From Acidiphilium sp. (GTDB lineage Bacteria > Pseudomonadota > Alphaproteobacteria > Acetobacterales > Acetobacteraceae), in the NCBI GenBank assembly GCA_028688765.1, contig JAQTXO010000001.1:20163-84162 (forward strand): a DNA stretch of 64,000 bases, in the 5' to 3' direction. This document shows, piece after piece, positions 1 through 64,000 of this stretch. A model generated the notes under the pieces. That model did no database searches, was not told the DNA's origin, and saw only the letters and a program-made list of their open reading frames with translations. Numbering within the stretch: position 1 is the stretch's first letter; each line of letters opens with the position of its first letter. Made by a program: the position numbers and the translations under genes.

Positions 1-504
1 AGTGGTGCGACGGCACCGAAGCCACTGGAAACCCTCCCGGCCGGGTCACTGTTTCAGGCGCTGGCGATTTCCGATCACGGGACGGTCGGCAAGCCGAGTG
101 CGCCGCGGGTCTGGATGTTCATGGATCCGCTGTGTTCCTATTCGATCGCGGCGATGCGGCAATTGATGCCGGTGGTTACGGCGGACAAACTGAGGGTGTC
201 GGTGGTTCCCCTGTCCGTTCTCGATTACGAGGATCATGGCATGAGCACGAAGGAGGCGAAGGTCATGCTGAGTCAGTCGCCGGCATCGATGGCGAAGGAC
301 TGGATTGACAAGGGACTCGCCGGCGAGCAGGCGCGGGCGTCCGCGGGCGAAAAGCTGGCGTTCAATATGGAACTGGCGCGGGCGGTTCGACTTAAGGGCA
401 CACCGACGTTTTTCTGGCGGACCCGCAGCGGCGGGATCGGGCGGAGTAACGGGTTGCCGGCAGATCTCCCAGCGGTGATCGCCTCGATACGGTCGCCGTC
501 ATGA
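1..504 (+). CDS. DsbC/DsbG-like thioredoxin-fold protein (TrbB-like), 5' partial
   Basis: The frame is open from base 1, so the gene starts outside the window and the ATG at 115 is internal. Visible residues 39-48 (MFMDPLCSYS) match the active-site region of DsbC/DsbG-type periplasmic disulfide isomerases, and KGTPTFFW near the C-terminus is the usual cis-proline loop. The active site reads C-S-Y-S, so the second cysteine of CxxC is a serine. That suggests a monothiol or chaperone-like form rather than a standard oxidoreductase. In IncI-type transfer regions TrbB is a protein of this kind, located between TrbA (DotM) and TrbC (DotL). Here it lies outside that pair, at the edge of the same transfer locus. 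Its stop overlaps the next ORF (ATGA). The TrbB role is inferred from fold and context. Confidence 0.7.
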   Translation, partial: SGATAPKPLETLPAGSLFQALAISDHGTVGKPSAPRVWMFMDPLCSYSIAAMRQLMPVVTADKLRVSVVPLSVLDYEDHGMSTKEAKVMLSQSPASMAKDWIDKGLAGEQARASAGEKLAFNMELARAVRLKGTPTFFWRTRSGGIGRSNGLPADLPAVIASIRSPS

Positions 505-731
505 CCGGCGCGCGGGGCAAGGATGCGGGTGGATCGCGCAAATTAGCCGCGAAGCGGCGCGGTTCCTGCCCACCGGGTCAGCTGGAATTGCCGACGATCG
601 GTGAACTGGTGCCGAGGCGAGTTCCTGGCTCGCCGCTACGGATCAAGGGGCTTGCGGCAGATGTGCCGACCCAGCCCGACTGCGGGGGTGAACCTGATTC
701 CGGTGCCGATCCGGCAAAGGCGGGGTCGTGA
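501..731 (+). CDS. Small hypothetical protein, translationally coupled
   Basis: A 76-residue ORF starts within the stop of the DsbC-like gene (ATGA) and ends where the next ORF begins (TGATG). It is rich in Gly, Pro and Arg and has no recognisable domain, signal peptide or membrane segment. The only support is that it fills the gap between two coupled genes in the same orientation. A competing overlapping frame (601-861) exists, so it may be a spacer rather than a protein. Confidence 0.35.
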   Translation: MTGARGKDAGGSRKLAAKRRGSCPPGQLELPTIGELVPRRVPGSPLRIKGLAADVPTQPDCGGEPDSGADPAKAGS

Positions 732-916
732 TGTTGGCGGAGCGGATCCTGGAGGATCGGTCGAGCAGCTACTGGCTGACCGAAGCTTTGCGCACGGCTT
801 TGCTGCGGGACCCGGTGGATGCAGTGTTCGATGCCGAATTACTGTTCAAGGCCCTGGATGAGCGTCTCGATGTGCTGCTTGCGGTGGGCAGAGGAGGCGA
901 TCGTGACGGCGAATGA
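731..916 (+). CDS. Small acidic helical protein, unknown
   Basis: This 61-residue ORF starts at the ATG overlapping the previous stop (TGATG at 729-733); a GTG at 728 is an alternative start. The sequence contains regular heptad-like leucines (ALRTALL, AELLFKALDERLDVLL) and is predicted almost wholly helical and soluble. It overlaps the following gene by 14 bases, typical of a tightly coupled operon. I do not recognise a family. A small cytoplasmic accessory or chaperone protein would fit the shape, but that is a guess. Confidence 0.5.
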   Translation: MLAERILEDRSSSYWLTEALRTALLRDPVDAVFDAELLFKALDERLDVLLAVGRGGDRDGE

Positions 917-1439
917 GCGGAAGCGGCGCAGCGACGATGACGCGCCGGGAATATTCCGGCGCGGGGTGCGGTTTTTGATAGGGCCGGGCGGTGTGGTGCC
1001 GCACCGAGACATCGTGAATGGTGCGGAACTGATCAAATCCCTGCTGGTGGAGATCCGCACCCGGCGAGCAAGCCGCCGGAAGATCAGGCTGAACGAGGAT
1101 GGCACGTTCGACCTTGCTGCGATGGCGTTCGACGCCGCGCTTCCGGTTTCCGAGATCGAGCGGCAGATGGCCAACCGGCAGCTTCAGACGGCGCGTAATG
1201 CCAAACTGTATTTAGGTCTGGGGTCGGTACTGCTGGTGGTTTGGGCGATTGGGATCCTCGATCGCGCGGCGATCGTAGTTTCCGGTGTCGATATGGTGCT
1301 GTTCCTGGTGGTGATTTTTTGCGTATTTCTTGCCGCGTTTGCCAATGCGTTGATCAACTGGCAGGTGCGGACTCGGCGTCTTGGCCGGGTTGGTGAGTTT
1401 CTTGGACTGGAAGGGAGCTGGTGGCCACATGAGCGATGA
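903..1439 (+). CDS. Two-TM inner-membrane protein of the transfer operon, unknown
   Basis: I chose the GTG at 903 because a GAGGAGG ribosome-binding site lies just upstream (about 893-899); the longer open frame from 819 runs through the preceding gene. The 178-residue product has an Arg-rich soluble N-terminus and two hydrophobic segments near residues 105-122 and 130-157, followed by a short basic tail. This is the topology of small Dot/Icm membrane subunits such as IcmV/TraX, but no sequence motif confirms that. Its stop overlaps the next start (ATG at 1429). Confidence 0.6.
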   Translation: MTANERKRRSDDDAPGIFRRGVRFLIGPGGVVPHRDIVNGAELIKSLLVEIRTRRASRRKIRLNEDGTFDLAAMAFDAALPVSEIERQMANRQLQTARNAKLYLGLGSVLLVVWAIGILDRAAIVVSGVDMVLFLVVIFCVFLAAFANALINWQVRTRRLGRVGEFLGLEGSWWPHER

Positions 1440-2433
1440 CAGGTTGGCTGGAGGCGAGAACCGTGAGACGGCGACGATCCACTCGATTGCGGAAGGCCGC
1501 AAAGATCTGCCGGTACCCGTTGCGTTTGTGGTTCCGCGTCATGAGGATGGTAGTCTGAAACTGACGATCAACACCCAGTACAGGCCGGAAGGCACCGGGG
1601 TGTCGCGAGCGTTGCCGTGTCTCGAGGGTGACCCGAAACGGCTTGATCCAGCGGATCTCGAGCGGTTCGAGAAAGATTTGCAGCGGATCAAGCGGCGCTA
1701 TTTGAACCACCCGCTGCGGGGGTGTCCGGTTCGCACCACATGGCGGGAAGGTCTTCTGCTCGACCGGGGGATTTCGCGGGCTGGTTTGATGCGGGTCTGG
1801 TCGGCGCGGCTGCCGTACCAGCATCTCACGATTGCCCAATATGCTCCCTACATTTCGACCATGAGGGACCAGCCGCGCTACCTCTATTCGATCCGGGCCA
1901 TACCCTATGATCTTCCGGAGCGCGACATATTCCGGGGCGGGGCACCGACTTTGCCGGAGGCCCAGCGGCGAGTGGAGGCGATCGTGCTGGCGACGTTCGG
2001 GCGCAACGGTGAACAGGCTCCGCTCAATCCGGTCAACGATGTCCGGGGGATTCTGTTCGAACGGGCGTTGCAGAGGATGCGGGCCCGGGCGTTGCATTTC
2101 CGGCCCCAGCGGCGTGAGATGGCAGCGCTCGCCTGGGTATTCCGCGGCGAGGATGCCGTGAATGGGGAAGTGCGCAGCGCGGTCGCGGTGTATGGGGATT
2201 ACGAGGTCCGGGTGGTCGAGCTTTACGACAACGAGGCGTATTTCTACATTCCTGAGAGCAGCACAATCCACGGTTCGATGTCCCTTGCCAATCCGGCCGG
2301 TGGGGTGCTGGACCTGATCCGGGAACTGCCGGCACCGACTTTCGAGGAGGCGCTGCTGCGGATGGAGATTTTGCTCCGTCTCGAGTGTGGCGGGGAGGTT
2401 CCGCCCGAACTATTACCGCAAGATCTGCCCTGA
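1429..2433 (+). CDS. Hypothetical 334-residue transfer-locus protein
   Basis: The start is the ATG at 1429, eleven bases inside the previous gene. The product is soluble and Arg-rich, without a signal peptide or membrane segment. The middle contains a basic region (FEKDLQRIKRRYL, RGISRAGLMRVW), and the C-terminal third holds a compact alpha/beta region with VYGDYEVRVVELYD and a run of acidic helices. I do not recognise the family. Overlap with the upstream membrane gene suggests co-translation and a cytoplasmic role in the same complex. A strong antisense ORF here (1354-2271) is a shadow. Confidence 0.6.
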   Translation: MSDDRLAGGENRETATIHSIAEGRKDLPVPVAFVVPRHEDGSLKLTINTQYRPEGTGVSRALPCLEGDPKRLDPADLERFEKDLQRIKRRYLNHPLRGCPVRTTWREGLLLDRGISRAGLMRVWSARLPYQHLTIAQYAPYISTMRDQPRYLYSIRAIPYDLPERDIFRGGAPTLPEAQRRVEAIVLATFGRNGEQAPLNPVNDVRGILFERALQRMRARALHFRPQRREMAALAWVFRGEDAVNGEVRSAVAVYGDYEVRVVELYDNEAYFYIPESSTIHGSMSLANPAGGVLDLIRELPAPTFEEALLRMEILLRLECGGEVPPELLPQDLP

Positions 2434-2498
2434 ACCGGCGGCACCGGCTATGCGGATGGGTTCGCTTGGCCGAAGCGGGTGGTACGGTAGACTTCGAT
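2425..2498. repeat. Direct repeat A, copy 1
   Basis: This 74-base block recurs at 3871-3944 with about eleven mismatches. It contains the 3' end of the minus-strand Uma2 gene. Together with block B (3132-3814 and 3947-4629) it shows that the Uma2 region was duplicated and the second copy lost about 630 bases. Confidence 0.85.
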
Positions 2499-3041
2499 CA
2501 GCTTGAAGTCACAGCCAATGCGGGCGATGGTGACAGAGTCGTTGGCGGTGAGGGTCTCCGGTTGGGCCGGCCAGGACTGGTCCGGGTTGCGCCGGAGCAG
2601 AGCGGCACGAACCTCGGTCGAGGAGACGATCAGGATCTCGGAGATGGTTGGAATGCTGGCATAGGCCCAGACATTCGCCCAGGTTTCCGCTTGGTTGCTC
2701 GGCGAGAGGATTTCGATCGCGAGAATCGGATCTGGCATCAGCCGATGGCCCGCCTCGGGCGCGCAGGTGACCGCGAGATCGGGGATTCGGACGTTCTCGG
2801 CCGAGAGCAATTTTGGCACGATACCGGGGGCGGTGACGACACGGCAAGGGCTGTTGCGCCGGCGAAGTTGATCGATCAGAAGAAAGGCGATTTCGCTCTG
2901 GATGGCACCGTGGGCATCACTGTCAGGTGCCATCGCCACCGGTTGGCCATCGATCAGCTGCCAGAGCGGGCCGTTCTAGGGAACCCAGTCGAGGAACGCC
3001 CCGACGGTCATATGGACCGGAATCTTGATCGCATTGCTCAT
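2448..3041 (-). pseudogene. Uma2-family (DUF820) endonuclease-like gene broken by an amber codon
   Basis: Reading down from the ATG at 3041, the protein begins MSNAIKIPVHMTVGAFLDWVP and then hits TAG (plus-strand CTA at 2976-2978). The same frame continues without a shift as NGPLWQLIDGQPVAMAPDSD and runs to 2448. The intact neighbours have MSSAIKFPARMTVAEFLDWCP followed by EDGQRWQLVDGEPVAMAP, so the stop replaces one codon in a conserved stretch. The core retains RIPDLAV and IEILSPSN, the conserved strand motifs of the Uma2 PD-(D/E)xK-like fold. Internal initiation at 2939 could still make a 163-residue protein lacking the N-terminus. It is divergent from, and inverted relative to, the two downstream copies. 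Confidence 0.85.
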
Positions 3042-3131
3042 GCGGGCGATATCTACCATGGAACCCGCCCGGTCGCGATGGTTTTCCGAAGGTGGATCGG
3101 TTTGGCGGCGATCCATGGCTTTGATCCAGGG

Positions 3132-3814
3132 TGGCCGGGGAACGGGTCGAAGTCGTGCCAGCAACGGTCGGTTCAGCCGCCGAGCCATTTTGTTTCCGGT
3201 TGGGCTCTTGCCATGCTATGAGGACATCTATGTCGAGCGCGATCAAATTCCCGGCCCGGATGACAGTGGCGGAATTTCTGGACTGGTGTCCCGAAGATGG
3301 CCAGAGATGGCAACTGGTCGATGGCGAACCCGTCGCCATGGCACCCGCGAGCACGACCCATGCCCGCATTCAGGCGGAGATCGGTCGACTTCTCGGCAAC
3401 CATTTGGTTGAACGTGGCAGTCTCTGCGACGTACTGACCGCGCCCGGCGTTACGCCGCATCTGGAAAAGGTCCATAATGTGCGGGTGCCCGATCTGGGGG
3501 TGAGTTGTGCCTCGAGTGGGGATGACGGATTGCTGTTGAGTGAGCCGGTTCTCCTGATCGAGATCCTCTCGCCGAGCAATCACCGCGAAACCTGGGCGAA
3601 TGTCTGGGCCTATGCTTCGATTTCCAGTGTGCGGGAGATCCTGGTTGTTTCTTCCGTATCGGTTGGCGCGGACCTCCTGCGGCGTCGGCCGGACGGCACC
3701 TGGCCCGAGCAGCCTGAGACCGTCACAGGCGGCGATCTATGGCTGGAGAGCATCCATTACGCGGCACCGTTGATAGACTTCTACCGCACCACCCGGTTTG
3801 CCGCTGGCCGCTGA
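3132..3814. repeat. Direct repeat B, copy 1 (contains a Uma2 gene)
   Basis: This block of about 683 bases is repeated at 3947-4629 with a constant offset of 815. Over the coding part I count about 17 differences, eight of them clustered in roughly 13 bases near 3392-3404. The rest is nearly identical, so the duplication is recent. Confidence 0.9.
3230..3814 (+). CDS. Uma2-family endonuclease-like protein, copy 1
   Basis: The start is the ATG at 3230 (MSSAIKFPAR), preceded by GAGGA with 5-base spacing; an in-frame ATG at 3218 is possible. The 194-residue product has the Uma2/DUF820 signature: N-terminal MTVAEFLDW and WQLVDGEPVAMAP, then RVPDLGVSC and LIEILSPSN, and near the end LIDFYRTTRF. 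The family adopts a PD-(D/E)xK nuclease-like fold, is widespread in multicopy arrays, and has no settled biological role. The usual lysine after the E-I-L-S strand is not obvious here, so catalytic activity is uncertain. It is almost identical to the copy at 4045. Confidence 0.85.
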   Translation: MSSAIKFPARMTVAEFLDWCPEDGQRWQLVDGEPVAMAPASTTHARIQAEIGRLLGNHLVERGSLCDVLTAPGVTPHLEKVHNVRVPDLGVSCASSGDDGLLLSEPVLLIEILSPSNHRETWANVWAYASISSVREILVVSSVSVGADLLRRRPDGTWPEQPETVTGGDLWLESIHYAAPLIDFYRTTRFAAGR

Positions 3815-3870
3815 TTCTCTCTGCCATGCGCTTCGCCGCTTTTTCGTCGGCCGGATCGATGATGTGTTCT

Positions 3871-3944
3871 CTGCCCTGAACCGGCGGCACTGGTTATGCT
3901 GATGGGTTCGGTTGGCCGAAGCGGGTGGTAAGATAGGTATCGAT
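3871..3944. repeat. Direct repeat A, copy 2
   Basis: Second copy of the block at 2425-2498, offset 1446. It is followed almost directly by repeat B copy 2, whereas in copy 1 about 630 bases (the bulk of the inverted Uma2 gene) separate A and B. GATC occurs at both deletion edges (2496-2499 and 3123-3126). Confidence 0.85.
3894..3944 (-). pseudogene. 3' remnant of an inverted Uma2 gene
   Basis: The minus strand encodes only the last residues (TTRFGQPNPSA, then stop), matching the tail of the pseudogene at 2448 (TTRFGQANPSA). The rest of the gene is absent, joined instead to the upstream region of the next forward copy. It marks the deletion inside the duplicated unit. Confidence 0.75.
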
Positions 3945-3946
3945 CC

Positions 3947-4629
3947 TGGCCGGGGAACGGATCGGGTTCGTGCCAGCGACGGTCGGTTCAGCCGCCGCGC
4001 CATTTTGTTTCCGGTTGGGTTCTTGCCATGCTATGAGGATACGTATGTCGAGCGCGATCAAATTCCCGGCCCGGATGACAGTGGCGGAATTTCTGGACTG
4101 GTGTCCCGAAGATGGCCAGAGATGGCAACTGGTCGATGGCGAACCGGTCGCCATGGCACCCGCGAGCACGACCCATGCCCGCATTCAGGCGGAGATCACT
4201 GCTCTTTTGCGCAACCATTTGGTTGAACGTGGCGGTCCCTGCGATGTACTGACCGCGCCCGGCGTTACGCCGCATCTGGAAAAGGTCCATAATGTACGGG
4301 TGCCCGATCTGGGGGTGAGTTGTGCCTCGAGTGGGGATGACGGATTGCTGTTGAGTGAGCCGGTTCTCCTGATCGAGATCCTTTCGCCGAGCAATCACCG
4401 CGAAACCTGGGCGAATGTCTGGGCCTATGCTTCGATTTCCAGTGTGCGGGAGATCTTGGTTGTTTCTTCCGTATCGGTTGGCGCGGACCTCCTGCGGCGT
4501 CGGCCGGACGGCACCTGGCCCGAGCAGCCTGAGACCGTCGCAGGCGGCGATCTATGGCTGGAGAGCATCCATTACGCGGCACCGTTGATAGACTTCTATC
4601 GCACCACCCGGTTTGCCGCTGGCCGCTGA
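3947..4629. repeat. Direct repeat B, copy 2 (contains a Uma2 gene)
   Basis: Second copy of 3132-3814, including the upstream region, ribosome-binding site and the entire coding region. Confidence 0.9.
4045..4629 (+). CDS. Uma2-family endonuclease-like protein, copy 2
   Basis: This 194-residue near-twin of the 3230 gene starts at the equivalent ATG after a GAGGA site. The main protein difference is a short patch after IQAEI: TALLRNHL here against GRLLGNHL in copy 1, and RGGPCD against RGSLCD. All Uma2 family motifs (VPDLGVSC, LIEILSPSN, FYRTTRF) are kept. Function is unproven for the family. Retention of two almost identical intact copies beside a broken third suggests recent amplification or gene conversion. 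Confidence 0.85.
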   Translation: MSSAIKFPARMTVAEFLDWCPEDGQRWQLVDGEPVAMAPASTTHARIQAEITALLRNHLVERGGPCDVLTAPGVTPHLEKVHNVRVPDLGVSCASSGDDGLLLSEPVLLIEILSPSNHRETWANVWAYASISSVREILVVSSVSVGADLLRRRPDGTWPEQPETVAGGDLWLESIHYAAPLIDFYRTTRFAAGR

Positions 4630-4710
4630 CCCTTTATCGGTCTGCCAGGCCGTTTCTTTCGGTCATTCGCTTGCCTGCATTACTGTAGGCTCGATTGATC
4701 ACACGAATTG

Positions 4711-5460
4711 TCAGTCATCACCGATTGCCCGATCGAGGTCGAGGCTACCCTGGCTATAGGCGTGATCGATGCGTTGGCAGGCGAGGGCGAAGTAGCGGGG
4801 ATCGATTTCGATTCCGATGAAACGCCGACCGAGTTTGGCGCAGGCGACGCCTGTGGTACCTGAGCCGAGGAAGGGATCGCAGACGGTTTCACCTGGATCG
4901 GAAGTCCAATCCGCCAGCCAGTCGAAATGCCGCTGGGCGCGGCTGCATGGGTGTCCGTTCGGTGGGCGGTGGACCGGCTGTACCATCGGGCCGCGTCCGG
5001 GGACTAGGTTACGGCCGCGTCCGCGGGCGACGGGATCGCCGAACCAGTGGGCGAGTTCATCACCGCCGAGGCCACGGCCGATGTAGAGCGGCATGACGAA
5101 GGGCAGTTGGATGGTCCGGAAGAAGGGCAGGCGGGGCGGCACGGTACTGAGGAAGCGTGGATCGCAATCGCAGCGCAGGACGGCGATGAGCCGTTTGACC
5201 GGCGGCAGGATGGTCATGGTGTCGGCCCAGAGACCGTAGGGGTTATCGCTGCCGGGGATCAGGCCAATGGGGCAATTGGGCCAGACCGGATCGGTGAGGA
5301 TGACATCGATATCGCGCATATCCCGGAGCAGGTCGCGGCTGTCGGCCCGGAACAGGGTCGCATCGCCGATGATGACCCGTTCCACGGGCGTGATCTGCCG
5401 TTCCGCTCGCCCTGGTTCAGAAAGTGCCGGCGGGGCCGCCGTAGGGGGAGGGCTGGGCAC
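4711..5460 (-). CDS. Orphan site-specific DNA methyltransferase (N4-C/N6-A type)
   Basis: The 249-residue protein has motif IV first (ILTDPVWPN, a variant of DPPY/W) near residues 54-62 and the AdoMet-binding motif I late (CDPFLGSGTTGVACAKLGRRFIGIEID, residues about 193-220). This order and the C-terminal FxGxG-like motif fit the beta class of amino-methyltransferases. No restriction partner is adjacent, so it is an orphan, common on conjugative elements where it can protect entering DNA. The ATG at 5460 lies 44 bases inside the upstream lipoprotein gene; a shorter start after the Pro-rich first 25 residues is possible. It is the last gene of the minus-strand transfer operon. Confidence 0.8.
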   Translation of the reverse strand: MPSPPPTAAPPALSEPGRAERQITPVERVIIGDATLFRADSRDLLRDMRDIDVILTDPVWPNCPIGLIPGSDNPYGLWADTMTILPPVKRLIAVLRCDCDPRFLSTVPPRLPFFRTIQLPFVMPLYIGRGLGGDELAHWFGDPVARGRGRNLVPGRGPMVQPVHRPPNGHPCSRAQRHFDWLADWTSDPGETVCDPFLGSGTTGVACAKLGRRFIGIEIDPRYFALACQRIDHAYSQGSLDLDRAIGDD

Positions 5461-5746
5461 CGATGGCCCAGGGGGCGGTTTCGTAATCGGGGCGGGTCAG
5501 GGTAACGGCGGGATCGTAGGGCTTGACGATGGTGCCCATACGGTTGGCGACCGGGGGTTCCCAGGTCGCATGGGCGCTGGCGTAGGGCATCCAGGGGTTG
5601 AAATAGGGGTGGTAGACGTGAGGGGCGGGCGGGGCCGAGTAGTCGGCCGAGGTTTTGACGTTACCGCCGGCACAGCCGGTCAGGGCGGTCAGGGCGGTCA
5701 GGGCGGTCAGGGCGGTGAAGATGGCGGTTCGGCTTGCGAAACGCAT
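5417..5746 (-). CDS. Small lipoprotein of the transfer operon
   Basis: The 109-residue product begins MRFASRTAIFTALTALTALTALTGCAGG. This is a lipoprotein signal peptide with lipobox LTGC, whose hydrophobic core is a four-fold Ala-Leu-Thr repeat encoded by 9-base tandem units. The mature part is rich in Pro and aromatic residues (APHVYHPYFNPWMPYASAHATWEPP) and has no known domain. A perfect 12-base hairpin spans its start codon. It lies between a coiled-coil protein and the methyltransferase in the minus-strand operon, so an envelope accessory role in transfer is plausible but unproven. Confidence 0.7.
   Translation of the reverse strand: MRFASRTAIFTALTALTALTALTGCAGGNVKTSADYSAPPAPHVYHPYFNPWMPYASAHATWEPPVANRMGTIVKPYDPAVTLTRPDYETAPWAIGAQPSPYGGPAGTF
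5677..5712. repeat. 9-bp tandem repeat (4 units) in a signal peptide
   Basis: CGGTCAGGG is repeated four times without mismatch. On the coding (minus) strand it specifies Ala-Leu-Thr units in the hydrophobic core of the lipoprotein signal peptide. Unit number changes would keep the frame and lengthen or shorten the core by three residues. Confidence 0.95.
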
Positions 5747-5777
5747 GATGGCTCTCCTGCGGGTGGAGAGCCATCAT
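5745..5777 (-). promoter_or_regulatory. Hairpin sequestering a translation start
   Basis: ATGATGGCTCTC (5745-5756) and GAGAGCCATCAT (5766-5777) form a perfect 12-base inverted repeat with a 9-base loop. On the minus-strand mRNA the stem includes the AUG of the lipoprotein gene, and the AGGAG ribosome-binding site straddles the loop edge. Folding would hide the start. The effect on translation is inferred. Confidence 0.6.
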
Positions 5778-5808
5778 CGATCCGAGCGATGCAAGTCGGA
5801 AGGGCTGG

Positions 5809-6384
5809 TTATTTTTTCGGTTCGCTGCGCTGATCGGGGGGGACCAGAATGGGATCCCACCAGGATTCCCAGGCGCAATCGTAAGCGTCGCCGCCCTGTT
5901 CGGGGATTTTGAGTAGGCGGCGGTAGTGGTTGAAGGCGTAGATCAGGTTTTTCCATGCATGGACGGTACAGGCGTGGCTATCCTTTTCGTGATCGAGACG
6001 ATCTTCGGTCTGGTGGAGTTTCTGCGTGAGGAGGGCGATTTCGTGATCACGCAGGGCGATTTCGTGATCACGCAGGGCGATTTCGTGATCACGCAGGGCG
6101 ATTTCATGTTTGCCTTGGGCGATCTTGACGTCACGGATGGCGATGACGGCTTCGCGTTGGGCGACTTCGGCGTCTTTTTTCTGGACGGCGACATCGAGAT
6201 CGATCGCGTGGTTGCGCAGGCGGATGTATTGTGCGCGCAGGTTATCGTAATCCTGCTCGAGTTCCATGAACTCGCGCCGCACGGCCAGGCCGTTCCGATA
6301 GGATTGGGTGGCACGGACGATCCCGTCTCCGATGATGCTGCCCTGAATGAACCCGAGGGCGGCGCTGCTGCCATAGTCATCCAT
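5809..6384 (-). CDS. Coiled-coil protein with perfect heptad repeats
   Basis: The 191-residue protein has a small-residue, Gly-containing N-terminus (GSSAALGFIQGSIIGDG) and then a long coiled coil from about residue 38 to 135. It includes three exact copies of a seven-residue unit (HEIALRD) encoded by a 21-base tandem repeat. The C-terminus is Trp-rich (AWESWWDPILVPP). No classical signal peptide is seen. It lies directly downstream of DotA/TraY in the same operon. I do not recognise a family; it may be a structural or scaffold component of the transfer apparatus. Length may vary between strains through repeat slippage. Confidence 0.65.
   Translation of the reverse strand: MDDYGSSAALGFIQGSIIGDGIVRATQSYRNGLAVRREFMELEQDYDNLRAQYIRLRNHAIDLDVAVQKKDAEVAQREAVIAIRDVKIAQGKHEIALRDHEIALRDHEIALRDHEIALLTQKLHQTEDRLDHEKDSHACTVHAWKNLIYAFNHYRRLLKIPEQGGDAYDCAWESWWDPILVPPDQRSEPKK
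6037..6099. repeat. 21-bp tandem repeat (3 units plus partial) coding one heptad per unit
   Basis: The unit GATTTCGTGATCACGCAGGGC occurs at 6037, 6058 and 6079 without mismatch, then degenerates from 6100. Twenty-one bases are exactly one coiled-coil heptad. Confidence 0.95.
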
Positions 6385-6403
6385 AATCGGTCTCCCTTAC
6401 GGC

Positions 6404-8752
6404 CTAGTCTGCCGCGTCTTCGGCGGGGGGGATGATGTCGGTTCCCGCGTTCAGCGTGGCATCCGTCCCTGAAGCGCCGCTGCTATTGTTACCATTATTG
6501 CTGTTGCCGCGTCCACCGCGATTTTGCGAAGCTGGACCGCTCAGGCGGCCCGATCCGCCACCTCCGGCCAGGCGACTGATCCCGGCGGAGGCGAGTCTTG
6601 CGTCCATTTCGCCCTGATAAACGCGGTTGATTTCGCCGACGGTGCCGCGGGTACCCTGGGTGGTGGTGGCGAGGGCGAATTGTTCCATATCGACCCGGCT
6701 GGCGGGTGCGAACCCGACCCATTTGATCACCTGGTAGGGCACCTGGCTGATCATCCGGAATCCCATGACGGCCCAGGTCATTTCGATCACCACGAGCATG
6801 GCGAGGAGGACGATCACCCCGAGGATGTTGGTGAGGACGTAACCTTGCTGGAATACGAAGTCGGCTCCGAGGTTGAAGGTCTCGAAGGTCAGCCAGGACA
6901 TGACCGTGAACACCCAGTAGCCGAGCATCAGGCCGAACAGCATCAGCACGGGGCGGAACAGGACATTGAACAACAGGCTGTAGCCGTAATAAGCGCGGCC
7001 GTGAAAGCCTTCTCCCTGATAGGTCATATGGGCGAGCATCCAGAGCGGGACCGCGATCATCGCCTCGATCACCAGGATGAACCAGCTTGCGACGCCGGCG
7101 ATCCACATGGTCAGGGGAATCATCGGCATAACGAAGGCGAGAATCAATCCGGGAACCAGCAGTGCCATGCACAGGGTGAAGACGAAGCTGCCAAGGACAC
7201 CGCCATCGAAGACCTTGGCGGCTACGGCGGCCGCCTCCCCTTCGGGAAACACCCGGACGATCCGGGCCCAGAGGCCTTTGGCGTTTGCGGCTCGGAGGCC
7301 ACCGATGGCGACCATCGCACCGGTCGAGGCCACGATCATTTTGGAGCCGACGATGGCCATGCTGGCGAAGGGGTCCTGCCAGACCCCGGCAGTGGGGGCG
7401 AGGGCCTGGGTGAGGTTGTTCAGCAGGATCTGGTTGATCGACATTCGCTTGAGCAGGAACGCCATGGGACCCGTTGGTGTGGTGCCGGCCTTGTCGCCGA
7501 TGCCGCTTGGGGGTGACGCACTATCGTTGGTTGTGGCGTTGTTTTCGATTTCCTGCATGAATTTGGCTGTGGCGATCATGGCGGGAGCGATATCCGAAGC
7601 GATTGCCGGTCCGATCCCGGAATAGCTTGGCTTCGCCGGCGTGCCGAGGGTGATGCCGAGCATCGACAATGTGGCTCCGTTGATCTGCGCGATTTTCCAG
7701 AAGTAGGCACCGGCTCCGGCCCAGCCGAGATTTTCCATTTGTTGTTCGGCGGTGTCGAGATTGCCTTGGGTTCCCTGTGCCGTGCGGAGCGTGGCGATGA
7801 CGTTGGTGGCGGCAGTGGTCATCAGATTGACCAATTGATTGGTCGCTGTGACGTAGGTGGCCCAGAGCGGTTGCAGGGCGGCGCTGTTGCGGGTGGTCCA
7901 CCAGGTATTGGCGGCGGTTTGGGCGGCGGGCCGGATGGTGGTGCCGAGGACGTAGTTGATGTCGGCGAGGATATTAGCGGACATGTTGGTATTCACGCCG
8001 TCGATGGTCTGGGCACCGTTGCCGGTCTTGACCTCGATCGATCCACAGGTCGGGTTGCTACCAGTCTGGTTGCCGATGAGGCTGTAGTTGAGATCGATGA
8101 ATCCGCTGGATCCGCTGCCGCCGGTGACCTCGCCGGGCGGCGGCACTTCCTGGTCGTTGTTGGCGGCGTCATTGATCAGGGCGCGGCAGACTTCGGAGTT
8201 GATCAGTTCGGCGACGAGGGGTTCGACATTGGGAATCTGTGGCTTGGTGATCGGCAGGCCCTGGGGGCCGATCGCCTGGATGGCATTGTTGTAGATCGTA
8301 GTGGCTCCCCCGATCGCCCATCCTGCGATCTTGATCACACCGCCCTGTCCGACCGAGAATCCGGTGGCCAGCGGGATCATCATGATGGCGGCGAAGCCCA
8401 TGCGGACCGGGGACCAGGACGATGTTTTTTCGCTGAGCACGCGGCCGGTCTCGGCCCCGCGATGGATTTCGATGATGGTGCTGTAGGCGACGTACGCCAT
8501 GGCGATCAGCATGACGAGGGCGTTGAGATCGCCGAGCATGATGCCGATGACGGTCTGTTCGCCGCCCAGGCCGGGGGTGTTGGGATTGCCGGTCAGGGGA
8601 AACAGTTCGTTGAGAATCTGGCTCGACCAGTCGGTGCCCGGCGCGAGTTGCTGCCAGGTGATGTTGGCCGGAGTGGCACCGGCGGCATGAGCCGTGGCCA
8701 TCATGACGCCCAGGAGGAGAAGCGGCAGGCAGAGTCGCTTGATGAACGTCAT
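6404..8752 (-). CDS. traY: DotA/TraY-family polytopic membrane protein
   Basis: The 782-residue protein starts with a cleavable signal peptide (MTFIKRLCLPLLLLGVMMATAHA), then a Trp/Gly-rich periplasmic stretch and a first membrane segment (LNALVMLIAMAYVAYSTIIEIHRG). A long, Thr/Asn-rich periplasmic loop covers about residues 150-440. A cluster of membrane segments (about 450-690) follows, including FVFTLCMALLVPGLILAF and WFILVIEAMIAVPLWMLAHMTYQGEG. This architecture and the latter motif are typical of DotA (Legionella) and TraY (IncI plasmids), an inner-membrane protein essential for type IVB transfer. The C-terminus is Gly/Asn/Ser-rich and low complexity. It sits in the minus-strand operon between the DUF3991-like gene and the coiled-coil gene. 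Confidence 0.85.
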   Translation of the reverse strand: MTFIKRLCLPLLLLGVMMATAHAAGATPANITWQQLAPGTDWSSQILNELFPLTGNPNTPGLGGEQTVIGIMLGDLNALVMLIAMAYVAYSTIIEIHRGAETGRVLSEKTSSWSPVRMGFAAIMMIPLATGFSVGQGGVIKIAGWAIGGATTIYNNAIQAIGPQGLPITKPQIPNVEPLVAELINSEVCRALINDAANNDQEVPPPGEVTGGSGSSGFIDLNYSLIGNQTGSNPTCGSIEVKTGNGAQTIDGVNTNMSANILADINYVLGTTIRPAAQTAANTWWTTRNSAALQPLWATYVTATNQLVNLMTTAATNVIATLRTAQGTQGNLDTAEQQMENLGWAGAGAYFWKIAQINGATLSMLGITLGTPAKPSYSGIGPAIASDIAPAMIATAKFMQEIENNATTNDSASPPSGIGDKAGTTPTGPMAFLLKRMSINQILLNNLTQALAPTAGVWQDPFASMAIVGSKMIVASTGAMVAIGGLRAANAKGLWARIVRVFPEGEAAAVAAKVFDGGVLGSFVFTLCMALLVPGLILAFVMPMIPLTMWIAGVASWFILVIEAMIAVPLWMLAHMTYQGEGFHGRAYYGYSLLFNVLFRPVLMLFGLMLGYWVFTVMSWLTFETFNLGADFVFQQGYVLTNILGVIVLLAMLVVIEMTWAVMGFRMISQVPYQVIKWVGFAPASRVDMEQFALATTTQGTRGTVGEINRVYQGEMDARLASAGISRLAGGGGSGRLSGPASQNRGGRGNSNNGNNSSGASGTDATLNAGTDIIPPAEDAAD

Positions 8753-8771
8753 GATGCTGGCCTTGATTGGG

Positions 8772-11213
8772 TTACATTCCCATGCCGGGGCTGTTGTCCT
8801 GCTGAGACTGGCTGGCCGAGCCGGGGGCGAGGTGGAGAACCTGACGGATCGTGGCGATGGCCTGGCGAAGGGCCTCGCGGATTTTTTCGCCGAGGTTTTC
8901 GATCATGCTGGTTCCCGGTTCGGTGCCGGGGAAGGCCTGTGCGGCCTTGGCGAGGGTTTCTTCTACCGGCTGGAATTTGGCTTCGTATTCCTTGGGATTG
9001 CGTTCGAACCGCCGGTAGGCGGCGTCGAGTTTGGCGCGATCCTCGCCGTAATCGTTGAGCCGGTTCACCACACGGTCGACGGCGGTGGCGAGGGCGTCGT
9101 TCTGCTTGAGCGAGGATTCGAATTCTTGGCGCAGTCCGGCGTAACGGCCGTCGGGCCGCATTTCGCTGAGGACTTTTTCGACGTTACCATCTTCGGTCCT
9201 GGCGGCGCTGTTGATCCGGGAGACGATATCGCGCCCTGGGCCTTCGACCAGATCTTTCATGGCGCTGGCTGCGGCGAGAGCGGAGCGTTCGGCGTTGGCG
9301 GTGAAGGCATCGATCCGGGATTGCGATTCACGCTTGCCGATCGATTCGATCATTTCGGCCATTCCGGGTTCTTCTGCGGTTTTCGGCCAGTTGGGCGGCG
9401 CGTCGGCGCGGGCGGTCTGGGCTTCGGTCGGCCGGAGGGGGCCGAACAGGATTTCGCTGGTAGCATCGATGAACGAGCGTGACCGTGCCGGGGTTTCCGT
9501 GGTTGCGGTGGCTGACGTCGCGGCGGGCTGCGGGGTCGGGGCGGGGGTTGCGGTGGTCGGTGCTCCAGGGGTTGGGGTGGCTGGTGCGGCTTGGCCGTTT
9601 GCGGCGGCCTCGGCGGCTTTGGCGGCGGCGCGTTTCGCGTGGGCCGAGTTGGGGCCATAGGTAAAATCATGCCAGGTCATGGCGATGTCGTTGAGGGTTT
9701 TGAGGAAATCGCCGCTTTTGCGGACCGGTGCGATGACCTCGGGGGTACCGACCTTGGCCTGTGCCAAGCCTTCACTTTTCTGCTGTTGCGCGGCCTGTGC
9801 CGCCGTCTGGCTCTGGGCGGTCTTGGCTCCGGTTTGATCCAATTTTTCATCAGCCTGACCGACTTTCTGTGATATTTCGTTGGCGGTTTGCTGCGTCGTT
9901 TGGGCGGTCTGCTGCGTCGTTTGGGCGGTCTGCTGCGTTGTTTGGGCGGTCTGCCGCGTGCTGGCGGCGTCGGTTTCGCTTTTGCTGGTGTTGCTTCCCA
10001 TATTCACCACTGCGTCAACGACCCGGTCCTTGAGGCCGGCCAGCCGCGCATTGATTTCGGTGGTCATTTGCGGGTCGGGTTGGCTGCTCACGAATTTTGC
10101 GGCTCCCCGGATATCTTCGACCAGTTTTTGTTCCGGCAGATTTTTGGTTGCGCCGAGCAGGGTGCCCATTTCATTGTTGTTGAGTCCGGGCATCGTGGTG
10201 GCCCGTTTGGCGAGTTCGTTGCGCAGATCCTCGGCGAGGGTCATGTTTGATCCGGTCAGTTTTTCAACGTCCATCAGCGACCAACCGACCCGCATCCGGT
10301 ATACCGGATCCTGTAGAACGCCGGTGTTCTGTTGCGCTTCCAGCATCATCTGTTCGATCCGTTGCCGGATTTTTTCCATATCGGCGTGGTTCGACGTGGC
10401 GGCGGCTTGTTTGAGCTGTTCCAGGAGGTCGGTCAGAGGGTCTTTGGTTGGGATTTTTGCTGTCGTTTCGGGTTGGGCGGCGGTTGCCGTGACCGTCTCG
10501 CGATTCTGGGCGGCGGACATAGCGTCCTTGATAGTTGGGGCCGTGGGGGAAATCACGCCCGGATCAGCGTTGGGGTGGTCTTTCAAGTAGTAGTGCCAGT
10601 TGAAGGCCAGTTCGGGCGGTCGGTAGCGTGTGGTGGTGAGGGTTTCGGACCCGATATCGGCGACGAGCCTGCGGGCGTATTCGGCGACGAGTTCGCCGGA
10701 GGTGCCCCGGCCGGTGGCGATGGCGAGTTCCGCGTTGGGTTTTTCGGTGAGTTTGGTCAGTTCGGCGCGCAGGGCGTCGCTCGATCCGGTTGAGAAGGAG
10801 CCGCCGGTGGCGAGGTAGAGCGTATCGGGGCGCATTCGTTCGATTTGGGCGAAGGCGAGGGCTTCGAGCGGCTGTTCGGTCAGGACGAGGCGTTGCGGGT
10901 CTTCTCCGCCGGGCAGGCGGAACAGGCTTTTGTGGCTGCCCCGCAGCATCATGGTATTGATTTCGGGTCCGTTGAGGGTGACGCCGGTGATGGCTCCGTC
11001 GGCGTTGCGTTGCGGGAACCAAGCGGTTCCAGCCGGGCCTTCGCGCAGGGCGTCGGTTTTGGAGGCGGCCTCGATGATGCCGGGCGCGATGGCGGCCTGT
11101 TCGGTCAGAAATTTGAACGCGGGCGAACCCGGTTCGACGGCGGGGCTGCGGGTCCATTGCCGCGACGGCGGGACGGGTTCGGCTGAGGTTTCGGAGGCGT
11201 TGTTCTGGCTCAT
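8772..11213 (-). CDS. DUF3991/TOPRIM-like protein with long coiled coil
   Basis: Residues about 20-215 of this 813-residue protein resemble the DUF3991-TOPRIM module found in plasmid relaxases and primases. They include GTAWFPQRNADGAITG, TMMLRGSHKSLFRLPGG, LVLTEQPLEALAFAQIE (the acidic TOPRIM strand) and LAIATGRGTSGE. No relaxase HUH motif or primase zinc finger precedes it. The remainder is Ala/Gln-rich coiled coil with a 21-base tandem repeat encoding QTAQTTQ units (about residues 421-441), a Pro/Thr/Ala linker near 535-575 and further helices. It lies between an exported protein gene and dotA in the transfer operon, so a DNA-processing role in conjugation is likely, but the domain call comes from motif memory only. 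Confidence 0.6.
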   Translation of the reverse strand: MSQNNASETSAEPVPPSRQWTRSPAVEPGSPAFKFLTEQAAIAPGIIEAASKTDALREGPAGTAWFPQRNADGAITGVTLNGPEINTMMLRGSHKSLFRLPGGEDPQRLVLTEQPLEALAFAQIERMRPDTLYLATGGSFSTGSSDALRAELTKLTEKPNAELAIATGRGTSGELVAEYARRLVADIGSETLTTTRYRPPELAFNWHYYLKDHPNADPGVISPTAPTIKDAMSAAQNRETVTATAAQPETTAKIPTKDPLTDLLEQLKQAAATSNHADMEKIRQRIEQMMLEAQQNTGVLQDPVYRMRVGWSLMDVEKLTGSNMTLAEDLRNELAKRATTMPGLNNNEMGTLLGATKNLPEQKLVEDIRGAAKFVSSQPDPQMTTEINARLAGLKDRVVDAVVNMGSNTSKSETDAASTRQTAQTTQQTAQTTQQTAQTTQQTANEISQKVGQADEKLDQTGAKTAQSQTAAQAAQQQKSEGLAQAKVGTPEVIAPVRKSGDFLKTLNDIAMTWHDFTYGPNSAHAKRAAAKAAEAAANGQAAPATPTPGAPTTATPAPTPQPAATSATATTETPARSRSFIDATSEILFGPLRPTEAQTARADAPPNWPKTAEEPGMAEMIESIGKRESQSRIDAFTANAERSALAAASAMKDLVEGPGRDIVSRINSAARTEDGNVEKVLSEMRPDGRYAGLRQEFESSLKQNDALATAVDRVVNRLNDYGEDRAKLDAAYRRFERNPKEYEAKFQPVEETLAKAAQAFPGTEPGTSMIENLGEKIREALRQAIATIRQVLHLAPGSASQSQQDNSPGMGM
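9889..9951. repeat. 21-bp tandem repeat (3 units) coding a Gln/Thr heptad
   Basis: Units start at 9889, 9910 and 9931 (TGCTGCGTCGTTTGGGCGGTC; the third has one C-to-T change). Each adds one seven-residue QTAQTTQ-type unit in a coiled-coil region. It is unrelated in sequence to the repeat at 6037 but has the same length. Confidence 0.95.
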
Positions 11214-11223
11214 GATTTTACCT

Positions 11224-12399
11224 TTAATTGCTGGCGACGGTGGGGATGGGAATGGAGGAGGGTGGTTGAAGCTGGTGCTGGGCGGTGTCGGCGAGGAGAG
11301 ACGCCTCGATCATGGCGGTCTGCTGGCTGAGGCGGTATTGCGCGACCGCGATATAGTTGCTCTGGGCGAGTTCGACGGCGATTTCGCGTTGGACCGAGGC
11401 GGGTGGTTCGGCGACGAGGTTGGCGTGCCACTGGATGTTGGATTCGCGGCGATTGGCATCGAGTTCGAGGGCTTCGAGCCAGCTGGCGGTGGTCACGACC
11501 GTTTGGCCTTCTGCCGCAAGTTCGGCTCGTTGGGCGGTGGTCAGGGTGACGGTCGGAGTGCGCTGGGCGATGATGTCGCTGACCACCTGGCGTGCGAGGC
11601 TCATCTCGGCATTGTAATGCCGCCGCCAGATGATGGCGTTCTGGCCGGCGTTGCTGGCGAGTTGGCTGCCCCGGATGGCGGCGGGGGCGACCGGCTGGAT
11701 CAGGACGGTGGCGAAATTGTTGGCGGTATTGAGACCGGTCTGGCCGTCGAAGGTCGACTGGCCCAGGATGGAATCGGCATCCTGATCGGCGTCGGGGGTG
11801 GCGGTTTCCTGGCACTCGCCGGCTGAGGCGTCGTTGGCCGAGCAGTAGAGGCTGTAGTGCAGTTTGTTGATCGAGGCGATGCCCTGGGCCATGCCGTTGT
11901 AGCTTGGCGTACCGGGCTGGGCCTGGTCTCGTGCGTTCTGGATATTGGCGATCACCGCAGCTGTCGCTGCGGCCTGATTGCCGGCCGCGACGATGCTCTG
12001 GCCATTGGTCAGGCTGTCGCAGGTCTGCGGCGTGACGACGTGTTGCTGGACGATTTGTGCGTCCGCCATCTGCCGGTTGACGATGGCGTTGGCCTGATTC
12101 GAAGCGTCGACGATTTGTTGGGTGGCACCGACTTGTCCCTTCATATAATTGGACAATTGGGTGAAGCCGTCGCCGAGCTGGTTGTTGATATAGGTCTGGA
12201 CGCTTTGCAGTTTGCCGCTCAATGCGTTCTGCATGGTGGTCACGTCGGTGCCGACCGTCTGCACCGCCTGGATCAGCAACACGATGTCGCCAAGGCCGAA
12301 CGCCCGTGCGCGTTGGGGGGTCAGGACGGTCGCGCCGAGGATGAGTCCGGTCGCACCGGCGGCCAGCAAGGCGGGGCGCATGATCCGGCGGGCTTTCAT
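11224..12399 (-). CDS. Exported helical protein of the transfer operon
   Basis: I chose the ATG at 12399 (MKARRIMRPALLAAGATGLILGATV), which overlaps the upstream stop as ATGA; a longer frame to 12606 only runs back through the neighbouring gene. The 391-residue product has a signal peptide ending near RARAFG, then long Gln/Asn/Ala-rich helices (LLIQAVQTVGTDVTTMQNALSGKLQ). Two cysteine pairs and a C-terminal helical stretch with many alanines follow. Size, export and position are compatible with an IcmX/TraW-type periplasmic component, and the helical pattern is also reminiscent of VirB5/TrbJ pilus-tip proteins. I cannot decide between them. Confidence 0.65.
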   Translation of the reverse strand: MKARRIMRPALLAAGATGLILGATVLTPQRARAFGLGDIVLLIQAVQTVGTDVTTMQNALSGKLQSVQTYINNQLGDGFTQLSNYMKGQVGATQQIVDASNQANAIVNRQMADAQIVQQHVVTPQTCDSLTNGQSIVAAGNQAAATAAVIANIQNARDQAQPGTPSYNGMAQGIASINKLHYSLYCSANDASAGECQETATPDADQDADSILGQSTFDGQTGLNTANNFATVLIQPVAPAAIRGSQLASNAGQNAIIWRRHYNAEMSLARQVVSDIIAQRTPTVTLTTAQRAELAAEGQTVVTTASWLEALELDANRRESNIQWHANLVAEPPASVQREIAVELAQSNYIAVAQYRLSQQTAMIEASLLADTAQHQLQPPSSIPIPTVASN

Positions 12400-12983
12400 G
12401 GGCCGACTCCATTGGGGTTCGGGTAGCCGGTGGGCGACATGGCCTGGCCGTTGACGTAGAGGCTGGACTGGCCGGTCCCGTTGAGGCTGGTGCCAATGGA
12501 GGCGATGGTTGGGCCGCCGCCACCGAGGTTTAAGGACGGGCAGAAATTGCCGAAGCCCAAATTGCCGAAGCCGCCGAGGTTGAAGCCGGTAATGGTGAGA
12601 CCACACTGGGCGGTACCCATGGCGGATTGATAGGCCTGGGTGGCTGCGCCGCAGATTTTTCCCTCGACATCCTGGAGCAGATTAGCGGGATTCAGGAGAT
12701 TGGTGATGACGTTCAGCCCGACGCCGTTGAAAAAATTTCCGAGGCAGGAGAGTTGGGTGACCGATTGTGGGGCCTGGACGATCTGGTTATTGGCGGCGAT
12801 CGCTGCGGTGATGCCGGTTGCGGCGGCCTGGGCGAGAACGGCGCAACCGGTGGTGCTGCCGGTATTGGCGGTGCTTCCGCCGGGTGCTCCTTGGGCGAGG
12901 GCTTGCGGGATCGGCGTGAGCGCAAGGCTGAGGGCGAGGCATCCTGCGCTAAGCCGCCCGATGGTAGGGGTTTGGGTGATCAT
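12396..12983 (-). CDS. Exported Gly/Asn-rich protein of the transfer operon
   Basis: The 195-residue protein has a clear signal peptide (MITQTPTIGRLSAGCLALSLALTPIPQALAQG). The mature part has several cysteines (GCAVLAQAAA, LSCLGNFFNG, GKICGAATQ, AQCGL, NFCPSL), likely disulfide-bonded in the periplasm, and a Gly/Phe/Asn-rich C-terminus (GFNLGGFGNLGFGNF). No family is recognised. It overlaps both neighbours by four bases, so it belongs to the DotA-containing operon, probably as an envelope or surface component of the transfer machinery. Confidence 0.65.
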   Translation of the reverse strand: MITQTPTIGRLSAGCLALSLALTPIPQALAQGAPGGSTANTGSTTGCAVLAQAAATGITAAIAANNQIVQAPQSVTQLSCLGNFFNGVGLNVITNLLNPANLLQDVEGKICGAATQAYQSAMGTAQCGLTITGFNLGGFGNLGFGNFCPSLNLGGGGPTIASIGTSLNGTGQSSLYVNGQAMSPTGYPNPNGVGP

Positions 12984-13447
12984 GGGGTGCTGTCCTGTGC
13001 GATGCGACAGGCCTCGAGCAATGCGGCGAGGCGATTACTGGAGAAAATCCGCCGGAGCAGTTGCTGGCGGTGGAGGAACCCGACGGATTGGCGAATTGCG
13101 TCACCGGTTCCGTCCGGTCCGGGTGTAGCCAAAGCGCGCATGATTGCCTGACCGTTCGGCACGGCTTCGCTTGCCAGCCAGTCGATCACCCGGGCCTGAC
13201 GGGCAAGGCTGATCCGTGCCAGGACACCGGCGAGCAGGGGCCGGTCGGGTTCGCTGCGGATCGCTTCGGAAAAAAGCTGGGGATCGCCGTCGAGTGCCCG
13301 GTCGAGGGCGGCTCCGAATCTGAGAACGGCGTTTTCGCACGGGGCATCCGCTTCGATCGTGTCGCGATCGGGGTCAATGGGATCTTCCAGCAATAGACCA
13401 AAACCGGCGGTCCACGCCGCGAGGGCGATGGGGTTGAGATCAGGCAT
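12980..13447 (-). CDS. Hypothetical soluble protein, first gene of the minus-strand transfer operon
   Basis: The start is the ATG at 13447 because a full GGAGGT site (13455-13460) sits seven bases upstream; the frame could extend to 13483. The 155-residue product is soluble and mostly helical (LLAGVLARISLARQARVIDWLASE, FLHRQQLLRRIFSSNRLAALLEACR). It has no recognised domain. The shared ACTTTCATCGT element lies about 35 bases upstream, marking this as the head of the operon that runs through dotA to the methyltransferase. A small cytoplasmic chaperone or adaptor is possible but not shown. Confidence 0.65.
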   Translation of the reverse strand: MPDLNPIALAAWTAGFGLLLEDPIDPDRDTIEADAPCENAVLRFGAALDRALDGDPQLFSEAIRSEPDRPLLAGVLARISLARQARVIDWLASEAVPNGQAIMRALATPGPDGTGDAIRQSVGFLHRQQLLRRIFSSNRLAALLEACRIAQDSTP

Positions 13448-13481
13448 GCGGCTCACCTCCTGACCGGCAGGGTCGGACCGC

Positions 13482-13492
13482 ACGATGAAAGT
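13482..13492 (-). promoter_or_regulatory. Transfer-regulon element ACTTTCATCGT, site 1
   Basis: An exact copy on the minus strand, ending 34 bases before the start at 13447. It belongs to a set of seven sites (13482, 13931, 14279, 15369, 18898, 21286, 27271) confined to noncoding gaps of the transfer locus. Confidence 0.65.
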
Positions 13493-13504
13493 GCGAAGCC
13501 GTTT

Positions 13505-13888
13505 TTAGGGCGGAGTGCGCCGATCGATATGCACCATGACCGGGGTGATGGTTGCCGAAAGCCCGGCATGGGCGAGCACGGATTGCAGGACGTCGTTCCA
13601 GGGCCTCCCGCCGCGCCACGACACTCTTATAGTTTGGATATTCACCGAAGGTCTCACCACGACCAGGATCCCTTTTGGTACGATCTGGCGCAGGGCGAAT
13701 GTCAGTGGGACGTTGTGGCCGAAGCCGTGGATGACCGGAAATGCCAGAGATTTCCAGGAACTTTGCGAGGATTCAGGTTTTGGACCCGCTGCCAGTGAAA
13801 AATTGGCGTAGGCCGGTAGCGTCGCGACGATAACGGCGATCGCGATTCCGGCCGACATTCTGGCTGACTGCCGCTTTGTCCGGTGCAT
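13505..13888 (-). CDS. Exported STN/TcpQ-like periplasmic protein
   Basis: The 127-residue protein has a signal peptide (SARMSAGIAIAVIVATLPAYA). Its C-terminal half reads GHNVPLTFALRQIVPKGILVVV, then VSWRGGRPWNDVLQSVLAHAG. This is the alpha/beta pattern of short secretin/TonB N-terminal (STN) domains found in TcpQ, PilL and the DotD N0-like fold. Such domains pack against outer-membrane secretin or core-complex rings. It is transcribed away from the GcrA-like gene, and an ACTTTCATC element lies about 43 bases upstream. A role in the outer-membrane core complex is inferred. Confidence 0.6.
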   Translation of the reverse strand: MHRTKRQSARMSAGIAIAVIVATLPAYANFSLAAGPKPESSQSSWKSLAFPVIHGFGHNVPLTFALRQIVPKGILVVVRPSVNIQTIRVSWRGGRPWNDVLQSVLAHAGLSATITPVMVHIDRRTPP

Positions 13889-13930
13889 ACTCGGTCTCCT
13901 TCAGCGTTCCGGACGTCAATATAGTTTCGA

Positions 13931-13941
13931 GAGATGAAAGT
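13931..13941 (-). promoter_or_regulatory. Transfer-regulon element, site 2 (ACTTTCATCTC)
   Basis: Minus-strand copy matching the first nine bases of ACTTTCATCGT, about 43 bases upstream of the start at 13888. It is the weakest 3' match of the set. Confidence 0.5.
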
Positions 13942-14278
13942 CGGGCAGCCGGAAAAACCAATGATCGTCATCAGACTGTCATTAGCCTGAGGAGTAGAAG
14001 TAACAATGTCGTGATTCGGCTGCGAGGCAGCCGGGCGGCACGGTCGGACCCCGACGATTTCACAACTCTGCAGGTAGATGCAAAGAATAATACGTCGTCG
14101 ATGCGGAGTTTAACGCGATTTGTTAGGCGTGAGTCGTAACCCGTTGTTACCGAGTCGTTTTCTCACGGCGCTGGTTCAATACCGTGCAGCAACTTCAAGG
14201 CGAGTCTGTCTGTATTGTTGTTTTGTTTTGCGGTTACGGTGGTACGGCAATGGGGGTGTTGGGGGCGGGATGCACAGA

Positions 14279-14289
14279 CCGATGAAAGT
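14279..14289 (-). promoter_or_regulatory. Transfer-regulon element, site 3
   Basis: Minus-strand ACTTTCATCGG in the middle of the noncoding region. The nearest minus-strand start (13888) is about 390 bases away, so it may serve a long leader or an unannotated small RNA, or act on the divergent gene at 14438. Confidence 0.4.
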
Positions 14290-14437
14290 ACGATGCGTTA
14301 TTTTCGCGCGAGGCCATGACATATTGTGCTTGTTTTTTCTGAGGCCTGTGCAGCATCATTCGCAATGACCACCGCGCCGGTGGCGGGTCCGCCGTTGGAG
14401 CTTTGGAGCCTGTGCGGTTAATGCATGGAGGAGTCAC

Positions 14438-15349
14438 GTGTCGACATCATATGGTGTCAGCGCGCTACCTGGCGCGCGTCGTAATTTAACACCCAACTAC
14501 AGTCTTTGTAGTAATCACGACATAAATACTGTGCAGCATGCCGGCAGCGGGTTGTCAAGTGGCATTCCGCCGGCGCTACGCCAGGGTCTGATCAAGACCA
14601 TGATTCTGCGGGGCGTTTCGCGCGACCTGCTGGCAGCGATTTTTGCATGTGAATCTGAAGCGATTCTTGACGTCGCGGTCGATCTGAATCTCCCGACCCC
14701 ACCGTCGAAGAAAATCCGTCTCGCACCGGATGACGCGCCAAACCACCGGCTGTTCAGCGCGCGCGCGTTGCGGGCATTGCTGCATTTGTGGCTCAGCCCG
14801 CTGCCAATCGAGGATGTGGCGACCCAGCTGGGGCGCACCCCGGAGTCGGTAAAAAGGAAAGCGCGAAGCGTCGGTTTGATGCTGCGCCAGCGGGCGGACT
14901 GGCAAGGTCTCGCGGACCGTCTTGGCGACCTCGGCACGTGGGCACCGCCGGTGGCCGCCTCCTCCCCAGCGATTTCGGGTGAGGTGCTGGCCGGGCCACC
15001 CGCTGACGTAGCGCCCGCGGTACCCCTGAAACGACGGGTTTTTAACCCCTGGACCCTGGAACGTACCAAGTTCCTTTGCGAGGCGTGGCTGGCGGGGCGG
15101 TACGCCCACGAAATCGGAGCCAGCCTTGGTGTCAGTGCGGCGGCCGTTGCATCGCGCGCGGTCCGCGCGAGTCTGCCGAAACGGACCGTTCAAGCGGACG
15201 GCACACTTCGCGTGACGGTGACGGGCTATATCTGCCTGGACAAATCTCGTGGCGAGTATTTCTGGTCCGACCGTAGCCGGTATGCCGAGCAATCCGCGTA
15301 TCGGGTGGCACAGGCCCGCAAAAAGAATCACGGGTCGATCGCAGCCTGA
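14438..15349 (+). CDS. GcrA-like DNA-binding protein, candidate transfer regulator
   Basis: The start is the GTG at 14438, preceded by GGAGGAG (14427-14433) with tight spacing. The 303-residue protein contains two helix-turn-helix-like segments. One spans about residues 105-147 (LFSARALRALLHLWLSPLPI, then VATQLGRTPESVKRKARS). The other spans about 205-252 (NPWTLERTKFLCEAWLAGRY, then IGASLGVSAAAVASRAVR, LPKR) and closely follows the GcrA pattern W-x-x-E-R ... W-x-x-G ... I-x-x-x-L-G-x-S-x-x-A-V. The basic C-terminus reads FWSDRSRYAEQSAYRVAQARKKNH. Its place at the divergent centre of the transfer operons, amid the repeated ACTTTCATC sites, makes it the best candidate regulator of this locus. 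That link is inference. Confidence 0.6.
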   Translation: MSTSYGVSALPGARRNLTPNYSLCSNHDINTVQHAGSGLSSGIPPALRQGLIKTMILRGVSRDLLAAIFACESEAILDVAVDLNLPTPPSKKIRLAPDDAPNHRLFSARALRALLHLWLSPLPIEDVATQLGRTPESVKRKARSVGLMLRQRADWQGLADRLGDLGTWAPPVAASSPAISGEVLAGPPADVAPAVPLKRRVFNPWTLERTKFLCEAWLAGRYAHEIGASLGVSAAAVASRAVRASLPKRTVQADGTLRVTVTGYICLDKSRGEYFWSDRSRYAEQSAYRVAQARKKNHGSIAA

Positions 15350-15368
15350 CACGAAAAAAAATCTTCCG

Positions 15369-15379
15369 ACTTTCATCGT
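15369..15379 (+). promoter_or_regulatory. Transfer-regulon element, site 4
   Basis: An exact ACTTTCATCGT, ending about 43 bases before the DotI start at 15423, at the head of the main plus-strand transfer operon. Confidence 0.65.
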
Positions 15380-15422
15380 GACGGCCTTGGCTGGTGTGGT
15401 GGCGGTTGGAGTGACGACGATG

Positions 15423-16049
15423 ATGAATAAAAAAGAGGCGATTTCGCACAAACTGGTGGATCCGGCGTTTTTGCTCCGCCTGGTCCGCATTCAGCAAGGC
15501 GCAAACACGGTGTTTGCGGCCGCATTTCTGCTTGTTGCGCTGGCGTGGGGGTGGCAGCGCCTCCACCCACCGGCGGCGATTCTCATTGGAACATCGCGCG
15601 ATGGGCGTCCGGTCGCGGTGGTTCCCCTGAACAAACCGAACTTGTCGGATCGAAAGGTGCTCCAGTGGGTGAGCACGACCGTCCGCCGCGCCTACGCGAT
15701 CGACTGGCGCAATTATGCGCGTCAACTTGACGACGATGCCGACAGGTTCACCGTCGCGGCCTGGGATCAATTCGGTGCGTCATTGAAAAAATCTGGAAAT
15801 CTCAAGAAGATAAGGTCGGCGCGGATGGTTGGCTGGGTGAAACCCGATGGTGCGGCCCGGATCGTCAACCGTGGCGTTATTGGTCGGTATTTTACCTGGG
15901 AGATCGTCGATCCGATCACGGTGTATTACGAAAACAACGACTATGAGATCACCGATCGGCTCGCGGTGAAACTATTTGTCCGGCGGGCCGCGTTTGGCCA
16001 TGACCATGCCGGGGTGGCGATCGAGCAAATCAATGCGGTGCCGCGATGA
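15423..16049 (+). CDS. traM: DotI/IcmL (TraM) inner-membrane core protein
   Basis: The start is the ATG at 15423 (MNKKEAISHKLVDP); ATG 15420 directly before it is equivalent. The 208-residue product has one membrane segment (about residues 28-43, ANTVFAAAFLLVALAWGW) and then a periplasmic domain. Features WVSTTVRRAYAIDWRNYARQLDDDADRFTVAAWDQF and, near the C-terminus, NDYEITDRLAVKLFVRRA match the DotI_C (VirB8-like) domain. DotI forms an inner-membrane ring in type IVB systems. It heads the plus-strand transfer operon and overlaps a paralogue (ATGA at 16046). Confidence 0.85.
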   Translation: MNKKEAISHKLVDPAFLLRLVRIQQGANTVFAAAFLLVALAWGWQRLHPPAAILIGTSRDGRPVAVVPLNKPNLSDRKVLQWVSTTVRRAYAIDWRNYARQLDDDADRFTVAAWDQFGASLKKSGNLKKIRSARMVGWVKPDGAARIVNRGVIGRYFTWEIVDPITVYYENNDYEITDRLAVKLFVRRAAFGHDHAGVAIEQINAVPR

Positions 16050-16729
16050 GCGTGGCGGTGGAGAGTGTCGTATCGGCAGATCCGGCCGGGGCGGTGACAG
16101 CGCGCGGCGATCGGGTCGAGACGGCGGGTGAAGCCACCCACCTCTATCGTCGATTGGTACGGGCGACCGGGATCTCGATCGTCCAGGGCGTACTGGCCTG
16201 CGTTGGTCTTGTGGTCCTCGGCCCCAGCCTGGTTGCCCGGCCGATGCCACAGGTCGAGGCGATAGGGCGGCACGACACATTTCAGGTTGTGCCACTTGGA
16301 AGTCCAGCGATGAGCGATTCCTGGATTTCCCACTGGGCAGCGCGGACCATCGCCACGGCGTACGCGATCAATCCGGTCGATTTCAAGGATGGGCTTACGA
16401 AAGTGCGGCATCGATTCACTGTGACCGCATGGCGCGCCTTTGCTGCCTCGTACAAAGCGGGCGGCGCGTCGAGCGATCTGGAAAAATTGCTGTCGGAAGA
16501 GTTGATCGGGTTTGCCCAGACAACGGCTGATCCGGTGATTGTGCATCGCACGTTCGGGCGCGAGGCAAATTTTACGGTGGTATTTCCTCAGATCGTCACC
16601 TGGGAGAATGCGAACGAGGAAATTTCGCGGCGGTATATCGTTCATGTGGTTGTGCGCCGGGCGTCGCTTGGTCGTCATCCGTCTGGGCTGGCGATTACAC
16701 AATTCAGCGCCAGTGAGGAGGGAATCTGA
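16046..16729 (+). CDS. Second DotI/IcmL-like protein (DotI paralogue)
   Basis: The 227-residue protein repeats the layout of its upstream neighbour: a cytoplasmic N-terminus, one membrane segment (about residues 45-66), then WAARTIATAYAINPVDF, DGLTKVRHRFTVTAWRAF and EEISRRYIVHVVVRRASLG, which align with the same DotI_C features. Legionella has DotI plus a short DotJ lacking the periplasmic domain; here both copies are full length. The two genes overlap by four bases, so equal translation and a hetero-oligomeric ring are plausible. It is immediately followed by DotH. Confidence 0.75.
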   Translation: MSVAVESVVSADPAGAVTARGDRVETAGEATHLYRRLVRATGISIVQGVLACVGLVVLGPSLVARPMPQVEAIGRHDTFQVVPLGSPAMSDSWISHWAARTIATAYAINPVDFKDGLTKVRHRFTVTAWRAFAASYKAGGASSDLEKLLSEELIGFAQTTADPVIVHRTFGREANFTVVFPQIVTWENANEEISRRYIVHVVVRRASLGRHPSGLAITQFSASEEGI

Positions 16730-16730
16730 G

Positions 16731-17729
16731 ATGCGGCAATGGTCATCAGCATGGTCGGCGATTTTACTTGCCATAAGTTTCGCGCCAGGGTCTGCTTTGG
16801 CGCAAGCAAGCGGACAGGGCGGCGGAACAGCTGCACCGCCGCCCTTTGCCGCGCCTGTCGGGTCGAAACATCCGGCGTTCGATGCGGCGGAGCGGACCGC
16901 AATCCCGCTCGAACCCTGGATGATCAGCCGCCTGGCGCATCGATACCATCAGGACGAACAGGCCGAGACTGCGGCGACGATTCCGATGGACGCGGTTCCC
17001 GCGACGACGTCGGTCGCGGTCAGTTTCGGACCAAATCAGGTCTCCAATATCGTCCGCACGGTGGTGGGGTACCCGAGTTCGATCACCTTCGTCGATTCCA
17101 CCGGAGCCCCTTGGCCGGTGGCATGGACTGCCGCGAGCGATGCGGCGGGCAAGGGCGGTGCCGGTGATTGCACGGGGGGTGCTGGGTCGGAAGCACCGGC
17201 GGCCGGTACGCCCGCGGTGATGGCGACCGGTTCCACCGTCTGCGTACCTGAGAAAGGCTCGAACACTTTGGAAATCATGCCGATGGCCCGCTACGCGCGG
17301 GGCGGGCTGTTGGTTGATCTCAAGGATTCGCCGCAACCGTTGTCGTTCGTGCTGGTATCCGGCACGAAAATCTATGATTCGACGGTCGATGTCCGCGTGC
17401 TGCAATCGGGTCCGGAGGCCGCGCCTGCGATTGTTGCGCGGCAAAATGCTCCGGAAACCGGGGCACCGTTCCTCACCGCGATGCTCAATGGCACACCGCC
17501 TGCGTCAGCCGTCCCGCTGGCGGTGGTGGGGGCGTCGCCCGAGGATGTCCGCGCGTGGCGGTACCGGCACCAGTTGTTCATCAGGACCCGCGACACCGTG
17601 CTGTCCCCTGAGTGGGATGCGAGCGAGCACTCGGTTGGCGGGGTGGCGATCTATGCCATGCCGCCGACGCCGGTGATTCTGATGTCGGCGGGCGGTCACG
17701 CGTTTTCCGTCAGTTTCAAGGAGGATTGA
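16731..17729 (+). CDS. traN: DotH/IcmK (TraN) outer-membrane core component
   Basis: The start is the ATG at 16731, one base after the previous stop, with AGGAGGGA upstream. The 332-residue protein has a signal peptide (WSAILLAISFAPGSALAQ) and a periplasmic domain. Diagnostic stretches are SFGPNQVSNIVRTVVGYPSS, ITFVDSTGAPWPV and, toward the end, AWRYRHQLFIRTRDTVLSPE and a Gly-rich terminal strand (GGHAFSVSF). DotH forms the secretin-like outer-membrane ring with DotC and DotD, which are also encoded here. An insert rich in Gly/Ala (about residues 135-160) is unusual low-complexity sequence. Confidence 0.85.
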   Translation: MRQWSSAWSAILLAISFAPGSALAQASGQGGGTAAPPPFAAPVGSKHPAFDAAERTAIPLEPWMISRLAHRYHQDEQAETAATIPMDAVPATTSVAVSFGPNQVSNIVRTVVGYPSSITFVDSTGAPWPVAWTAASDAAGKGGAGDCTGGAGSEAPAAGTPAVMATGSTVCVPEKGSNTLEIMPMARYARGGLLVDLKDSPQPLSFVLVSGTKIYDSTVDVRVLQSGPEAAPAIVARQNAPETGAPFLTAMLNGTPPASAVPLAVVGASPEDVRAWRYRHQLFIRTRDTVLSPEWDASEHSVGGVAIYAMPPTPVILMSAGGHAFSVSFKED

Positions 17730-17731
17730 CC

Positions 17732-18889
17732 ATGGCGATTTTTCCCGGATTGCGCGGCAAGCAGCGTTCGATCCGGCGGATCGGGGTGATTGGCGGCATT
17801 CTGACCGTCGTGCTCGGTTTGGGGGCCTATCACCTTCTGAGTGGCGGCAGGGTGAAACCGATTGCGGTGACCGCTTCGAAACTGCCGGATGCCGATGCGA
17901 CGCCGGGCGGCGAACACGCGACACCCTATATCCGCAAAGTCACCACCGAGGCGATCCGGCGTAAAGCGCGACGGGCCGAACAAGAGCATGTGTCGGCCAC
18001 GGCCGATCTGCCGCCGGCGAACCCGGCGACGCCGGTATCGGAGCAGGTGTCCTTGCCGCCACCCGTGAATCCCGAGCCGCAGACAACGCCGACCCGTTAC
18101 CCGCCGGCTCCCCCGGCACCGCCATCCACTCCGAGCGTCAACATGGCGCGCTACGACGCCTATACGGCTGCGCTGAAGAAGATTTCGCTGGGTGGCCCGT
18201 CGTACGTCACTCATGTTTATGTGAAGGACGTTTCGCCGACACCGGTCGTCAAGGCGTTTGATCCGCCTTCGACGATCCGCTCCGGTGGGACGGCAGTGCC
18301 GCATGCGGTGTCGGTGGTACCGGCCGCGACGGTGTTGATTCCAGCCGATCACGGAATTTACGGTCGTACGCTGACTGGGGTGAGTAGTGATCAGTCGGAT
18401 GCGACGGTCGTGGTACAAGCTGAGAGTGGTCCGATCGCGGGTGACCGGATGAGCGGGGGATTTTCGACCGAGGGTGACCGTCTCGTGGTCAAACTGACAG
18501 AACTCTCGCTACGCGATGGCCAGCAGGTGCCGATCGATGCCGTTCTGGTGGCACCGGATTCGATGGATGAGGCGGTGGCGACCGGGGTGGACCATCACTA
18601 TGCGACCCGGTTTATCCTGCCGATTGCCGCGGCATTCGTCGAAGGTCTCGGGCAGGCGGTGGAGACCGCCAATTCGGTGGTCCAGGAAAGCGCGTTGGGC
18701 GGGATCACGGCGTACAATCATCTTAATCTCGGTCAGGAACTTGGGGTTGCGGCGGGCACGGCGGGGCAGACGGCGGGGCAACTGATTCAAGAAGCGGCAC
18801 CGCATGGCCCGACTGTGACGCTGGCGTCCTACGCGGACGTCGGGGTCCTGTTTCTCAAGCCGGTCAAAGTGCCGGCGGGCGAGCATTGA
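17732..18889 (+). CDS. traO: DotG/IcmE (TraO) core-complex protein
   Basis: The start is the ATG at 17732 after AGGAGG (17719-17724). The 385-residue product has one membrane segment near residues 17-36 (IGVIGGILTVVLGLGAYHLL), a Pro-rich linker (about 95-140) and a C-terminal VirB10/TrbI-like domain. That domain includes LIPADHGIYGRTLTGVSSD, GPIAGDRMSGGF, LVVKLTELSLRDGQQVPIDAV and the helical antenna-like AAAFVEGLGQAVETANS. DotG spans the envelope and links inner- and outer-membrane complexes. It is short, like TraO of IncI plasmids, and lacks the long pentapeptide repeats of Legionella DotG. Confidence 0.85.
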   Translation: MAIFPGLRGKQRSIRRIGVIGGILTVVLGLGAYHLLSGGRVKPIAVTASKLPDADATPGGEHATPYIRKVTTEAIRRKARRAEQEHVSATADLPPANPATPVSEQVSLPPPVNPEPQTTPTRYPPAPPAPPSTPSVNMARYDAYTAALKKISLGGPSYVTHVYVKDVSPTPVVKAFDPPSTIRSGGTAVPHAVSVVPAATVLIPADHGIYGRTLTGVSSDQSDATVVVQAESGPIAGDRMSGGFSTEGDRLVVKLTELSLRDGQQVPIDAVLVAPDSMDEAVATGVDHHYATRFILPIAAAFVEGLGQAVETANSVVQESALGGITAYNHLNLGQELGVAAGTAGQTAGQLIQEAAPHGPTVTLASYADVGVLFLKPVKVPAGEH

Positions 18890-18897
18890 GGCTTGGC

Positions 18898-18908
18898 ACT
18901 TTCATCGT
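18898..18908 (+). promoter_or_regulatory. Transfer-regulon element, site 5
   Basis: An exact ACTTTCATCGT in the 57-base gap between the DotG stop and the DotF start at 18947, suggesting an internal promoter or operator. Confidence 0.6.
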
Positions 18909-18946
18909 CTGGCCCAAAACTTGCCGCTTCAGCAAGGAGATTGACT

Positions 18947-20281
18947 ATGGATGCGATCGTATTACCTCACGACATGCCCCCTCCGGACGGGCGGCCGATC
19001 GATATCGAGGAACCGGCCGGCGAAGATCCGGCCTTTGTTCTGCCTGAACCGTCTCACGCCGGCGTCCCTCCCGAGGAAAAGAGTTCGGTGAATCCGGCAG
19101 ATACCCAGGCCGCGCCGATAGCGGCGGGATCGGCGCGGCGGTCGCGCGGGAAGTCGCGCCGGCAAGGGCTTCTGTTCGCGTCGGCCGCGGTTGTCGTGGC
19201 GGCGGCGTCGGGGGGCATGATTTTTCACAAACCATTGCTGGCTGTCTGGGCACGGTTGCGGGCACCTCATCCCACCATGGTGTCTGGGACGATCCCGTTG
19301 CCCAAACCGCATAGTCCCGCCACCTTGTTGAAGGCGGGTGGCTCTGGGCATTCCCCGATGAAACCGCTCGACAACAGCATTGCCGGATTTTCGGTCGTCC
19401 CGCGCGACCATAACACGCCGGCATCGCCCGGCACGGTGGGGCACCTCAATCCCGACAAACCGGCCAAACCGGCTCAGATCCCGCTGGGGGGACGTATAGT
19501 TCGGACGGCGGCATCACCGCCGGTCAAACCCGGGACGGTCTCTGCCGGGGCGCTGAAACCCGGCGCGGGGCAGAACCAGGCTTCCGCCGCTACCCCCACC
19601 ATGATCCCGGTTGCCCATCCTGCGATGTCTTCAGGGGGGAGTGGTGGAGCGAGGCAGGCTTCCGGCTCCCTGCCGTCGTCAGGGACCGCGGCAGGGGGGC
19701 AGCCAGAGGCGGTGCCGAAGCAGCCTGTGCCGCCGGCGCAAACGGCTCTGGTCGGGCCGATTCCGCCGAAAGGAACTCTGCAATCGATTCCGCATCCGGT
19801 CGTGGCGGCGGCAAAGCTGGTCGCGGCACCGGCTTCGCGCACCGATGAAGTCAGGACCGATTCGCTGGTAGCGGCGCTGGGCCGGCTGGTGGGCGAATTG
19901 CGCAGCGAGACCGCCGCTGAGGCGGTGCAGATCGCGGCATTACAGCATCATACCGACGCGGAATTGACCGCGTTCAACCAACGGCTGACGTTCGATCAGG
20001 CACACGAGGCCCTCGCGCGTGCGGCGGCACGTCCGATCCCTTCCAAAGTCCCCGCCGCGTCCGATCGGGTTTTCCCGGCCGCCTCCAGAGCTGTGCCTCC
20101 GGTCAACCCGGCGTCCTATTCAATTCAGGCCGCCAGTCCCGGCCTTGCGATGATCGTGCGCAACGGCACCACCTACGAGGTTTCGGTTGGCAGTATTGTA
20201 CCGGGGGTCGGCCGGGTGATCGCCATCGTGGAATCCGGGTCGACTTGGGTGGTGCGCACGGATCATGGTGTGATTCCTTAG
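18947..20281 (+). CDS. traP: DotF/IcmG-like (TraP) inner-membrane protein
   Basis: The start is the ATG at 18947, with AAGGAG nine bases upstream. The 444-residue protein has an acidic Pro-rich cytoplasmic N-terminus, one membrane segment near residues 78-95 (GLLFASAAVVVAAASGGMIF), a long Pro/Gly/Ala-rich periplasmic region (about 100-300) and a helical stretch. The C-terminal domain reads YSIQAASPGLAMIVRNGTTY, then SVGSIVPGVGRVIAIVESGS. That C-terminal block is typical of TraP/DotF relatives. DotF is associated with the DotG core complex. Position directly after DotG supports the call. Confidence 0.7.
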   Translation: MDAIVLPHDMPPPDGRPIDIEEPAGEDPAFVLPEPSHAGVPPEEKSSVNPADTQAAPIAAGSARRSRGKSRRQGLLFASAAVVVAAASGGMIFHKPLLAVWARLRAPHPTMVSGTIPLPKPHSPATLLKAGGSGHSPMKPLDNSIAGFSVVPRDHNTPASPGTVGHLNPDKPAKPAQIPLGGRIVRTAASPPVKPGTVSAGALKPGAGQNQASAATPTMIPVAHPAMSSGGSGGARQASGSLPSSGTAAGGQPEAVPKQPVPPAQTALVGPIPPKGTLQSIPHPVVAAAKLVAAPASRTDEVRTDSLVAALGRLVGELRSETAAEAVQIAALQHHTDAELTAFNQRLTFDQAHEALARAAARPIPSKVPAASDRVFPAASRAVPPVNPASYSIQAASPGLAMIVRNGTTYEVSVGSIVPGVGRVIAIVESGSTWVVRTDHGVIP

Positions 20282-20291
20282 GACCGGTCCG

Positions 20292-20831
20292 ATGCAGGGG
20301 TTCGTTAATTTTGCGACGGACATTGCGAATGTCCTGAGTCTGCTGATTCCGTTTATTTGTTACATTGTCGGGGTGTCGTGTTTTCTGCTTGCCGGTTACG
20401 GCGCGTGGCAGATGATGAAACCGGGAACAATCTGGTCAGGGAAAAAATATTTGCCGCCGCTGCTGATGTTGTTCGGTTCCGTGTTGCTTTCGTTCAACGA
20501 GTTCCTGAATTTTTCCAACAACAGTTTCGGGGGTGGGACCCAGACCAATATCCAGAACGGGTTCATGCCCTTTCGCGCCCCGAATATCGGAACGGCTGGA
20601 TTTGTCGGCGCGACGCCGGAGCAGACGTTTTTCAATTTGGTCAAGATCTTCGCGAAGTTCTTCATTGCCTATGGCGCGTTCAACGTGCTGTTGGCGTGGC
20701 TCGGTACGAAGGGGGTGGCTGAGGGCAAGCGACGGCATGGCTATTCGCTGCCGGGGATCCAGTTCGTGTTCGGAATCGCCCTGATGAACATCGTCGCGAT
20801 TTCGACAACCATGATGGGGTATTTCACATGA
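20292..20831 (+). CDS. traQ: DotE/IcmC-like (TraQ) membrane protein
   Basis: The 179-residue protein has about four hydrophobic segments: residues 14-38 (VLSLLIPFICYIVGVSCFLLAGY), 53-68, 115-135 and 155-175. It matches in size and layout the small polytopic DotE/IcmC and TraQ proteins. Its position after DotF and before a DotP/IcmD-like gene follows the TraP-TraQ-TraR order of IncI plasmids. Its stop overlaps the next gene (ATGA). The biochemical role of the family is unknown. Confidence 0.65.
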   Translation: MQGFVNFATDIANVLSLLIPFICYIVGVSCFLLAGYGAWQMMKPGTIWSGKKYLPPLLMLFGSVLLSFNEFLNFSNNSFGGGTQTNIQNGFMPFRAPNIGTAGFVGATPEQTFFNLVKIFAKFFIAYGAFNVLLAWLGTKGVAEGKRRHGYSLPGIQFVFGIALMNIVAISTTMMGYFT

Positions 20832-21232
20832 GGTCCGAACCAAAAACCGTCGATTCGATCGACAATTTCGAGTTCCGGGTGGTCTCCTTGCGGATAGCGA
20901 ACGCTCCGGGCGGGGATGGGTTCCGGCGTGACGCCCTCGAGGGGCTGGCGGGGGAGGATCGCAAACGCGTCATCGATGAAGCGATCCGGCGGCAGCGCGA
21001 GGCGCAGGTCCGTCGGGAGATCGCGGCGGGTGCGCGGAACGATTACGAGTATTTTCTCAACTCGTTAGCCGAAGCCTTGTGCGGTCTGCCCAATCCCGAA
21101 CGGGGACGCCGGCTGCGCCGAATGCCGGAAGTTCTCCGGCGCTATGTCATGCCCTTGATCGGGCAATATCAGGACGCCGCGCGGGATTTTCTCGATCGGG
21201 CCGGGATCTCCCGATCTGCTGTGGGTGAATGA
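20828..21232 (+). CDS. Hypothetical soluble protein in the transfer operon
   Basis: The 134-residue protein is Arg-rich and helical (DEAIRRQREAQVRREIAAG, RRLRRMPEVLRRYVMPLIGQYQDAARDFLDRAG). It has no signal peptide or membrane segment. Translation is coupled to the TraQ-like gene by a four-base overlap. I do not recognise it; a cytoplasmic accessory factor of the transfer complex is a context-based guess. Confidence 0.6.
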   Translation: MRSEPKTVDSIDNFEFRVVSLRIANAPGGDGFRRDALEGLAGEDRKRVIDEAIRRQREAQVRREIAAGARNDYEYFLNSLAEALCGLPNPERGRRLRRMPEVLRRYVMPLIGQYQDAARDFLDRAGISRSAVGE

Positions 21233-21285
21233 TCACGCCTTTTTGAGCGGAGATTTTTGAGCGGAGTCGCGATTTTTCGCATCCC

Positions 21286-21296
21286 ACTTTCATCGT
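21286..21296 (+). promoter_or_regulatory. Transfer-regulon element, site 6
   Basis: An exact ACTTTCATCGT in the 125-base gap before the DotP/IcmD gene (start 21358). The repeated GGGAGGGA...TCCCTCC segment just downstream (about 21318-21334) could form a small hairpin in the leader. Confidence 0.6.
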
Positions 21297-21357
21297 TCGC
21301 CCCGAATCTCGACGGCGGGAGGGAATGGTCCCTCCTATTTGCGGAGCTTGAATTGTT

Positions 21358-21798
21358 ATGAAAACAACTGAGTTTACCCCCAAACTTCGCCGCTGCCTGA
21401 GGTCGCGGCGGATGCGGGGGGTGGCGCTGGCGGCCATTGCGATGGCCGCTTTCGCGCATACGCCGGCGTTTGCTGCTGGTGGGGCGATCGCCGGCGGGTT
21501 GGGCGGGCATATGGAGACGGGATCGGGCGACCTGCTGGCTGGAGCGACCTATATCGGCGATTTGTTCAGCTACGCGTTCGCGCTCTTGGCGGCGTTAGCG
21601 AGCGGCTATACGTTTTTCCACAATCGCAAGAACCCCAACTCGAGCGAACACCGTCTTGGCTATGCGATCGCCGGTCTCATCGCGACGGGATTTTTTGCGA
21701 CTTTGCCGAGCGTCGTCAATTACAGTTCGCAGACGGTCAGTCAGAAGGCCGCTTTTGTGACCGGCCAGCAGCAGCAGCTGACCTTCGGCCAGGGCTGA
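21358..21798 (+). CDS. traR: DotP/IcmD-like (TraR) small membrane protein
   Basis: The 146-residue protein has a long signal peptide (basic N-terminus, then VALAAIAMAAFAHTPAFAAGG) and two hydrophobic segments (about residues 68-85 and 100-120). Its mature N-terminus reads GGAIAGGLGGHMETGSGDLL, and a basic loop (HNRKNPNSSEHRLG) lies between the segments. This is the layout of IcmD/DotP and TraR, small pilin-like membrane proteins of type IVB systems. It has its own upstream ACTTTCATCGT element and is followed by the DotN gene. Confidence 0.7.
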   Translation: MKTTEFTPKLRRCLRSRRMRGVALAAIAMAAFAHTPAFAAGGAIAGGLGGHMETGSGDLLAGATYIGDLFSYAFALLAALASGYTFFHNRKNPNSSEHRLGYAIAGLIATGFFATLPSVVNYSSQTVSQKAAFVTGQQQQLTFGQG

Positions 21799-21811
21799 TC
21801 GGAGCGAACGA

Positions 21812-22477
21812 GTGGCAGCGGTCATGGCATTTCTTGTTCTGCGTTTCGGGGTTCATCCGTCGAGTCTCGGCGGCTATGCTACCGGCCTGGTGGGCAAGGA
21901 TGTGATCGCTGCCATTGCCGGGCGCGATCACTTTATCTGTCGTTTCTGCGGATTGCCGGTTCCCGGTCATCCGCAGATTTTTTTTCTCGACGGCGATCGG
22001 CGTCACGACCAGCCGGACAATCTCGCCACGGCCTGTCTGGCCTGTGCTCTGGTCCAGGGGGGTGCCCGCTATACCGCGGCGGCTGAAATCATCCCGGTCT
22101 GGCTACCGGAGATGTCCCAGCGCAGTCTCAATCGTCTGATCTCAAGCCTGCATGAATTGGCTCTCGGCGTCAGTCTGCCGGTGAATTTCAGCCGGGCACC
22201 GGCGCACGACACGGCGCAGGCTCGCCTGATCCTCAAACTCTGGAGCGGCTTGGCTGAACGCCGGGCCACCCTCAAGGAGATGACGGGCCTGCGCAATGTC
22301 GCCGATTTCGTCGATGCTTGTCTCGCTCACGATCCCTATCGTGGCCGGTGTCCTGCGGGTCTTGGTCACGGCCTGCGATTTCTGCACCGTGGCCGATATT
22401 TTGCCGATGGGCAGGACATCTATCCGCAGGTTCTCGCGTGCCGTGTTGCTAAGCCGGCGGTAGTTCTGGCGGCATGA
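21812..22477 (+). CDS. traT: DotN/IcmJ-like (TraT) zinc protein
   Basis: The start is the GTG at 21812; the ATG at 21824 is an alternative. The 221-residue product carries two CxxC pairs, CRFC (about residues 43-46) and CLAC (about 75-78), set in an HNH-like context (DHFICRFCGLPVPGH, then FLDGDRRHDQPDNLATACLA). IcmJ/DotN binds zinc through such cysteines and is part of the DotL coupling-protein complex. The second half is helical. It immediately precedes a lipoprotein gene and DotO. The homology is from motif pattern and gene order. Confidence 0.7.
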   Translation: MAAVMAFLVLRFGVHPSSLGGYATGLVGKDVIAAIAGRDHFICRFCGLPVPGHPQIFFLDGDRRHDQPDNLATACLACALVQGGARYTAAAEIIPVWLPEMSQRSLNRLISSLHELALGVSLPVNFSRAPAHDTAQARLILKLWSGLAERRATLKEMTGLRNVADFVDACLAHDPYRGRCPAGLGHGLRFLHRGRYFADGQDIYPQVLACRVAKPAVVLAA

Positions 22478-22497
22478 CCGCCCATTCGGAGTAGAAA

Positions 22498-23373
22498 ATG
22501 ATGTCCGTCCCCAATCCCCGGAAATCCATCACACCGATCATGCTCTGTGTACTGGCAGTTCCACTTGTCCTAGCCGGCTGTTCGAGCCGCAAAGGCGAGA
22601 TGATGAGTGCATTGAAGCAATATTTCGCCAAGCCGGGCAATGCGCTCACTTATTGCGCGGATCTTCAGTTGCCGGGACAGTCGACTTATCACACGACTTA
22701 TACAACGACGTTTCTCTCCTATTACGCGCCCGACTTCACCAAGACGATCAGTGCCGCCCATCCGATTGTCTATGTCGAGACGCCGACTTCCGGCCAGGCG
22801 TCGGCGACTGGCCGGAAACGGCCGGCTCTCGTCACCTATTGGCTGAAGCATCATTTTCTCGCCACCAGGACGACGACATTTCACAACGGGGAAGATTTTA
22901 TGCCGGACGGCTCCCTGTTGTCTCCGATAACGGTATATGTCTGGAAGCACCGGGTTCCAAAAGGTTTCGGTGGCATAGCGACGATACGCGAGTCCACCGG
23001 GAAGCCCCTGGAAGGGCTGGTCCCTGGGTTTTTCACGACGACTGAGCAGGTGCCGTGGATCACCAGCTATTGTGGTGGTCAGATCAAGCCGGTGCGGATC
23101 GTCAGCTTCACCAAACCAACCGCGGCCAATGGCGTCACCGTCTCCCAGGTCCGTGTTGCCTTTGCGCTGCACGGAATACCGTCGTGGTTCTATGCCAAGC
23201 CGGCGCAGGTTCAACTGGGTCGCGGTGCGCCACACAGGGCGATGACCCGCACCCTCGTGATGACGCAGACCTCCAACGGTTGGTCGGTGACGAATGTCGA
23301 TGGCCTGGTTCCGTTGATCTCCACGGTCCATGTCGCGAAGTTCCGTTGGCTCGCGGCGGATCGAGGATTCTGA
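22498..23373 (+). CDS. Lipoprotein of the transfer operon, unknown
   Basis: The 291-residue protein has a lipoprotein signal peptide with lipobox LAGC (Cys28); the start is ATG 22498 or the adjacent 22501. The mature part is beta-rich with many Thr/Tyr residues (YHTTYTTTFLSYYAP, ARTLVMTQTSNGW-like strands). It ends one base before the DotO start at 23375. I recognise no domain. Position beside DotO suggests an envelope component specific to this transfer-system lineage. Confidence 0.6.
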   Translation: MMSVPNPRKSITPIMLCVLAVPLVLAGCSSRKGEMMSALKQYFAKPGNALTYCADLQLPGQSTYHTTYTTTFLSYYAPDFTKTISAAHPIVYVETPTSGQASATGRKRPALVTYWLKHHFLATRTTTFHNGEDFMPDGSLLSPITVYVWKHRVPKGFGGIATIRESTGKPLEGLVPGFFTTTEQVPWITSYCGGQIKPVRIVSFTKPTAANGVTVSQVRVAFALHGIPSWFYAKPAQVQLGRGAPHRAMTRTLVMTQTSNGWSVTNVDGLVPLISTVHVAKFRWLAADRGF

Positions 23374-23374
23374 C

Positions 23375-26300
23375 ATGTCGGTTTTATCCACCTTCGCCAA
23401 GCTGGCCGCAAAAATTTCGTTTCTGATGCCGTCACCTTTGTATGCTTTCTGCGACTTGGAAACCACGGATGGCCGCTCCCTGATCACCCGCGAGGGAGAT
23501 TATGTTTCGCTCGTGCGGATCCATGGGTTGACCCATTTGATCGGCGAGTCGGCGACCGATGAGATCGTCGAGACCCTGCGGCTTGAATTGCAGGGCGCGC
23601 TGGAGGCGAAAGGGCAGGGACTCCAGTGCTGGTTTGCCTGCGATCCCAACCAGACCGAGTCCGCGCTGAGCGCATTGCTGGCCGGACCGCGGGCGGTCGC
23701 GCGTGAAATGGGCATGTCGTTTGAGGACATTTTTGCCGAGCGCGCCCGGATCTGGCGCAAAGTGATGCGCTGGGAGGATTGTTATCTGGTGCTGTGGACA
23801 CGGACATCGATGCTTTCGCGCGAGGAGGAGGTTCAGGCGCGGAGCGAGCAGGACAGTGCCGCCCGGGGCGCGCCGAGGATCGGCACGTCCGGCCTCAAGG
23901 CGCAGAATATTTTCCTCGCCTCGGAGATTCTGGGCGTGAAGCACATTGCCTTCGTGACCCGGGTGATTGCGGCATTCCATAATCAGCACATCGTCCTCGA
24001 GGAGATAGCGCCGCGTGAGGCACTGGTCACGATACGCGAGGCGCTTTATCCTGAAACGCGCGACTCCAACTGGGGGCCGGTCCTCCCCGGCGATCCGATC
24101 CGGATCCGGATGCCCGATATCGGCGAGAAGCCTGCCGCCGATCATGTTCTCTGGCCCAACCTGCCGAGTCAGATTTTCCGCGACGATGCCGAGACGATTG
24201 GCAACCGGGCGGTGCGGATCGGCGATCATGACTATGCGGCGATCGAGGTCGTGCTCGGGCCGGAGATTCCCCGGCCTTTTGCCGAGTTGGTCAACCGGTT
24301 GGCACGGACCTATGTGCCCTGGCGCGCGTCGGTCTGGCTGGAGAGCGGTGGGCCGGCGACTATGGCGCTCAAGTCGTTCTTCGCCGAGCTACTGGCTTTC
24401 GATCCCGTGAATCGTCAGATGGCCAAGGCGTTTGAAGCCTTGTCGCGGATGCAAAAGGATCAGACCGATATTCCGGTGCGGTGGCGGATGAGTTTTGCGA
24501 CCTGGGTACCTGCGGGTGAACATAAGACGCTGCGCCGCAATGTTGCCGTTCTCGAGCAGCGGATTCAAGGCTGGGGCAATTGCCGGCTCGGCCTGACCGC
24601 TGGCGATGCCCTGCAAGCGGTGATGGGGTCTGCGCTCGGTCTCACCTTCGGCTCGACCGCTCCGGTGGGTTATGCGCCGTTGTCCGACGCTTTGCGCATG
24701 CTGCCGCTCGCCCGGCCGGCGTCGCCCTGGAGGGAGGGGCCGGTGGTATTCCGCACGCCGGACGGTCGGATCTGGCCGTACGATCCCTCGGGGAGCGGGC
24801 GAGCGGCGGTGTTCATTGCGATTCTGGCGGCACCGCGCCGCGGTAAATCGACACTGGCGAACGCGATGAATCTCGGTTTGTGTCTGAGCCGTGCCGGTCT
24901 GGGCAATCAGGGTGCCAAGTTGCCGTTGATCGGCAAACTCGATATCGGCAAGAGCGCCCTTGGGTTCGTCCTCTTGCTGCAGGAGGAATTACCGAAGGAG
25001 AGACGCCACGAGGCGGTGTTCGTCGAGATGCAGTTCGGGTCGGGTTACGATTTCAACATCTTCGACACCCAACTTGGTTGCCGCTATCCGCTGCGGTTGG
25101 AAGAGAATTTTGTTGTCAATTTTCTCTCGCTTGCCACCACGTCGCTCGAGACCGATCATCCGTTCGAAGGAATGGATCAGTTCATCCGGTTCGTTGTGAC
25201 CGAAGCCTATCGGATGCGGTCCGATCAGGGGGCGAACACGGCACCTGTGGTGTATCAACGCGGGATCGAGCCGCGGGTCGATGACGTCCTCGATCGGATC
25301 GATCCGGGTCTGACGTTACTGCTGGAGCGGGCCGGACTCGCGGGAGGCGATGTGCAGACGGGTTCGCCCAGAACCGATGCCGGCAACGAGATTTTCTGGT
25401 GGGAAGTGGTGGATTTCCTTTGCCATGCCGGCGAATACCGCTCGGCGGGCTATGCGCAGCGCCGGGCGGTACCGATACTCGAAGATTTGATTTCCGCCGC
25501 GCGCAGCAATTCGGTGCGGGACAATTTCGAGAAGATCAAGGCCCATACCGACGAATCGCTGCCCGAGGTGTTCGAGCGCTACATCAAATCCCTGATCAAG
25601 ATGCTCCCTTCGCTCAACCAGCGCACCTCGATCGATCTCGGCGATGCGCGGGTGATTGTGCTGGATCTCGACCGTGTCGCACCGCGTGGTGACCGGCCTG
25701 AAGCGGTGCGGATCACCAGCCTGATGTATATGCTGGGGCGTCATATGATCGCGCGGAATTTCTTTCTCAACGAGACGGATTTGCAGTCGATCCCCAAGCC
25801 GATGAAACCTTATCACGCGCGGCGCATTGCCGATGTCAACGAGTCGATCAAACGGCTGGATTACGATGAATACCATCGGACCCGGGGCAGCCGCTATGTT
25901 CGCGCGCAGGTGGTTAGCGACGTCCTCGAAGGCGGCAAATGGGGGATCCAGGTTGTGGTCGCGAGCCAGAGCATCAAGCATCTGGACGATGAGCTGATCA
26001 GTTACACGAATGAGCGATATCTGCTGGGAGCCGACGATGAGGAGGAGATCGCCGAAATCATCAGGCGGTTTTCGCTTTCGGACGAGGCGGCATCGACGTT
26101 ACGCCGGCGGCTCAAGGGGCCGGACAGCAAAGGGGGTGGCGCACCGTTCCTGATCCAGGTGACTGCCTATGACCAGAAATACGAGCAGATGCTGGTCAAT
26201 TCGCTCGGCCCGATCGAGATCTGGGCGTTGAGCACGACGCCGCTGGACATGCAGTTACGGTCCCGGGTCTATCGGCGGTTGGGACCGGCTGAAGCGCGCC

Positions 26301-26503
26301 GGCGACTGGCCCAGGTTTTTCCCATCGGCACCGCGGTTGCGGAGATCGAGCGGCGCAAGGACGAGCGGATCAAGCACGGTGACGCGGAGGATCGGGCGGA
26401 AGCAGGGGTCATCGACGAGATTGCCGGTGAGGTGATCGATTTGAACGGGATGGCGGCGCATTTGCGCGGATCGGATGCGGTTTTCCGTCTTGCCGCCGAG
26501 TGA
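23375..26503 (+). CDS. traU: DotO/IcmB (TraU) transfer ATPase
   Basis: The start is the ATG at 23375 (MSVLSTFAKLAAKISFLMPS). At 1042 residues it is full length for TraU/DotO, the VirB4-like ATPase at the cytoplasmic face of type IVB systems. The P-loop is AAPRRGKSTLAN near residues 485-496, a variant of GxxxxGKST. A hydrophobic acidic strand RVIVLDLDRVAP (about 755-767) is the Walker B candidate, and WGIQVVVASQS (about 857-867) is typical of VirB4/DotO family motif III. The N-terminal half contains the family's YTSSIRA-like alpha/beta domain. Its end overlaps the next start (TGATG). Confidence 0.88.
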   Translation: MSVLSTFAKLAAKISFLMPSPLYAFCDLETTDGRSLITREGDYVSLVRIHGLTHLIGESATDEIVETLRLELQGALEAKGQGLQCWFACDPNQTESALSALLAGPRAVAREMGMSFEDIFAERARIWRKVMRWEDCYLVLWTRTSMLSREEEVQARSEQDSAARGAPRIGTSGLKAQNIFLASEILGVKHIAFVTRVIAAFHNQHIVLEEIAPREALVTIREALYPETRDSNWGPVLPGDPIRIRMPDIGEKPAADHVLWPNLPSQIFRDDAETIGNRAVRIGDHDYAAIEVVLGPEIPRPFAELVNRLARTYVPWRASVWLESGGPATMALKSFFAELLAFDPVNRQMAKAFEALSRMQKDQTDIPVRWRMSFATWVPAGEHKTLRRNVAVLEQRIQGWGNCRLGLTAGDALQAVMGSALGLTFGSTAPVGYAPLSDALRMLPLARPASPWREGPVVFRTPDGRIWPYDPSGSGRAAVFIAILAAPRRGKSTLANAMNLGLCLSRAGLGNQGAKLPLIGKLDIGKSALGFVLLLQEELPKERRHEAVFVEMQFGSGYDFNIFDTQLGCRYPLRLEENFVVNFLSLATTSLETDHPFEGMDQFIRFVVTEAYRMRSDQGANTAPVVYQRGIEPRVDDVLDRIDPGLTLLLERAGLAGGDVQTGSPRTDAGNEIFWWEVVDFLCHAGEYRSAGYAQRRAVPILEDLISAARSNSVRDNFEKIKAHTDESLPEVFERYIKSLIKMLPSLNQRTSIDLGDARVIVLDLDRVAPRGDRPEAVRITSLMYMLGRHMIARNFFLNETDLQSIPKPMKPYHARRIADVNESIKRLDYDEYHRTRGSRYVRAQVVSDVLEGGKWGIQVVVASQSIKHLDDELISYTNERYLLGADDEEEIAEIIRRFSLSDEAASTLRRRLKGPDSKGGGAPFLIQVTAYDQKYEQMLVNSLGPIEIWALSTTPLDMQLRSRVYRRLGPAEARRRLAQVFPIGTAVAEIERRKDERIKHGDAEDRAEAGVIDEIAGEVIDLNGMAAHLRGSDAVFRLAAE

Positions 26504-27213
26504 TGGTGATGAACCCGCTTGCGCATCCGGGGCAACTGTTGATCCCGCAGCCGGAGCCTTTGAACGTCACGAGTTTCATCAACGATGATCCCGGTACGAT
26601 CTATTCGAAATTTCATCAGCACTGGTTCGATCTGTTCTATCTCGATGCGTTCCATATCGGCGATCCGGCGCAGCAACTGACGTTCACCATCCTCGACGAA
26701 TCGCCATTTGAAGATGCGGCGCAATGCTGGCAGGTGCAGGTCGATGATTTTACGCTACGGCTGGTGCATTTTCCGGTGCAGAACGGGTTCGACACGTTCG
26801 GCTACCAGCTTCTGACGACCGGGCCGGTGGGAGTTGATCTTCGGCTGACCGCGCCGGACCTGAAAACAGCCTCGCAACGGGTGTTGTCATTACGCAAGTC
26901 GCGGGTGCGCCGGCGATCGAATTCACCGCAACGGATGAGTTTTGCCGAAGCGGCGGACATGATTAAATCTGAGAAACCGCTTCGGCGTATCGCGCGGGAC
27001 GCGCCCTGGATGTATCTGACGCTGCCGGGCCGGAATCCGTCGGTAGCGCGCATGCTGCGGGTCATCGCCGATCCGTATATGGGAACTTTGCGGGAGATGA
27101 AGAATGGGACGTTGGACGTGGTGTTCCACGCCCATCGGCTGGTGAGTTTCCCGGTCCGCGACCGGAATCAGGGGATCAGCGAGATGAACCTGCTGTTCCG
27201 GGCCGTCTCGTAA
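26503..27213 (+). CDS. Hypothetical protein following DotO
   Basis: Several starts are stacked (GTG 26500, ATG 26503, GTG 26506, ATG 26509); ATG 26503 overlaps the DotO stop. The soluble protein of about 236 residues begins with an alpha/beta region rich in aromatic residues (FHQHWFDLFYLDAFHIGD) and has a basic linker (LRKSRVRRRSNSPQRMSF). The C-terminal domain contains PSVARMLRVIADPYMG and VVFHAHRLVSFPVRDR. There is no signal peptide. I do not recognise the family; TraV occupies this position in IncI plasmids, but no sequence similarity can be claimed. Confidence 0.6.
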   Translation: MVMNPLAHPGQLLIPQPEPLNVTSFINDDPGTIYSKFHQHWFDLFYLDAFHIGDPAQQLTFTILDESPFEDAAQCWQVQVDDFTLRLVHFPVQNGFDTFGYQLLTTGPVGVDLRLTAPDLKTASQRVLSLRKSRVRRRSNSPQRMSFAEAADMIKSEKPLRRIARDAPWMYLTLPGRNPSVARMLRVIADPYMGTLREMKNGTLDVVFHAHRLVSFPVRDRNQGISEMNLLFRAVS

Positions 27214-27270
27214 ATCCGCCCGGTCGGATTGCCCGAAAAAAAATACGACACACCGAAAAAACCGCATCGC

Positions 27271-27281
27271 ACTTTCATCGT
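27271..27281 (+). promoter_or_regulatory. Transfer-regulon element, site 7
   Basis: An exact ACTTTCATCGT in the gap before DotD, ending about 36 bases before ATG 27317. It follows an A-rich stretch (27236-27262). Confidence 0.65.
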
Positions 27282-27316
27282 CCGATGCCAGCCTCCGGAT
27301 CGGCAGGAGAGTGAGC

Positions 27317-27940
27317 ATGCGTATGCGTGGTGTCGGTTTCATCGTGAGTGTGATCGGTCTGACGGCATTGACCGGGTGCGCGGCGGCACCTTTGGGATCT
27401 CCCACGGTTGCGACTCCCGGCATGCCGAACCTCCAGGCGGCGTTGAACCGGGCGATCCGGCGGACCGATGCCGCGGTCGATCAGTTGAACGGGGTTCCTG
27501 TGGTTCGGCTGGCATCGGCGCATTTGTCAGGCGTGGTTCCGGCGGAGTTGCAGCAGCCGATTCAATGGACTTACCGGGGTTACCTCATTCATGCGGTACG
27601 GGCGCTCGCAAAAATATCCGGCTACCATGCGATCGTTCAGCGCGCCCGACACGGTCGTCCGATTCCCGTGAGCGTATCGGTCCATCATGTCCCGGTGATT
27701 ACGGTGATCCGCGAGTTGGGCATCCAGGCCGGGGCGCGGGCGGACGTCGAGGTCGATCCGCGGACCCACACGATCTCGGTGATCGAGACCGGTGCCGCCG
27801 CTCCCTCGCCGTCACCACCACCGGTCGCGGGCCTCCAGCCGGAGGGGGCGACGATCCGGGCGCAGCCGCTTCGGGTAGTGCCGGAACCGGCACTGTCAGT
27901 CCCGTCATCCGACCGCCCACAATCTCTCATCACGAACTGA
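27317..27940 (+). CDS. traH: DotD (TraH) outer-membrane lipoprotein
   Basis: The start is ATG 27317 after AGGAG (27305-27309); GTG 27311 is less well spaced. The lipobox is LTGCAA (Cys about 20). The middle has the N0/secretin-like alpha/beta domain of DotD: IQWTYRGYLIHAVRALAKISGY, then PIPVSVSVHHVPVITVIREL and VDPRTHTISVIE. A Pro-rich tail follows (residues about 160-207). DotD works with DotC to place DotH in the outer membrane. Gene order DotD-(three small genes)-DotC-DotB mirrors TraH-TraI-TraJ with insertions. Confidence 0.8.
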   Translation: MRMRGVGFIVSVIGLTALTGCAAAPLGSPTVATPGMPNLQAALNRAIRRTDAAVDQLNGVPVVRLASAHLSGVVPAELQQPIQWTYRGYLIHAVRALAKISGYHAIVQRARHGRPIPVSVSVHHVPVITVIRELGIQAGARADVEVDPRTHTISVIETGAAAPSPSPPPVAGLQPEGATIRAQPLRVVPEPALSVPSSDRPQSLITN

Positions 27941-27954
27941 TCCAGGAGTTTCGC

Positions 27955-28317
27955 ATGACCAGCCAACAGAACGACGATTCAATAACACGGTTTTTCAATG
28001 GTGTTGCCGACATGATGATCGGTTTCGACCAATTGGCGGCAGGCAGTTTCCGGGGTGGTCTGGTGTTCGGCGGCGTCACGGTTCTGGCCAAGGTCGTTTC
28101 GCTCAGTGTTTTCAATGTGCCGTTCGCGGATATTTCCCGTTCCGGTTCGATCCGGACCATCCTGACGATGGTGGGGGCTGGCATGATCGTCGGTGTCGTC
28201 CGGGTCGTTCATGGCTGGCGCAACATGCTTGGGCCGGTTGCGGTCGCGTCGGGTGCCGGGTTCATCCATTCGGGGGATGCGCGACCGGTGATGTCCAGTC
28301 CGTCGAAGGACGGTTGA
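27955..28317 (+). CDS. Small membrane protein, unknown
   Basis: The start is ATG 27955 with CAGGAG upstream; the open frame to 27229 upstream is antisense-like run-through of the DotD region. The 120-residue protein has two hydrophobic segments (about residues 35-50, GGLVFGGVTVLAKVVSL, and 70-85, ILTMVGAGMIVGVVRVV) and a short soluble tail. No family is recognised. It lies in the DotD-DotC interval with one-base spacing to the next gene. Confidence 0.6.
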   Translation: MTSQQNDDSITRFFNGVADMMIGFDQLAAGSFRGGLVFGGVTVLAKVVSLSVFNVPFADISRSGSIRTILTMVGAGMIVGVVRVVHGWRNMLGPVAVASGAGFIHSGDARPVMSSPSKDG

Positions 28318-28318
28318 G

Positions 28319-28702
28319 ATGACGTTTCCCGGTATCCTGACTTTCGTCGTTTCGCTCCTGGCCGCAGTCGGCACTGTCTCTGTGGGGTTCGCGTGGGCAT
28401 CCGGCCCCTCGAGTGCCCCAGGAGACTTGAGCCTCTCGCAAACCGGACTGGCCACGCGGCAATTGGCGCAACTGACCGCCATTCAACATGACCTGGCGAT
28501 TCTCGTGGCGGAACGCCGGCCGTTCATGCCGGGCATGAGGCCTGGCAATTTCTGTTATTACAAGGTCGAAGCCGTTCCTGAAGGGGCTGTGCGCTGGTCG
28601 GCTCACAATCATCGCATTGCCTACGTCGAAACCCATTCGGATCAACCTGATGGTGGCGCGACCTGGGAGCGTGTCAGTCCCCGGCATCATCATTCCGGTT
28701 GA
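28319..28702 (+). CDS. Small protein with N-terminal membrane anchor, unknown
   Basis: The 127-residue protein starts one base after the previous stop. Residues 5-27 (GILTFVVSLLAAVGTVSVGFAWA) form an anchor or signal peptide. The periplasmic part contains a short helix (RQLAQLTAIQHDLAILVAE) and a His-rich end (SPRHHHSG). No domain is recognised. Close spacing with both neighbours places it in the transfer operon. Confidence 0.55.
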   Translation: MTFPGILTFVVSLLAAVGTVSVGFAWASGPSSAPGDLSLSQTGLATRQLAQLTAIQHDLAILVAERRPFMPGMRPGNFCYYKVEAVPEGAVRWSAHNHRIAYVETHSDQPDGGATWERVSPRHHHSG

Positions 28703-28715
28703 GTAGGGGTTTGCC

Positions 28716-28943
28716 ATGACTGTTAATCCAACCTCGTTGACGGAGACCACCATGATAAATGAAGACGATCCGGCTTTTTCCCCTTGGCTCGAGGGTATTC
28801 CGCCGGCCCATGTCACAGCTACCAGTCGAATCCTCCCGGCGGTGACCCTGACGTTTGCGCCCCCAGCGCGGGGCCGTGGCACGATGCTGACGATCGAAGC
28901 CGCGGCCGAACTCGATCGGATCCGCCGCGATGCGGGTTGCTGA
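28716..28943 (+). CDS. Small hypothetical protein
   Basis: This 75-residue ORF lies between the previous gene and DotC. It has no signal peptide. The central part is hydrophobic and proline-containing (PAHVTATSRILPAVTLTFAPPARG), followed by an acidic helix (IEAAAELDRIRRDAGC). A downstream ATG at 28752 is also possible. The call rests on frame, position and absence of another candidate in the gap. Confidence 0.45.
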   Translation: MTVNPTSLTETTMINEDDPAFSPWLEGIPPAHVTATSRILPAVTLTFAPPARGRGTMLTIEAAAELDRIRRDAGC

Positions 28944-28953
28944 GGGTCGATCG

Positions 28954-29967
28954 ATGGTGGCGATACAGCCAGTGTCGTCCCGTGTTGCATCGCGTCCCGC
29001 GATCACGGCCGCGCTTGTGGGGATTGTTCTGCTTTGGCCGCCGGCCGCCCTGGCTGGGCCGGGGCCGGGGACGGTGCCGCCATTCCCGCAATTTGCGCTC
29101 TCGCCCGCGACCGGGGCGGTGGTGCGCGGATTCGATCGGAATGCTAATCCGCTGAACACGCCGATCGCCGGTGCGCGGGTGAATGGGCAGATCGTTGGCC
29201 GGCAGGCACCGCCTTCGCTGGCCGCCTTGCAGGCGGCGCGCCCCGGTCATGTTCCGGGCAAAACGATCTCGCCGCTGCGGCTGCACGCTTTGCGCCAGGC
29301 GGCCTTGTCCTATGGCGCGCGAGGCGGTCTTGCGGCGGAAAGCTATACGATCAACCTTGAACTCTCGAACTACAGGCAGACCCTCGACAAGACGTTCGAT
29401 TTTACCCGGATGGTCCAGCCGATCGGCAATGACCAGACATTGCTGGTACCGCCGATCGTCACCGAGGCGCAGTTTGCCTTCGCCCTGGCACCGGGTGGCC
29501 AGATCGCGAAGCAGACCGATAAGGTCTACGAGATCACACAGCAGGCGCGGCTGGCCTCGGCACCCCCGAACTGGCGGAGTTTCCTGGTGCGCAGCTGGTC
29601 GGCACCGACCCCGCCACCCCGCAACCTGATGCCCCACAATGCCGAGGAGGCACGGGACTGGGCGCGATGGGTGGCACAGGGCTGGGCGCTCGGGGAACAG
29701 CAGGGGGTCCAGATTTTCCTCGACGATCTCGACCGGCTGCAGACCGATTATATCGGGATGCTGCGTTATGCGGTTCTGCTCCGGGCGGGTCTGGTCGAGC
29801 CACCGGACACCAGGAGCTCGAGCCGCTACGTTTCGGGTGGGCGGAACCGGATGTTGGTGGGCAATAAGGTGGTCCGGATCACCGACCAGCCCGGACTCAA
29901 TCCCAACAACCGCGACTGGCACCCCGGTTATCTGCCAAGCGGTGGTCCGATCGGAGCCGCGCCATGA
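28954..29967 (+). CDS. traI: DotC (TraI) outer-membrane-complex protein
   Basis: The start is ATG 28954, after GAGGGT; ATG 28930, overlapping the previous ORF, is an alternative. A signal peptide ends near WPPAALAG. DotC is a lipoprotein in Legionella, but no lipobox cysteine is visible here. The body has DotC features: LRLHALRQAALSYGARGGLA, the aromatic DKTFDFTRM, LLVPPIVTEAQFAFAL and WRSFLVRSW. It continues with WARWVAQGWALGEQQGVQIF and LDRLQTDYIGMLRYAVLLRAGLV. DotC and DotD assist the DotH outer-membrane ring. Its stop overlaps the next start (ATGA). Confidence 0.82.
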   Translation: MVAIQPVSSRVASRPAITAALVGIVLLWPPAALAGPGPGTVPPFPQFALSPATGAVVRGFDRNANPLNTPIAGARVNGQIVGRQAPPSLAALQAARPGHVPGKTISPLRLHALRQAALSYGARGGLAAESYTINLELSNYRQTLDKTFDFTRMVQPIGNDQTLLVPPIVTEAQFAFALAPGGQIAKQTDKVYEITQQARLASAPPNWRSFLVRSWSAPTPPPRNLMPHNAEEARDWARWVAQGWALGEQQGVQIFLDDLDRLQTDYIGMLRYAVLLRAGLVEPPDTRSSSRYVSGGRNRMLVGNKVVRITDQPGLNPNNRDWHPGYLPSGGPIGAAP

Positions 29968-30422
29968 GGATCGACAGCGGCAAACTAGGAGGCGGTCTTG
30001 CCATGGCGATCGCCCGCTCGGCTGTGTTGCTTGGCCTGTCCGGTGCCTGCGCCTTGGCGCAGGTGCCGCTGGCGTTGGCCCACCCTGAACCGGCGGCCCG
30101 GTTCTGTCGCTCGAAGGTCCGGTATTTCGGGATCGGTTCGGTGACGGCCGAATACCGTCTGGAGCGAACCATCGGCGCTTTCCCCTATCGCGTACCGCCG
30201 CACGCCCTGCCGGTGATCGTGGGGCATACCGGAACGATGGGCGGGACTGGTTTTTTCGAGAGTGAGCGCTGGCAGGTTGGACGGTTGCTCGGACGATCCG
30301 CCTGCCGGTTTCTGACCGATGTGCGTCCGCGGTTGCGTCAGACGATCACCGACCGGCATGGCCGACGCGTCGGCATGATCATCGCAAAGCTGATTACCGC
30401 CACACCGGGCACCGCGCCATGA
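29964..30422 (+). CDS. Exported protein, unknown
   Basis: The 152-residue protein has a signal peptide (MAIARSAVLLGLSGACALAQVPLALAHP; an internal ATG at 30003 may be the true start). The mature part has two cysteines (FCRSKV, SACRF) and basic/aromatic strands (VRYFGIGSVTAEYRLER). No family is recognised. It is translationally coupled to DotC, so a periplasmic role beside the core complex is likely. Confidence 0.55.
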   Translation: MRIDSGKLGGGLAMAIARSAVLLGLSGACALAQVPLALAHPEPAARFCRSKVRYFGIGSVTAEYRLERTIGAFPYRVPPHALPVIVGHTGTMGGTGFFESERWQVGRLLGRSACRFLTDVRPRLRQTITDRHGRRVGMIIAKLITATPGTAP

Positions 30423-30459
30423 CCGACAATCCTTCCCTCCCAACCCCCAGGAGAATCCG

Positions 30460-30963
30460 ATGAGCAAAACCTCTACCAGAGCCACGATCGCAATGACTGC
30501 CGCCCTGGCATTTGGCCTGACCGGCATCGCCACGGCAGCGACACGCCTTGTTCCATCCGGCGCACCGGTCCCTGTCACTCGCGCCGCTTCGACATCGACC
30601 CTCGCGTCGCCTGGCGCGCACTTGATCCGTGTCGCCGCGAGTCCCGCAGTTCAATCGGAGGCGGCCGCAATGGTCAGGATCCTGAGCGACCAGCTGACGA
30701 TCGACAATACCGAGACCGCTCAGTTGGAATCGATCCAGCGTGCTCTTCACGCCCTGGTCAAACTCGAAATCCACCACGGCGTCACTGCCGCCTCCGCGCC
30801 GCCGCTGAGCCTCGCCGGGTGCTCTTTCGGCGGAAACGAATTTCCTAAAGGTGCGGAGGTCGATTTCACACCGAACCAGTCGGAGATCTGCACCGATGCG
30901 ATCGCCGGCAAGCCGACCTACGGACTCGCCTGGCACTTGTTGAAGACTTCCCAGACCAAATGA
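30460..30963 (+). CDS. Exported protein, unknown
   Basis: The 167-residue protein has a signal peptide (RATIAMTAALAFGLTGIATAA) with CAGGAG upstream. A helical region (MVRILSDQLTIDNTETAQLESIQRA) precedes a C-terminal part with a cysteine pair (LAGCSFGGNEF, SEICTDAIAG). No recognised domain. It sits between the DotC-coupled gene and DotB. Confidence 0.55.
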   Translation: MSKTSTRATIAMTAALAFGLTGIATAATRLVPSGAPVPVTRAASTSTLASPGAHLIRVAASPAVQSEAAAMVRILSDQLTIDNTETAQLESIQRALHALVKLEIHHGVTAASAPPLSLAGCSFGGNEFPKGAEVDFTPNQSEICTDAIAGKPTYGLAWHLLKTSQTK

Positions 30964-30997
30964 TCCGCCCCCTTCAGCCCCTAACGGAGTAACTGTC

Positions 30998-32167
30998 ATG
31001 ACGAACATCGTTGCCCTCGCCCCTGATCAGCCGCCGAAGGGCGATCTGCTCTCGCCGGTCTGGCCGGGCGAGACCATCAGGATTACCGGCACCGAATTCG
31101 ATGAACTGTTCGACTGGGCCACCGCCCAGGGGGCTTCGGATATCCGCCTGCAGAACAATCTGCCGGTCTGGATCCGGATTCACGGTCGGGAGTTGTCGGT
31201 CACCAGCCGCCCGCTGCTCGATGGTGAGGTCGAGGAGGCGATCAACCGGCTGTATGGCGCGGATGGTCAGGCGCGGCTGCGCGCGGGTGAGGATTTCGAT
31301 GTCAGCTATGAATTCCGCCCCGATCGCCGACGGCTCCTTCGCTTCAGGGTTAATGCCACGGCGGTGCGGGCGCGCGGCCATGATGGCGGTTCGGTGACTT
31401 TGCGGGCGCTGCCGGCGACACCACCCCCGCTTGCCGAACTTGGCGTCGAAGAACCGATCCTTGCCAACTTCAAGATCAGGCAGGGTTTTGTGATTGTCAG
31501 TGGCGGCGTCGAGAACGGCAAGAGCACGCTGCTTGCCGCGATGACCCGTGACATTCTCGAAGATCCGGAGAGCCATCGCTGGATCCTCGAATTCGCCGCC
31601 CCGATCGAGTTTGTCTACGAGAACATCAGATGCGTGTCGTCGGGGATCAGCCAGTCCGAGGTCCCGCGTCATCTGCCGAGTTTTGCCGCTGGGGCGCGCA
31701 ATGCAATGCGGCGCAATCCGAAGATGGTGATCATCGGCGAGTGCCGTGATTCCGAGACCATGGTACCGGCCTGTCATCTCGCGATCGCCGGTTGCGGAGT
31801 CTATACGACGCTGCACGCTGGCAGCATGGTCGAGACGATCCAGCGGGCGGTGAGTTTCTGCCCGGTCAACGAGCGCGAGGCCGTCGCGGTCCAGCTGGCG
31901 CAATCGCTGCGTCTCGTGGTCAACCAGCGCCTGGTGCCCTCGGTCGATGGCAAGCGCACCGCCCTGCGCGAATATCTCGTGTTTGATGACGATCTGCGCA
32001 AGAAACTGCTGCGGGCATCGCCTTCGGACTGGCCGGAGATTGCCCAGGACGCGCTCGGCCGCCATGGCCAATCCTACCGGATTGCGGCGCAACGGGCGCT
32101 GGCGCAGGGCCGGATCAGCGAGGAGACCGCCTATTTGATCAAGCGGGAGTTCGGCGATGTCGACTGA
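30998..32167 (+). CDS. traJ: DotB (TraJ) secretion ATPase
   Basis: The 389-residue protein belongs to the PilT/GspE/VirB11-like ATPases. Walker A is GGVENGKSTLL near residues 169-179, the acidic Walker B is MVIIGECRDSETM (about 244-256) and the His box is TLHAGSMVETI (about 269-279). An N-terminal domain contains TEFDELFDWATAQGASDIRL, the usual PilT-family start. DotB/TraJ is the hexameric ATPase that docks on DotO. It is followed by IcmT with a strong AGAGGAGGTG site. Confidence 0.9.
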   Translation: MTNIVALAPDQPPKGDLLSPVWPGETIRITGTEFDELFDWATAQGASDIRLQNNLPVWIRIHGRELSVTSRPLLDGEVEEAINRLYGADGQARLRAGEDFDVSYEFRPDRRRLLRFRVNATAVRARGHDGGSVTLRALPATPPPLAELGVEEPILANFKIRQGFVIVSGGVENGKSTLLAAMTRDILEDPESHRWILEFAAPIEFVYENIRCVSSGISQSEVPRHLPSFAAGARNAMRRNPKMVIIGECRDSETMVPACHLAIAGCGVYTTLHAGSMVETIQRAVSFCPVNEREAVAVQLAQSLRLVVNQRLVPSVDGKRTALREYLVFDDDLRKKLLRASPSDWPEIAQDALGRHGQSYRIAAQRALAQGRISEETAYLIKREFGDVD

Positions 32168-32198
32168 CCGCTCATTTCGTTCCGAGAGGAGGTGATCG

Positions 32199-32447
32199 AT
32201 GTGGCGGTATACAATGTCGCCGTTCCGACTGTTCGTGATCGATGCGCGCGCCCTGGTGCCGTTGATGATTTTTCTTGTCCACTGGAGCTTGCTGACGCTG
32301 AAGATCGCGTTCGTTGGTGTAGCGATCTTCGGCGGCGTGGAATTTGCCGGCGTTCGGTTCGCGGCTGCGTTTCGAATCATCCGGGGCTGGATCTACGGTT
32401 CCGTTCGTCCAGCCCGGCGTTCTAGCTGGAAACGGTATCTGGCATGA
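32199..32447 (+). CDS. traK: IcmT (TraK) small membrane protein
   Basis: The 82-residue protein matches IcmT/TraK in size and layout: a short aromatic N-terminus (MWRYTMSPFRLFVIDARALV) and two closely spaced hydrophobic segments (PLMIFLVHWSLLTLKIAFVGVAIFGG). It ends with a basic region (FRIIRGWIYGSVRPARRSSW). IcmT follows DotB in several type IVB loci, as here. The ribosome-binding site AGAGGAGGTG is the strongest in the locus. Confidence 0.75.
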   Translation: MWRYTMSPFRLFVIDARALVPLMIFLVHWSLLTLKIAFVGVAIFGGVEFAGVRFAAAFRIIRGWIYGSVRPARRSSWKRYLA

Positions 32448-32908
32448 GCGGATCGCTCGACACCGGACGGGTGGGCCGGGTTTTTGAAACTGTGCTGCAG
32501 CGGGATTCCCGGCCTCTTATGCTGCGTGGATTGTCCAGTTGGCGGCTGCACCGGATCCCGGCGCATGTTGCGGCGTCGCCAGGTGGGTTGCTCCCGGCGT
32601 TTCTCACGGCGGGCGACGCGCTGCTGCGTGAGGCGACCGGGCAGGGTATCGAAACCGCTTTGACGCCGGACCGGCAGGCGTTGCTCGGCTATCGGGTCGA
32701 GCGGGTCGCGGGGACGCGGTTCACCGATGTGATGCTCGCGATGATCGAGGCGGTGGACCAGATCGACCGGGGCGGCCGGCTGATGGCGGATGATCTGACG
32801 CTGGTGACGGCACTGTCCCGGTCGCGAACGACGCTGTTGGCGGCACCAGCCTTGACCGATCCCGGTCCGGTTGCTGAACCGGCTGCAAGGATCGGACCAT
32901 CGCCATGA
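32444..32908 (+). CDS. Hypothetical soluble protein in the transfer operon
   Basis: The 154-residue protein overlaps IcmT (ATGA at 32444) and the transglycosylase gene downstream. It is Arg/Leu-rich and helical, with no signal peptide or membrane segment (ALLGYRVERVAGTRFTDVML). TraL follows TraK in IncI plasmids, so positional equivalence is possible, but no sequence similarity can be asserted. Confidence 0.6.
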   Translation: MSGSLDTGRVGRVFETVLQRDSRPLMLRGLSSWRLHRIPAHVAASPGGLLPAFLTAGDALLREATGQGIETALTPDRQALLGYRVERVAGTRFTDVMLAMIEAVDQIDRGGRLMADDLTLVTALSRSRTTLLAAPALTDPGPVAEPAARIGPSP

Positions 32909-33486
32909 GGATGTTCGAGTTCGCACCCGCGCACCGATGGGGTCGGGCGCTCATTTTGCTGGCGGGCATCGCCGGTGTCGCATCGCCGGTGGCGCGGGCG
33001 TCGGCCGACCTTAACGCGCAACCCTTACCCCCACCCGGAATCGCCGGCCCGTTGTCGGCAGAGCAACGGATCGGTGCCTGCATCGAGGCAGCCGCGGCGG
33101 CCTATCGGATTCCCCCGGTGGTCATCGTCATTCTACTGCATGTCGAGGGTGGCGAGCTTGGCGGTGTACATCGCAACGCCAACGGCACCGTCGACATCGG
33201 GCCGATGCAGATTAATCAGATCTGGCTACCTACGCTCGCGCGTCACTGGCACGCCAGCGTTCATGCGACCTATGCCGCGCTCGAGGATAATTTCTGCGCC
33301 AATGTCGCGGGGGGCAGCTGGATCCTGCATCGGGCGATTGAAGAGGCGCGAGGGCATCTCTGGGGCGGTGTCGCCTATTATCATTCTCACACGCTGGATT
33401 TCGAGACGGATTACCTGCGCGCCGTCCTGCACGAGGTTCGCCATTTGCAGGCTGAGATGCGCATCCGGGATCGGGAGGGATCATGA
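32905..33486 (+). CDS. Lytic transglycosylase (VirB1-like) of the transfer system
   Basis: The 193-residue protein has a signal peptide (LILLAGIAGVASPVARASA). The SLT-type domain begins with IEAAAAAYRIPPVVIVILLHVEGG, where the glutamate of HVEGG is the expected catalytic acid. The substrate-site signature NANGTVDIGPMQIN follows, and YYHSH is near the end. Such enzymes open peptidoglycan for assembly of the transfer channel. Four-base overlaps with both neighbours put it firmly in the operon. A second, unrelated SLT gene lies at 42219. Confidence 0.82.
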   Translation: MRMFEFAPAHRWGRALILLAGIAGVASPVARASADLNAQPLPPPGIAGPLSAEQRIGACIEAAAAAYRIPPVVIVILLHVEGGELGGVHRNANGTVDIGPMQINQIWLPTLARHWHASVHATYAALEDNFCANVAGGSWILHRAIEEARGHLWGGVAYYHSHTLDFETDYLRAVLHEVRHLQAEMRIRDREGS

Positions 33487-34676
33487 GCGGCAATCTACGC
33501 ACCCAGCAGAATTCACTCGAGGAAGCCGGTCTCACCCTGCTGTTCATGGTCATCCTGATCGGTGGTTTCACGGTGTTTGCCTGGATGAAGGCACATGGCG
33601 CGATTTCCGAGGGCGTTCTGACCCTCCTGCGCGGTGAACTCTGGCTCGCCTCGCTCTGGACCCATGACGTCGATCAGGCCCGGCACGCCATGGCGGACGC
33701 GGTGCCGGGTACGGTCAAACTCGGTCAGCTGGTCAGAGCCTGCGCTTTTGTCGGCAGGGTTTACCGGATTCCGACCGCGCTTCTGCTTGGCGGTCTCGGC
33801 GGGATCGCGATCTGGCGGGCACCCGGCGAGCGGTTCAGCGAGGTGATGGACTTCGAACGGTTGATGGCGATTCAAGCGGTGAATTTTCCCTCGATCGCGG
33901 CGTTCGTCAAACGCCGCCATGGGCTGATCCTGCCCGGACACGATCGAGTACGGCAGGCGGATTTCGCGTTGCATCTCGGGGAATGGATCGGAGCCAATGC
34001 CCGCGACAGCGCGGGGCATTACGATCAGATTGCCGCCCATGGCGCGCTGGTGACCCAGTTGGGCGAACCATGGCGCGATCTCGATCATGCCTTGCCCCAG
34101 ATCAGGGCGATGTTTGCCGTATTTGCCCTGCATCTCGGGCGCGAACGCGAGGCGGCGCGAGACCTGCTCGGCACGCTGTCGCAATCGCTGGCGGCGGTCT
34201 CGCTGGAGGAGGGCGCGGCCGATCCGGCGACCAATCCCGGACCGGCGCAGCCGCTGACGTTCACCACCGAGGCCACCGATGCGGTGAATGGCGTGTTGCA
34301 CCGGACCGAAATCGTCGAACCGGCGCTGGGGGTGATGCGCTTCTATGCCTTTTCCACCACGGCAATGATGGGGCTGCTGATGCAGGCGCGCGCCAAGGCG
34401 GGGGTGCTGGCCCCTGGGCAATTTGCTTTTCTAAAACTGGTCGATCGCCCGCTCTGGTATGCCCTGCACAGTCTGGGCTTCCCGCTGACCGAGAACAATT
34501 ACGGTCCGCAACCCAACGCCCGGATCGAGGCGCTGGGTGCGCGCGCCCATTGGGAGGCCGAACGCGCTGTCGGCCAACCGCTGCCGCGGCCCCGCGTCGA
34601 GGCCGCGCTCGCCGCCATCAAACTGCGGATCCTCGATGAGTCCAATCGAGGTCGCGCTCTCACGGAGATTCGCTGA
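33483..34676 (+). CDS. trbA: DotM/IcmP (TrbA) coupling-complex protein
   Basis: The 397-residue protein has an N-terminal membrane segment (residues about 16-34, LTLLFMVILIGGFTVFAWM) and a second one near 85-105. A large cytoplasmic domain starts FERLMAIQAVNFPSIAAFVKR and contains MFAVFALHLGREREAA. This is the DotM/TrbA layout; DotM binds DotL at the inner membrane. The region ENNYGPQPNARIEALGARAHWEAE near the C-terminus is characteristic. DotL follows after one small gene. Confidence 0.82.
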   Translation: MSGNLRTQQNSLEEAGLTLLFMVILIGGFTVFAWMKAHGAISEGVLTLLRGELWLASLWTHDVDQARHAMADAVPGTVKLGQLVRACAFVGRVYRIPTALLLGGLGGIAIWRAPGERFSEVMDFERLMAIQAVNFPSIAAFVKRRHGLILPGHDRVRQADFALHLGEWIGANARDSAGHYDQIAAHGALVTQLGEPWRDLDHALPQIRAMFAVFALHLGREREAARDLLGTLSQSLAAVSLEEGAADPATNPGPAQPLTFTTEATDAVNGVLHRTEIVEPALGVMRFYAFSTTAMMGLLMQARAKAGVLAPGQFAFLKLVDRPLWYALHSLGFPLTENNYGPQPNARIEALGARAHWEAERAVGQPLPRPRVEAALAAIKLRILDESNRGRALTEIR

Positions 34677-35275
34677 TGCTGATCCATCTACACCAAATCG
34701 ACGGCAGGGCCTTCGTCACCATCGATCCGGAAGGGGAGCCGTTGCCATCGATCGAAACTCTGAGTGGACCGGTTGCGAGTTTCCGGTTGTCCTGGTCCTC
34801 GGAGCGGAGCCGGACGGAACGGGAAGAGGGGGCATGCCGCCCATCGCCGCCTCCAGCGGCCCGGCTGTCAGCGACGTCGGGGACCGCGGCACAGGAGGAT
34901 CCCGCCGGGCATCGGATCGGGCGCTATGCCGCCATGATCGGCGCTTTTGCTGTCATGTTGGTCGTCGGCATGGTGATCGGCACGCTGCGCGGCACAACTC
35001 CGCACGGCGGGGCGATTCCGGCATCGGATCGTTATCATGTGGCCGGCGATCATGCCGTAGCGCGCCGCTCGCCCCCTTACGAGACAAGCGATCCGTGGTC
35101 GCATGAGGGTGCTGGAGACGCCGGAGGGCCGTCCTTTGGCGCGGCTCCTGTCGTCGGATCGGCATCACCGGGCGGCGTGGCCCCGGTCCAGGAGCCGTCG
35201 GCCGGTGTGGCACCCGCCTCGCGTCCGGTGGTGCCACCAGGCGATCCTGCCCGCCTGTTCGGACTGCATTCATGA
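34676..35275 (+). CDS. Single-pass membrane protein between DotM and DotL
   Basis: The ATG at 34676 overlaps the DotM stop (TGATG), and its own stop overlaps the DotL start. The 199-residue product has a soluble N-terminus, one membrane segment (about residues 82-102, IGRYAAMIGAFAVMLVVGMVIGTL) and a Pro/Gly-rich periplasmic tail. IncI plasmids have TrbB (a DsbC-like protein) at this position. This protein is unrelated, while a DsbC-like gene is at base 1, so the order appears rearranged. Function unknown. Confidence 0.6.
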   Translation: MLIHLHQIDGRAFVTIDPEGEPLPSIETLSGPVASFRLSWSSERSRTEREEGACRPSPPPAARLSATSGTAAQEDPAGHRIGRYAAMIGAFAVMLVVGMVIGTLRGTTPHGGAIPASDRYHVAGDHAVARRSPPYETSDPWSHEGAGDAGGPSFGAAPVVGSASPGGVAPVQEPSAGVAPASRPVVPPGDPARLFGLHS

Positions 35276-37623
35276 ACCGCCGCCAGGTCATCGGGCCGGA
35301 TACCAATACAGAGCGTACCGGCGCACAAATCTATCGGGACGTTCGCCCCGGCTCGACCAAGTTTCTCCTCCTGCTCCGCACCGCCTTCGGCGGATTCATG
35401 GTGATCGGCCTCGGCTTCATCGGGCTGATCGTGCCGGCGGCGCTCAATCTCGTGTTACTGATCGGTCTTGGCCTAATCGCCTATATTTTTGCCGGTCCGG
35501 TGATCCTGCCGTTCCGTTTGCCGCGTCATTCCGGCCTCAAGGATCGCAACCATCCATTGCCCGGTTCGCGCAAGCCGCGCCGGGCTGCGGGAACTTATTT
35601 GCTCGGCCACGTCTGGAATTCAAACCACCAGGTTTGGGCGGCCGATGACGATCTTCGCCAAGGGGTTCCCTTTCTCGGCACGACAGGTGCCGGCAAGACG
35701 CGTGGCATCATCAGCATCCTGACCAATGCCCTGCTGCAGGCCAGCGGCTTCACTATCGTCGATGGCAAGGCGGACAATCAGTTGTATGGCGACATCATTG
35801 CCCTTGCCCGCCGCGTTGGCCGGGAGGACGACGTGCTCGCGCAGAATTATCTGGTCGCCTCGGGCAATCGCGATACCAACACCTTCAATCCTTTCGCGAC
35901 CTGCAACGCGGACGTGCTGCGCGAACTCCTGGTCAGTCAGATCGAGGAGAATCCCTCGGGCGGGGGCGACAGCAACGGCGTGTTCCGGGCCGGCGCGATT
36001 GCGTTGCTCGGTTCCCTTGCGCCGGTCCTGGTCTGGGTGCGCGATCACCATGGCATTCCGATCGACATCGAGCGGATCCGGTTCGCGACTGAGTTGCGCT
36101 CGGTTGCCAGCATTGCGACCAAGAAGAAATTCCTGATCCGTAAATCCGTCAACAGCGACCCCGAGGAAATCGATATCGGCGACATTCCGGGCGCGCTGAT
36201 CTATCCGCTGCGCGCCTATCTCGGCGAAACTGGAAACTACGAACTTGACCTCGACTGGAACCGCCAGAAATCGACCGAACCCTCGCGTCAGCACAGTTTC
36301 GTGCTGCTGCATTTTCGCCAGACCTTCACCCAGCTGGCCGTCTCGCTCGGGCACATCTTCAAATGCCAGAACGGCGATATCGATATGCGCGATGTCGTGC
36401 TCAACCGGCGCATCCTGGTCGTTAACCTCCCCGCCCTGGAAAACTCCGGCGAGACCACCGCGGCCCTCGGCAAGATCGTGGTCGCCACCATGCGCAACAT
36501 GATGGCGCAGGTGCTCGGTGCCAATCTCGAAGGAAAATTCGAGGAGATCATCGAGAACAAGCCCTCGCTGGCCCCGTCCGCCTATCCGGTTGCCCTCGAT
36601 GAGGTCGGCTATTACGCCGTACCTGGCATGGACAAGATGCTCGCCATGGGCCGCGCGCTTGGATTTGCCTTTCTGCTCGGTTTCCAGGAAATCGCCGGGA
36701 TCCGGGCGCGGATCGGCGATTCACTTTATTCCTGGCTCGGCAATCTCAACCTGCAGATCCTGATGCGCTTGCAGGAAGGGGGACCGACGCGGGAGTATGT
36801 CGAGAATACCGTAGGCGATTCCTTCGTTACTCAGGTTTCCGGTTACGATTCCGCCGGGGTGGGTGGTTATCAGGAAACCTCGCGGACGGATGTGCAACGC
36901 ACCAAGCGGGTGGATTTTGCCGATCTGCGGAGTCAGATCGAGGGCGAGGCGGTCATTCTGTTCGGGCCGCATCGGATGTATGTCAATCTGCTTTATATCA
37001 ATCCGGCTCCGAAAGGCTGGTCGCGACTCAACCGGCCGATCCAGATGGCGATGGTGGATCGCTCGTTGCTGGGCCAGGCGTGTAGCGAGGCAGCCGCGAT
37101 CGCGCGGGAGTTGGAAATCGGCTTCGATCCGCACAAGCCTTTGGCATACAGCCGGGCGATTGCGGCGATTCTCGAGGGGATGCGCCGCGCGGTGGCGAGC
37201 GGCAGAGTTCTGGAGGGGACCGATCTCGCCGATCAGGTCTGCCGCAATCTGCACGACTTGCCGGAGACCGAGATCCCGGCTGAGGCCGATGGCATCGCGA
37301 ACGATCTCGGGGCGGGCGATGGTACCGGCGTTCCGTTGACCGGTGTGCGCAAGATGGTCGATCCGCAAGCGACCAAGCCGCCGATTCCAGTGCTTCAAGC
37401 GATCGGGCCGGGGATTGCCGAAGCCGACCGCCGGATCGTGGTGGCGATTGAAACCTGGGGGGGAGCCGATGCCGAAGCCGCGCAAAGGGCGGCGGAAGCG
37501 TTGAGCGCGCGGGTCACAGGGTTGGCCACCCCCCCGGTGTTGCCCGCCATGGCCCCTGCCGAGTTTCACCGGATGATCACGACGCTGACCAACCATCTTG
37601 AAACGATTGCAAAAGGGGCGTGA
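35272..37623 (+). CDS. trbC: DotL/IcmO (TrbC) type IV coupling ATPase
   Basis: The 783-residue protein has two N-terminal membrane segments (about residues 25-80: LLLLRTAFGGFMVIGLGFIG and LNLVLLIGLGLIAYIFAG) and an AAA+ motor domain. Walker A is GTTGAGKTRG (about 136-145) and Walker B is YPVALDEVGYYAVPGM (about 438-453). The coupling-protein motif AFLLGFQEIAGI is near 463-474. DotL/TrbC recruits the relaxosome or substrates to the channel. The C-terminal 200 residues are acidic and helical, the region that in Legionella binds adaptors. It is the last core transfer gene on this strand. Confidence 0.9.
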   Translation: MNRRQVIGPDTNTERTGAQIYRDVRPGSTKFLLLLRTAFGGFMVIGLGFIGLIVPAALNLVLLIGLGLIAYIFAGPVILPFRLPRHSGLKDRNHPLPGSRKPRRAAGTYLLGHVWNSNHQVWAADDDLRQGVPFLGTTGAGKTRGIISILTNALLQASGFTIVDGKADNQLYGDIIALARRVGREDDVLAQNYLVASGNRDTNTFNPFATCNADVLRELLVSQIEENPSGGGDSNGVFRAGAIALLGSLAPVLVWVRDHHGIPIDIERIRFATELRSVASIATKKKFLIRKSVNSDPEEIDIGDIPGALIYPLRAYLGETGNYELDLDWNRQKSTEPSRQHSFVLLHFRQTFTQLAVSLGHIFKCQNGDIDMRDVVLNRRILVVNLPALENSGETTAALGKIVVATMRNMMAQVLGANLEGKFEEIIENKPSLAPSAYPVALDEVGYYAVPGMDKMLAMGRALGFAFLLGFQEIAGIRARIGDSLYSWLGNLNLQILMRLQEGGPTREYVENTVGDSFVTQVSGYDSAGVGGYQETSRTDVQRTKRVDFADLRSQIEGEAVILFGPHRMYVNLLYINPAPKGWSRLNRPIQMAMVDRSLLGQACSEAAAIARELEIGFDPHKPLAYSRAIAAILEGMRRAVASGRVLEGTDLADQVCRNLHDLPETEIPAEADGIANDLGAGDGTGVPLTGVRKMVDPQATKPPIPVLQAIGPGIAEADRRIVVAIETWGGADAEAAQRAAEALSARVTGLATPPVLPAMAPAEFHRMITTLTNHLETIAKGA

Positions 37624-37626
37624 CAG

Positions 37627-38520
37627 ATGCTCTATATCGAACCTGCCGCGGGGGTTGCGCCGGTCGTCCGCTTCATCGAAACCGCCCGGCACCCGGTGGA
37701 CATCGAAGTCTATTACCTCTCCAGCCGGGCAGTGCTGGAGGCGATTGCGCGGGATCATGCCCGCGGCATTGCGGTCCGGGTCATCGTCGATGGCAAGCCC
37801 TACCGCTTGGCGCGGGATCTTGTCGCGCGCGAGGTTGCCCGGATCAGGGCGGCTGGCGCGGTGGTGCGGTTCGCGCCGGCGCGGTTTGAGGGTGATTATC
37901 GCTTCGACCACGCGAAATACGCGGTCTCCGGCCATCAGGTGCTGATCGGCACCGCGAACTGGGATTACAGTGCGTTTCACCGGAACCGTGAATATTTCTA
38001 CACCAGCGACGATCCGAATCTGTCGCTGGCGCTCGGCCGGGTCTTCACCGCCGACTGGTCGGGGAGTCGGGCCGGATCGAGGACCCGGAACCTGTCGCGT
38101 CGCCTAGTCCTGTCGCCCGGTGCCGAACCGAAATTGGCCGCGATCATCGGTCAGCCGGGCGCGGTGGACATTGATGCCGAGGAACTTGGCGACGATCCGG
38201 CATTGTTGCAGGCGATCGAGCGCAAGGGCGAGAACGCGCGCCTGATTCTGCCAGCGCGGCTGTCGCGGACCGACCGGGCCATTGTCGCGGCATTGCGCCG
38301 GTCCGGGGTGCAAGTGCGGCTGCTGCCGGTCCGCCCGCTCTATCTCCACGCCAAAATGATTGTGGGACAAAGCTACGGCTTCATCGGTTCGGAAAATGTC
38401 TCGCGATCGAGCCTCGAGTCGAACCGCGAGGTTGGCGTGGTGATGACCGCACCAGGTCACCTGGCCGCGCTGCGGAATTCGTTCGCATATGACTGGAACC
38501 ATGGCGATGAACTGCGGTAA
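37627..38520 (+). CDS. Phospholipase D-family protein (Nuc-like)
   Basis: The 297-residue protein has two PLD half-domains. The first contains YRFDHAKYAV, then GTANWDYSAFHRNREY (about residues 92-123). The second contains LYLHAKMIV, then GSENVSRSSLESNREVGV (about 238-272). Both keep the His-x-Lys and the Asn/Ser patch but lack the strict HKD aspartate spacing. No signal peptide is present, so it is probably cytoplasmic. Plasmid-borne PLD nucleases of this type accompany several type IV systems. It starts three bases after the DotL stop. Confidence 0.75.
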   Translation: MLYIEPAAGVAPVVRFIETARHPVDIEVYYLSSRAVLEAIARDHARGIAVRVIVDGKPYRLARDLVAREVARIRAAGAVVRFAPARFEGDYRFDHAKYAVSGHQVLIGTANWDYSAFHRNREYFYTSDDPNLSLALGRVFTADWSGSRAGSRTRNLSRRLVLSPGAEPKLAAIIGQPGAVDIDAEELGDDPALLQAIERKGENARLILPARLSRTDRAIVAALRRSGVQVRLLPVRPLYLHAKMIVGQSYGFIGSENVSRSSLESNREVGVVMTAPGHLAALRNSFAYDWNHGDELR

Positions 38521-38546
38521 TTTCCTGCAAAAATGGGAGAAATTTG

Positions 38547-38720
38547 ATGCACATGCTGTTTCATTCGATTCTGCACGCGATCGTCTATGGCGCGTTTTTC
38601 GATCCGACGCGTCACCTGACCTTGCCACAGGTCATCGCCTTCGGTGTCATTGTGTCGGGTCTTGTGGTGGTTTTGCCGCGCCTGCGCTTACGCCGGCGGG
38701 ACTACGGACGGCGCTGGTAA
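38547..38720 (+). CDS. Small membrane protein, 57 residues
   Basis: The ATG at 38547 is preceded by GGGAGA with six-base spacing, and the frame runs to TAA at 38718-38720. Translation gives MHMLFHSILHAIVYGAFFDP, then a membrane segment (VIAFGVIVSGLVVVLPRL) and a basic tail (RLRRRDYGRRW). The positive-inside rule predicts a cytoplasmic C-terminus. It fills the only gap between the PLD gene and the next gene and has good codon use. Function unknown. Confidence 0.55.
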   Translation: MHMLFHSILHAIVYGAFFDPTRHLTLPQVIAFGVIVSGLVVVLPRLRLRRRDYGRRW

Positions 38721-38723
38721 GCG

Positions 38724-39038
38724 ATGTCCCCGCGAGACCTGACCGAGCGCGAACGTCAGATCCGGCTCAAGGCTCTGATCCGCAGCAGTCCGAACGATCC
38801 GTTGCTTCACTATCTCGTCCGGCATCAGGAGCGGATCGTCAGTATCCTGGAAAAATGCGACGGCGACTGGGATTTTATTCTCAAGACGATCAACCACCAC
38901 AAGATTTTCGACGTTCATGGCAACGTCGTGGCGCTGCACGTCCTGAAACGGAGCTGGTCGCGGGTGATCCATGCCCTGGAGCGCGAAGAGGCATCGTACG
39001 ACGTGAAGCTGATGCTGGCCCAAAAGCCCCCCTCCTGA
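38724..39038 (+). CDS. Single-domain member of a repeated domain family (relaxosome or partition candidate)
   Basis: The 104-residue protein is one copy of a domain also present twice in the next gene. Its core has WDFILKTINHHKIFDVHGNVV, then LKRSWSRVIHAL. The shared pattern is a tryptophan, a helix, D-x-x-G-N-x-V, then a helix ending L-x-x-[ST]-W-x-[RK]-V. The compact helical size suggests DNA or protein binding. There is no signal peptide. Adjacent to a two-copy homologue and a P-loop protein, it forms a small module. I do not know a named family for it. Confidence 0.6.
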   Translation: MSPRDLTERERQIRLKALIRSSPNDPLLHYLVRHQERIVSILEKCDGDWDFILKTINHHKIFDVHGNVVALHVLKRSWSRVIHALEREEASYDVKLMLAQKPPS

Positions 39039-39103
39039 TTTCCCGTCGGGTGTGGGATCCAACGCCTGTTCCTCGTTCACACGCGTGTGCCGGGTGACCG
39101 CCG

Positions 39104-40093
39104 ATGCGCAAACTCCCGCCCACTGAAAGCGAACGCCGCGCCAGCGTCCTGCGGCGCGAATCTGCGAAACGCGATCTGGCAGAGCAGCGGCAGGCAAGCC
39201 GCTCGGCGCTGTTTCGCCTCTTGGACAGCACCTTCGAGGAAATTGCCGTCTACCGGACAAGCGGGACGGGGTGGGGGCCGGTGCTCGCCTGGATCGCGGA
39301 ATGCGGCGTCACCGATCCGCACGGAAACCGCGTCACGGCCGAAACGCTCGCGGCCACCTGGCATCGGGTCAAAACCGCTCGCGAGGCGCGCGGCCTGCAC
39401 AAACCTCCGGTGTTTTCGGCCGGGGTGGATCGGCAGGAAAGTCAGCAAGGAAGTCCTGAGATGGCGAGTGCTAAAATCGTTACACCGGTCAGCGTGCGAT
39501 TTTCCGGTGATTTTGCGGAGGCTCTTGCAGAGGCAGATCGGCACTCGCCGTTGTTTTTGTTCCTTCGTGACAATTACGATACTATTTTCGCGCATCGGCC
39601 GAAGCAGGGCGGATGGCATAAATTCCTTGCCGTGTTGAATGCGGCGGGTCTTCGGGACGGTCAGGGCAACGCGGTTACCCCGCGTATACTCAAGCGTACC
39701 TGGTACAAGGTCAACAAGACGGTGCTGGCTGACCGCAGTCGCCCAGCGGCCTGCATCGGCACCAGTCCTCTCCAAAGATCCGACAAGCCGAGGCCGTCTT
39801 ACAGTGAAGATCCGGATCAGACGGGGTCACCAACAATTCTCTCGCCCCATCGTCCGGCTGATCGTCATTCGAGCGGCGCATCACATCCGAATCCTCAGAT
39901 TGTGCCGCGATCGCCCACAGGTACTCCCGATAAATCCGCGACGCCCCTGACGCTGGAACAGGCCTGGATGATCCAGAATCTCCGTAATAAATATCGGAAG
40001 AGCGCGGGGTTTTCTCCAGCAACGGAACTGGATCACGACCTTGTGAAACGTCTGGTCGAACAAGTCGTTCCGACTTGCACGGAAGCGGTTTGA
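39104..40093 (+). CDS. Protein with two copies of the D-x-x-G-N-x-V...TW-x-x-V domain
   Basis: The 329-residue protein contains two related blocks. Copy 1 is near residues 46-92 (WGPVLAWIAECGVTDPHGNR, then TLAATWHRVKTAR). Copy 2 is near 150-205 (GGWHKFLAVLNAAGLRDGQG, then ILKRTWYKVNKT). A Ser/Pro-rich linker (about 225-290) leads to a helical C-terminus. It lies just upstream of a ParA/StbB-like P-loop gene, an arrangement seen in plasmid stabilisation and relaxosome operons. DNA binding is inferred. Confidence 0.6.
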   Translation: MRKLPPTESERRASVLRRESAKRDLAEQRQASRSALFRLLDSTFEEIAVYRTSGTGWGPVLAWIAECGVTDPHGNRVTAETLAATWHRVKTAREARGLHKPPVFSAGVDRQESQQGSPEMASAKIVTPVSVRFSGDFAEALAEADRHSPLFLFLRDNYDTIFAHRPKQGGWHKFLAVLNAAGLRDGQGNAVTPRILKRTWYKVNKTVLADRSRPAACIGTSPLQRSDKPRPSYSEDPDQTGSPTILSPHRPADRHSSGASHPNPQIVPRSPTGTPDKSATPLTLEQAWMIQNLRNKYRKSAGFSPATELDHDLVKRLVEQVVPTCTEAV

Positions 40094-40161
40094 AATCTGT
40101 GGGCGGGCAAATCCGAATGTCGCGGAGAGGCCGGCGTGGCAACCAGAAGAGGCAGAGAGTC

Positions 40162-40986
40162 ATGGATATAGGCGAAATGATCGATGACAAAATCGCGCGG
40201 CCGGAAACACTAGCCGCCCAGGTACCTGTCTTATTTGTACGGCGTGGGCGGGGCCGGACGGGGGGTAGTACGCTGTGTGACTGGCTGATCCAACGCGCGC
40301 GGCGTGGCGGTCGCCGGGCGAAAGCGCTCGACGGCGATCTGCGCAGCAGGACGTTGATCGATCTTTATCCAGCTCAGGTTGGACGCGATCACGACGATCC
40401 GGACGCGGCGACGGCCCCCGCCAATGAGTCATTGGAAGTTGTCCGCTCGTGGCTGCTCGGCGAGTTGAACGCCATGGCGGAAGATCGGGTATCCCGGTTG
40501 CTCGATCTTGGTGGTGGTGACCGGGTCATTCAGGATTTTGTGCAAGACCTTTCGCTGGTCGGGTTCACTGACCGGTTTAACATCCGTCTCGTGCAGGCCT
40601 ACTTTTTGGGGCCGGATGAAGAAGACTTTCGGCATGTCGTCAGCACGATCGATCATGCGCAGTTCGACCCGCGTTCGACCATTCTTTATCTGAACGAAGG
40701 GGTCGTTCGCACGGGGCAAACACCGTTTCAGGTATTCGCCCCCCTGACCCTGCGTGACGATTTTATTGAACTTGTGGGGAAAGGTATTCGAACCGTCACG
40801 ATCCCTCGGGTGATCTGCCTCGATGACATGCGCAGCCTCGGTTTAACGATCAACGATGTGCTGTCCAACCGTACCGGACGTGCCGGGCGGCGAGCGCCGC
40901 CCACGATGCAGATCATGGTCGAGGATTGGTGCCGCCGTCTTGAGACCGCGCATGTGGATGTTGGTGTTGGGGATCTGCTGCCGTGA
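40162..40986 (+). CDS. ParA/StbB/TraL-like P-loop protein with degenerate Walker A
   Basis: The start is ATG 40162 after an AGAGG-type site. The 274-residue protein begins with a strand and a nucleotide-loop-like turn VPVLFVRRGRGRTGGSTLCD (residues about 22-41). The usual GKS/T is GGST, so the P-loop lysine is missing. A second strand LLDLGGGDRVIQDF (about 112-125) matches the D-x-G-G-G-D motif of StbB/TraL-type ATPases. These act in plasmid stabilisation or conjugation. Loss of the lysine predicts weak or no ATP hydrolysis. Its stop overlaps the next gene. Confidence 0.6.
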   Translation: MDIGEMIDDKIARPETLAAQVPVLFVRRGRGRTGGSTLCDWLIQRARRGGRRAKALDGDLRSRTLIDLYPAQVGRDHDDPDAATAPANESLEVVRSWLLGELNAMAEDRVSRLLDLGGGDRVIQDFVQDLSLVGFTDRFNIRLVQAYFLGPDEEDFRHVVSTIDHAQFDPRSTILYLNEGVVRTGQTPFQVFAPLTLRDDFIELVGKGIRTVTIPRVICLDDMRSLGLTINDVLSNRTGRAGRRAPPTMQIMVEDWCRRLETAHVDVGVGDLLP

Positions 40987-41690
40987 ACGCGATCACGCCT
41001 TCCGAGCGTGACCCGGCGGCCACTCAGGCTCAGATTGCTCTGGCGCAAAGATTGCGCGGTGAGGCACAGCACCTTGTCGAGGATCTCAAAGCCAAAGGGG
41101 TATCCGAGCAGGACGCGGCGTTCACCTGGATCAGCGGGATTGCCGCGAGTTTCGTGCATCTTGGCGGTCTGCTCGACTATGTCGGGGGTGAACTCAGCGG
41201 GATTGTCGAAACCCAGGGCGAGAGCAGAGCGGCGTTCCGCAAGGATGTGATCGAGGCGGCGCGGGCGCAATTTGCTGTCATCGATGCCGAGATCAAGAAG
41301 ATGCAACTCGCGGAAGCGATGCTTGAAGAGGTTCTGCAGAAGAAGACCCTTGAAACGGTCAATTCGCTCGGTGCCGAGATCCTGGCAGCGAACAAGAGTG
41401 CCAACGTGGTTTTTCAGAAGCGGTGGAATCTGCGTCAGAACATTATGGGGGCAATCTTGTCGGGTACTTTGCTTCTAGGCTGTGTTTTCGGGGGATATTT
41501 GTGGCGGTCGTATCAGGAAGGCTCTGCGGTCAGCGGGCGATATACATGTGAAAGCGCCCCGTTGCAGGTCAACTCGCCGGCGGGGTCTGAACTCGCGTGC
41601 CCGTTGAGCGATCTGGTGAGTCCTCGCGTTCTGGCAGCCTTGAATCAACGGTTCAACACGATCGCGCGGCCAGGGCCGGCGGCGCGATAG
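40983..41690 (+). CDS. Coiled-coil protein with one membrane segment
   Basis: The 235-residue protein has a long helical N-terminal part (residues 15-150; AQRLRGEAQHLVEDLKAKGV, KMQLAEAMLEEVLQKKTLE) and one membrane segment near 158-175 (NIMGAILSGTLLLGCVFGGYLW). A short periplasmic C-terminus has two cysteines (CESAPLQ, ACPLSD). Four-base overlap with the P-loop gene suggests a functional pair. It resembles MbeD/StbC-like partners in shape only; no family is claimed. Confidence 0.6.
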   Translation: MNAITPSERDPAATQAQIALAQRLRGEAQHLVEDLKAKGVSEQDAAFTWISGIAASFVHLGGLLDYVGGELSGIVETQGESRAAFRKDVIEAARAQFAVIDAEIKKMQLAEAMLEEVLQKKTLETVNSLGAEILAANKSANVVFQKRWNLRQNIMGAILSGTLLLGCVFGGYLWRSYQEGSAVSGRYTCESAPLQVNSPAGSELACPLSDLVSPRVLAALNQRFNTIARPGPAAR

Positions 41691-41724
41691 GCGTGTCTCG
41701 GCCCGATCAATGAAGGAATGTTTC

Positions 41725-42213
41725 ATGACTGGTTTACAAACATTGTCGCTTGCGGGAGCCGGATTCCTTGCCGTTCTCGTTGGTGCCGGTTGTGCAATTG
41801 CTCAAACACCGGGTGGACCGGTTAAGGAGATGTCGCCGCAGGAACTCCAGAAACTTTCGAATGAGAACTCTGCAATCCTGCACCGAAATTTCGGCCCACC
41901 TCCACCCCAGAGTTCGATCCCGCTGACGCAATACACGCCTGTATCCGGCTTTTGGAAATGTATGGGGGCCGACCCTTCAAAGCCGATTCGATCTGCGCCT
42001 GACAAGTATGCACCAAAAATCGGCATGACCATGAACTGGGTTGCGGCTGGACCGTCGATGCACGGATACAGCAAGCTCTTTCTAGCGCGCGGCAAGATTG
42101 GATACCTCAACGACCGCTACATTCATCCATTCTTCGACAAACTCGCGCCGGGCGATACCTGCACCTTTGAAGGGGTGCAGACAAACGGTCTTGATCTTTT
42201 CAATATCAGGTAG
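41725..42213 (+). CDS. Exported protein with SH3-like domain
   Basis: ATG 41725 is preceded by GAAGGA; ATG 41710 is also in frame. The 162-residue protein has a signal peptide (LSLAGAGFLAVLVGAGCAIAQ), a helix (MSPQELQKLSNENSAILHRN) and a beta-rich end (PIRSAPDKYAPKIGMTMNWV, LFLARGKIGYLNDRYI). That end resembles bacterial SH3 domains, which bind cell wall. It directly precedes a lytic transglycosylase gene, consistent with a wall-associated role. Confidence 0.55.
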   Translation: MTGLQTLSLAGAGFLAVLVGAGCAIAQTPGGPVKEMSPQELQKLSNENSAILHRNFGPPPPQSSIPLTQYTPVSGFWKCMGADPSKPIRSAPDKYAPKIGMTMNWVAAGPSMHGYSKLFLARGKIGYLNDRYIHPFFDKLAPGDTCTFEGVQTNGLDLFNIR

Positions 42214-42218
42214 CCGTC

Positions 42219-42971
42219 ATGAAAACTGCGAGACCTGCGATGATGGCTATTTCGGTCGTCGTAATTTTTGGGTTGGCAAGGGCATCGGCGCAAAGCCTCG
42301 GTCCGGTCGTCATTCCCTCACCATCCGTTGTGCCTGTGTATCCGGAGCTTGGGACCGGCGTCGTCGTTTCTGTACCGCAACCAATTCCGCCGCCCTATCA
42401 GCCAGGAACAGGATATGGTAATAGTAATGGATCTGGTGGAGGTTCCGCCATGGCTGCTTATACGGCCTCAGGATATTCGATATCTGGCGTCGCTGCGGCC
42501 GAGCAAGTGGGGATCAATCCTCAGGCGATAGCCGGAATCGCCTATGTGGAGAGTCATGATCAAAACATTGGTAACGCTAATGGCTCAACGTCTGCCTTTG
42601 GCGTTTATCAGATTACTCAACCGACATGGCAGTCTACGGTCGCACAATTTGGCTTGCCTTACTCAACGGCGGACATGACAAACCCAACCGACCAAGCCGT
42701 GGTCGCATCATACATTCTCCAGGATTACGCAAACACCGTTTCCCAATATACTCAGGGACCGCCGACGGTTCTACAGACCTATGGAGCCTATATGTTCGGG
42801 CCGGTTCCGGGTGGCGAAATAGCTACCTCCCCGGCTTCCACTCCTCTCTCAAACTTCGTGTCTCCATCAGCTCTTGCCAATAACAACATGTCTGGGTGGA
42901 CAGTCGGAGAGTATCAATCAGTCATGGCGGGTCGCTTGGGCGGCACCGCCAACGATTCTGTCTTCAGCTGA
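42219..42971 (+). CDS. Second lytic transglycosylase (SLT domain)
   Basis: The 250-residue protein has a signal peptide ending near ARASAQS, a Pro/Gly-rich linker (residues 35-80) and an SLT domain. The domain reads AAEQVGINPQAIAGIAYVES, with the catalytic glutamate in VES, then STSAFGVYQITQPTW and a helical remainder. It is more like general or phage-type SLT proteins than the VirB1-like copy at 32905. It may serve transfer-pilus passage or wall remodelling. Confidence 0.75.
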   Translation: MKTARPAMMAISVVVIFGLARASAQSLGPVVIPSPSVVPVYPELGTGVVVSVPQPIPPPYQPGTGYGNSNGSGGGSAMAAYTASGYSISGVAAAEQVGINPQAIAGIAYVESHDQNIGNANGSTSAFGVYQITQPTWQSTVAQFGLPYSTADMTNPTDQAVVASYILQDYANTVSQYTQGPPTVLQTYGAYMFGPVPGGEIATSPASTPLSNFVSPSALANNNMSGWTVGEYQSVMAGRLGGTANDSVFS

Positions 42972-42974
42972 CCG

Positions 42975-43184
42975 ATGCAATACAGCAGAGACCGGAAAAT
43001 CCATGAGATGATCCGCAGATTGGTCGCGTGCGGTTGGGTCTATCGGCGCGGAAGCAAGCATGGGCAATTGATTCCACCTGGCGCGATGCGACCGATCACC
43101 GTGCCGGGGTCTCCGAGTGATCATCGGAGCTATCTCAATCTGCGGGCGGATGTGCGGCGCAACGCACCCGGAATGCCGGTTTAA
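42975..43184 (+). CDS. HicA-like small basic protein, orphan
   Basis: The 69-residue protein has KIHEMIRRLVACGWVYRRGSKHG then a loop and DHRSYLNLRADVRR. This resembles the HicA/YcfA dsRNA-binding fold (helix, G-W-x-x-x-R-x-G-S-x-H strand). No hicB-like gene is adjacent; the helicase starts three bases downstream. It may be an orphan toxin-fold protein or an unrelated basic protein. Confidence 0.4.
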   Translation: MQYSRDRKIHEMIRRLVACGWVYRRGSKHGQLIPPGAMRPITVPGSPSDHRSYLNLRADVRRNAPGMPV

Positions 43185-43186
43185 CA

Positions 43187-45298
43187 ATGGACAGGACCGG
43201 AATTCCGGACGATTTTATGTTCGCGGTGTCGTCCCGAACGCCCGTCGATCCGTTCGCGGACCTTACGGACGCTCAGCGGGAAGCGGTGTGGCAGGATGGC
43301 CCAGTTCTGGTTCTGGCTGGTGCCGGCACCGGGAAGACCAAGACTCTGTCGGCCGCGATTGTGCGCCGTATCCGTTACGGCGGCATTCACCCCTCCCGTA
43401 TTTTGTCGGTCACCTTCACCAACAAGGCCGCCCGGGAAATGTCGGGGCGGATCGAGGCCGCGCTCGGTTCCTCCGCCAAGCCGGGCTGGGTCGGCACTTT
43501 CCATGGTCTTTGTGCCCGTCAATTGCGGATCGAACCTGAAGTTGGCGGGCTTCGCCCTGAGTTTGAAATTCTCGACGCCGACGACACCCGCCGGATCGTC
43601 CGCCGCATTCTGAAGGCACGCAACGCCGAGACGGGCCAGTTTGCGGGGGGAATTGAACCCGATTTACTTAAACAGACCTGTGCCCGGATTTCCAGATTCA
43701 AGGACAATCTGATCGAACCTTCCGAAGCGGCCGTACGGGTAGAAGGGCTGCTCGCCCAAGCCGCGCGCGAAGGAACCCCAATGGATCCTCATGCAATGCG
43801 AGCGAGCGTGGGGATCTACCAGGAATACCAACGCTGTCTGCGTGAGAGCAACGCGGCTGATTTCGGGGATCTTCTGCTCTGGCCCACGCTCGCGATGACA
43901 CGCGATCCGTCCTATCGCCAACGTTGGGCGGAACGGTTCGATTGCGTGCTCGCCGATGAATATCAGGACGTGTGTTATGCCCAGTATCGTTGGATCAACC
44001 TGCTGGCTGGCGAGCATCGGCAGCTTTTCGCGGTAGGCGATGACGATCAGGCGATTTTTGGCTGGCGCGGCAGCGATATCCGGTATTTGCGCCGTTTTCT
44101 TCAGGACTACCCGCGAGGCTCACAGATCAGGCTGGAGGAGAATTTTCGGTCCACCTCGCTGATCATCGAGGCGGCCAATGCGGTCATTGCCCGCGACCCT
44201 GCCCGGCTGGGCAAAACCCTGTTTACCCGAAAGCCCGCCGGCAGCCCGATCGAGGTGGTGCGGTTCCGCGATGGCGGTTCCGAAACGGATGGGATTGTCG
44301 AGGAAATTCTTTGCCGTCAGGCGGAGGGGGCGAGTCTGGGATCGATGGCGATTCTCTACCGGAGTAATTTTCTCTCGCGTGGTTTTGAGGAAGCACTGAT
44401 CCGACAGCGGATTCCTTACGTTCTGATCGGCGATGTCGGCTTCTACCAACGTGCGGAGATCAAGGACGCGCTTGCGTTGCTGCGGATTTCGGAGTCACCG
44501 GATTCAGTGCAGTCCGATGAGGCGGTCCGACGCATGATCAACCTGCCGCCGCGTGGCTTTGGTGAGAAGGCGATGGTGGATCTTGAGGCGGAGGCGGCCT
44601 GGCGTCAATGCTCGCTGCTTGCTGCGATTGAAACCGCGGCGCTCCCGCCGCGCAGTCGTGCGGCGGGTCTGGCGTTCGCGGATGCGGTGCGTGGTCAGGG
44701 TGAGGCGTTGCCGGAGTCGCTTGCGGACCGGTTATCGGCGATCCTGCACCGTACCGGGTATTGGGAGATGTGGCGGGGCAGCAAGGTTGAGGATGCGGTG
44801 GATCGGCTGGAGAACCTGCGGGAGCTGCTACAAATTGCCGCTGGTTTTCATGGGGCGCGGGATCTGCTCGATCATGCCGCGCTGGCGAGCGGCGGTCCTG
44901 GGGAGGAGAAGGAAAACCTTGATCGGGTTCAGATGATGACTCTGCACAAATCAAAAGGGTTGGAATTTGATCATGTGTTCCTGCCGTGCTGGGAGCAGGG
45001 GGTTTTTCCGTCGGCGTTCGGTGATCTCGCGGAGGAGCGGCGTCTGGCTTACGTGGCCATCACGCGGGGTCGCCGGCGAGTGACGATTTCACATGCCGAG
45101 TTCCGGCACGGCAAGATGGAGGCTTCGATGTTTTTGGCCGATATTCCTCTAACAGCGCGGGTGTCCGGATGGGCAAATCGGGACCCGATCGATGGATCGG
45201 GATCAGGAAAAGGACGACCTGAACAAAGAGGTTTAGGTGCCGAGGTCAGCAGTGTTGACGCTCCAGTGCCTATGATGAACTACCGATTTACTCGTTAG
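43187..45298 (+). CDS. UvrD/Rep/PcrA-family superfamily I DNA helicase
   Basis: The 703-residue protein has all superfamily IA motifs: LTDAQREAV (Q motif, about residue 25), LAGAGTGKTKTL (Walker A, about 43-54), ILSVTFTNKAAREM (Ia) and VLADEYQDV (II, about 255-263). Further motifs are FAVGDDDQAIFGWRGSD (III, about 283-299), RLEENFRS (IV), MTLHKSKGLEFDHVFLP (V, about 585-601) and YVAITRGRRRV (VI). It unwinds DNA 3'-5'. Plasmid copies can aid rolling-circle replication or transfer. The C-terminal 50 residues are unusual low-complexity sequence. Confidence 0.9.
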   Translation: MDRTGIPDDFMFAVSSRTPVDPFADLTDAQREAVWQDGPVLVLAGAGTGKTKTLSAAIVRRIRYGGIHPSRILSVTFTNKAAREMSGRIEAALGSSAKPGWVGTFHGLCARQLRIEPEVGGLRPEFEILDADDTRRIVRRILKARNAETGQFAGGIEPDLLKQTCARISRFKDNLIEPSEAAVRVEGLLAQAAREGTPMDPHAMRASVGIYQEYQRCLRESNAADFGDLLLWPTLAMTRDPSYRQRWAERFDCVLADEYQDVCYAQYRWINLLAGEHRQLFAVGDDDQAIFGWRGSDIRYLRRFLQDYPRGSQIRLEENFRSTSLIIEAANAVIARDPARLGKTLFTRKPAGSPIEVVRFRDGGSETDGIVEEILCRQAEGASLGSMAILYRSNFLSRGFEEALIRQRIPYVLIGDVGFYQRAEIKDALALLRISESPDSVQSDEAVRRMINLPPRGFGEKAMVDLEAEAAWRQCSLLAAIETAALPPRSRAAGLAFADAVRGQGEALPESLADRLSAILHRTGYWEMWRGSKVEDAVDRLENLRELLQIAAGFHGARDLLDHAALASGGPGEEKENLDRVQMMTLHKSKGLEFDHVFLPCWEQGVFPSAFGDLAEERRLAYVAITRGRRRVTISHAEFRHGKMEASMFLADIPLTARVSGWANRDPIDGSGSGKGRPEQRGLGAEVSSVDAPVPMMNYRFTR

Positions 45299-45321
45299 AA
45301 AATAACCTTGGGATAAAAACG

Positions 45322-45771
45322 ATGAAAATGAGATTTTCTACTGAAATAGTGGTACTCTCGCTGTTTGCGTTGGCTGGATGCACGGTAGCGCCGCCATCTG
45401 GTCCGACAGTTGCGGTGATGCCTGGACCAGGGATCAGTTTTGCGATGTTCCGGCAAGACGACAATTACTGCCGATATTATGCGTCTCAGCGTGTCGGGCC
45501 GGGAGCGGGCCAGGCGGCCTCGGGTGCAGCGGGGACCAAGGTTGTCGGGGGCACGTTGCTCGGTACTGCGGCGGGCGCGCTGCTTGGCGCCGCTGGCGGC
45601 AATGCGGGAATGGGAGCCGCGATCGGCGCAGGAACTGGTTTGTTGCTTGGAAGTGGCGCGGCCGCGCTAGGGGCCAATGGGGCGGGGAACAACCTGCAGG
45701 CGACGTACAATGTCGCTTATTCTCAGTGCATGGTGGCCAAAGGGAATCGGATCGGCGGACCCGCCGGTTGA
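45322..45771 (+). CDS. Gly-zipper lipoprotein
   Basis: The 149-residue protein has a lipoprotein signal (VVLSLFALAGCTVAPP; lipobox LAGC). An alternating Gly/Ala segment (residues about 67-120, GTLLGTAAGALLGAAGGNAG, GAGTGLLLGSGAAALGANGA) is typical of YMGG/OmpA-like glycine-zipper domains that insert in the outer membrane. Cysteine pairs flank it. It is common in plasmid and chromosome alike; a link to transfer is not shown. Confidence 0.7.
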   Translation: MKMRFSTEIVVLSLFALAGCTVAPPSGPTVAVMPGPGISFAMFRQDDNYCRYYASQRVGPGAGQAASGAAGTKVVGGTLLGTAAGALLGAAGGNAGMGAAIGAGTGLLLGSGAAALGANGAGNNLQATYNVAYSQCMVAKGNRIGGPAG

Positions 45772-45865
45772 GGACATCCGATATTGTGCGCTGTGAGCGT
45801 GTGCAGGCGATTCTTGCAAAAATCAGGTATGGCGGTTGCATTGATACCAAGCGCAGGAGGTGTGG

Positions 45866-46135
45866 GTGACAAAGGCGTTTATTGCAACAAGAATTCTGGA
45901 ATCGACTGGAATCCCTGCATCTTCCTCGCTCAGGGCAGCCGGTGATTTGATCGATGCAATCAAGAGCGAGTTAAAAACGAGAGGAAAGTTCACACTGCCT
46001 GGCTTTGGGACGTTTACTGTCCAAAAGACTAAAGCGCGGAAGGCGGTGGATCCCCGCAATGGTCAACCGGTGAAGGTTGAAGCCGGCAAAACCGTGCGAT
46101 TCAAGCCGTCGCCAACGTTGCGAATGAAAGTCTGA
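45866..46135 (+). CDS. HU/IHF-family DNA-binding protein
   Basis: The start is GTG 45866 (MTKAFIATRILESTGI) with AGGAGG five bases upstream; the track frame begins at GTG 45860. The product of about 89 residues has the HU fold: LIDAIKSELKTRGKFTLPGF, GTFTVQKTKARKAVDPRNGQ (the DNA-binding arm, normally F-x-x-x-x-R-x-x-R-x-G-x-N-P), then KTVRFKPSPTLRMKV. Such proteins compact and bend DNA and often act in plasmid transfer and transposition. Confidence 0.85.
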   Translation: MTKAFIATRILESTGIPASSSLRAAGDLIDAIKSELKTRGKFTLPGFGTFTVQKTKARKAVDPRNGQPVKVEAGKTVRFKPSPTLRMKV

Positions 46136-46225
46136 AGCTACCATAGGTAGAGTCGACAACGGGGGCGGTAGCTGGGGATGTCCCGGTCGTTGTTGAACTT
46201 TGGCGCGGGCGTGTTGCCTGATTGC

Positions 46226-46800
46226 TGACTATGCGGCTTTGGCATCGTGAGCAAGATCGGCATTGGGGTGGTCCTTGTATGCCTTGAGCTTCCTGAACCC
46301 CTTGGCGGCTTCCATCATGCCGGCAGCGGTCCAGCGCAGAGCCATTTTGGCGTTGCGCCAGCGCTTCACGTTCCGCGAGACCCATCTGATCGTGCCCATC
46401 ATGTTTTCAATGATGTTGGTGCAGGCGAGCGATCGGCGGAGCTCCGGTGGCAGGCCGAGGCGCGTGACCGTGAGGATGTCGTCGATCTCCTCGAGAATGC
46501 TGCCGGCGACGCCGGGAGCGATCTGTTCGATCCGGCGCGCGAGATTACGCAGCAGTTTCTCAGCCTTGTCAGCATCGTCGAGTTCCTATGCCTGGCGGAG
46601 ACCTTGCGCACCGAGGCGTGGAGCGATTTCGGCAGGCAATCGATGATATTTTTGGATTTATGCACTTGGCAGCGTTGGATCAGCGTGGTCCGCCCGAAGG
46701 TCTGGCGGATCGCCTTGGTCAGCGCCTTCGCCCCGTCGATGATGAACAGCTTCGTCTGGCCGTGTCGCTTCACGTACCTTTGAGAAAAAGAACTTAGCAA
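46226..46800 (-). pseudogene. IS256-family transposase remnant, 5'-truncated and frameshifted
   Basis: The minus strand encodes KLFIIDGAKALTKAIRQTFG and LIQRCQVHKSKNIIDCLP in one frame (46600-46780), the conserved DDE region of IS256-type transposases. Homology then moves to another frame, which reads RWTAAGMMEAAKGFRKLKAY and ends at the stop near 46227. The N-terminal half is missing. It is a dead fragment at the boundary between the transfer-locus genes and the methyltransferase region. Confidence 0.75.
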
Positions 46801-46902
46801 CGCACCGCCATCCGTTTCCTGAAGCCATTCCGTGCTTGTTCCGAGACTCCGATCACATTAGTATGTGATTCGAGATGCGACGTGATGCGGAGTGACTCGG
46901 AA

Positions 46903-47085
46903 ATGGGGAAGGACGGTAGGGACTCATGTCGGATGACCTTCACGCTCTCGAAATCGGACAAGGCCGCGCTGGACCGGATCGCAAGAGAAAACGGCGTTCA
47001 GGTCTCGTGGCTGATCAGGCGCGCGGTGACCAGGTTGATCGAACAAGCCCAGGGCGGCCCTCTGCTGCCCTTCGATCTGAAGTGA
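46903..47085 (+). CDS. CopG/RHH-like small DNA-binding protein
   Basis: The product is about 60 residues long. The core MTFTLSKSDKAALDRIAREN, then GVQVSWLIRRAVTRLIEQ, has the ribbon-helix-helix pattern (strand, helix, S/T-x-x-x-R-x-A-hydrophobic-x-x-hydrophobic-I helix). Possible starts are ATG 46882, 46903 and 46933. Its stop overlaps the start of the cytosine methyltransferase (GTGA), so it may be the methyltransferase's controller. Confidence 0.6.
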   Translation: MGKDGRDSCRMTFTLSKSDKAALDRIARENGVQVSWLIRRAVTRLIEQAQGGPLLPFDLK

Positions 47086-48251
47086 CCGATCGTACGCCGC
47101 CTGCGTCCCGGACATTCTACGAGTTCTTTGCCGGTGGTGGTATGGCCAGAGCCGGCCTGGGCAAGCAGTGGAGTTGTCTGTTCGCCAACGATTTCGATCC
47201 GAAAAAAGTTGAAAGCTACGTCGGAAACTGGGGTTCGACCGCGATGGTTCCGGGAGACGTAGCTTCCATAGAAACCAGCGCGATACCGGGCCATGCGGGT
47301 CTCGCCTGGGCGTCCTTTCCGTGCCAGGATTTATCCTTGGCGGGTGCAGGGGCGGGTCTGGACGGCGATCGCTCCGGCACGTTCTGGGCGTTCTGGGGCC
47401 ATATCCGTCGTATGAAGAAGAGCAACCGAACCCCGAAGATCATCGTTCTTGAAAATGTTTGCGGCGCGTTGACGTCGAACGAGGGGGCCGATTTTCGTGC
47501 GATCGCCGCAGCCATGTCGGGTATCGGGTATCGAATGGGTGCGCTGGTGATCAATGCGTCGCGTTTCGTTCCTCAATCGCGCCCCCGATTGTTCATTATA
47601 GGGGTGGCGAAATCCCATCGTGTTCCCGACGATCTGGTATCCGATGCACCGATCCCCGCATGGCATCCGGCCAGCCTCGTGGACGCCGTGAGCGGTCTAT
47701 CGGGGGCGATCAGAAACACCTGGCTTTGGTGGAATCTACCCGAACCTCCGGCAAGGACGACGATTTTCGCAGACCTGATCGAGGAGAAGCCACGCGGTGT
47801 TTCATGGCATTCTAAAGATGAAACGGATCGACTGCTCTCCATGATGACTCCCAGAAATTTCGCCAAGGTCGAACTTGCGCTTAGTGCAAGGAGGCGGATG
47901 GTTGGAACGATCTATCGAAGGACGCGGGCGGACGGACCGAATGGCAGTCGGGTTCAACGAGCGGAAATTCGCTGCGACGAGATCGCCGGTTGCCTGAGAA
48001 CTCCACTCGGGGGTTCGAGCCGGCAGACGATCATGGTGATCGAAAACGGAATCGTTCGCTCCCGCCTCATATCTCCCCGTGAAACGGCTCGATTGATGGG
48101 CCTGCCCGAATCCTACATCCTGCCCACGAATTACAACGACGCTTATCATCTGACGGGCGACGGTCTGGTCGTTCCCGTCGTAGCATATCTGGCCCGGAAC
48201 CTGATCGAACCACTGGTCGACACCGAGGCCATGATCGCCAGAGCCGCGTGA
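47082..48251 (+). CDS. DNA (cytosine-5) methyltransferase
   Basis: The start is GTG 47082, overlapping the previous stop. The 389-residue protein has C5-methyltransferase motifs: FYEFFAGGGMARAGLG (I, about residues 11-26), ASFPCQDLSLAG (IV, catalytic Cys about 82), IVLENVCG (VI, about 120-127) and FVPQSRPRLFIIG (VIII, about 162-174). The C-terminus has RLMGLPESYILP (IX) and GDGLVVPVVAYLA (X-like, with GD for GN). The downstream DUF4928-like gene is its likely restriction partner. That partner is truncated, leaving this as a de facto orphan. Confidence 0.88.
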   Translation: MTDRTPPASRTFYEFFAGGGMARAGLGKQWSCLFANDFDPKKVESYVGNWGSTAMVPGDVASIETSAIPGHAGLAWASFPCQDLSLAGAGAGLDGDRSGTFWAFWGHIRRMKKSNRTPKIIVLENVCGALTSNEGADFRAIAAAMSGIGYRMGALVINASRFVPQSRPRLFIIGVAKSHRVPDDLVSDAPIPAWHPASLVDAVSGLSGAIRNTWLWWNLPEPPARTTIFADLIEEKPRGVSWHSKDETDRLLSMMTPRNFAKVELALSARRRMVGTIYRRTRADGPNGSRVQRAEIRCDEIAGCLRTPLGGSSRQTIMVIENGIVRSRLISPRETARLMGLPESYILPTNYNDAYHLTGDGLVVPVVAYLARNLIEPLVDTEAMIARAA

Positions 48252-48895
48252 ATACCGAACTTGCCGACTTGCTGAAGGATTTCCGCTCGAAACACGGCTT
48301 TTCGGGAAAGGGACCTCTTTGCGTCGCCATCGTCGTGACGCAGCACGCCAGGAAATCCGGCCTTCCTCTGGATTCGAGCAACTTGTTGACCGAGGGCGGC
48401 GGACAGGTTCTCGGCATGGGAAAGAATGCCGTTCAAGCTGTTCTTTCTCGCCACGGGATCACGAAGATACTGGCGCAGGAAGGCGGCCGGACGAGTCGAG
48501 GCAGCATCGGCAACATGCGCGAATACGTCTCGTTCATCAACGCTCTGAACGAGAAGGGATTGTGCGATCTGGAAGGGATCGAACATTTCTGGATAGACCG
48601 GGTTCACGAATATTTTTCAGCCAAGCCGTTTTCGATCAAACTGGATGCGTCGAAATCGTTACGATCCATCGTCAAGGATCTGGTGAAACAGGCAGAAGAC
48701 CGACAGAAGAAAAATCCGGGGATGCAATATGCGGGTGCAGTACTCCAGCACATCGTGGGAGCTAAATTGAGTTGCGCTATGGGTGCGGACGGGCCATCCC
48801 ACAACAGTTTCTCCACGTCCGCCTCCCAGACGAACCGCGCAGGCGACTTCCTATTTGTAGCGGCTTGCAATGATGATCGTCTGGACGCGCAATAA
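48248..48895 (+). pseudogene. DUF4928-like restriction-partner gene truncated by the transposon
   Basis: The ORF overlaps the methyltransferase (ATGA). Its N-terminal 200 residues look like DUF4928 proteins, which sit beside cytosine methyltransferases and are thought to be the nucleases. The stretch MQYAGAVLQHIVGAKL is typical, as is NRAGDFL. The native sequence stops at 48855, where the transposon's terminal repeat begins; the last 13 or so residues are transposon-encoded. The C-terminal third, expected to carry the remaining fold, is absent. Restriction activity is therefore probably lost. Confidence 0.7.
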
Positions 48896-49010
48896 AGAGG
48901 CGTTTCGCGCTCGGATTAAGTGAGACATTCGCGGTCGGCGGTCACAGGCTCGTTGAGACGCAAATCACAATCCGTGCGACGGACGCGAGATGTTCGGCGA
49001 CCGGCGCAGG
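48856..49010 (+). repeat. Left terminal inverted repeat, 155 bp
   Basis: It begins TGTAGCGGCTTGCAATGATG and is identical, base for base, to the reverse complement of 55561-55715. Inside it an imperfect repeat of about 20 bases occurs at 48921-48941 and 48987-49007 (GAGACATTCGCGGTCGG and GAGATGTTCGGCGACCGG), candidate transposase-binding sites. Confidence 0.95.
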
Positions 49011-49029
49011 GTCGCGGAATTGTGAATGG

Positions 49030-49950
49030 TCAAAGCGCTTCCTCGATGCCGATCACGTTGCTCGCATTTTCAGCGTTCTGGCCCATTTTGAGGCGCAACC
49101 AATGAACGAATGTATCCTTGCGCGGATCGCTTTCCAGTCTTGTCGGGGACAGGGCGACATATTTTGTCCCATCACCAATAAAACCATAGGGTGCCTTGAG
49201 GCGATCGAGGTGTAGATCGCGGGCGACCATGTGGATCGACGCCAACGCGAAGCCCTGATCAGCCTCCGCGGCTTGGATCGCCAGGTAATGGTGCTCGTAA
49301 GAGATATCGTGTTTTGCCTTCAAGGGTATGGAAGTGCGCTTCTTCCAATCGCGCCAGGCCTTTGGTCGTGTCGCTGCATGAAGGAGATCGGGTCTTCCGG
49401 TTACGAGCACATCCTGATTCAGGAACGCGGGCGAGGCGACCGGCCCCATCCTTTCCTCGGCGAGATCTGCAATGAAAAGGGAATGATCGATCAGAAAGTC
49501 GTTGCGCCGAATGGCGAGATCCACGTGATCGCGCGTGAAGTCGATCGGGCCTCCAGCCGCCATATAGCGGATATCCAGACCGGTTTCATGTTTCAGGTCG
49601 GATAAAGAGGGGATCAGCAGCTTCAAGCAAAGCGTCGGTTCACAGGACACGATGAGCGGCCTCGGCCCGGTATGCGCGCGAAAATCCTGGAATGTGCCGT
49701 GGATCTCGAGAAATATTTCGCTGAGTTTGGCGCTCAGCCACTTACCTCTCTCATTGAGGTGAACGCCTCGGTTTCGCCGCTCGAAAAGCGACTCCCCCAA
49801 CTCGGCTTCGAGGGCCTGAACCTGCTTGCTGACGGCACCGTGTGTGACGTTCAGCTCTTCAGCTGCACGCAGCAGGTTCTGATGTCGGGCCGCAACCTCG
49901 AACACGCGTAGGGTGCTGAGCTGCGGTAATCTGCGGGAAGGGACAGACAT
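49030..49950 (-). CDS. LysR-family regulator (GcvA-like) of the cargo operon
   Basis: The start is ATG 49950 (MSVPSRRLPQLSTLRVFEVA); the longer frame runs into the divergent gene. The 306-residue protein has an N-terminal winged HTH (AARHQNLLRAAEELNVTHGAVSKQVQALE, residues about 20-48) and a GcvA-type effector domain (GPRPLIVSCEPTLCLKLLIP, DHVDLAIRRND). It is divergent from the oxygenase gene with 125 bases between, the usual LysR arrangement, so it probably controls the oxygenase-exporter-phosphatase operon in response to an amino acid. Confidence 0.85.
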   Translation of the reverse strand: MSVPSRRLPQLSTLRVFEVAARHQNLLRAAEELNVTHGAVSKQVQALEAELGESLFERRNRGVHLNERGKWLSAKLSEIFLEIHGTFQDFRAHTGPRPLIVSCEPTLCLKLLIPSLSDLKHETGLDIRYMAAGGPIDFTRDHVDLAIRRNDFLIDHSLFIADLAEERMGPVASPAFLNQDVLVTGRPDLLHAATRPKAWRDWKKRTSIPLKAKHDISYEHHYLAIQAAEADQGFALASIHMVARDLHLDRLKAPYGFIGDGTKYVALSPTRLESDPRKDTFVHWLRLKMGQNAENASNVIGIEEAL

Positions 49951-50075
49951 AGATGACCTGTGAGATTTTCTCACAATTTTATGCGGAAAACTCTCGATTT
50001 TCAATGTTGACAGAGACTGCGATTTGACAGCAGCCCGGCCCCTCGAACGGAGGATGCGCCGGCCGAGGAAATACC

Positions 50076-50870
50076 ATGCTTGAAACAGCGGACGTACAAT
50101 CCGGTCTTCGCCGTCTATCGCAGCGTCGAGATGCGATCCATCACACACTTGCCGAGCGCGATTACGTGCTCGTCAGCGGTTACCAAATCATGGAGTTCAT
50201 TCTTCGTGAACCGGGCGTCAATCCCCTGACTATCGACGCATTCGCTCGGAGCTGGGACGGCCTGACGCCTGACGGTTTCATGGCAGACGGCGGCAAATAC
50301 CGGACCCGCCGACATGCCACGATGGTCGGTGATCGGACTGGAGGTGCGGTTCTGGCACAACCCCATCAGCCACATTTTCAGGCGCTCGCTCACAACACGC
50401 TCAACGGCGGTATCGAACGTCATTATGATCCGATCCATCCGGAGATCATCGACGGGCCCGTCATGACGGCACTGTTGCAGTTCGCGACCTCGGCCTTCGG
50501 GGCACTGGCTCCTTTTCATACCTGGCACATCGAGATCCACCAATTCCGCATCACCGCGGTCGAGGGTGGTGGGAAACCTACGCCGGAGGGGACGCACCAT
50601 GACGGCGTGAATTACGTCCTAATGACACTGCTCGATCGTCGCAACGTGTGGGGCGGACTGACATCGATCCACCGGAACGGTCACAAAATTGCGGAGTTCG
50701 CGCTAGAAAAGATGCTGGATACCGCGCTCGTGAACGATGAGCGGGTCGCGCACGGCGTCACCCCGATCGAGGCGGTGCATGCGGACAAGACTGGGTACCG
50801 CGACGTTCTAGTCATCACCTTCCGGCGCAAGTTGGCATCGCAGGATACCGAGCGCTCCGCCTTCTTATGA
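50076..50870 (+). CDS. 2OG-Fe(II) dioxygenase (2OG-Fe_Oxy_2 family), amino-acid hydroxylase candidate
   Basis: The 264-residue protein matches the family of L-isoleucine dioxygenase. It has GGKYRTRRHATMVGDRTG, LPQPHFQ-like spacing, FHTWHIEIHQFRI and the metal site PEGTHHDGVNYVLMTLLDRR (His-x-Asp near residues 173-175). NVWGGLTSIHRNGHK follows, then the distal His in RVAHGVTPIEA (about residue 225) and RDVLVITFRR with the 2OG-binding Arg. Such enzymes hydroxylate free amino acids using 2-oxoglutarate and O2. It overlaps the LysE gene by four bases, pointing to an export-coupled product. Substrate is unknown. Confidence 0.85.
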   Translation: MLETADVQSGLRRLSQRRDAIHHTLAERDYVLVSGYQIMEFILREPGVNPLTIDAFARSWDGLTPDGFMADGGKYRTRRHATMVGDRTGGAVLAQPHQPHFQALAHNTLNGGIERHYDPIHPEIIDGPVMTALLQFATSAFGALAPFHTWHIEIHQFRITAVEGGGKPTPEGTHHDGVNYVLMTLLDRRNVWGGLTSIHRNGHKIAEFALEKMLDTALVNDERVAHGVTPIEAVHADKTGYRDVLVITFRRKLASQDTERSAFL

Positions 50871-51511
50871 GTGGCACGACGGACCAACTCCCCCTTATTT
50901 TCGGGATCACCTTGCTCGCCGTCGTGAGTCCAGGTGCCGACTTCGCCATGATCTCGCGCAACAGCTTCCTGTATGGGCGGCGGGCCGGGATCATGGCGGC
51001 GGTCGGTATCGCCCTATCGTGCTGGTTCCATGTCTTCTATGCGATCTTTGCCTTGGCAGTCGTCCAGCGGCTGTTCCCGAATATACTGGATGTCATCAAG
51101 ATCGCCGGTGCCGGCTACCTGATCTATATCGGCGCGACGACGGCCTTGACGCAACCTAGGGGAGGGGGACCTGATGACGCCTCCGGCGGGCAGACCGACG
51201 CGCGGGCGATCAGGGCCGGCGTACTGACCAATGGGCTGAACCCGAAGACTGCCGTGTTCGTGATCAGCCTCTATACGCAGATCATTGGGCCCGGTCGATC
51301 GGTCGCGTTCCAGCTCAGCTGCGGGCTATTCATCTCGCTGTCACATCTGATCTGGTTTGTCGGCGTCGCATCGTTCCTCTCCCAACCCATGATCCGGCTG
51401 AAGGTTCTAGCCAATCAGCGCATGTTCAACGGGCTGATTGGCTCGGTTCTCGTCCTGCTGGGGGTCGCGCTGGTTCTGTTCGACGTGTCTCAAAGGAGCG
51501 CGATGCCATGA
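50867..51511 (+). CDS. LysE/RhtB-family amino-acid exporter
   Basis: The 214-residue protein has about six membrane segments and family hallmarks. LPLIFGITLLAVVSPGADFA and SRNSFLYGRRAGIMAAVGIA are the conserved PGP-like first loop and Gly-rich segment. AGAGYLIYIGATTA, then GVLTNGLNPKTAVFVISLYT follow. It exports amino acids or derivatives at the inner membrane. Overlaps on both sides (ATGA) couple it to the oxygenase and phosphatase, so it probably exports the hydroxylated product or a toxic analogue. Confidence 0.88.
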   Translation: MSGTTDQLPLIFGITLLAVVSPGADFAMISRNSFLYGRRAGIMAAVGIALSCWFHVFYAIFALAVVQRLFPNILDVIKIAGAGYLIYIGATTALTQPRGGGPDDASGGQTDARAIRAGVLTNGLNPKTAVFVISLYTQIIGPGRSVAFQLSCGLFISLSHLIWFVGVASFLSQPMIRLKVLANQRMFNGLIGSVLVLLGVALVLFDVSQRSAMP

Positions 51512-52212
51512 TGACGACGTCCAGAATATTCTGCGATCTGGAAGGTGTCCTGATCCCGGAGATGTGGCCGCATCTGGCGGAGATTTTCGATATCGAAGAG
51601 CTTTCGATAACGACCCGCGACATTCCTGATTACCGAGGACTTATGCGTAACCGACTACGTCTTCTCCGTGAAAACGGGGTCGGGATCGAAGGCATCTGTC
51701 GTGCGATTGCCGCGCTTAAGCCGTTCGAGGGTGCGATCGATTTTCTCGAGCGGGCAAGATCCTTTGGTCATGTCGTCATCGTCTCGGATTCATTCAGCCC
51801 GATGAACGTGTCCCTGCTAAAGATTTTGGGAGTTGGCGACATCCTTTGTCATCGGTTCATCATCGGCGAAGATGGTATGATCGCCGGTTGTGCCTATTGG
51901 AATGATCTGGCCGGAAAGCATCTATGCCTGACCCGCTACCCGGGTAGAGATAGGCCGACATTCGCCATCGGCGATGCCTTCAACGATCTGTCGATGATCA
52001 GGGCTGCGACATCAGGTGTCCTGTTCAACCCGTCGCCGGCAACATTAAAAGCGGCACCTGATCTCCAGGCAACCAGTAGCTACGACATCGTTGTCACGTT
52101 ACTGGAAGAGACATGCAGGCAGTCGAGTGGCCGCAAGGAAAACGAGCGGTTTTCTCGCGGTCGGGCGATGGGGGGCCAGGCAACCCGAAAACAACAAGAA
52201 AACCCGTTGTGA
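51508..52212 (+). CDS. ThrH-like HAD phosphatase (phosphoserine/phosphohomoserine type)
   Basis: The 234-residue protein matches ThrH. It has IFCDLEGVLIPEMWPHLAEI (HAD motif I, Asp about residue 10), TTRDIPDYRGLMRNRLRLL, then LKPFEGAIDFLERARSFG and VVIVSDSFSPMN (motif II). FAIGDAFNDLSMI is motif IV. ThrH has phosphoserine phosphatase and homoserine transferase activity. The last 30 or so residues (after LLEETCRQ) look non-native: this region carries a cluster of GAAAAC repeats and may be transposon backbone read in frame at the cargo boundary. Confidence 0.82.
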   Translation: MMTTSRIFCDLEGVLIPEMWPHLAEIFDIEELSITTRDIPDYRGLMRNRLRLLRENGVGIEGICRAIAALKPFEGAIDFLERARSFGHVVIVSDSFSPMNVSLLKILGVGDILCHRFIIGEDGMIAGCAYWNDLAGKHLCLTRYPGRDRPTFAIGDAFNDLSMIRAATSGVLFNPSPATLKAAPDLQATSSYDIVVTLLEETCRQSSGRKENERFSRGRAMGGQATRKQQENPL

Positions 52213-52216
52213 AAAC
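52138..52216. promoter_or_regulatory. Candidate resolution (res) site: five GAAAAC boxes
   Basis: GAAAAC occurs at 52138-52143, 52187-52192, 52198-52203 and 52211-52216, and its complement GTTTTC at 52149-52154, all in 79 bases just before the resolvase gene. Clustered, partly inverted short boxes beside a serine resolvase are typical of res sites. The assignment is by position and pattern only. Confidence 0.5.
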
Positions 52217-52264
52217 CAGCGCCATCTTGCACTATGCCAGTTGTCTTTTCTGGCGGGGTTCGCA

Positions 52265-52909
52265 TTGCTCATCGGCTATATCAGGGTATCCAAGTCGGAC
52301 GGCACGCAAACGCTGGAGCCGCAGCGTGACGCACTGTTCGCGGCCGGCATCGATCCGTCCCGCATCTATGAAGATATGGCGTCGGGTCGGCAGGATGCCC
52401 GACCAGGCCTCAGCGCCTGTCTGAAGGCGCTTCAGCCGGGCAACACGCTAGTCATCTGGAAGCTCGACCGGCTTGGTCGCGACCTGCGCCACTTGGTGAC
52501 AACCGCCGAATATCTCCGGTCATGCGGGATCGGGTTGAAGGTGCTTGCGGGTGCCGGCGCGCAGATCGATACGACCTCCGCCAATGGCCGTCTCGCTTTC
52601 GGAATCTTCGCGGCGTTCGCCGAGTTCGAGCGCGAGTTGATCGCCGAGCGCACCCATGCGGGACTTGCCGCAGCGCGAGCGCGTGGTCGCATGGGCGGTC
52701 GGCCGCGCAAGATGGACCGGGCGGCACTGATGATGGCGATGGCGGCGATGTCTGATCGCAATGCCGTCGCGGCCGATGTTGCCACGCGCCTCGGGATCAC
52801 GACCACTACGCTCTATGTCTACGTCAACGGCGACGGCAGCCCCAAAGCTCCGGGGCAGGCGTTGCTCGACGCTATCTCGACCCGACCACTCCACAGCCAG
52901 GCCGCGTAA
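52265..52909 (+). CDS. Serine recombinase (resolvase) of the transposon
   Basis: The conserved protein begins LLIGYIRVSKSDGTQTLEPQ. The TTG at 52265 is the best-placed start, because upstream codons (to 52091) fall in the preceding gene. Catalytic Ser is about residue 9 (YIRVS), with VIWKLDRLGRDLRHLV and GAQIDTTSANGRLAFGIFAA, then FERELIAERTHAGLAAARAR. A C-terminal HTH (ATRLGITTTTLYVYVNG) completes the Tn3/Tn552-type resolvase. It would resolve transposition cointegrates at the nearby GAAAAC boxes. The stop overlaps the transposase start. Confidence 0.88.
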   Translation: MLIGYIRVSKSDGTQTLEPQRDALFAAGIDPSRIYEDMASGRQDARPGLSACLKALQPGNTLVIWKLDRLGRDLRHLVTTAEYLRSCGIGLKVLAGAGAQIDTTSANGRLAFGIFAAFAEFERELIAERTHAGLAAARARGRMGGRPRKMDRAALMMAMAAMSDRNAVAADVATRLGITTTTLYVYVNGDGSPKAPGQALLDAISTRPLHSQAA

Positions 52910-54570
52910 TGAGCGCGGGCATCACGGTCCCCACCGAGGCGATCGTGATGCTCCGGCACCGTTTGGCGGCGCTTCCGTCAAGGCATCCAGAGCGGCAGCC
53001 GCTGATGGCGTCGACGGCCGAACTCTACGGCATCAGCCGAGCCACGCTCTACCGACTGTTGCGCGGCGAGCGGCGTCCGAAGGACGCACACCGCGTCGAT
53101 CGCGGCCTGTCGCGCGTCATGCCTGTCAGCGAAATCGAGTGGTGGTGCGAGATCGTCGCGGCGATGAAGAGCCGCACGACTAACCGGCAGGGCCGTCGCC
53201 TCTCGACCAGGCGCATCCTCGAGATCGTCACCGAACATGGCGTCGAGACTCCCGATCGTGGTCTGGTGAAGCTGCCGCCAGGAAGGTTGGCAGCTTCGAC
53301 GCTCAACCGGCACATGCGACAACTCGGGTACGACGCCGCGCGTATGACACGCGAGCCGGCTGCCGTGCGTTATCAGGCCGAACGCGCCAACATGCTCTGG
53401 CATTTCGACATGAGCCCGTCGGACCTCAAGCAGCTGAAGGCTCCGGCCTGGATCGATCCTGATCGTAATGGCGCACCGACGCTAATGCTGTTCTCGGTGG
53501 TCGATGACCGGTCGGGTGTCGTTTATCAGGAATATGCGCTGGTCTATGGCGAGGATGCCGAGTCCGCACTGCGGTTTCTGTTCCGCGCGATGGCACCGAA
53601 GGAGAATAATCCATTCGGAGGCATCCCGGAAAACATGCAGATCGATAACGGTTCGGCCGGCAAGTCGGCCGTGTTCAAGCGGGTCATGGAATGTCTCGGG
53701 ATTAACGTCTCCTCGCACATGCCCAAAGGCTCGGACGGACGGCGTACGACCGCCCGTGCCAAGGGCAAGGTCGAGCGTCCGTTCCGCACCGTCAAGGAAG
53801 CGCACGAGACGCTCTACCACTTCCACGAGCCAACAAGTGAGGAGGAAGCCAATCGCTGGCTATCTCGCTACATCGCCACCTACAACAACGGCGATCATCG
53901 CCGCGAGCCGCATTCCCGGATCGACGACTGGCTCGGCCATCTGCCTGACGACGGCATCCGCGGCATGTGCAGTTGGGAGCGCTACTGCGCTTTCGCACGT
54001 GAGCCGGAGCGCCGCACGGTCGGCATCGACTGCCGATTGACCGTGGCCGGCGTCACCTATGAGGTCACGCCCGAGGTCGCCGGCGAGACGGTCGTCGTTT
54101 GGTGGGGGCTGTTCGACCAGGAACTATGGGTCGAGCATGGTGAGGAGCGATACGGTCCATTCGATCCGGTCGGAGGGCCGGTGCCGCTTCATCGCTATCG
54201 CAAGCACCGCAAAAGCCGGCGGGAGGTCCGCGCGGATCGGGTCGATGTGCTGGCGACGAGGATCGGGATTCCTCGCTCGGTTCTGGCGGGTGACGACGAC
54301 ATCGTGGTAGTCGGGTGCAAGCCTGCCGATGGAAAAACACCGGTGTCGGCCCGGCTGTTCGCCGATCCTGATCCGTTCGCCGAGCTCACCTTTGCGACCC
54401 CGCTCAAAGCGCGTTTCGCTATTTCCGAAGAACTGCGGCTGCCACTGGGCGGACTCGGCGAGGAAGATCGCGCCTTCATCGATGCGCTGCTCGCGCGCAC
54501 GCTGTCCAGGCCCGAGGTCATGGATGAAATCCGCAGGCGGTTCCCGCCCGGTCATAGACGGAGCGGCTGA
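52909..54570 (+). CDS. DDE transposase (TniA/IstA-like, Rve core)
   Basis: The 553-residue protein has an N-terminal HTH (STAELYGISRATLYRLLRGE) and an Rve-type catalytic core. WHFDMSP (Asp 167), MQIDNGSAGKSAVF (Asp 246) and GKVERPFRTVKEAH (Glu 289) are the DDE triad, with 42 residues between the second Asp and the Glu. A Mu-type beta-barrel region follows (FGPVGGPV-like, VWWGLFDQELWVEHGEERYG). It partners with the AAA ATPase encoded directly downstream (TGATG overlap), as TniA-TniB and MuA-MuB do. Confidence 0.85.
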   Translation: MSAGITVPTEAIVMLRHRLAALPSRHPERQPLMASTAELYGISRATLYRLLRGERRPKDAHRVDRGLSRVMPVSEIEWWCEIVAAMKSRTTNRQGRRLSTRRILEIVTEHGVETPDRGLVKLPPGRLAASTLNRHMRQLGYDAARMTREPAAVRYQAERANMLWHFDMSPSDLKQLKAPAWIDPDRNGAPTLMLFSVVDDRSGVVYQEYALVYGEDAESALRFLFRAMAPKENNPFGGIPENMQIDNGSAGKSAVFKRVMECLGINVSSHMPKGSDGRRTTARAKGKVERPFRTVKEAHETLYHFHEPTSEEEANRWLSRYIATYNNGDHRREPHSRIDDWLGHLPDDGIRGMCSWERYCAFAREPERRTVGIDCRLTVAGVTYEVTPEVAGETVVVWWGLFDQELWVEHGEERYGPFDPVGGPVPLHRYRKHRKSRREVRADRVDVLATRIGIPRSVLAGDDDIVVVGCKPADGKTPVSARLFADPDPFAELTFATPLKARFAISEELRLPLGGLGEEDRAFIDALLARTLSRPEVMDEIRRRFPPGHRRSG

Positions 54571-55541
54571 TGCAGACCGAGGTGATGCGCTATTACGGCT
54601 TGGCCCGGCCTCCGGTCGACCTCGGGTTCTTCGAGACCGAGCATCATGCCCAGCTCACGCATGATCTGAAGACCGCGATCACAGGCGGGCGGCTCATCGC
54701 GCTCACCGCCACCATCGGCTCGGGCAAGACCGTGCTGACGCGGCGACTGCGCGAGGAACTGGAGCGCGAGGGGCGCGTGATCGTCTCCCGCGCGCTGAGC
54801 CTGGAGAAGGCCAAGATATCGGTGCCGCTGCTGGTTGCGGCTTTGTTCTATGACCTGTCGTCCGAGAAGACCGTCTCGATCCCCAGTCAGTCCGAGCGGC
54901 GCGAACGCGATTTGCAGGAGCTGTTCCGCAAGGCAAAACGCCCCGTCGCGCTGTTCGTCGACGATGCGCATGATCTCCACCCCAAGACGTTGACCGCACT
55001 CAAGCGCCTCGTCGAGCTTGTTACCGAGGGCGGCGGTCAACTGGCCGTGATCCTCGTCGGCCACCCGAAATTGCGCAACGATCTCAAGCGCCCGCTAATG
55101 GAAGAAATCGGGGACCGGACGACGGTGTTCGAGTTTGGCGGCCTGCGCGATCGACAGCGCGACTATATCGACTGGGCGCTGCGCACCGCGCTGTCGCCGG
55201 GGATCGAGCCTGATGCTGTGCTGACCGAAGACGGCGCGATCCTGCTCGCCGCCAAGCTCAAGACCCCACTCCAGATCGGCCGTCACATGGTGCGTGCATT
55301 CGAGGCGGGCTTCGAGGCAAGCGTGAAACCAATCGATGCCGCGACCATCGAGGGCGTGCTGTCACGTCAGATCGACGACCTCGAACCCCAGCTCACCCGA
55401 CACGGATACGATACGAAGAGCCTGGCCGACCAGTTCGACGCCAAGCCGGCGGAAATCCGCAAACTTCTCCGGGGCGGGCTCGATCCGGCCCGTGCCCGCG
55501 AACTCACCGACGACATGCGCGCGGCCGGATTGCCGCTCTGA
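54570..55541 (+). CDS. AAA ATPase (TniB/ExeA-like) transposition partner
   Basis: The 323-residue protein has the ExeA/TniB form: MRYYGLARPPVDLGFFET, Walker A LTATIGSGKTVLTRRL (about residues 46-61), Walker B VALFVDDAHDLHPKTL (about 126-141) and AVILVGHPKLR (sensor). A C-terminal helical region includes PLQIGRHMVRAFEAG and a small HTH-like tail (DTKSLADQFDAKPAEIRKLL). It likely selects target DNA and activates the transposase. It ends about 20 bases before the right terminal repeat. Confidence 0.83.
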   Translation: MQTEVMRYYGLARPPVDLGFFETEHHAQLTHDLKTAITGGRLIALTATIGSGKTVLTRRLREELEREGRVIVSRALSLEKAKISVPLLVAALFYDLSSEKTVSIPSQSERRERDLQELFRKAKRPVALFVDDAHDLHPKTLTALKRLVELVTEGGGQLAVILVGHPKLRNDLKRPLMEEIGDRTTVFEFGGLRDRQRDYIDWALRTALSPGIEPDAVLTEDGAILLAAKLKTPLQIGRHMVRAFEAGFEASVKPIDAATIEGVLSRQIDDLEPQLTRHGYDTKSLADQFDAKPAEIRKLLRGGLDPARARELTDDMRAAGLPL

Positions 55542-55560
55542 CCTGCCCTGATTCCGATAT

Positions 55561-55715
55561 CCTGCGCCGGTCGCCGAACATCTCGCGTCCGTCGCACGGA
55601 TTGTGATTTGCGTCTCAACGAGCCTGTGACCGCCGACCGCGAATGTCTCACTTAATCCGAGCGCGAAACGCCTCTTTATTGCGCGTCCAGACGATCATCA
55701 TTGCAAGCCGCTACA
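55561..55715 (-). repeat. Right terminal inverted repeat, 155 bp
   Basis: Exact reverse complement of 48856-49010, ending ...CCGCTACA at 55715. The flanking bases (CGTAA) do not match the left flank. Confidence 0.95.
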
Positions 55716-56150
55716 CGTAACGATCTCGGCCGCGTCTGCGAGATCGGCAGCGTGCACGTGACCGCCCTCTGCGCGCTCGAAACGTTTGCCCGCGCGCATC
55801 ACCTCGTTTCGGTGGTCCGGGGCAGGCTGCGCCCCGGTCTCGGCGCGATCGATCTTCTGCGCGCGAGCTTTCCTGGCGGCTCGATAACCGGCGCGCCCAA
55901 ACATCGGGCGATGCAAATCATCGATGAAATCGAAACCGCCCGGCGCGGCGCCTATTGCGGCACGCTCGCCTGGCTCGGCTTCGACGGCGGAATGGGCAGC
56001 GCGATCATCATCCGCACGATCGTCGCCACCAGCGAGACGCTGTTCGCCCAGGCGGGGGGCGCCATTGTCTGGGACAGCGATCCCGAAGCGGAATATGCGG
56101 AAATGCGACTGAAAGTGGACCCCTTGCTGGCGGCGCACGATGGAGTTTGA
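55716..56150 (+). pseudogene. pabB: 3' fragment of pabB (aminodeoxychorismate synthase component I)
   Basis: The frame open from the transposon end reads GRVCEIGSVHVTALCALETF, VRGRLRPGLGAIDLLRASFP, then GSITGAPKHRAMQIIDEIET and RRGAYCGTLAWLGFDGGM. These are signature motifs of the C-terminal half of chorismate-binding PabB/TrpE enzymes. The N-terminal part is absent to the left, where the transposon lies. PabB makes aminodeoxychorismate for folate synthesis. The fragment has no start of its own, although the ATG at 55914 or later could be used. Confidence 0.85.
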
Positions 56151-56943
56151 TGCGCCGGTCTGGCTGAACGGCGCGCTCGTGCCTGCGAACGCGGCGCGGA
56201 TTGATCCGGCCGATCGCGGTCTGCTGCTCGGCGACGGGCTGTTCGAGACGATCTGTGTTGCCGCGGGCGTGCCGTGCCATGCCGATCGGCATATCGCCCG
56301 GCTGGGCGCTGGCGCTGCTCTGCTGCGTCTCGTCGTGCCCGCCGAAGGCACCCTGTGCGATGCGCTCGATGCGGTCATTGCCGCGCACCAGATGGTCGAT
56401 GGCGTGCTGCGCCTGACGGTTACGCGCGGACCGGGACCGCGCGGCATCATGCCCAGCGGGGAACAGTGCCCGACTGTGATGGTGACGGCCGCGTCCCTGC
56501 CGCACGCTCAAGGTCCGATGCGGGTGGTGATCGCGCGCAGCATCGCCCGCGATGCGGCATCGCCGCTCTGTCGGATCAAATCGCTTAATTATCTCCCGAG
56601 TATCCTCGCTCGGATCGAGGCCGACGAGCGCGGTGCTGTGGATGCGATCCTGCTCAACCATGCGGGCATGGTGACGGAATCCAGTGCCGCCACGGTGTTT
56701 CTGTGCCGAAACGGCGTCTGGCTCACGCCATATGTCGCTGACGGGGCGCTGCCCGGCATTCGCCGCGCGGTGCTTCTCGAAGCCGGGCTCGTGCGCGAGG
56801 CGACCCTGGAGCCGGATTGGCTTTTCGAGGCGGACGCGCTCTGTCTTGGCAATGCGCTCGGCTTGCGCCCGGTCAGCCATGTCGATGGCCGGAAGATCAG
56901 GCAGTATGAAGCGGCAATCGCGGCCCTTGCTGGGCAGCGATAG
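56140..56943 (+). CDS. pabC: Aminodeoxychorismate lyase, PabC
   Basis: The 267-residue protein has PLP fold-type IV features: DRGLLLGDGLFETICV near the N-terminus, VLRLTVTRGPGPRG, the lysine region RIKSLNYLPSILARIEA (about residues 145-161; Schiff-base lysine within) and VTESSAATVFL. It converts aminodeoxychorismate to p-aminobenzoate and pyruvate. It overlaps the pabB remnant by 11 bases, the usual chromosomal pabB-pabC order. This places chromosomal-type DNA at the transposon's right flank. Expression would now depend on a promoter in or near the transposon end. Confidence 0.88.
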   Translation: MEFDAPVWLNGALVPANAARIDPADRGLLLGDGLFETICVAAGVPCHADRHIARLGAGAALLRLVVPAEGTLCDALDAVIAAHQMVDGVLRLTVTRGPGPRGIMPSGEQCPTVMVTAASLPHAQGPMRVVIARSIARDAASPLCRIKSLNYLPSILARIEADERGAVDAILLNHAGMVTESSAATVFLCRNGVWLTPYVADGALPGIRRAVLLEAGLVREATLEPDWLFEADALCLGNALGLRPVSHVDGRKIRQYEAAIAALAGQR

Positions 56944-56990
56944 GCTCGACCAGGGCAGACGACTGCGCGTCGCCTGCTTTCAATTTATGG

Positions 56991-57116
56991 AGTGGGGGCC
57001 ATGCCCGCCAGCTCGTTGAACAGGACAGTAGGCCGGTCGCGGAGGTCGCCAAGTTATTCGGCGTCCAACGAGCTACATTCTATCGGGCGCTTGGAGTGAG
57101 CGCCTTTTTGAAATGA
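56991..57116 (+). pseudogene. Serine-recombinase C-terminal remnant
   Basis: The frame reads HARQLVEQDSRPVAEVAKLF, then GVQRATFYRALGV and ends SAFLK. This is the DNA-binding HTH tail of Hin/Pin-type resolvases. The catalytic domain is missing. It is a scar of another mobile element between pabC and the DUF4238 gene. Confidence 0.7.
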
Positions 57117-57181
57117 CAATCCGTCTTTTCCGAAAGTCTTGATTTCTGCAACCGGCGGGACAACTGGCGGCGGATAACCGG

Positions 57182-58165
57182 TTATATGGAAAATAGGTGT
57201 TTGTCTATCGACACCAATGCCTGCAAATATGCCTTTTCACTTGCATAGAGCTGGTCCTCTGATCTCTCATAAATCGCATGGTTGTAATGTTCGATTTCGA
57301 GTTCTGTCATATGTCGATTTTGCGTTGGAAATTTATTGTTGTCTTTCGACAAAATCATGGCAAGAAGAGGAGAGAGAGGATAAAAAAGCTCTAGGTCATT
57401 GGTTCCGTGCGGATCAAGCAAATTTATGATCGGCTGATCTCCAGTTATGAATGGCGTCGCGGTTGCGTTCTGCAAAAACACAATTTTATATGCGCGTCTC
57501 TCCCGGAAAAGTCCTACACTGACATTTGTTGCGTAAAGATGGCATTCTACATTTCCCGTCCTGTGAGGGTCGTGGCCGGGTATCGGTCTCGCCACGTCGG
57601 TAATCACTCGTCGCATTCTGGCAGTCCGAAAATATTGATGACATATAAAATAAAGAAAATCTCCGCACCTAGTTTCGTCGTTGTAAAATGAAGCGTCCTG
57701 TCGCCGCAAACATTCGAGAATATCCGCGTTTTTATTCTCGACTCCTGTATGATAATGCTCCCCAAGCGTCTTTTCTGCGATCCGCAATTCTCTTTCTAAG
57801 GCAACCTCCGCCTCCTGTGGTAGATTTGCATATTGTAGCCGCTCACGTAACTCAAAGCTTAGCTGTTTAAGTCGGAGAAAGTCCAGATTCAGATCACGAA
57901 GCCTTTTATCAGAAGCACGATTAATGAACGCTTCTAGGAATGCGATATCCTCTTCAGAGAATTTGTGTATTTCATAGAAGTAGGTTTCGCTCGCAACCGC
58001 TTTTGGTTTCGTAGGGAAAAGCTTTTTATCCCGTTGCCGATAACACCAAAACGATCCGGCCTCAGCCCATGCGTCGAGGTAATGACGCCAAACATAATGC
58101 TGGTTTTTCGTATATGAAACTGTAGGGCCGACGATTTTCACGAAACAGACTTTCAGGTGTGCCAT
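57182..58165 (-). CDS. DUF4238-family protein
   Basis: The 327-residue protein begins after a short leader with YTKNQHYVWRHYLDAWAEAG, the KNQHYVxRxYL signature of DUF4238. It continues with SFWCYRQRDKKLF, FYEIHKFSEEDIAFLEAFIN and, later, FITGDQPIINLLDPHG. Function of the family is unknown, although members are often near defence genes. The DNA is clearly more AT-rich than the rest of the window, a sign of separate acquisition. It is convergent with pabC and apparently monocistronic. Confidence 0.75.
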   Translation of the reverse strand: MAHLKVCFVKIVGPTVSYTKNQHYVWRHYLDAWAEAGSFWCYRQRDKKLFPTKPKAVASETYFYEIHKFSEEDIAFLEAFINRASDKRLRDLNLDFLRLKQLSFELRERLQYANLPQEAEVALERELRIAEKTLGEHYHTGVENKNADILECLRRQDASFYNDETRCGDFLYFICHQYFRTARMRRVITDVARPIPGHDPHRTGNVECHLYATNVSVGLFRERRAYKIVFLQNATATPFITGDQPIINLLDPHGTNDLELFYPLSPLLAMILSKDNNKFPTQNRHMTELEIEHYNHAIYERSEDQLYASEKAYLQALVSIDKHLFSI

Positions 58166-58372
58166 ATCCGTTGGTGAGGAGGCGCTACATGCTGTGCTGG
58201 CTGCGTCCCGTGCAAGTCAAAGACCGTATGCCATCGAAATATGGCAATTTTGATCTGCCTCACAATTCTTGCATTCTGCATTGATGTATTCCGCTAACTT
58301 TTTTTAATCATATTATAATTCATATTATTAAAATACAACTTTATATATTTTAAATTCTTTGAGATTCATTTA
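58166..58372. other. AT-rich gap
   Basis: This gap has no ORF. Bases 58285-58372 are very AT-rich (runs such as TATTATAATTCATATTATTAAAA). It could act as the terminator and promoter region for the flanking minus-strand genes. Nothing else is recognised. Confidence 0.5.
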
Positions 58373-58981
58373 TTATTTCTCTATTAAGAATTTCGGTAAT
58401 GCGAAGTTTTTCTGTTCCAAACAAAATTTTTGTAGATCTTTCCGCAGTATGACGGTCGCCCAATTAGGCGGCTGGCCTTGAGCTATGATGGGATCGGACT
58501 GACCTGGTTGCAGGTGCGGCGTATGGGCATCAAGCTGCTTCGTGCGGATCGCCTGGTACAGAAGTTGATGATACACGTCGGCATTGCCTGGCATAAAAGC
58601 TGGGTTATCTGTTGGCTGTACGCCTGCCATTAGGCACGCGGCATGACCCAAACTATACCTATCGAGGCGAGCCCATAACTCATATTCTGGCCGTTTTAGG
58701 CCAGATATTTCATTTGTTCCTGATATGAAGGCGGGTAGTTTGAAAAGATATAAGACCGCCACGAACACCGGCAGGCTTGCCATCACGGCCAAAGAGGTCG
58801 GCACACCTTGTAAGCGCGCCCATATCCACCCAAGAACGGATATCGACAAAGCCAGAATAGGGCCTTGCCAGCCGATCAAACTGAGCAATTTCCAACATGT
58901 ACTTGCCCATGAAAGCAGCTTTCGCATGGTCTGAAAGAAGTTATTCATGCCTGAAAATATTTCATAAGTGGATGTCGGCAT
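58373..58981 (-). CDS. Membrane protein with cytoplasmic tail, unknown
   Basis: The 202-residue protein has two hydrophobic segments (about residues 29-55, STCWKLLSLIGWQGPILALS and ISVLGWIWARL; and 62-82, TSLAVMASLPVFVAVLYLF). A soluble helical tail of about 110 residues follows (LWARLDRYSLGHAACLMAGV). It overlaps the end of the large restriction-methylation gene by 20 bases in the same orientation, so it is probably co-transcribed with it. No family is recognised. A membrane partner of a defence enzyme is possible but unproven. Confidence 0.55.
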   Translation of the reverse strand: MPTSTYEIFSGMNNFFQTMRKLLSWASTCWKLLSLIGWQGPILALSISVLGWIWARLQGVPTSLAVMASLPVFVAVLYLFKLPAFISGTNEISGLKRPEYELWARLDRYSLGHAACLMAGVQPTDNPAFMPGNADVYHQLLYQAIRTKQLDAHTPHLQPGQSDPIIAQGQPPNWATVILRKDLQKFCLEQKNFALPKFLIEK

Positions 58982-61900
58982 CAGAGTCGCCCGCTGCCAG
59001 TGCGCTCATGTACGCAAGGCAAAGGTCACGGGAACGGTAGCGCCCATAGGCGGCGATCTCCTCACGCTCGACAATCGGAAACGTCGAATAGATATAGCGT
59101 ACATCATCACGTTCGGTGACTTCGTAGAGATAAAAATACACGGCATCGAGCTTGGCCCGAAGTTTCAGCCGCCGGTCTTCATCCCAGATGAACGGCGGCT
59201 TCACCTTACCGGCCTTATCGACATATCCCATATCCACGGCGAACGAGGCCATGTCATGCGCGGCGTAAGTCAATTCCAGCACGGCTTCGCGCACGATCTG
59301 GGCCGCCGTCTTCTTGCCGAAACGGGTTGCCCTGTACCGATCAGGCGGGATGACTGGAAGCTGCTCAACAATATACCAATTTAAGTGCGTGCTTTGTGCC
59401 TTTTGGCGAGCGACGAAATCGAAGACGATTGCTGACAGATTTGCGAGAAGTAGCGGCGCGTTCTCTCGATCGCGGGCCGAACCCTCCGAGATAAGGATTG
59501 GCGCTGTATTCCCAAGACCAACGCGCGGGACCGCGCAAGCAATCATCGTTCTGGCGTCGGTCGCTCGCGCGATGTCGCGAAACGCGATCATCCATTCCAG
59601 CCCTTTCGGAAAATCCACCTCTTTCAGGGGCACCCAATATTGCGGTGTTGGGAGAAAAGCCGGATCAGCCTTCTGCACGTCAGTGATGTCGCCGCTTAGT
59701 GCCGCATTGTGAAGGTTCTCGGCGTTGACTTCGACGGACGCCGCTCGATGATCGAATTGATGGATCATCCGGCCAACATACAGGGGCACCCACTCCCCAT
59801 CCTTGCTCCGAAACCGGTTGCCGCCGATCGGGTAAGCGCCTTCCTTCTCCTCCAGCTCCTGCCGGGTGCGGAACAGCCCGGAGTCGTTGGTCATATCGAA
59901 CATGCGTAGGTATTTCACCGGCCACGCTTTGACCTCCGTGCCAGTCGAGCGATCGACCAGTACGGGCAGGCGGCTATAGATCGCCGTGGTCAGCGCCGCG
60001 TCGCGCCTGGTTCTGAATATCGGCGCGGTGCCGGTGTTCGGATTGACGCTGGCAAAGTCCTGGGCCGACAGCGGAAAACACCGCTCCGGATCGGCAAGCT
60101 CTGATACGTCCTGCAGAAAGAAGGCGCAGCGCGTGTCGGCATGAACCGGCGACGGGCTGCCGACAAATGCGCAGAACTTGAACCGGCTATCCACGTCCGG
60201 GAAAAACGGCTGGGCATCGAACCGCGTTCGCCGGTTCTCGAAATCATACAACGCCTTCAACCGGCCACCGATCGCGACCCCCTTGAAGAACGGTGCTGCG
60301 GTCTTGTCAGACGCGATCCCGGAAGGCGTCAGTAATCCCACCATGCCGGTTGGCTTCACCAGCGTCATCGCCCGTTCGACGAACAGCGAATAGATATTCA
60401 CGTCACCACCCGACAAGAGCGGAAAGTCGCCAGACGTGCGTGCCACCCGCACCGCCGCCTCGGCGCGCTCATTGGCCTTGGCAAAATCCTGGGCCAGCGG
60501 GTCTTGGGCCTTCTCCATTGCCGTGATCATGCGCTGCCGATCCGATGCCCGCTGGGCCAGGGCGATCTCGCGGCGTCGCGCCGCGAACCATTCAACCTGT
60601 TGCAGCTTCATTCGGTCCCAGGGTGGATTGCCGATCACCGCATCAAAGCCACCGACGAGACCATCATTTTCCCAATCGGACCACACACCGGGGAAGGCGA
60701 CCTGCCAGTGCAGGAAACCTTCCTCATCCACAAGGGTGCGCACGCACTCGAAAATCTCCGCGAAGCGCGTGGCTTCGGCGCGACCGTTCGTGATCGGCGT
60801 CTTGCCCATGATGATCGCGATCGGGTCGCCGAACTGCCCCCCGAAGAACGCCTGGATTGCAAGCTTGTCCTCCTTCGATTTCAGATCAATCCAATCGAGC
60901 GCATGAATCAGCGAGAGGATCGCATTGAGCGGCGCGGTCATGTCCCGCACCTCGTCAAAAACATCCTTCGAGCGGTGCGCCTCGGCGATTTCGGCGTCGG
61001 TCAGCCCCTCGATGATCTGCATCGACGTGGCCGCGCGCATCGCGCGGGTGAGCGGCTCATGAAGGAACAAGGGGGCGTTCGAGAGCTTCTGAGCCTTTTC
61101 AGCCCCGGCCTTCACCCAGCACCCGAACAGGCTGTTGCCGCTCCGCAGATGGTGGTCCAGGAACGAAAGCGGCGCGCCAACCGTGAAGGTGTGCAGCCAT
61201 AACGCCACCTTCGCCAGTTCGACGGCCATGACGTTCTTATCGACACCATAGATGCACCGTTTCAGCACCATGCGGCGGACGATATGACGGTCGTCAAGCT
61301 GCTCGTGGTCGATCGTCCAGCCGCGTTCCTCGGCATTCCGCAAAATCGTGGTGCGGATCGCCGCGATCCGGGCGATCAGCGGCGAGACATAATCGCCGAA
61401 CGCCACCAGCGCCTGGGCCTCGGCTATCGCGGTGATGACCTGATCGGCGAGGTAATCGGCCAGGCTCACCAGAAAATGTCCCGAACCCATCGCCGGATCA
61501 CAGATTTTTAGATCGAGCAGTTTTTCGGCCGGGTCGAACCCGGCCAGCGTGCCGATGCGGCGATCCTCGCTCTGCGCGCTGGTCTCCAATTCTGCGGCTT
61601 TCGCGGTAAAGGTCGTCATCCGCGCCTCGACCAGAGGATCGACCGTCTCGCGGATGATTAGCCCAACCAGATCGTCCGGGGTGTAGTAGCTGCCCGATCC
61701 CTTGCGAGCGAAAATATTCGGCCGGACGACGATCTCCGCACCGTCCCGGATGACCTCATGCTCAAGCAGGCGCTCATAGATCGAGCCGAGCTGCTGAACG
61801 CTCAGGTCTCGATAGTTGATGTATTTCCGGCCCTCCGGCGTGTGCTCGAAAGACAGGGCATCGATCACGACGGCCATAACCCCATCGCCCAGACGGGTTT

Positions 61901-63056
61901 TCGAGAGAAGCGGCGTTTTCTTCGGGTCGAACAGCCCACCATTATAGGGCGGCAATCCGATCGATCGATCACCCGTATCGATGGCGCGGCAAAGATCGTC
62001 GATGACGGACCAATAGCGGGCCGCCGTTTCTGAGAAGACATCGTTGCGGTCCATCCGGCGGCCGACATCACCGCGTACCTTGTCGCGCAGCCCATAGTCA
62101 TCGTAGCGGCGCTCCCGCACCGGCAGGAGGTCACGATCCTCGGCATAGAGAATGAACAGGAGCCGGTAGAGAAGTATCAGTGCGGCTTCCCGCACCTCCT
62201 GCAAGCCAGCATCCGGTGCCGCCGTGGCGATCGCGGTGACCAGCGTCGGAAACACCTTCCCGAAAACCAGGTTCGAGAGATTGCCGGCAACGCGCTCTTC
62301 GTAGAATTTTCCCTCGTCAAGGGCGCGCTGGTGGAAGGTCCGGGCATCGCTCGGGCTAGGTAGAAAGGCATTGCGGCCGAACACCAGGACGAAAACCCGC
62401 AGCCAGTGCCGCCGTTCTGCCTCCGTCAAGGCGAACAAGTCGCCCTCATGACCAGGGATGGCAAGCACGGCGGCCAGATCGATCTCGAAAAACTGCTCGG
62501 AAACCGATCGTGCCCCCTGGTAGTAGATCCGCCAGCGCGCACCGTTGGTCAGCATTCCCCAGCGGAGCTTGCCGGTGGTCAGATCCTCCACCCGCCGCAG
62601 ATAGCGAAGCATCTGGGTCGAGGGCGCGGTTTCCTCGCCGCGCCGCCCTGACTGGCGATCAAGCGGGCGTTGCCAACGCTTGGATTCGACAATCGCGAGG
62701 CCGCAGCCGTAGCGTTTCCACTCCTCGGGGAAGGCGTTGGCTTCGGCCTTGGCCGCCGCGTCGGCGAACAACAGGCCATCCGGCACGTCATCGCGACCTT
62801 TGGCCGCCAGGTTCTGCTGCCGCAAGCTTTCAGTCCAACCGAGCCGGTCCAGCACCTTCCAGATCAGATCATCCTCGGTCTGGCTTTCATTCGGGGTCTG
62901 GCCTGTCGGAAACGGCGCAAAAATGCCGCGCAGGTCGGCGGCTGCCCTGTCGATTTCGGCATCGGAAATCCGCTGCCAGTCCGCGTTTCGCGTAATCGAT
63001 TCACCCAAGAAATCCGTCGAAAACAAGCTTCCCTGAAATATGGTCTCCACTGCCAC
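58962..63056 (-). CDS. Type IIG-like restriction-methylation protein (Eco57I/PglX-type methylase)
   Basis: The 1364-residue protein has an N-terminal nuclease-like region: DLIWKVLDRLGW, DVPDGLLFAD and GLAIVESKRWQ (a PD...ExK-like site, about residues 92-124). A helical middle follows, then an N6-adenine methylase: KICDPAMGSGHFLVSLADYL (motif I, about 519-538) and AVIGNPPWDRMKL (motif IV, about 804-816). The C-terminal part (about 1000-1330) would hold target recognition. Length and order fit single-chain type IIG enzymes; PglX of BREX is similar in size, but no other BREX genes are present. The GC content is typical of the window. Confidence 0.82.
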   Translation of the reverse strand: MAVETIFQGSLFSTDFLGESITRNADWQRISDAEIDRAAADLRGIFAPFPTGQTPNESQTEDDLIWKVLDRLGWTESLRQQNLAAKGRDDVPDGLLFADAAAKAEANAFPEEWKRYGCGLAIVESKRWQRPLDRQSGRRGEETAPSTQMLRYLRRVEDLTTGKLRWGMLTNGARWRIYYQGARSVSEQFFEIDLAAVLAIPGHEGDLFALTEAERRHWLRVFVLVFGRNAFLPSPSDARTFHQRALDEGKFYEERVAGNLSNLVFGKVFPTLVTAIATAAPDAGLQEVREAALILLYRLLFILYAEDRDLLPVRERRYDDYGLRDKVRGDVGRRMDRNDVFSETAARYWSVIDDLCRAIDTGDRSIGLPPYNGGLFDPKKTPLLSKTRLGDGVMAVVIDALSFEHTPEGRKYINYRDLSVQQLGSIYERLLEHEVIRDGAEIVVRPNIFARKGSGSYYTPDDLVGLIIRETVDPLVEARMTTFTAKAAELETSAQSEDRRIGTLAGFDPAEKLLDLKICDPAMGSGHFLVSLADYLADQVITAIAEAQALVAFGDYVSPLIARIAAIRTTILRNAEERGWTIDHEQLDDRHIVRRMVLKRCIYGVDKNVMAVELAKVALWLHTFTVGAPLSFLDHHLRSGNSLFGCWVKAGAEKAQKLSNAPLFLHEPLTRAMRAATSMQIIEGLTDAEIAEAHRSKDVFDEVRDMTAPLNAILSLIHALDWIDLKSKEDKLAIQAFFGGQFGDPIAIIMGKTPITNGRAEATRFAEIFECVRTLVDEEGFLHWQVAFPGVWSDWENDGLVGGFDAVIGNPPWDRMKLQQVEWFAARRREIALAQRASDRQRMITAMEKAQDPLAQDFAKANERAEAAVRVARTSGDFPLLSGGDVNIYSLFVERAMTLVKPTGMVGLLTPSGIASDKTAAPFFKGVAIGGRLKALYDFENRRTRFDAQPFFPDVDSRFKFCAFVGSPSPVHADTRCAFFLQDVSELADPERCFPLSAQDFASVNPNTGTAPIFRTRRDAALTTAIYSRLPVLVDRSTGTEVKAWPVKYLRMFDMTNDSGLFRTRQELEEKEGAYPIGGNRFRSKDGEWVPLYVGRMIHQFDHRAASVEVNAENLHNAALSGDITDVQKADPAFLPTPQYWVPLKEVDFPKGLEWMIAFRDIARATDARTMIACAVPRVGLGNTAPILISEGSARDRENAPLLLANLSAIVFDFVARQKAQSTHLNWYIVEQLPVIPPDRYRATRFGKKTAAQIVREAVLELTYAAHDMASFAVDMGYVDKAGKVKPPFIWDEDRRLKLRAKLDAVYFYLYEVTERDDVRYIYSTFPIVEREEIAAYGRYRSRDLCLAYMSALAAGDSDADIHL

Positions 63057-63080
63057 GCGCGTTTTGTTCCTTAGCCTAAA

Positions 63081-63395
63081 TTAACGAATTGCCGCATGAG
63101 CTGGCCGATCAACTCCATCCCGGACCGGCAGATGCGCAATCTCATCCCCAGCGCGCTCCTCGGCAACCCTTATGTCGTAAGCACCTTGCAGGTTCAGCCA
63201 GAACTGCGCGCTCATACCGAACCAATGGCCAAGCCGAAGCGCGGTGTCGCCTGTGATGCCGCGCTGGCCATGGATGATCTGGGTGAGCCGGTTGGTCGGC
63301 ACTTTGATCTGCCGGGATAGCTCGGTGGGGGTAATACCCAAAGCCTCAAGCTCATCGGCAAGAATTTCGCCAGGGTGAATTGATGGACGGGCCAT
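63081..63395 (-). CDS. higA: HigA-family antitoxin
   Basis: The start is ATG 63395 (MARPSIHPGEILADELEALG) with GGAGT about eight bases upstream. The 104-residue protein has the XRE-type HTH of HigA (TPTELSRQIKVPTNRLTQII, then GQRGITGDTALRLGHWFG) and the family C-terminus FWLNLQGAYDIRVAEE. It neutralises HigB and represses the operon. Gene order toxin-first is as in other higBA pairs. It lies directly upstream of the restriction-methylation gene. Confidence 0.88.
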   Translation of the reverse strand: MARPSIHPGEILADELEALGITPTELSRQIKVPTNRLTQIIHGQRGITGDTALRLGHWFGMSAQFWLNLQGAYDIRVAEERAGDEIAHLPVRDGVDRPAHAAIR

Positions 63396-63409
63396 AACGA
63401 AAACTCCTC

Positions 63410-63694
63410 TCAATGATAGTCCACGATTTCGACATTCGACGGACCAGGGGCACCGCCAGGCCATTCAAAGCAAAGCCGCCACTGCATGTTAATGCGGATG
63501 CTGAACTGCCCCTCCCGGTCACCATGCAGCGCCTCAAGGCGGTTGCTAGGCAAGCCCCCTAGATCATCCAGGCATGTTGCTGCTTCCAGAATTTCGAGCC
63601 GTTTATAGGCTTGCCGGTCAAAGCTCTGGAACTCCCGAACGAAGGCACCTCCCACAAATGCCTTTGTTCGCTTGTCCCTGTAACCCAGAATCAT
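63410..63694 (-). CDS. higB: HigB-family toxin (RelE/ParE fold)
   Basis: The start is probably ATG 63694 (MILGYRDKRTKAFVGG); ATG 63712 is six codons upstream. The 94-residue protein has the HigB signature GGLPSNRLEALHGDREGQFS, then IRINMQWRLCFEW and VEIVDYH, the catalytic and ribosome-binding core of this mRNA-cleaving toxin. It ends 14 bases before higA. The pair may stabilise the neighbouring restriction-methylation island. Confidence 0.88.
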   Translation of the reverse strand: MILGYRDKRTKAFVGGAFVREFQSFDRQAYKRLEILEAATCLDDLGGLPSNRLEALHGDREGQFSIRINMQWRLCFEWPGGAPGPSNVEIVDYH

Positions 63695-63712
63695 GCCATG
63701 ATAGCTAGACAA

Positions 63713-64000
63713 CTTTACGAATTACGTCAACCATAATTATGTTTGATCGCTTGAGAACGGAAGAGGACGAAATCGTATCTGTGCCTCACGGTTGTCAACG
63801 AACCAAACCAGGAGAGCGAGGTGGGTGCTGCGGCCAGCAATCGGTATTTCACCGCAAGTTACCCGCTCAAAAACGATCGTATTCGGACAGGCTGATTTAC
63901 CCTGCTCAAAAAATAGCGTTTTAGCCTTTTGAGCGCCGTTCTATTAAGAACAGCGTTTCCGGACAGCTAAACGTCATCGGATATATCCGCCTCCGCCTCG
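63713..64000. other. Noncoding end region with inverted GCTCAAAA boxes
   Basis: No convincing gene is present; a 61-codon ORF at 63739 has no recognisable features. GCTCAAAA occurs at 63865 and 63904 and inverted (TTTTGAGC) at 63927. CGGACAG recurs at about 63884 and 63960. The last bases encode VIGYIRLRL in one frame, resembling the start of a serine recombinase, and CGGATATATCCG is a perfect palindrome. The region could be a res-like site before another resolvase gene running out of the window. Confidence 0.35.

Follow-up and report, generated by a model that had tools for sequence, protein, structure and literature searches.

Layout of the transposon and its cargo

We analysed a 64,000-nucleotide stretch of Acidiphilium sp. 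DNA (the window), which carries a transposon with genes for a LysR-type regulator, a 2OG-Fe(II) dioxygenase, a LysE-type exporter and a ThrH-like phosphatase as cargo. The features of the element and its flanks are:

46926-48251: C5-cytosine methylase gene, beside the DUF4928 gene of the left flank
48248..48895, plus strand: flanking DUF4928 gene, cut by the left end of the transposon (profile positions 10-201 of 306)
48856..55715: transposon
48856..49010, plus strand: left terminal inverted repeat, 155 bp, starting TGTAGCGGCTTGCAATGATGATC, a perfect match to the right arm
49030..49974, minus strand: LysR-type regulator (by eye, alignment of relatives places a presumed GTG start at 49974; alternative ATG at 49950)
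49960..50000, plus strand: conserved composite site, a putative operator/promoter, GTGA-N7-TCAC-N19-TCGATTT, its dyad overlapping the inferred LysR start
50076..50870, plus strand: PF10014 2OG-Fe(II) dioxygenase (Pfam 205.9 bits, cut-off 23.1)
50867..51511, plus strand: LysE/RhtB-type amino-acid exporter (PF01810, 89.6 bits, cut-off 25.6)
51508..52212, plus strand: ThrH-like HAD phosphatase, its tail from codon 208 read from transposon backbone DNA
52131..52264, no strand: start of the conserved backbone and putative res-like region, with repeated GAAAAC / TTTTC motifs
52265..52909, plus strand: serine resolvase (PF00239), start placed as in the homologous Sphingobium copy; frame open from 52091
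52909..54570, plus strand: transposase (nearest NCBIfam family IS481; DDE type by annotation of relatives)
54570..55541, plus strand: AAA ATPase (PF13401), presumed transposition helper
55561..55715, minus strand: right terminal inverted repeat, 155 bp, a perfect match to the left arm
55716..56150, plus strand: 3' remnant of pabB in the right flank (Chorismate_bind profile positions 123-257 of 257)
56140-56943: aminotransferase class IV (pabC-like) gene adjoining the pabB remnant

A preliminary description of this DNA had placed four cargo genes and a set of transposition genes between perfect 155-base inverted repeats, and its coordinates proved exact. With their imperfect inner part included, the repeats reach 182 nt at 95%. 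Searched with the repeat, the host assembly (3.45 Mb in 575 contigs, 83% complete) gives no match at E <= 0.001 other than the two arms. From left to right, the element consists of a repeat, the minus-strand LysR gene, the plus-strand genes for oxygenase, exporter and phosphatase, the resolvase, transposase and AAA ATPase genes and the second repeat. The divergent regulator is thus as described, and the ATGA overlaps between the plus-strand cargo genes are present at 50867-50870 and 51508-51511. The repeats and the resolvase, transposase and ATPase genes also uphold the earlier view of a mobile element.

The window copy has no target-site duplication at its ends (CCTATT / CGTAAC), and both genes flanking the transposon are truncated. 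Because both neighbour genes are cut, the adjoining DNA was probably lost or rearranged after insertion. The pabB/pabC genes of the right flank resemble those of Azospirillum at about 68%, and a search among plasmids gave no near match for the left flank. The contig carrying the transposon may be misbinned.

The oxygenase and exporter families named in the preliminary description both stand, the two proteins scoring above the Pfam cut-offs of PF10014 and PF01810. Four residues of the oxygenase (His174, Asp176, His226 and Arg242) are invariant in 17 alignment rows and would be its iron and 2OG ligands. Against the HilB isoleucine dioxygenase model (NF042428) it reaches 35.5 bits, short of the equivalog cut-off of 350. 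Its fold was modelled from six sequences (mean pLDDT 77, with loop 97-114 poorly modelled), and the top 20 structure matches are chains of HrmJ, 3pl0 (MpDO), 8w8h, BelL, IDO and TqaL at 17-32% identity; among these, 3pl0 and 8w8h come without a stated function. HrmJ, BelL and TqaL act on amino acids. Pfam match, fold and residues together support an active PF10014 dioxygenase.

For the exporter, the two best NCBIfam models are for homoserine/threonine and threonine export and the third is for leucine; the nearest models stay under their cut-offs, as with TIGR00949 (homoserine/threonine efflux; 117 bits, cut-off 183.95). The regulator is nearest to the GcvA model (205 bits) and also falls under its cut-off (288). 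The ThrH-like identity of the phosphatase stands in part: NF010109 is passed (223.1 bits, cut-off 133) and TIGR02137 is not (137.5 bits, cut-off 223.4), the model name being phosphoserine phosphatase/homoserine phosphotransferase. The protein matches structure 1rku, which we take to be ThrH of Pseudomonas aeruginosa, with 120.8 bits (phmmer) over residues 9-194 and keeps the HAD motifs. Unlike that ThrH, it is encoded in an operon with an oxygenase and an exporter, and its tail is partly transposon DNA.

The four-gene set and its upstream site in other genomes

We searched genome contigs of 84,980 species for the oxygenase, using peptide patterns that restrict the result to close relatives, and obtained 21 loci. 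Five of these have LysR, oxygenase, LysE and ThrH genes in the order of the window (Sphaerotilus, Hydromonas, Polaromonas, an uncultured member of the Burkholderiales and Neisseria sp.), the ThrH gene being split at the Neisseria sp. locus. Over all searches, nine loci were found outside the window: the four-gene set is intact in L003-L006 and L081, and partial or broken in L017, L078, L080 and L082. L078 is without a ThrH gene, and ThrH is therefore not strictly required. Two copies in Neisseriaceae have a split ThrH gene, and one of them also has a broken oxygenase gene.

Genomes were also sampled with an oxygenase profile at a threshold of 1e-62, which may miss divergent members of the module. 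In large samples, no more than six candidates were scored for each genome. In the family of the Burkholderiales locus, 4 of 399 genomes exceeded the threshold, carrying respectively the known full set, an oxygenase-LysE-ThrH group with no LysR match in 9 kb, a LysR-oxygenase-LysE group and a lone oxygenase. The family of the Neisseria locus gave 3 of 83 genomes: the known locus, one full set and one with broken genes. For the class of the host, 11 of 385 genomes passed, the host with the module and ten with a lone oxygenase. Thirteen of 398 genomes in a sample of the phylum passed as well, and none of the seven inspected among the 12 others has the module. The four genes are thus a conserved, rarely found unit.

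Relatives of the oxygenase are present in 44 plasmid records, in all of them at an identity under 60%. No LysE and ThrH genes are seen beside the relative in the seven of these 44 records inspected, one of which is unannotated there. On two plasmids, PF10014 genes lie near DMT transporters. Among viral contigs, 130 pattern matches contained no relative.

In the spacer between the LysR and oxygenase genes, a GTGA-N7-TCAC element stands 18 or 19 bases ahead of TCGATTTT or a similar sequence, so that the composite site reads GTGA-N7-TCAC-N18/19-TCGNTT across loci. L003, L005, L006, L078 and the window have the full pattern, and a half pattern, TCAC-N18/19-TCGATTTT, is found additionally in L004, L017, L081 and L082. 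Accordingly, a full or half site lies upstream of the operon in all nine loci with a LysR gene, a count to be read as description, not as an independent test, because eight of the nine had already been aligned when the patterns were composed. In the host assembly there is a single occurrence of the full pattern, against none in the reversed control and none in 100 shuffles of the window. The other loci (117 in all, with the same places repeated; 1.08 Mb) contain the half pattern once more, at L047, and never the full one.

By eye, the dyad overlaps the inferred first LysR codons in the window, L003, L005 and L006, so conservation of the site may partly be coding. At L078 it lies upstream of the inferred LysR start (also by eye), and the LysR starts of the Neisseriaceae are unsure. 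The site is a candidate operator/promoter of the module.

No copy of the transposon repeat and none of the transposition genes of this element are found in the 4 to 17 kb examined at the nine outside loci. The earlier view of the four genes as one module is borne out by the same gene order and putative operator elsewhere, and its carriage between these particular repeats is so far seen in the window only.

A second, resident PF10014 gene lies on a different contig of the host assembly, and relatives of this family occur in 51 of the 59 other genomes of the genus and family. In a 63-row tree, for which the bootstrap is not settled, this resident gene groups with two genomes of the same genus (100/97). 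The window oxygenase sits on a long branch, grouped with the oxygenases of four betaproteobacterial modules; the support of 93/87 is below the 95 mark. The module oxygenases do not form one clade: the tree requires three changes, with the Neisseriaceae rows and L078/L080 falling elsewhere, so a single origin is not established.

We compared the cargo DNA with 299 family genomes, scoring at most two candidates per genome. Some match is present in 88 of them, and a full-length match in the host only. The pieces found outside the host reach up to 470 bases and lie mostly inside the oxygenase gene; the same-species genome G1028 has just two short matches of this sort. Given the placement of the oxygenase in the tree and the restriction of the full cargo DNA to the host among these 299 genomes, the cargo was probably acquired separately from the resident PF10014 gene.

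Transposition backbone and exchange of cargo

The junction between cargo and backbone is at 52131. From this position to the right end, 3.6 kb of DNA match two plasmids, one from Sphingobium yanoikuyae and one from Sphingobium sp. AntQ-1, at 87% identity, and the cargo there consists, by annotation, of sulfur-handling genes and a peroxiredoxin gene. An element in Lichenihabitans with a partly deleted backbone has two oxidoreductase genes and a TetR gene among its cargo. Among nine related plasmid loci, L024, L028, L026 and L105 start to resemble the window exactly at 52131, a few bases ahead of the res-like region; L025 does so 23 bases later and L027 66 bases later, and L102, L103 and L104 have a backbone too incomplete or diverged for the junction to be placed. 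Because related loci share the window boundary at or near 52131, the segment from the left repeat to the res site appears to be where cargo is swapped.

The backbone belongs to a known type of cargo-carrying transposon. Its set of resolvase, transposase and ATPase genes is shared by IS481-annotated transposons of the sphingomonad plasmids pSES189 and AntQ-1 pl2, whose transposase is 90% identical; the transposase of the ISAzs36 record is 61% identical to that of the window. These sphingomonad transposons differ in their sulfur-handling cargo and in repeats that are 75-80% identical to the window repeat. The window transposase scores 77 bits against the IS481 model NF033577, below the cut-off of 224, and has no Pfam match at E <= 0.001. 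A resolvase, a DDE transposase and an AAA ATPase are also found together in Tn402/Tn5053-type (TniABQR) transposons. Unlike these, the window element has 155-bp repeats and an ATPase that matches AAA_22 and AAA_16 in Pfam and not TniB. Judged by layout only, it has no fourth transposition gene and no place for TniQ.

A target duplication of 6 bp (GATATG) is present in the Sphingopyxis copy L102 and none in the Sphingobium copy L024, so this feature, found in one of the two related elements with both ends, is weakly established.

By annotation, the nine related plasmid loci carry different cargo and the four-gene set is absent from all of them, some of these loci being incomplete because of record ends or other insertions. 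Seven of the 12 plasmid records with the repeat are among these nine. Among 2913 plasmid records with a match to the element, none has a match covering 80% of it at one place. Since none of the nine related loci has the set, its carriage on this transposon type is a single case so far. The preliminary description had named homologous transposons that never carry the set as evidence against its reading; the nine plasmid loci are indeed without it, and the unit does occur elsewhere, off this transposon.

Possible functions of the module

The enzymes of PF10014 (formerly DUF2257) make 4-hydroxyleucine, 4-hydroxyisoleucine and 4-hydroxythreonine (PMC3684760), and threonine hydroxylation by this family is also described in PMC7954711. 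AVI of Agrobacterium vitis and BPE of Bordetella petrii hydroxylate threonine to 4-hydroxythreonine (PMC8948231), the chemistry that we propose for the window. Taking family, fold, literature and the exporter and phosphatase models together, they are most simply read as follows: a threonine-family amino acid would be hydroxylated, the product exported and its phospho-ester dephosphorylated. We regard it as reasonably probable that the cargo is a LysR-controlled module which would hydroxylate a free amino acid, pump out the product and remove phosphate from its phospho-ester. Threonine is a tentative choice of substrate, and its conversion to 4-hydroxythreonine would be the likeliest chemistry.

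Under this proposal, the transposon would have captured a regulated metabolic module between its left repeat and the res-like site. LysR would sense an amino acid and act at the conserved site to switch the divergent operon; the oxygenase would hydroxylate a free aliphatic amino acid with O2 and 2-oxoglutarate. The LysE protein would then pump the hydroxylated product out. Housekeeping kinases may phosphorylate some of the product, and the ThrH-like phosphatase would reverse this phospho-ester, keeping the product exportable and away from core metabolism. Both the direction of transport and the role of the phosphatase are presumed here. With threonine as substrate, the phospho-ester of 4-hydroxythreonine (via homoserine kinase) would be a vitamin B6 precursor: 4-hydroxythreonine is called toxic, and the homoserine kinase ThrB converts it to a phosphate used for vitamin B6 (PMC7954711).

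The product may serve as an osmolyte, a signal or an antimetabolite, each of which is possible. We think it rather doubtful that the cargo is specifically a mobile antimetabolite unit, in which toxic 4-hydroxythreonine made from threonine would be pumped at competitors, the phosphatase would guard the cell's own B6 and threonine metabolism and the unit would move between classes.

Resistance is a common benefit among transposon cargoes, and the module might instead detoxify. LysR would then sense a toxic amino-acid analogue, maybe imported and phosphorylated, which phosphatase, oxygenase and exporter would clear. From its annotation, cargo found elsewhere on this type of transposon (the Sphingobium sulfur-handling genes and peroxiredoxin) seems protective, and the patchy distribution and the broken Neisseriaceae copies suit a conditional benefit. 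However, relatives of known function hydroxylate ordinary amino acids (PMC3684760, PMC8948231, PMC7954711), and we consider detoxification unlikely, if a serious alternative. A far slimmer chance is that the main service of the phosphatase is to provide phosphoserine phosphatase activity in a host without SerB, while the other genes travel along. Although the host assembly has no match above the SerB cut-off, it is only 83% complete; SerB is above the cut-off in 10 of 11 other genomes of the genus, and the eleventh has two pieces of it at contig ends. The four genes are, moreover, kept together at five other loci. In view of the incomplete assembly and of SerB in the same-genus genomes, rescue of serine biosynthesis is a weak candidate. 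Chance trapping of unrelated genes by the transposon would fit the single copy of the set on this transposon type, but the same genes, order and putative operator recur at independent loci where the DNA examined lacks the repeats, which makes such an accident extremely improbable. Amino-acid hydroxylation, export and dephosphorylation is our preferred reading.

Such a module is not categorically new, as both hydroxylase-exporter operons and cargo transposons of this kind are known. The L-isoleucine dioxygenase (IDO) operon of Bacillus thuringiensis and the Hil operon of Pantoea/Pseudomonas also combine a PF10014 oxygenase with an amino-acid exporter, and the Hil operon has a LysR regulator as in the window (PMC3684760). 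Their exporter is of another family, RhtA or MFS, in contrast to LysE in the window (PMC3684760). Conversely, the reductase (AR/HilC), HilA and HilP of these operons have no counterpart among the seven genes of the window element, and the part of PMC3684760 drawn on here names no phosphatase and mentions no transposon. The ThrH partner and the carriage on a transposon are new features compared with the known hydroxylase-exporter operons. In searches of the open-licence PMC literature, we found no description of the ThrH partner, the conserved site or a transposon carrying the complete unit.

The physiological purpose of hydroxylating free amino acids with PF10014 enzymes is unsettled, and PMC3684760 offers two hypotheses. 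A minimal, self-contained unit that includes a regulator and a putative operator of its own hints at the partners required by such an enzyme, namely an exporter and a ThrH-type phosphatase. The 3.1-kb piece offers an inducer screen and an assayable pathway together, and it presents ordinary-looking amino-acid chemistry carried as accessory cargo.

Genes flanking the transposon on its contig

The contig that carries the transposon also contains, at the following positions of the window:

35272-37623, gene for a TraD/TrwB-type coupling protein
42219-42971, gene for an SLT transglycosylase
46926-48895, C5-cytosine methylase gene with an adjoining DUF4928 gene
57182-58981, two genes, one of them DUF4238, near the next gene; the G+C content of this DNA is about 46%
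58962-63056, gene for an Eco57I-type restriction-modification methylase (1364 aa)

The presence of the coupling protein and SLT transglycosylase genes points to a conjugative plasmid or an integrative element as the nature of the 84-kb contig. At its left end, the transposon removes the 3′ part of the DUF4928 gene. Together with the C5-cytosine methylase gene, this looks like a restriction-modification pair that has lost its nuclease, which we take DUF4928 to be.

The resident PF10014 gene and its relatives

Of 59 other genus and family genomes searched, 51 contain PF10014 relatives. The host assembly itself has a second, resident PF10014 gene on another contig (L050, contig C555), where it is cut by the contig end. 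Its neighbours, read by eye, are phosphatidylserine decarboxylase-like and phosphatidylserine synthase-like genes.

Module copies and oxygenase genes in other bacteria

In two Neisseria-family genomes (loci L017 and L082) the copies of the module are decaying: the ThrH genes are split and, in one of the two copies, the oxygenase gene is broken.

Relatives of the window oxygenase also occur on plasmids. On an Agrobacterium vitis plasmid (L095), genes for AraC, a DMT transporter, an argininosuccinate-synthase-like protein and a PF10014 protein follow one another. A 6.7-kb Psychrobacter plasmid (L100, positions 1716-4564) encodes AraC, a PF10014 oxygenase and a DMT transporter, and is a further case of a hydroxylase-exporter pair on mobile DNA.
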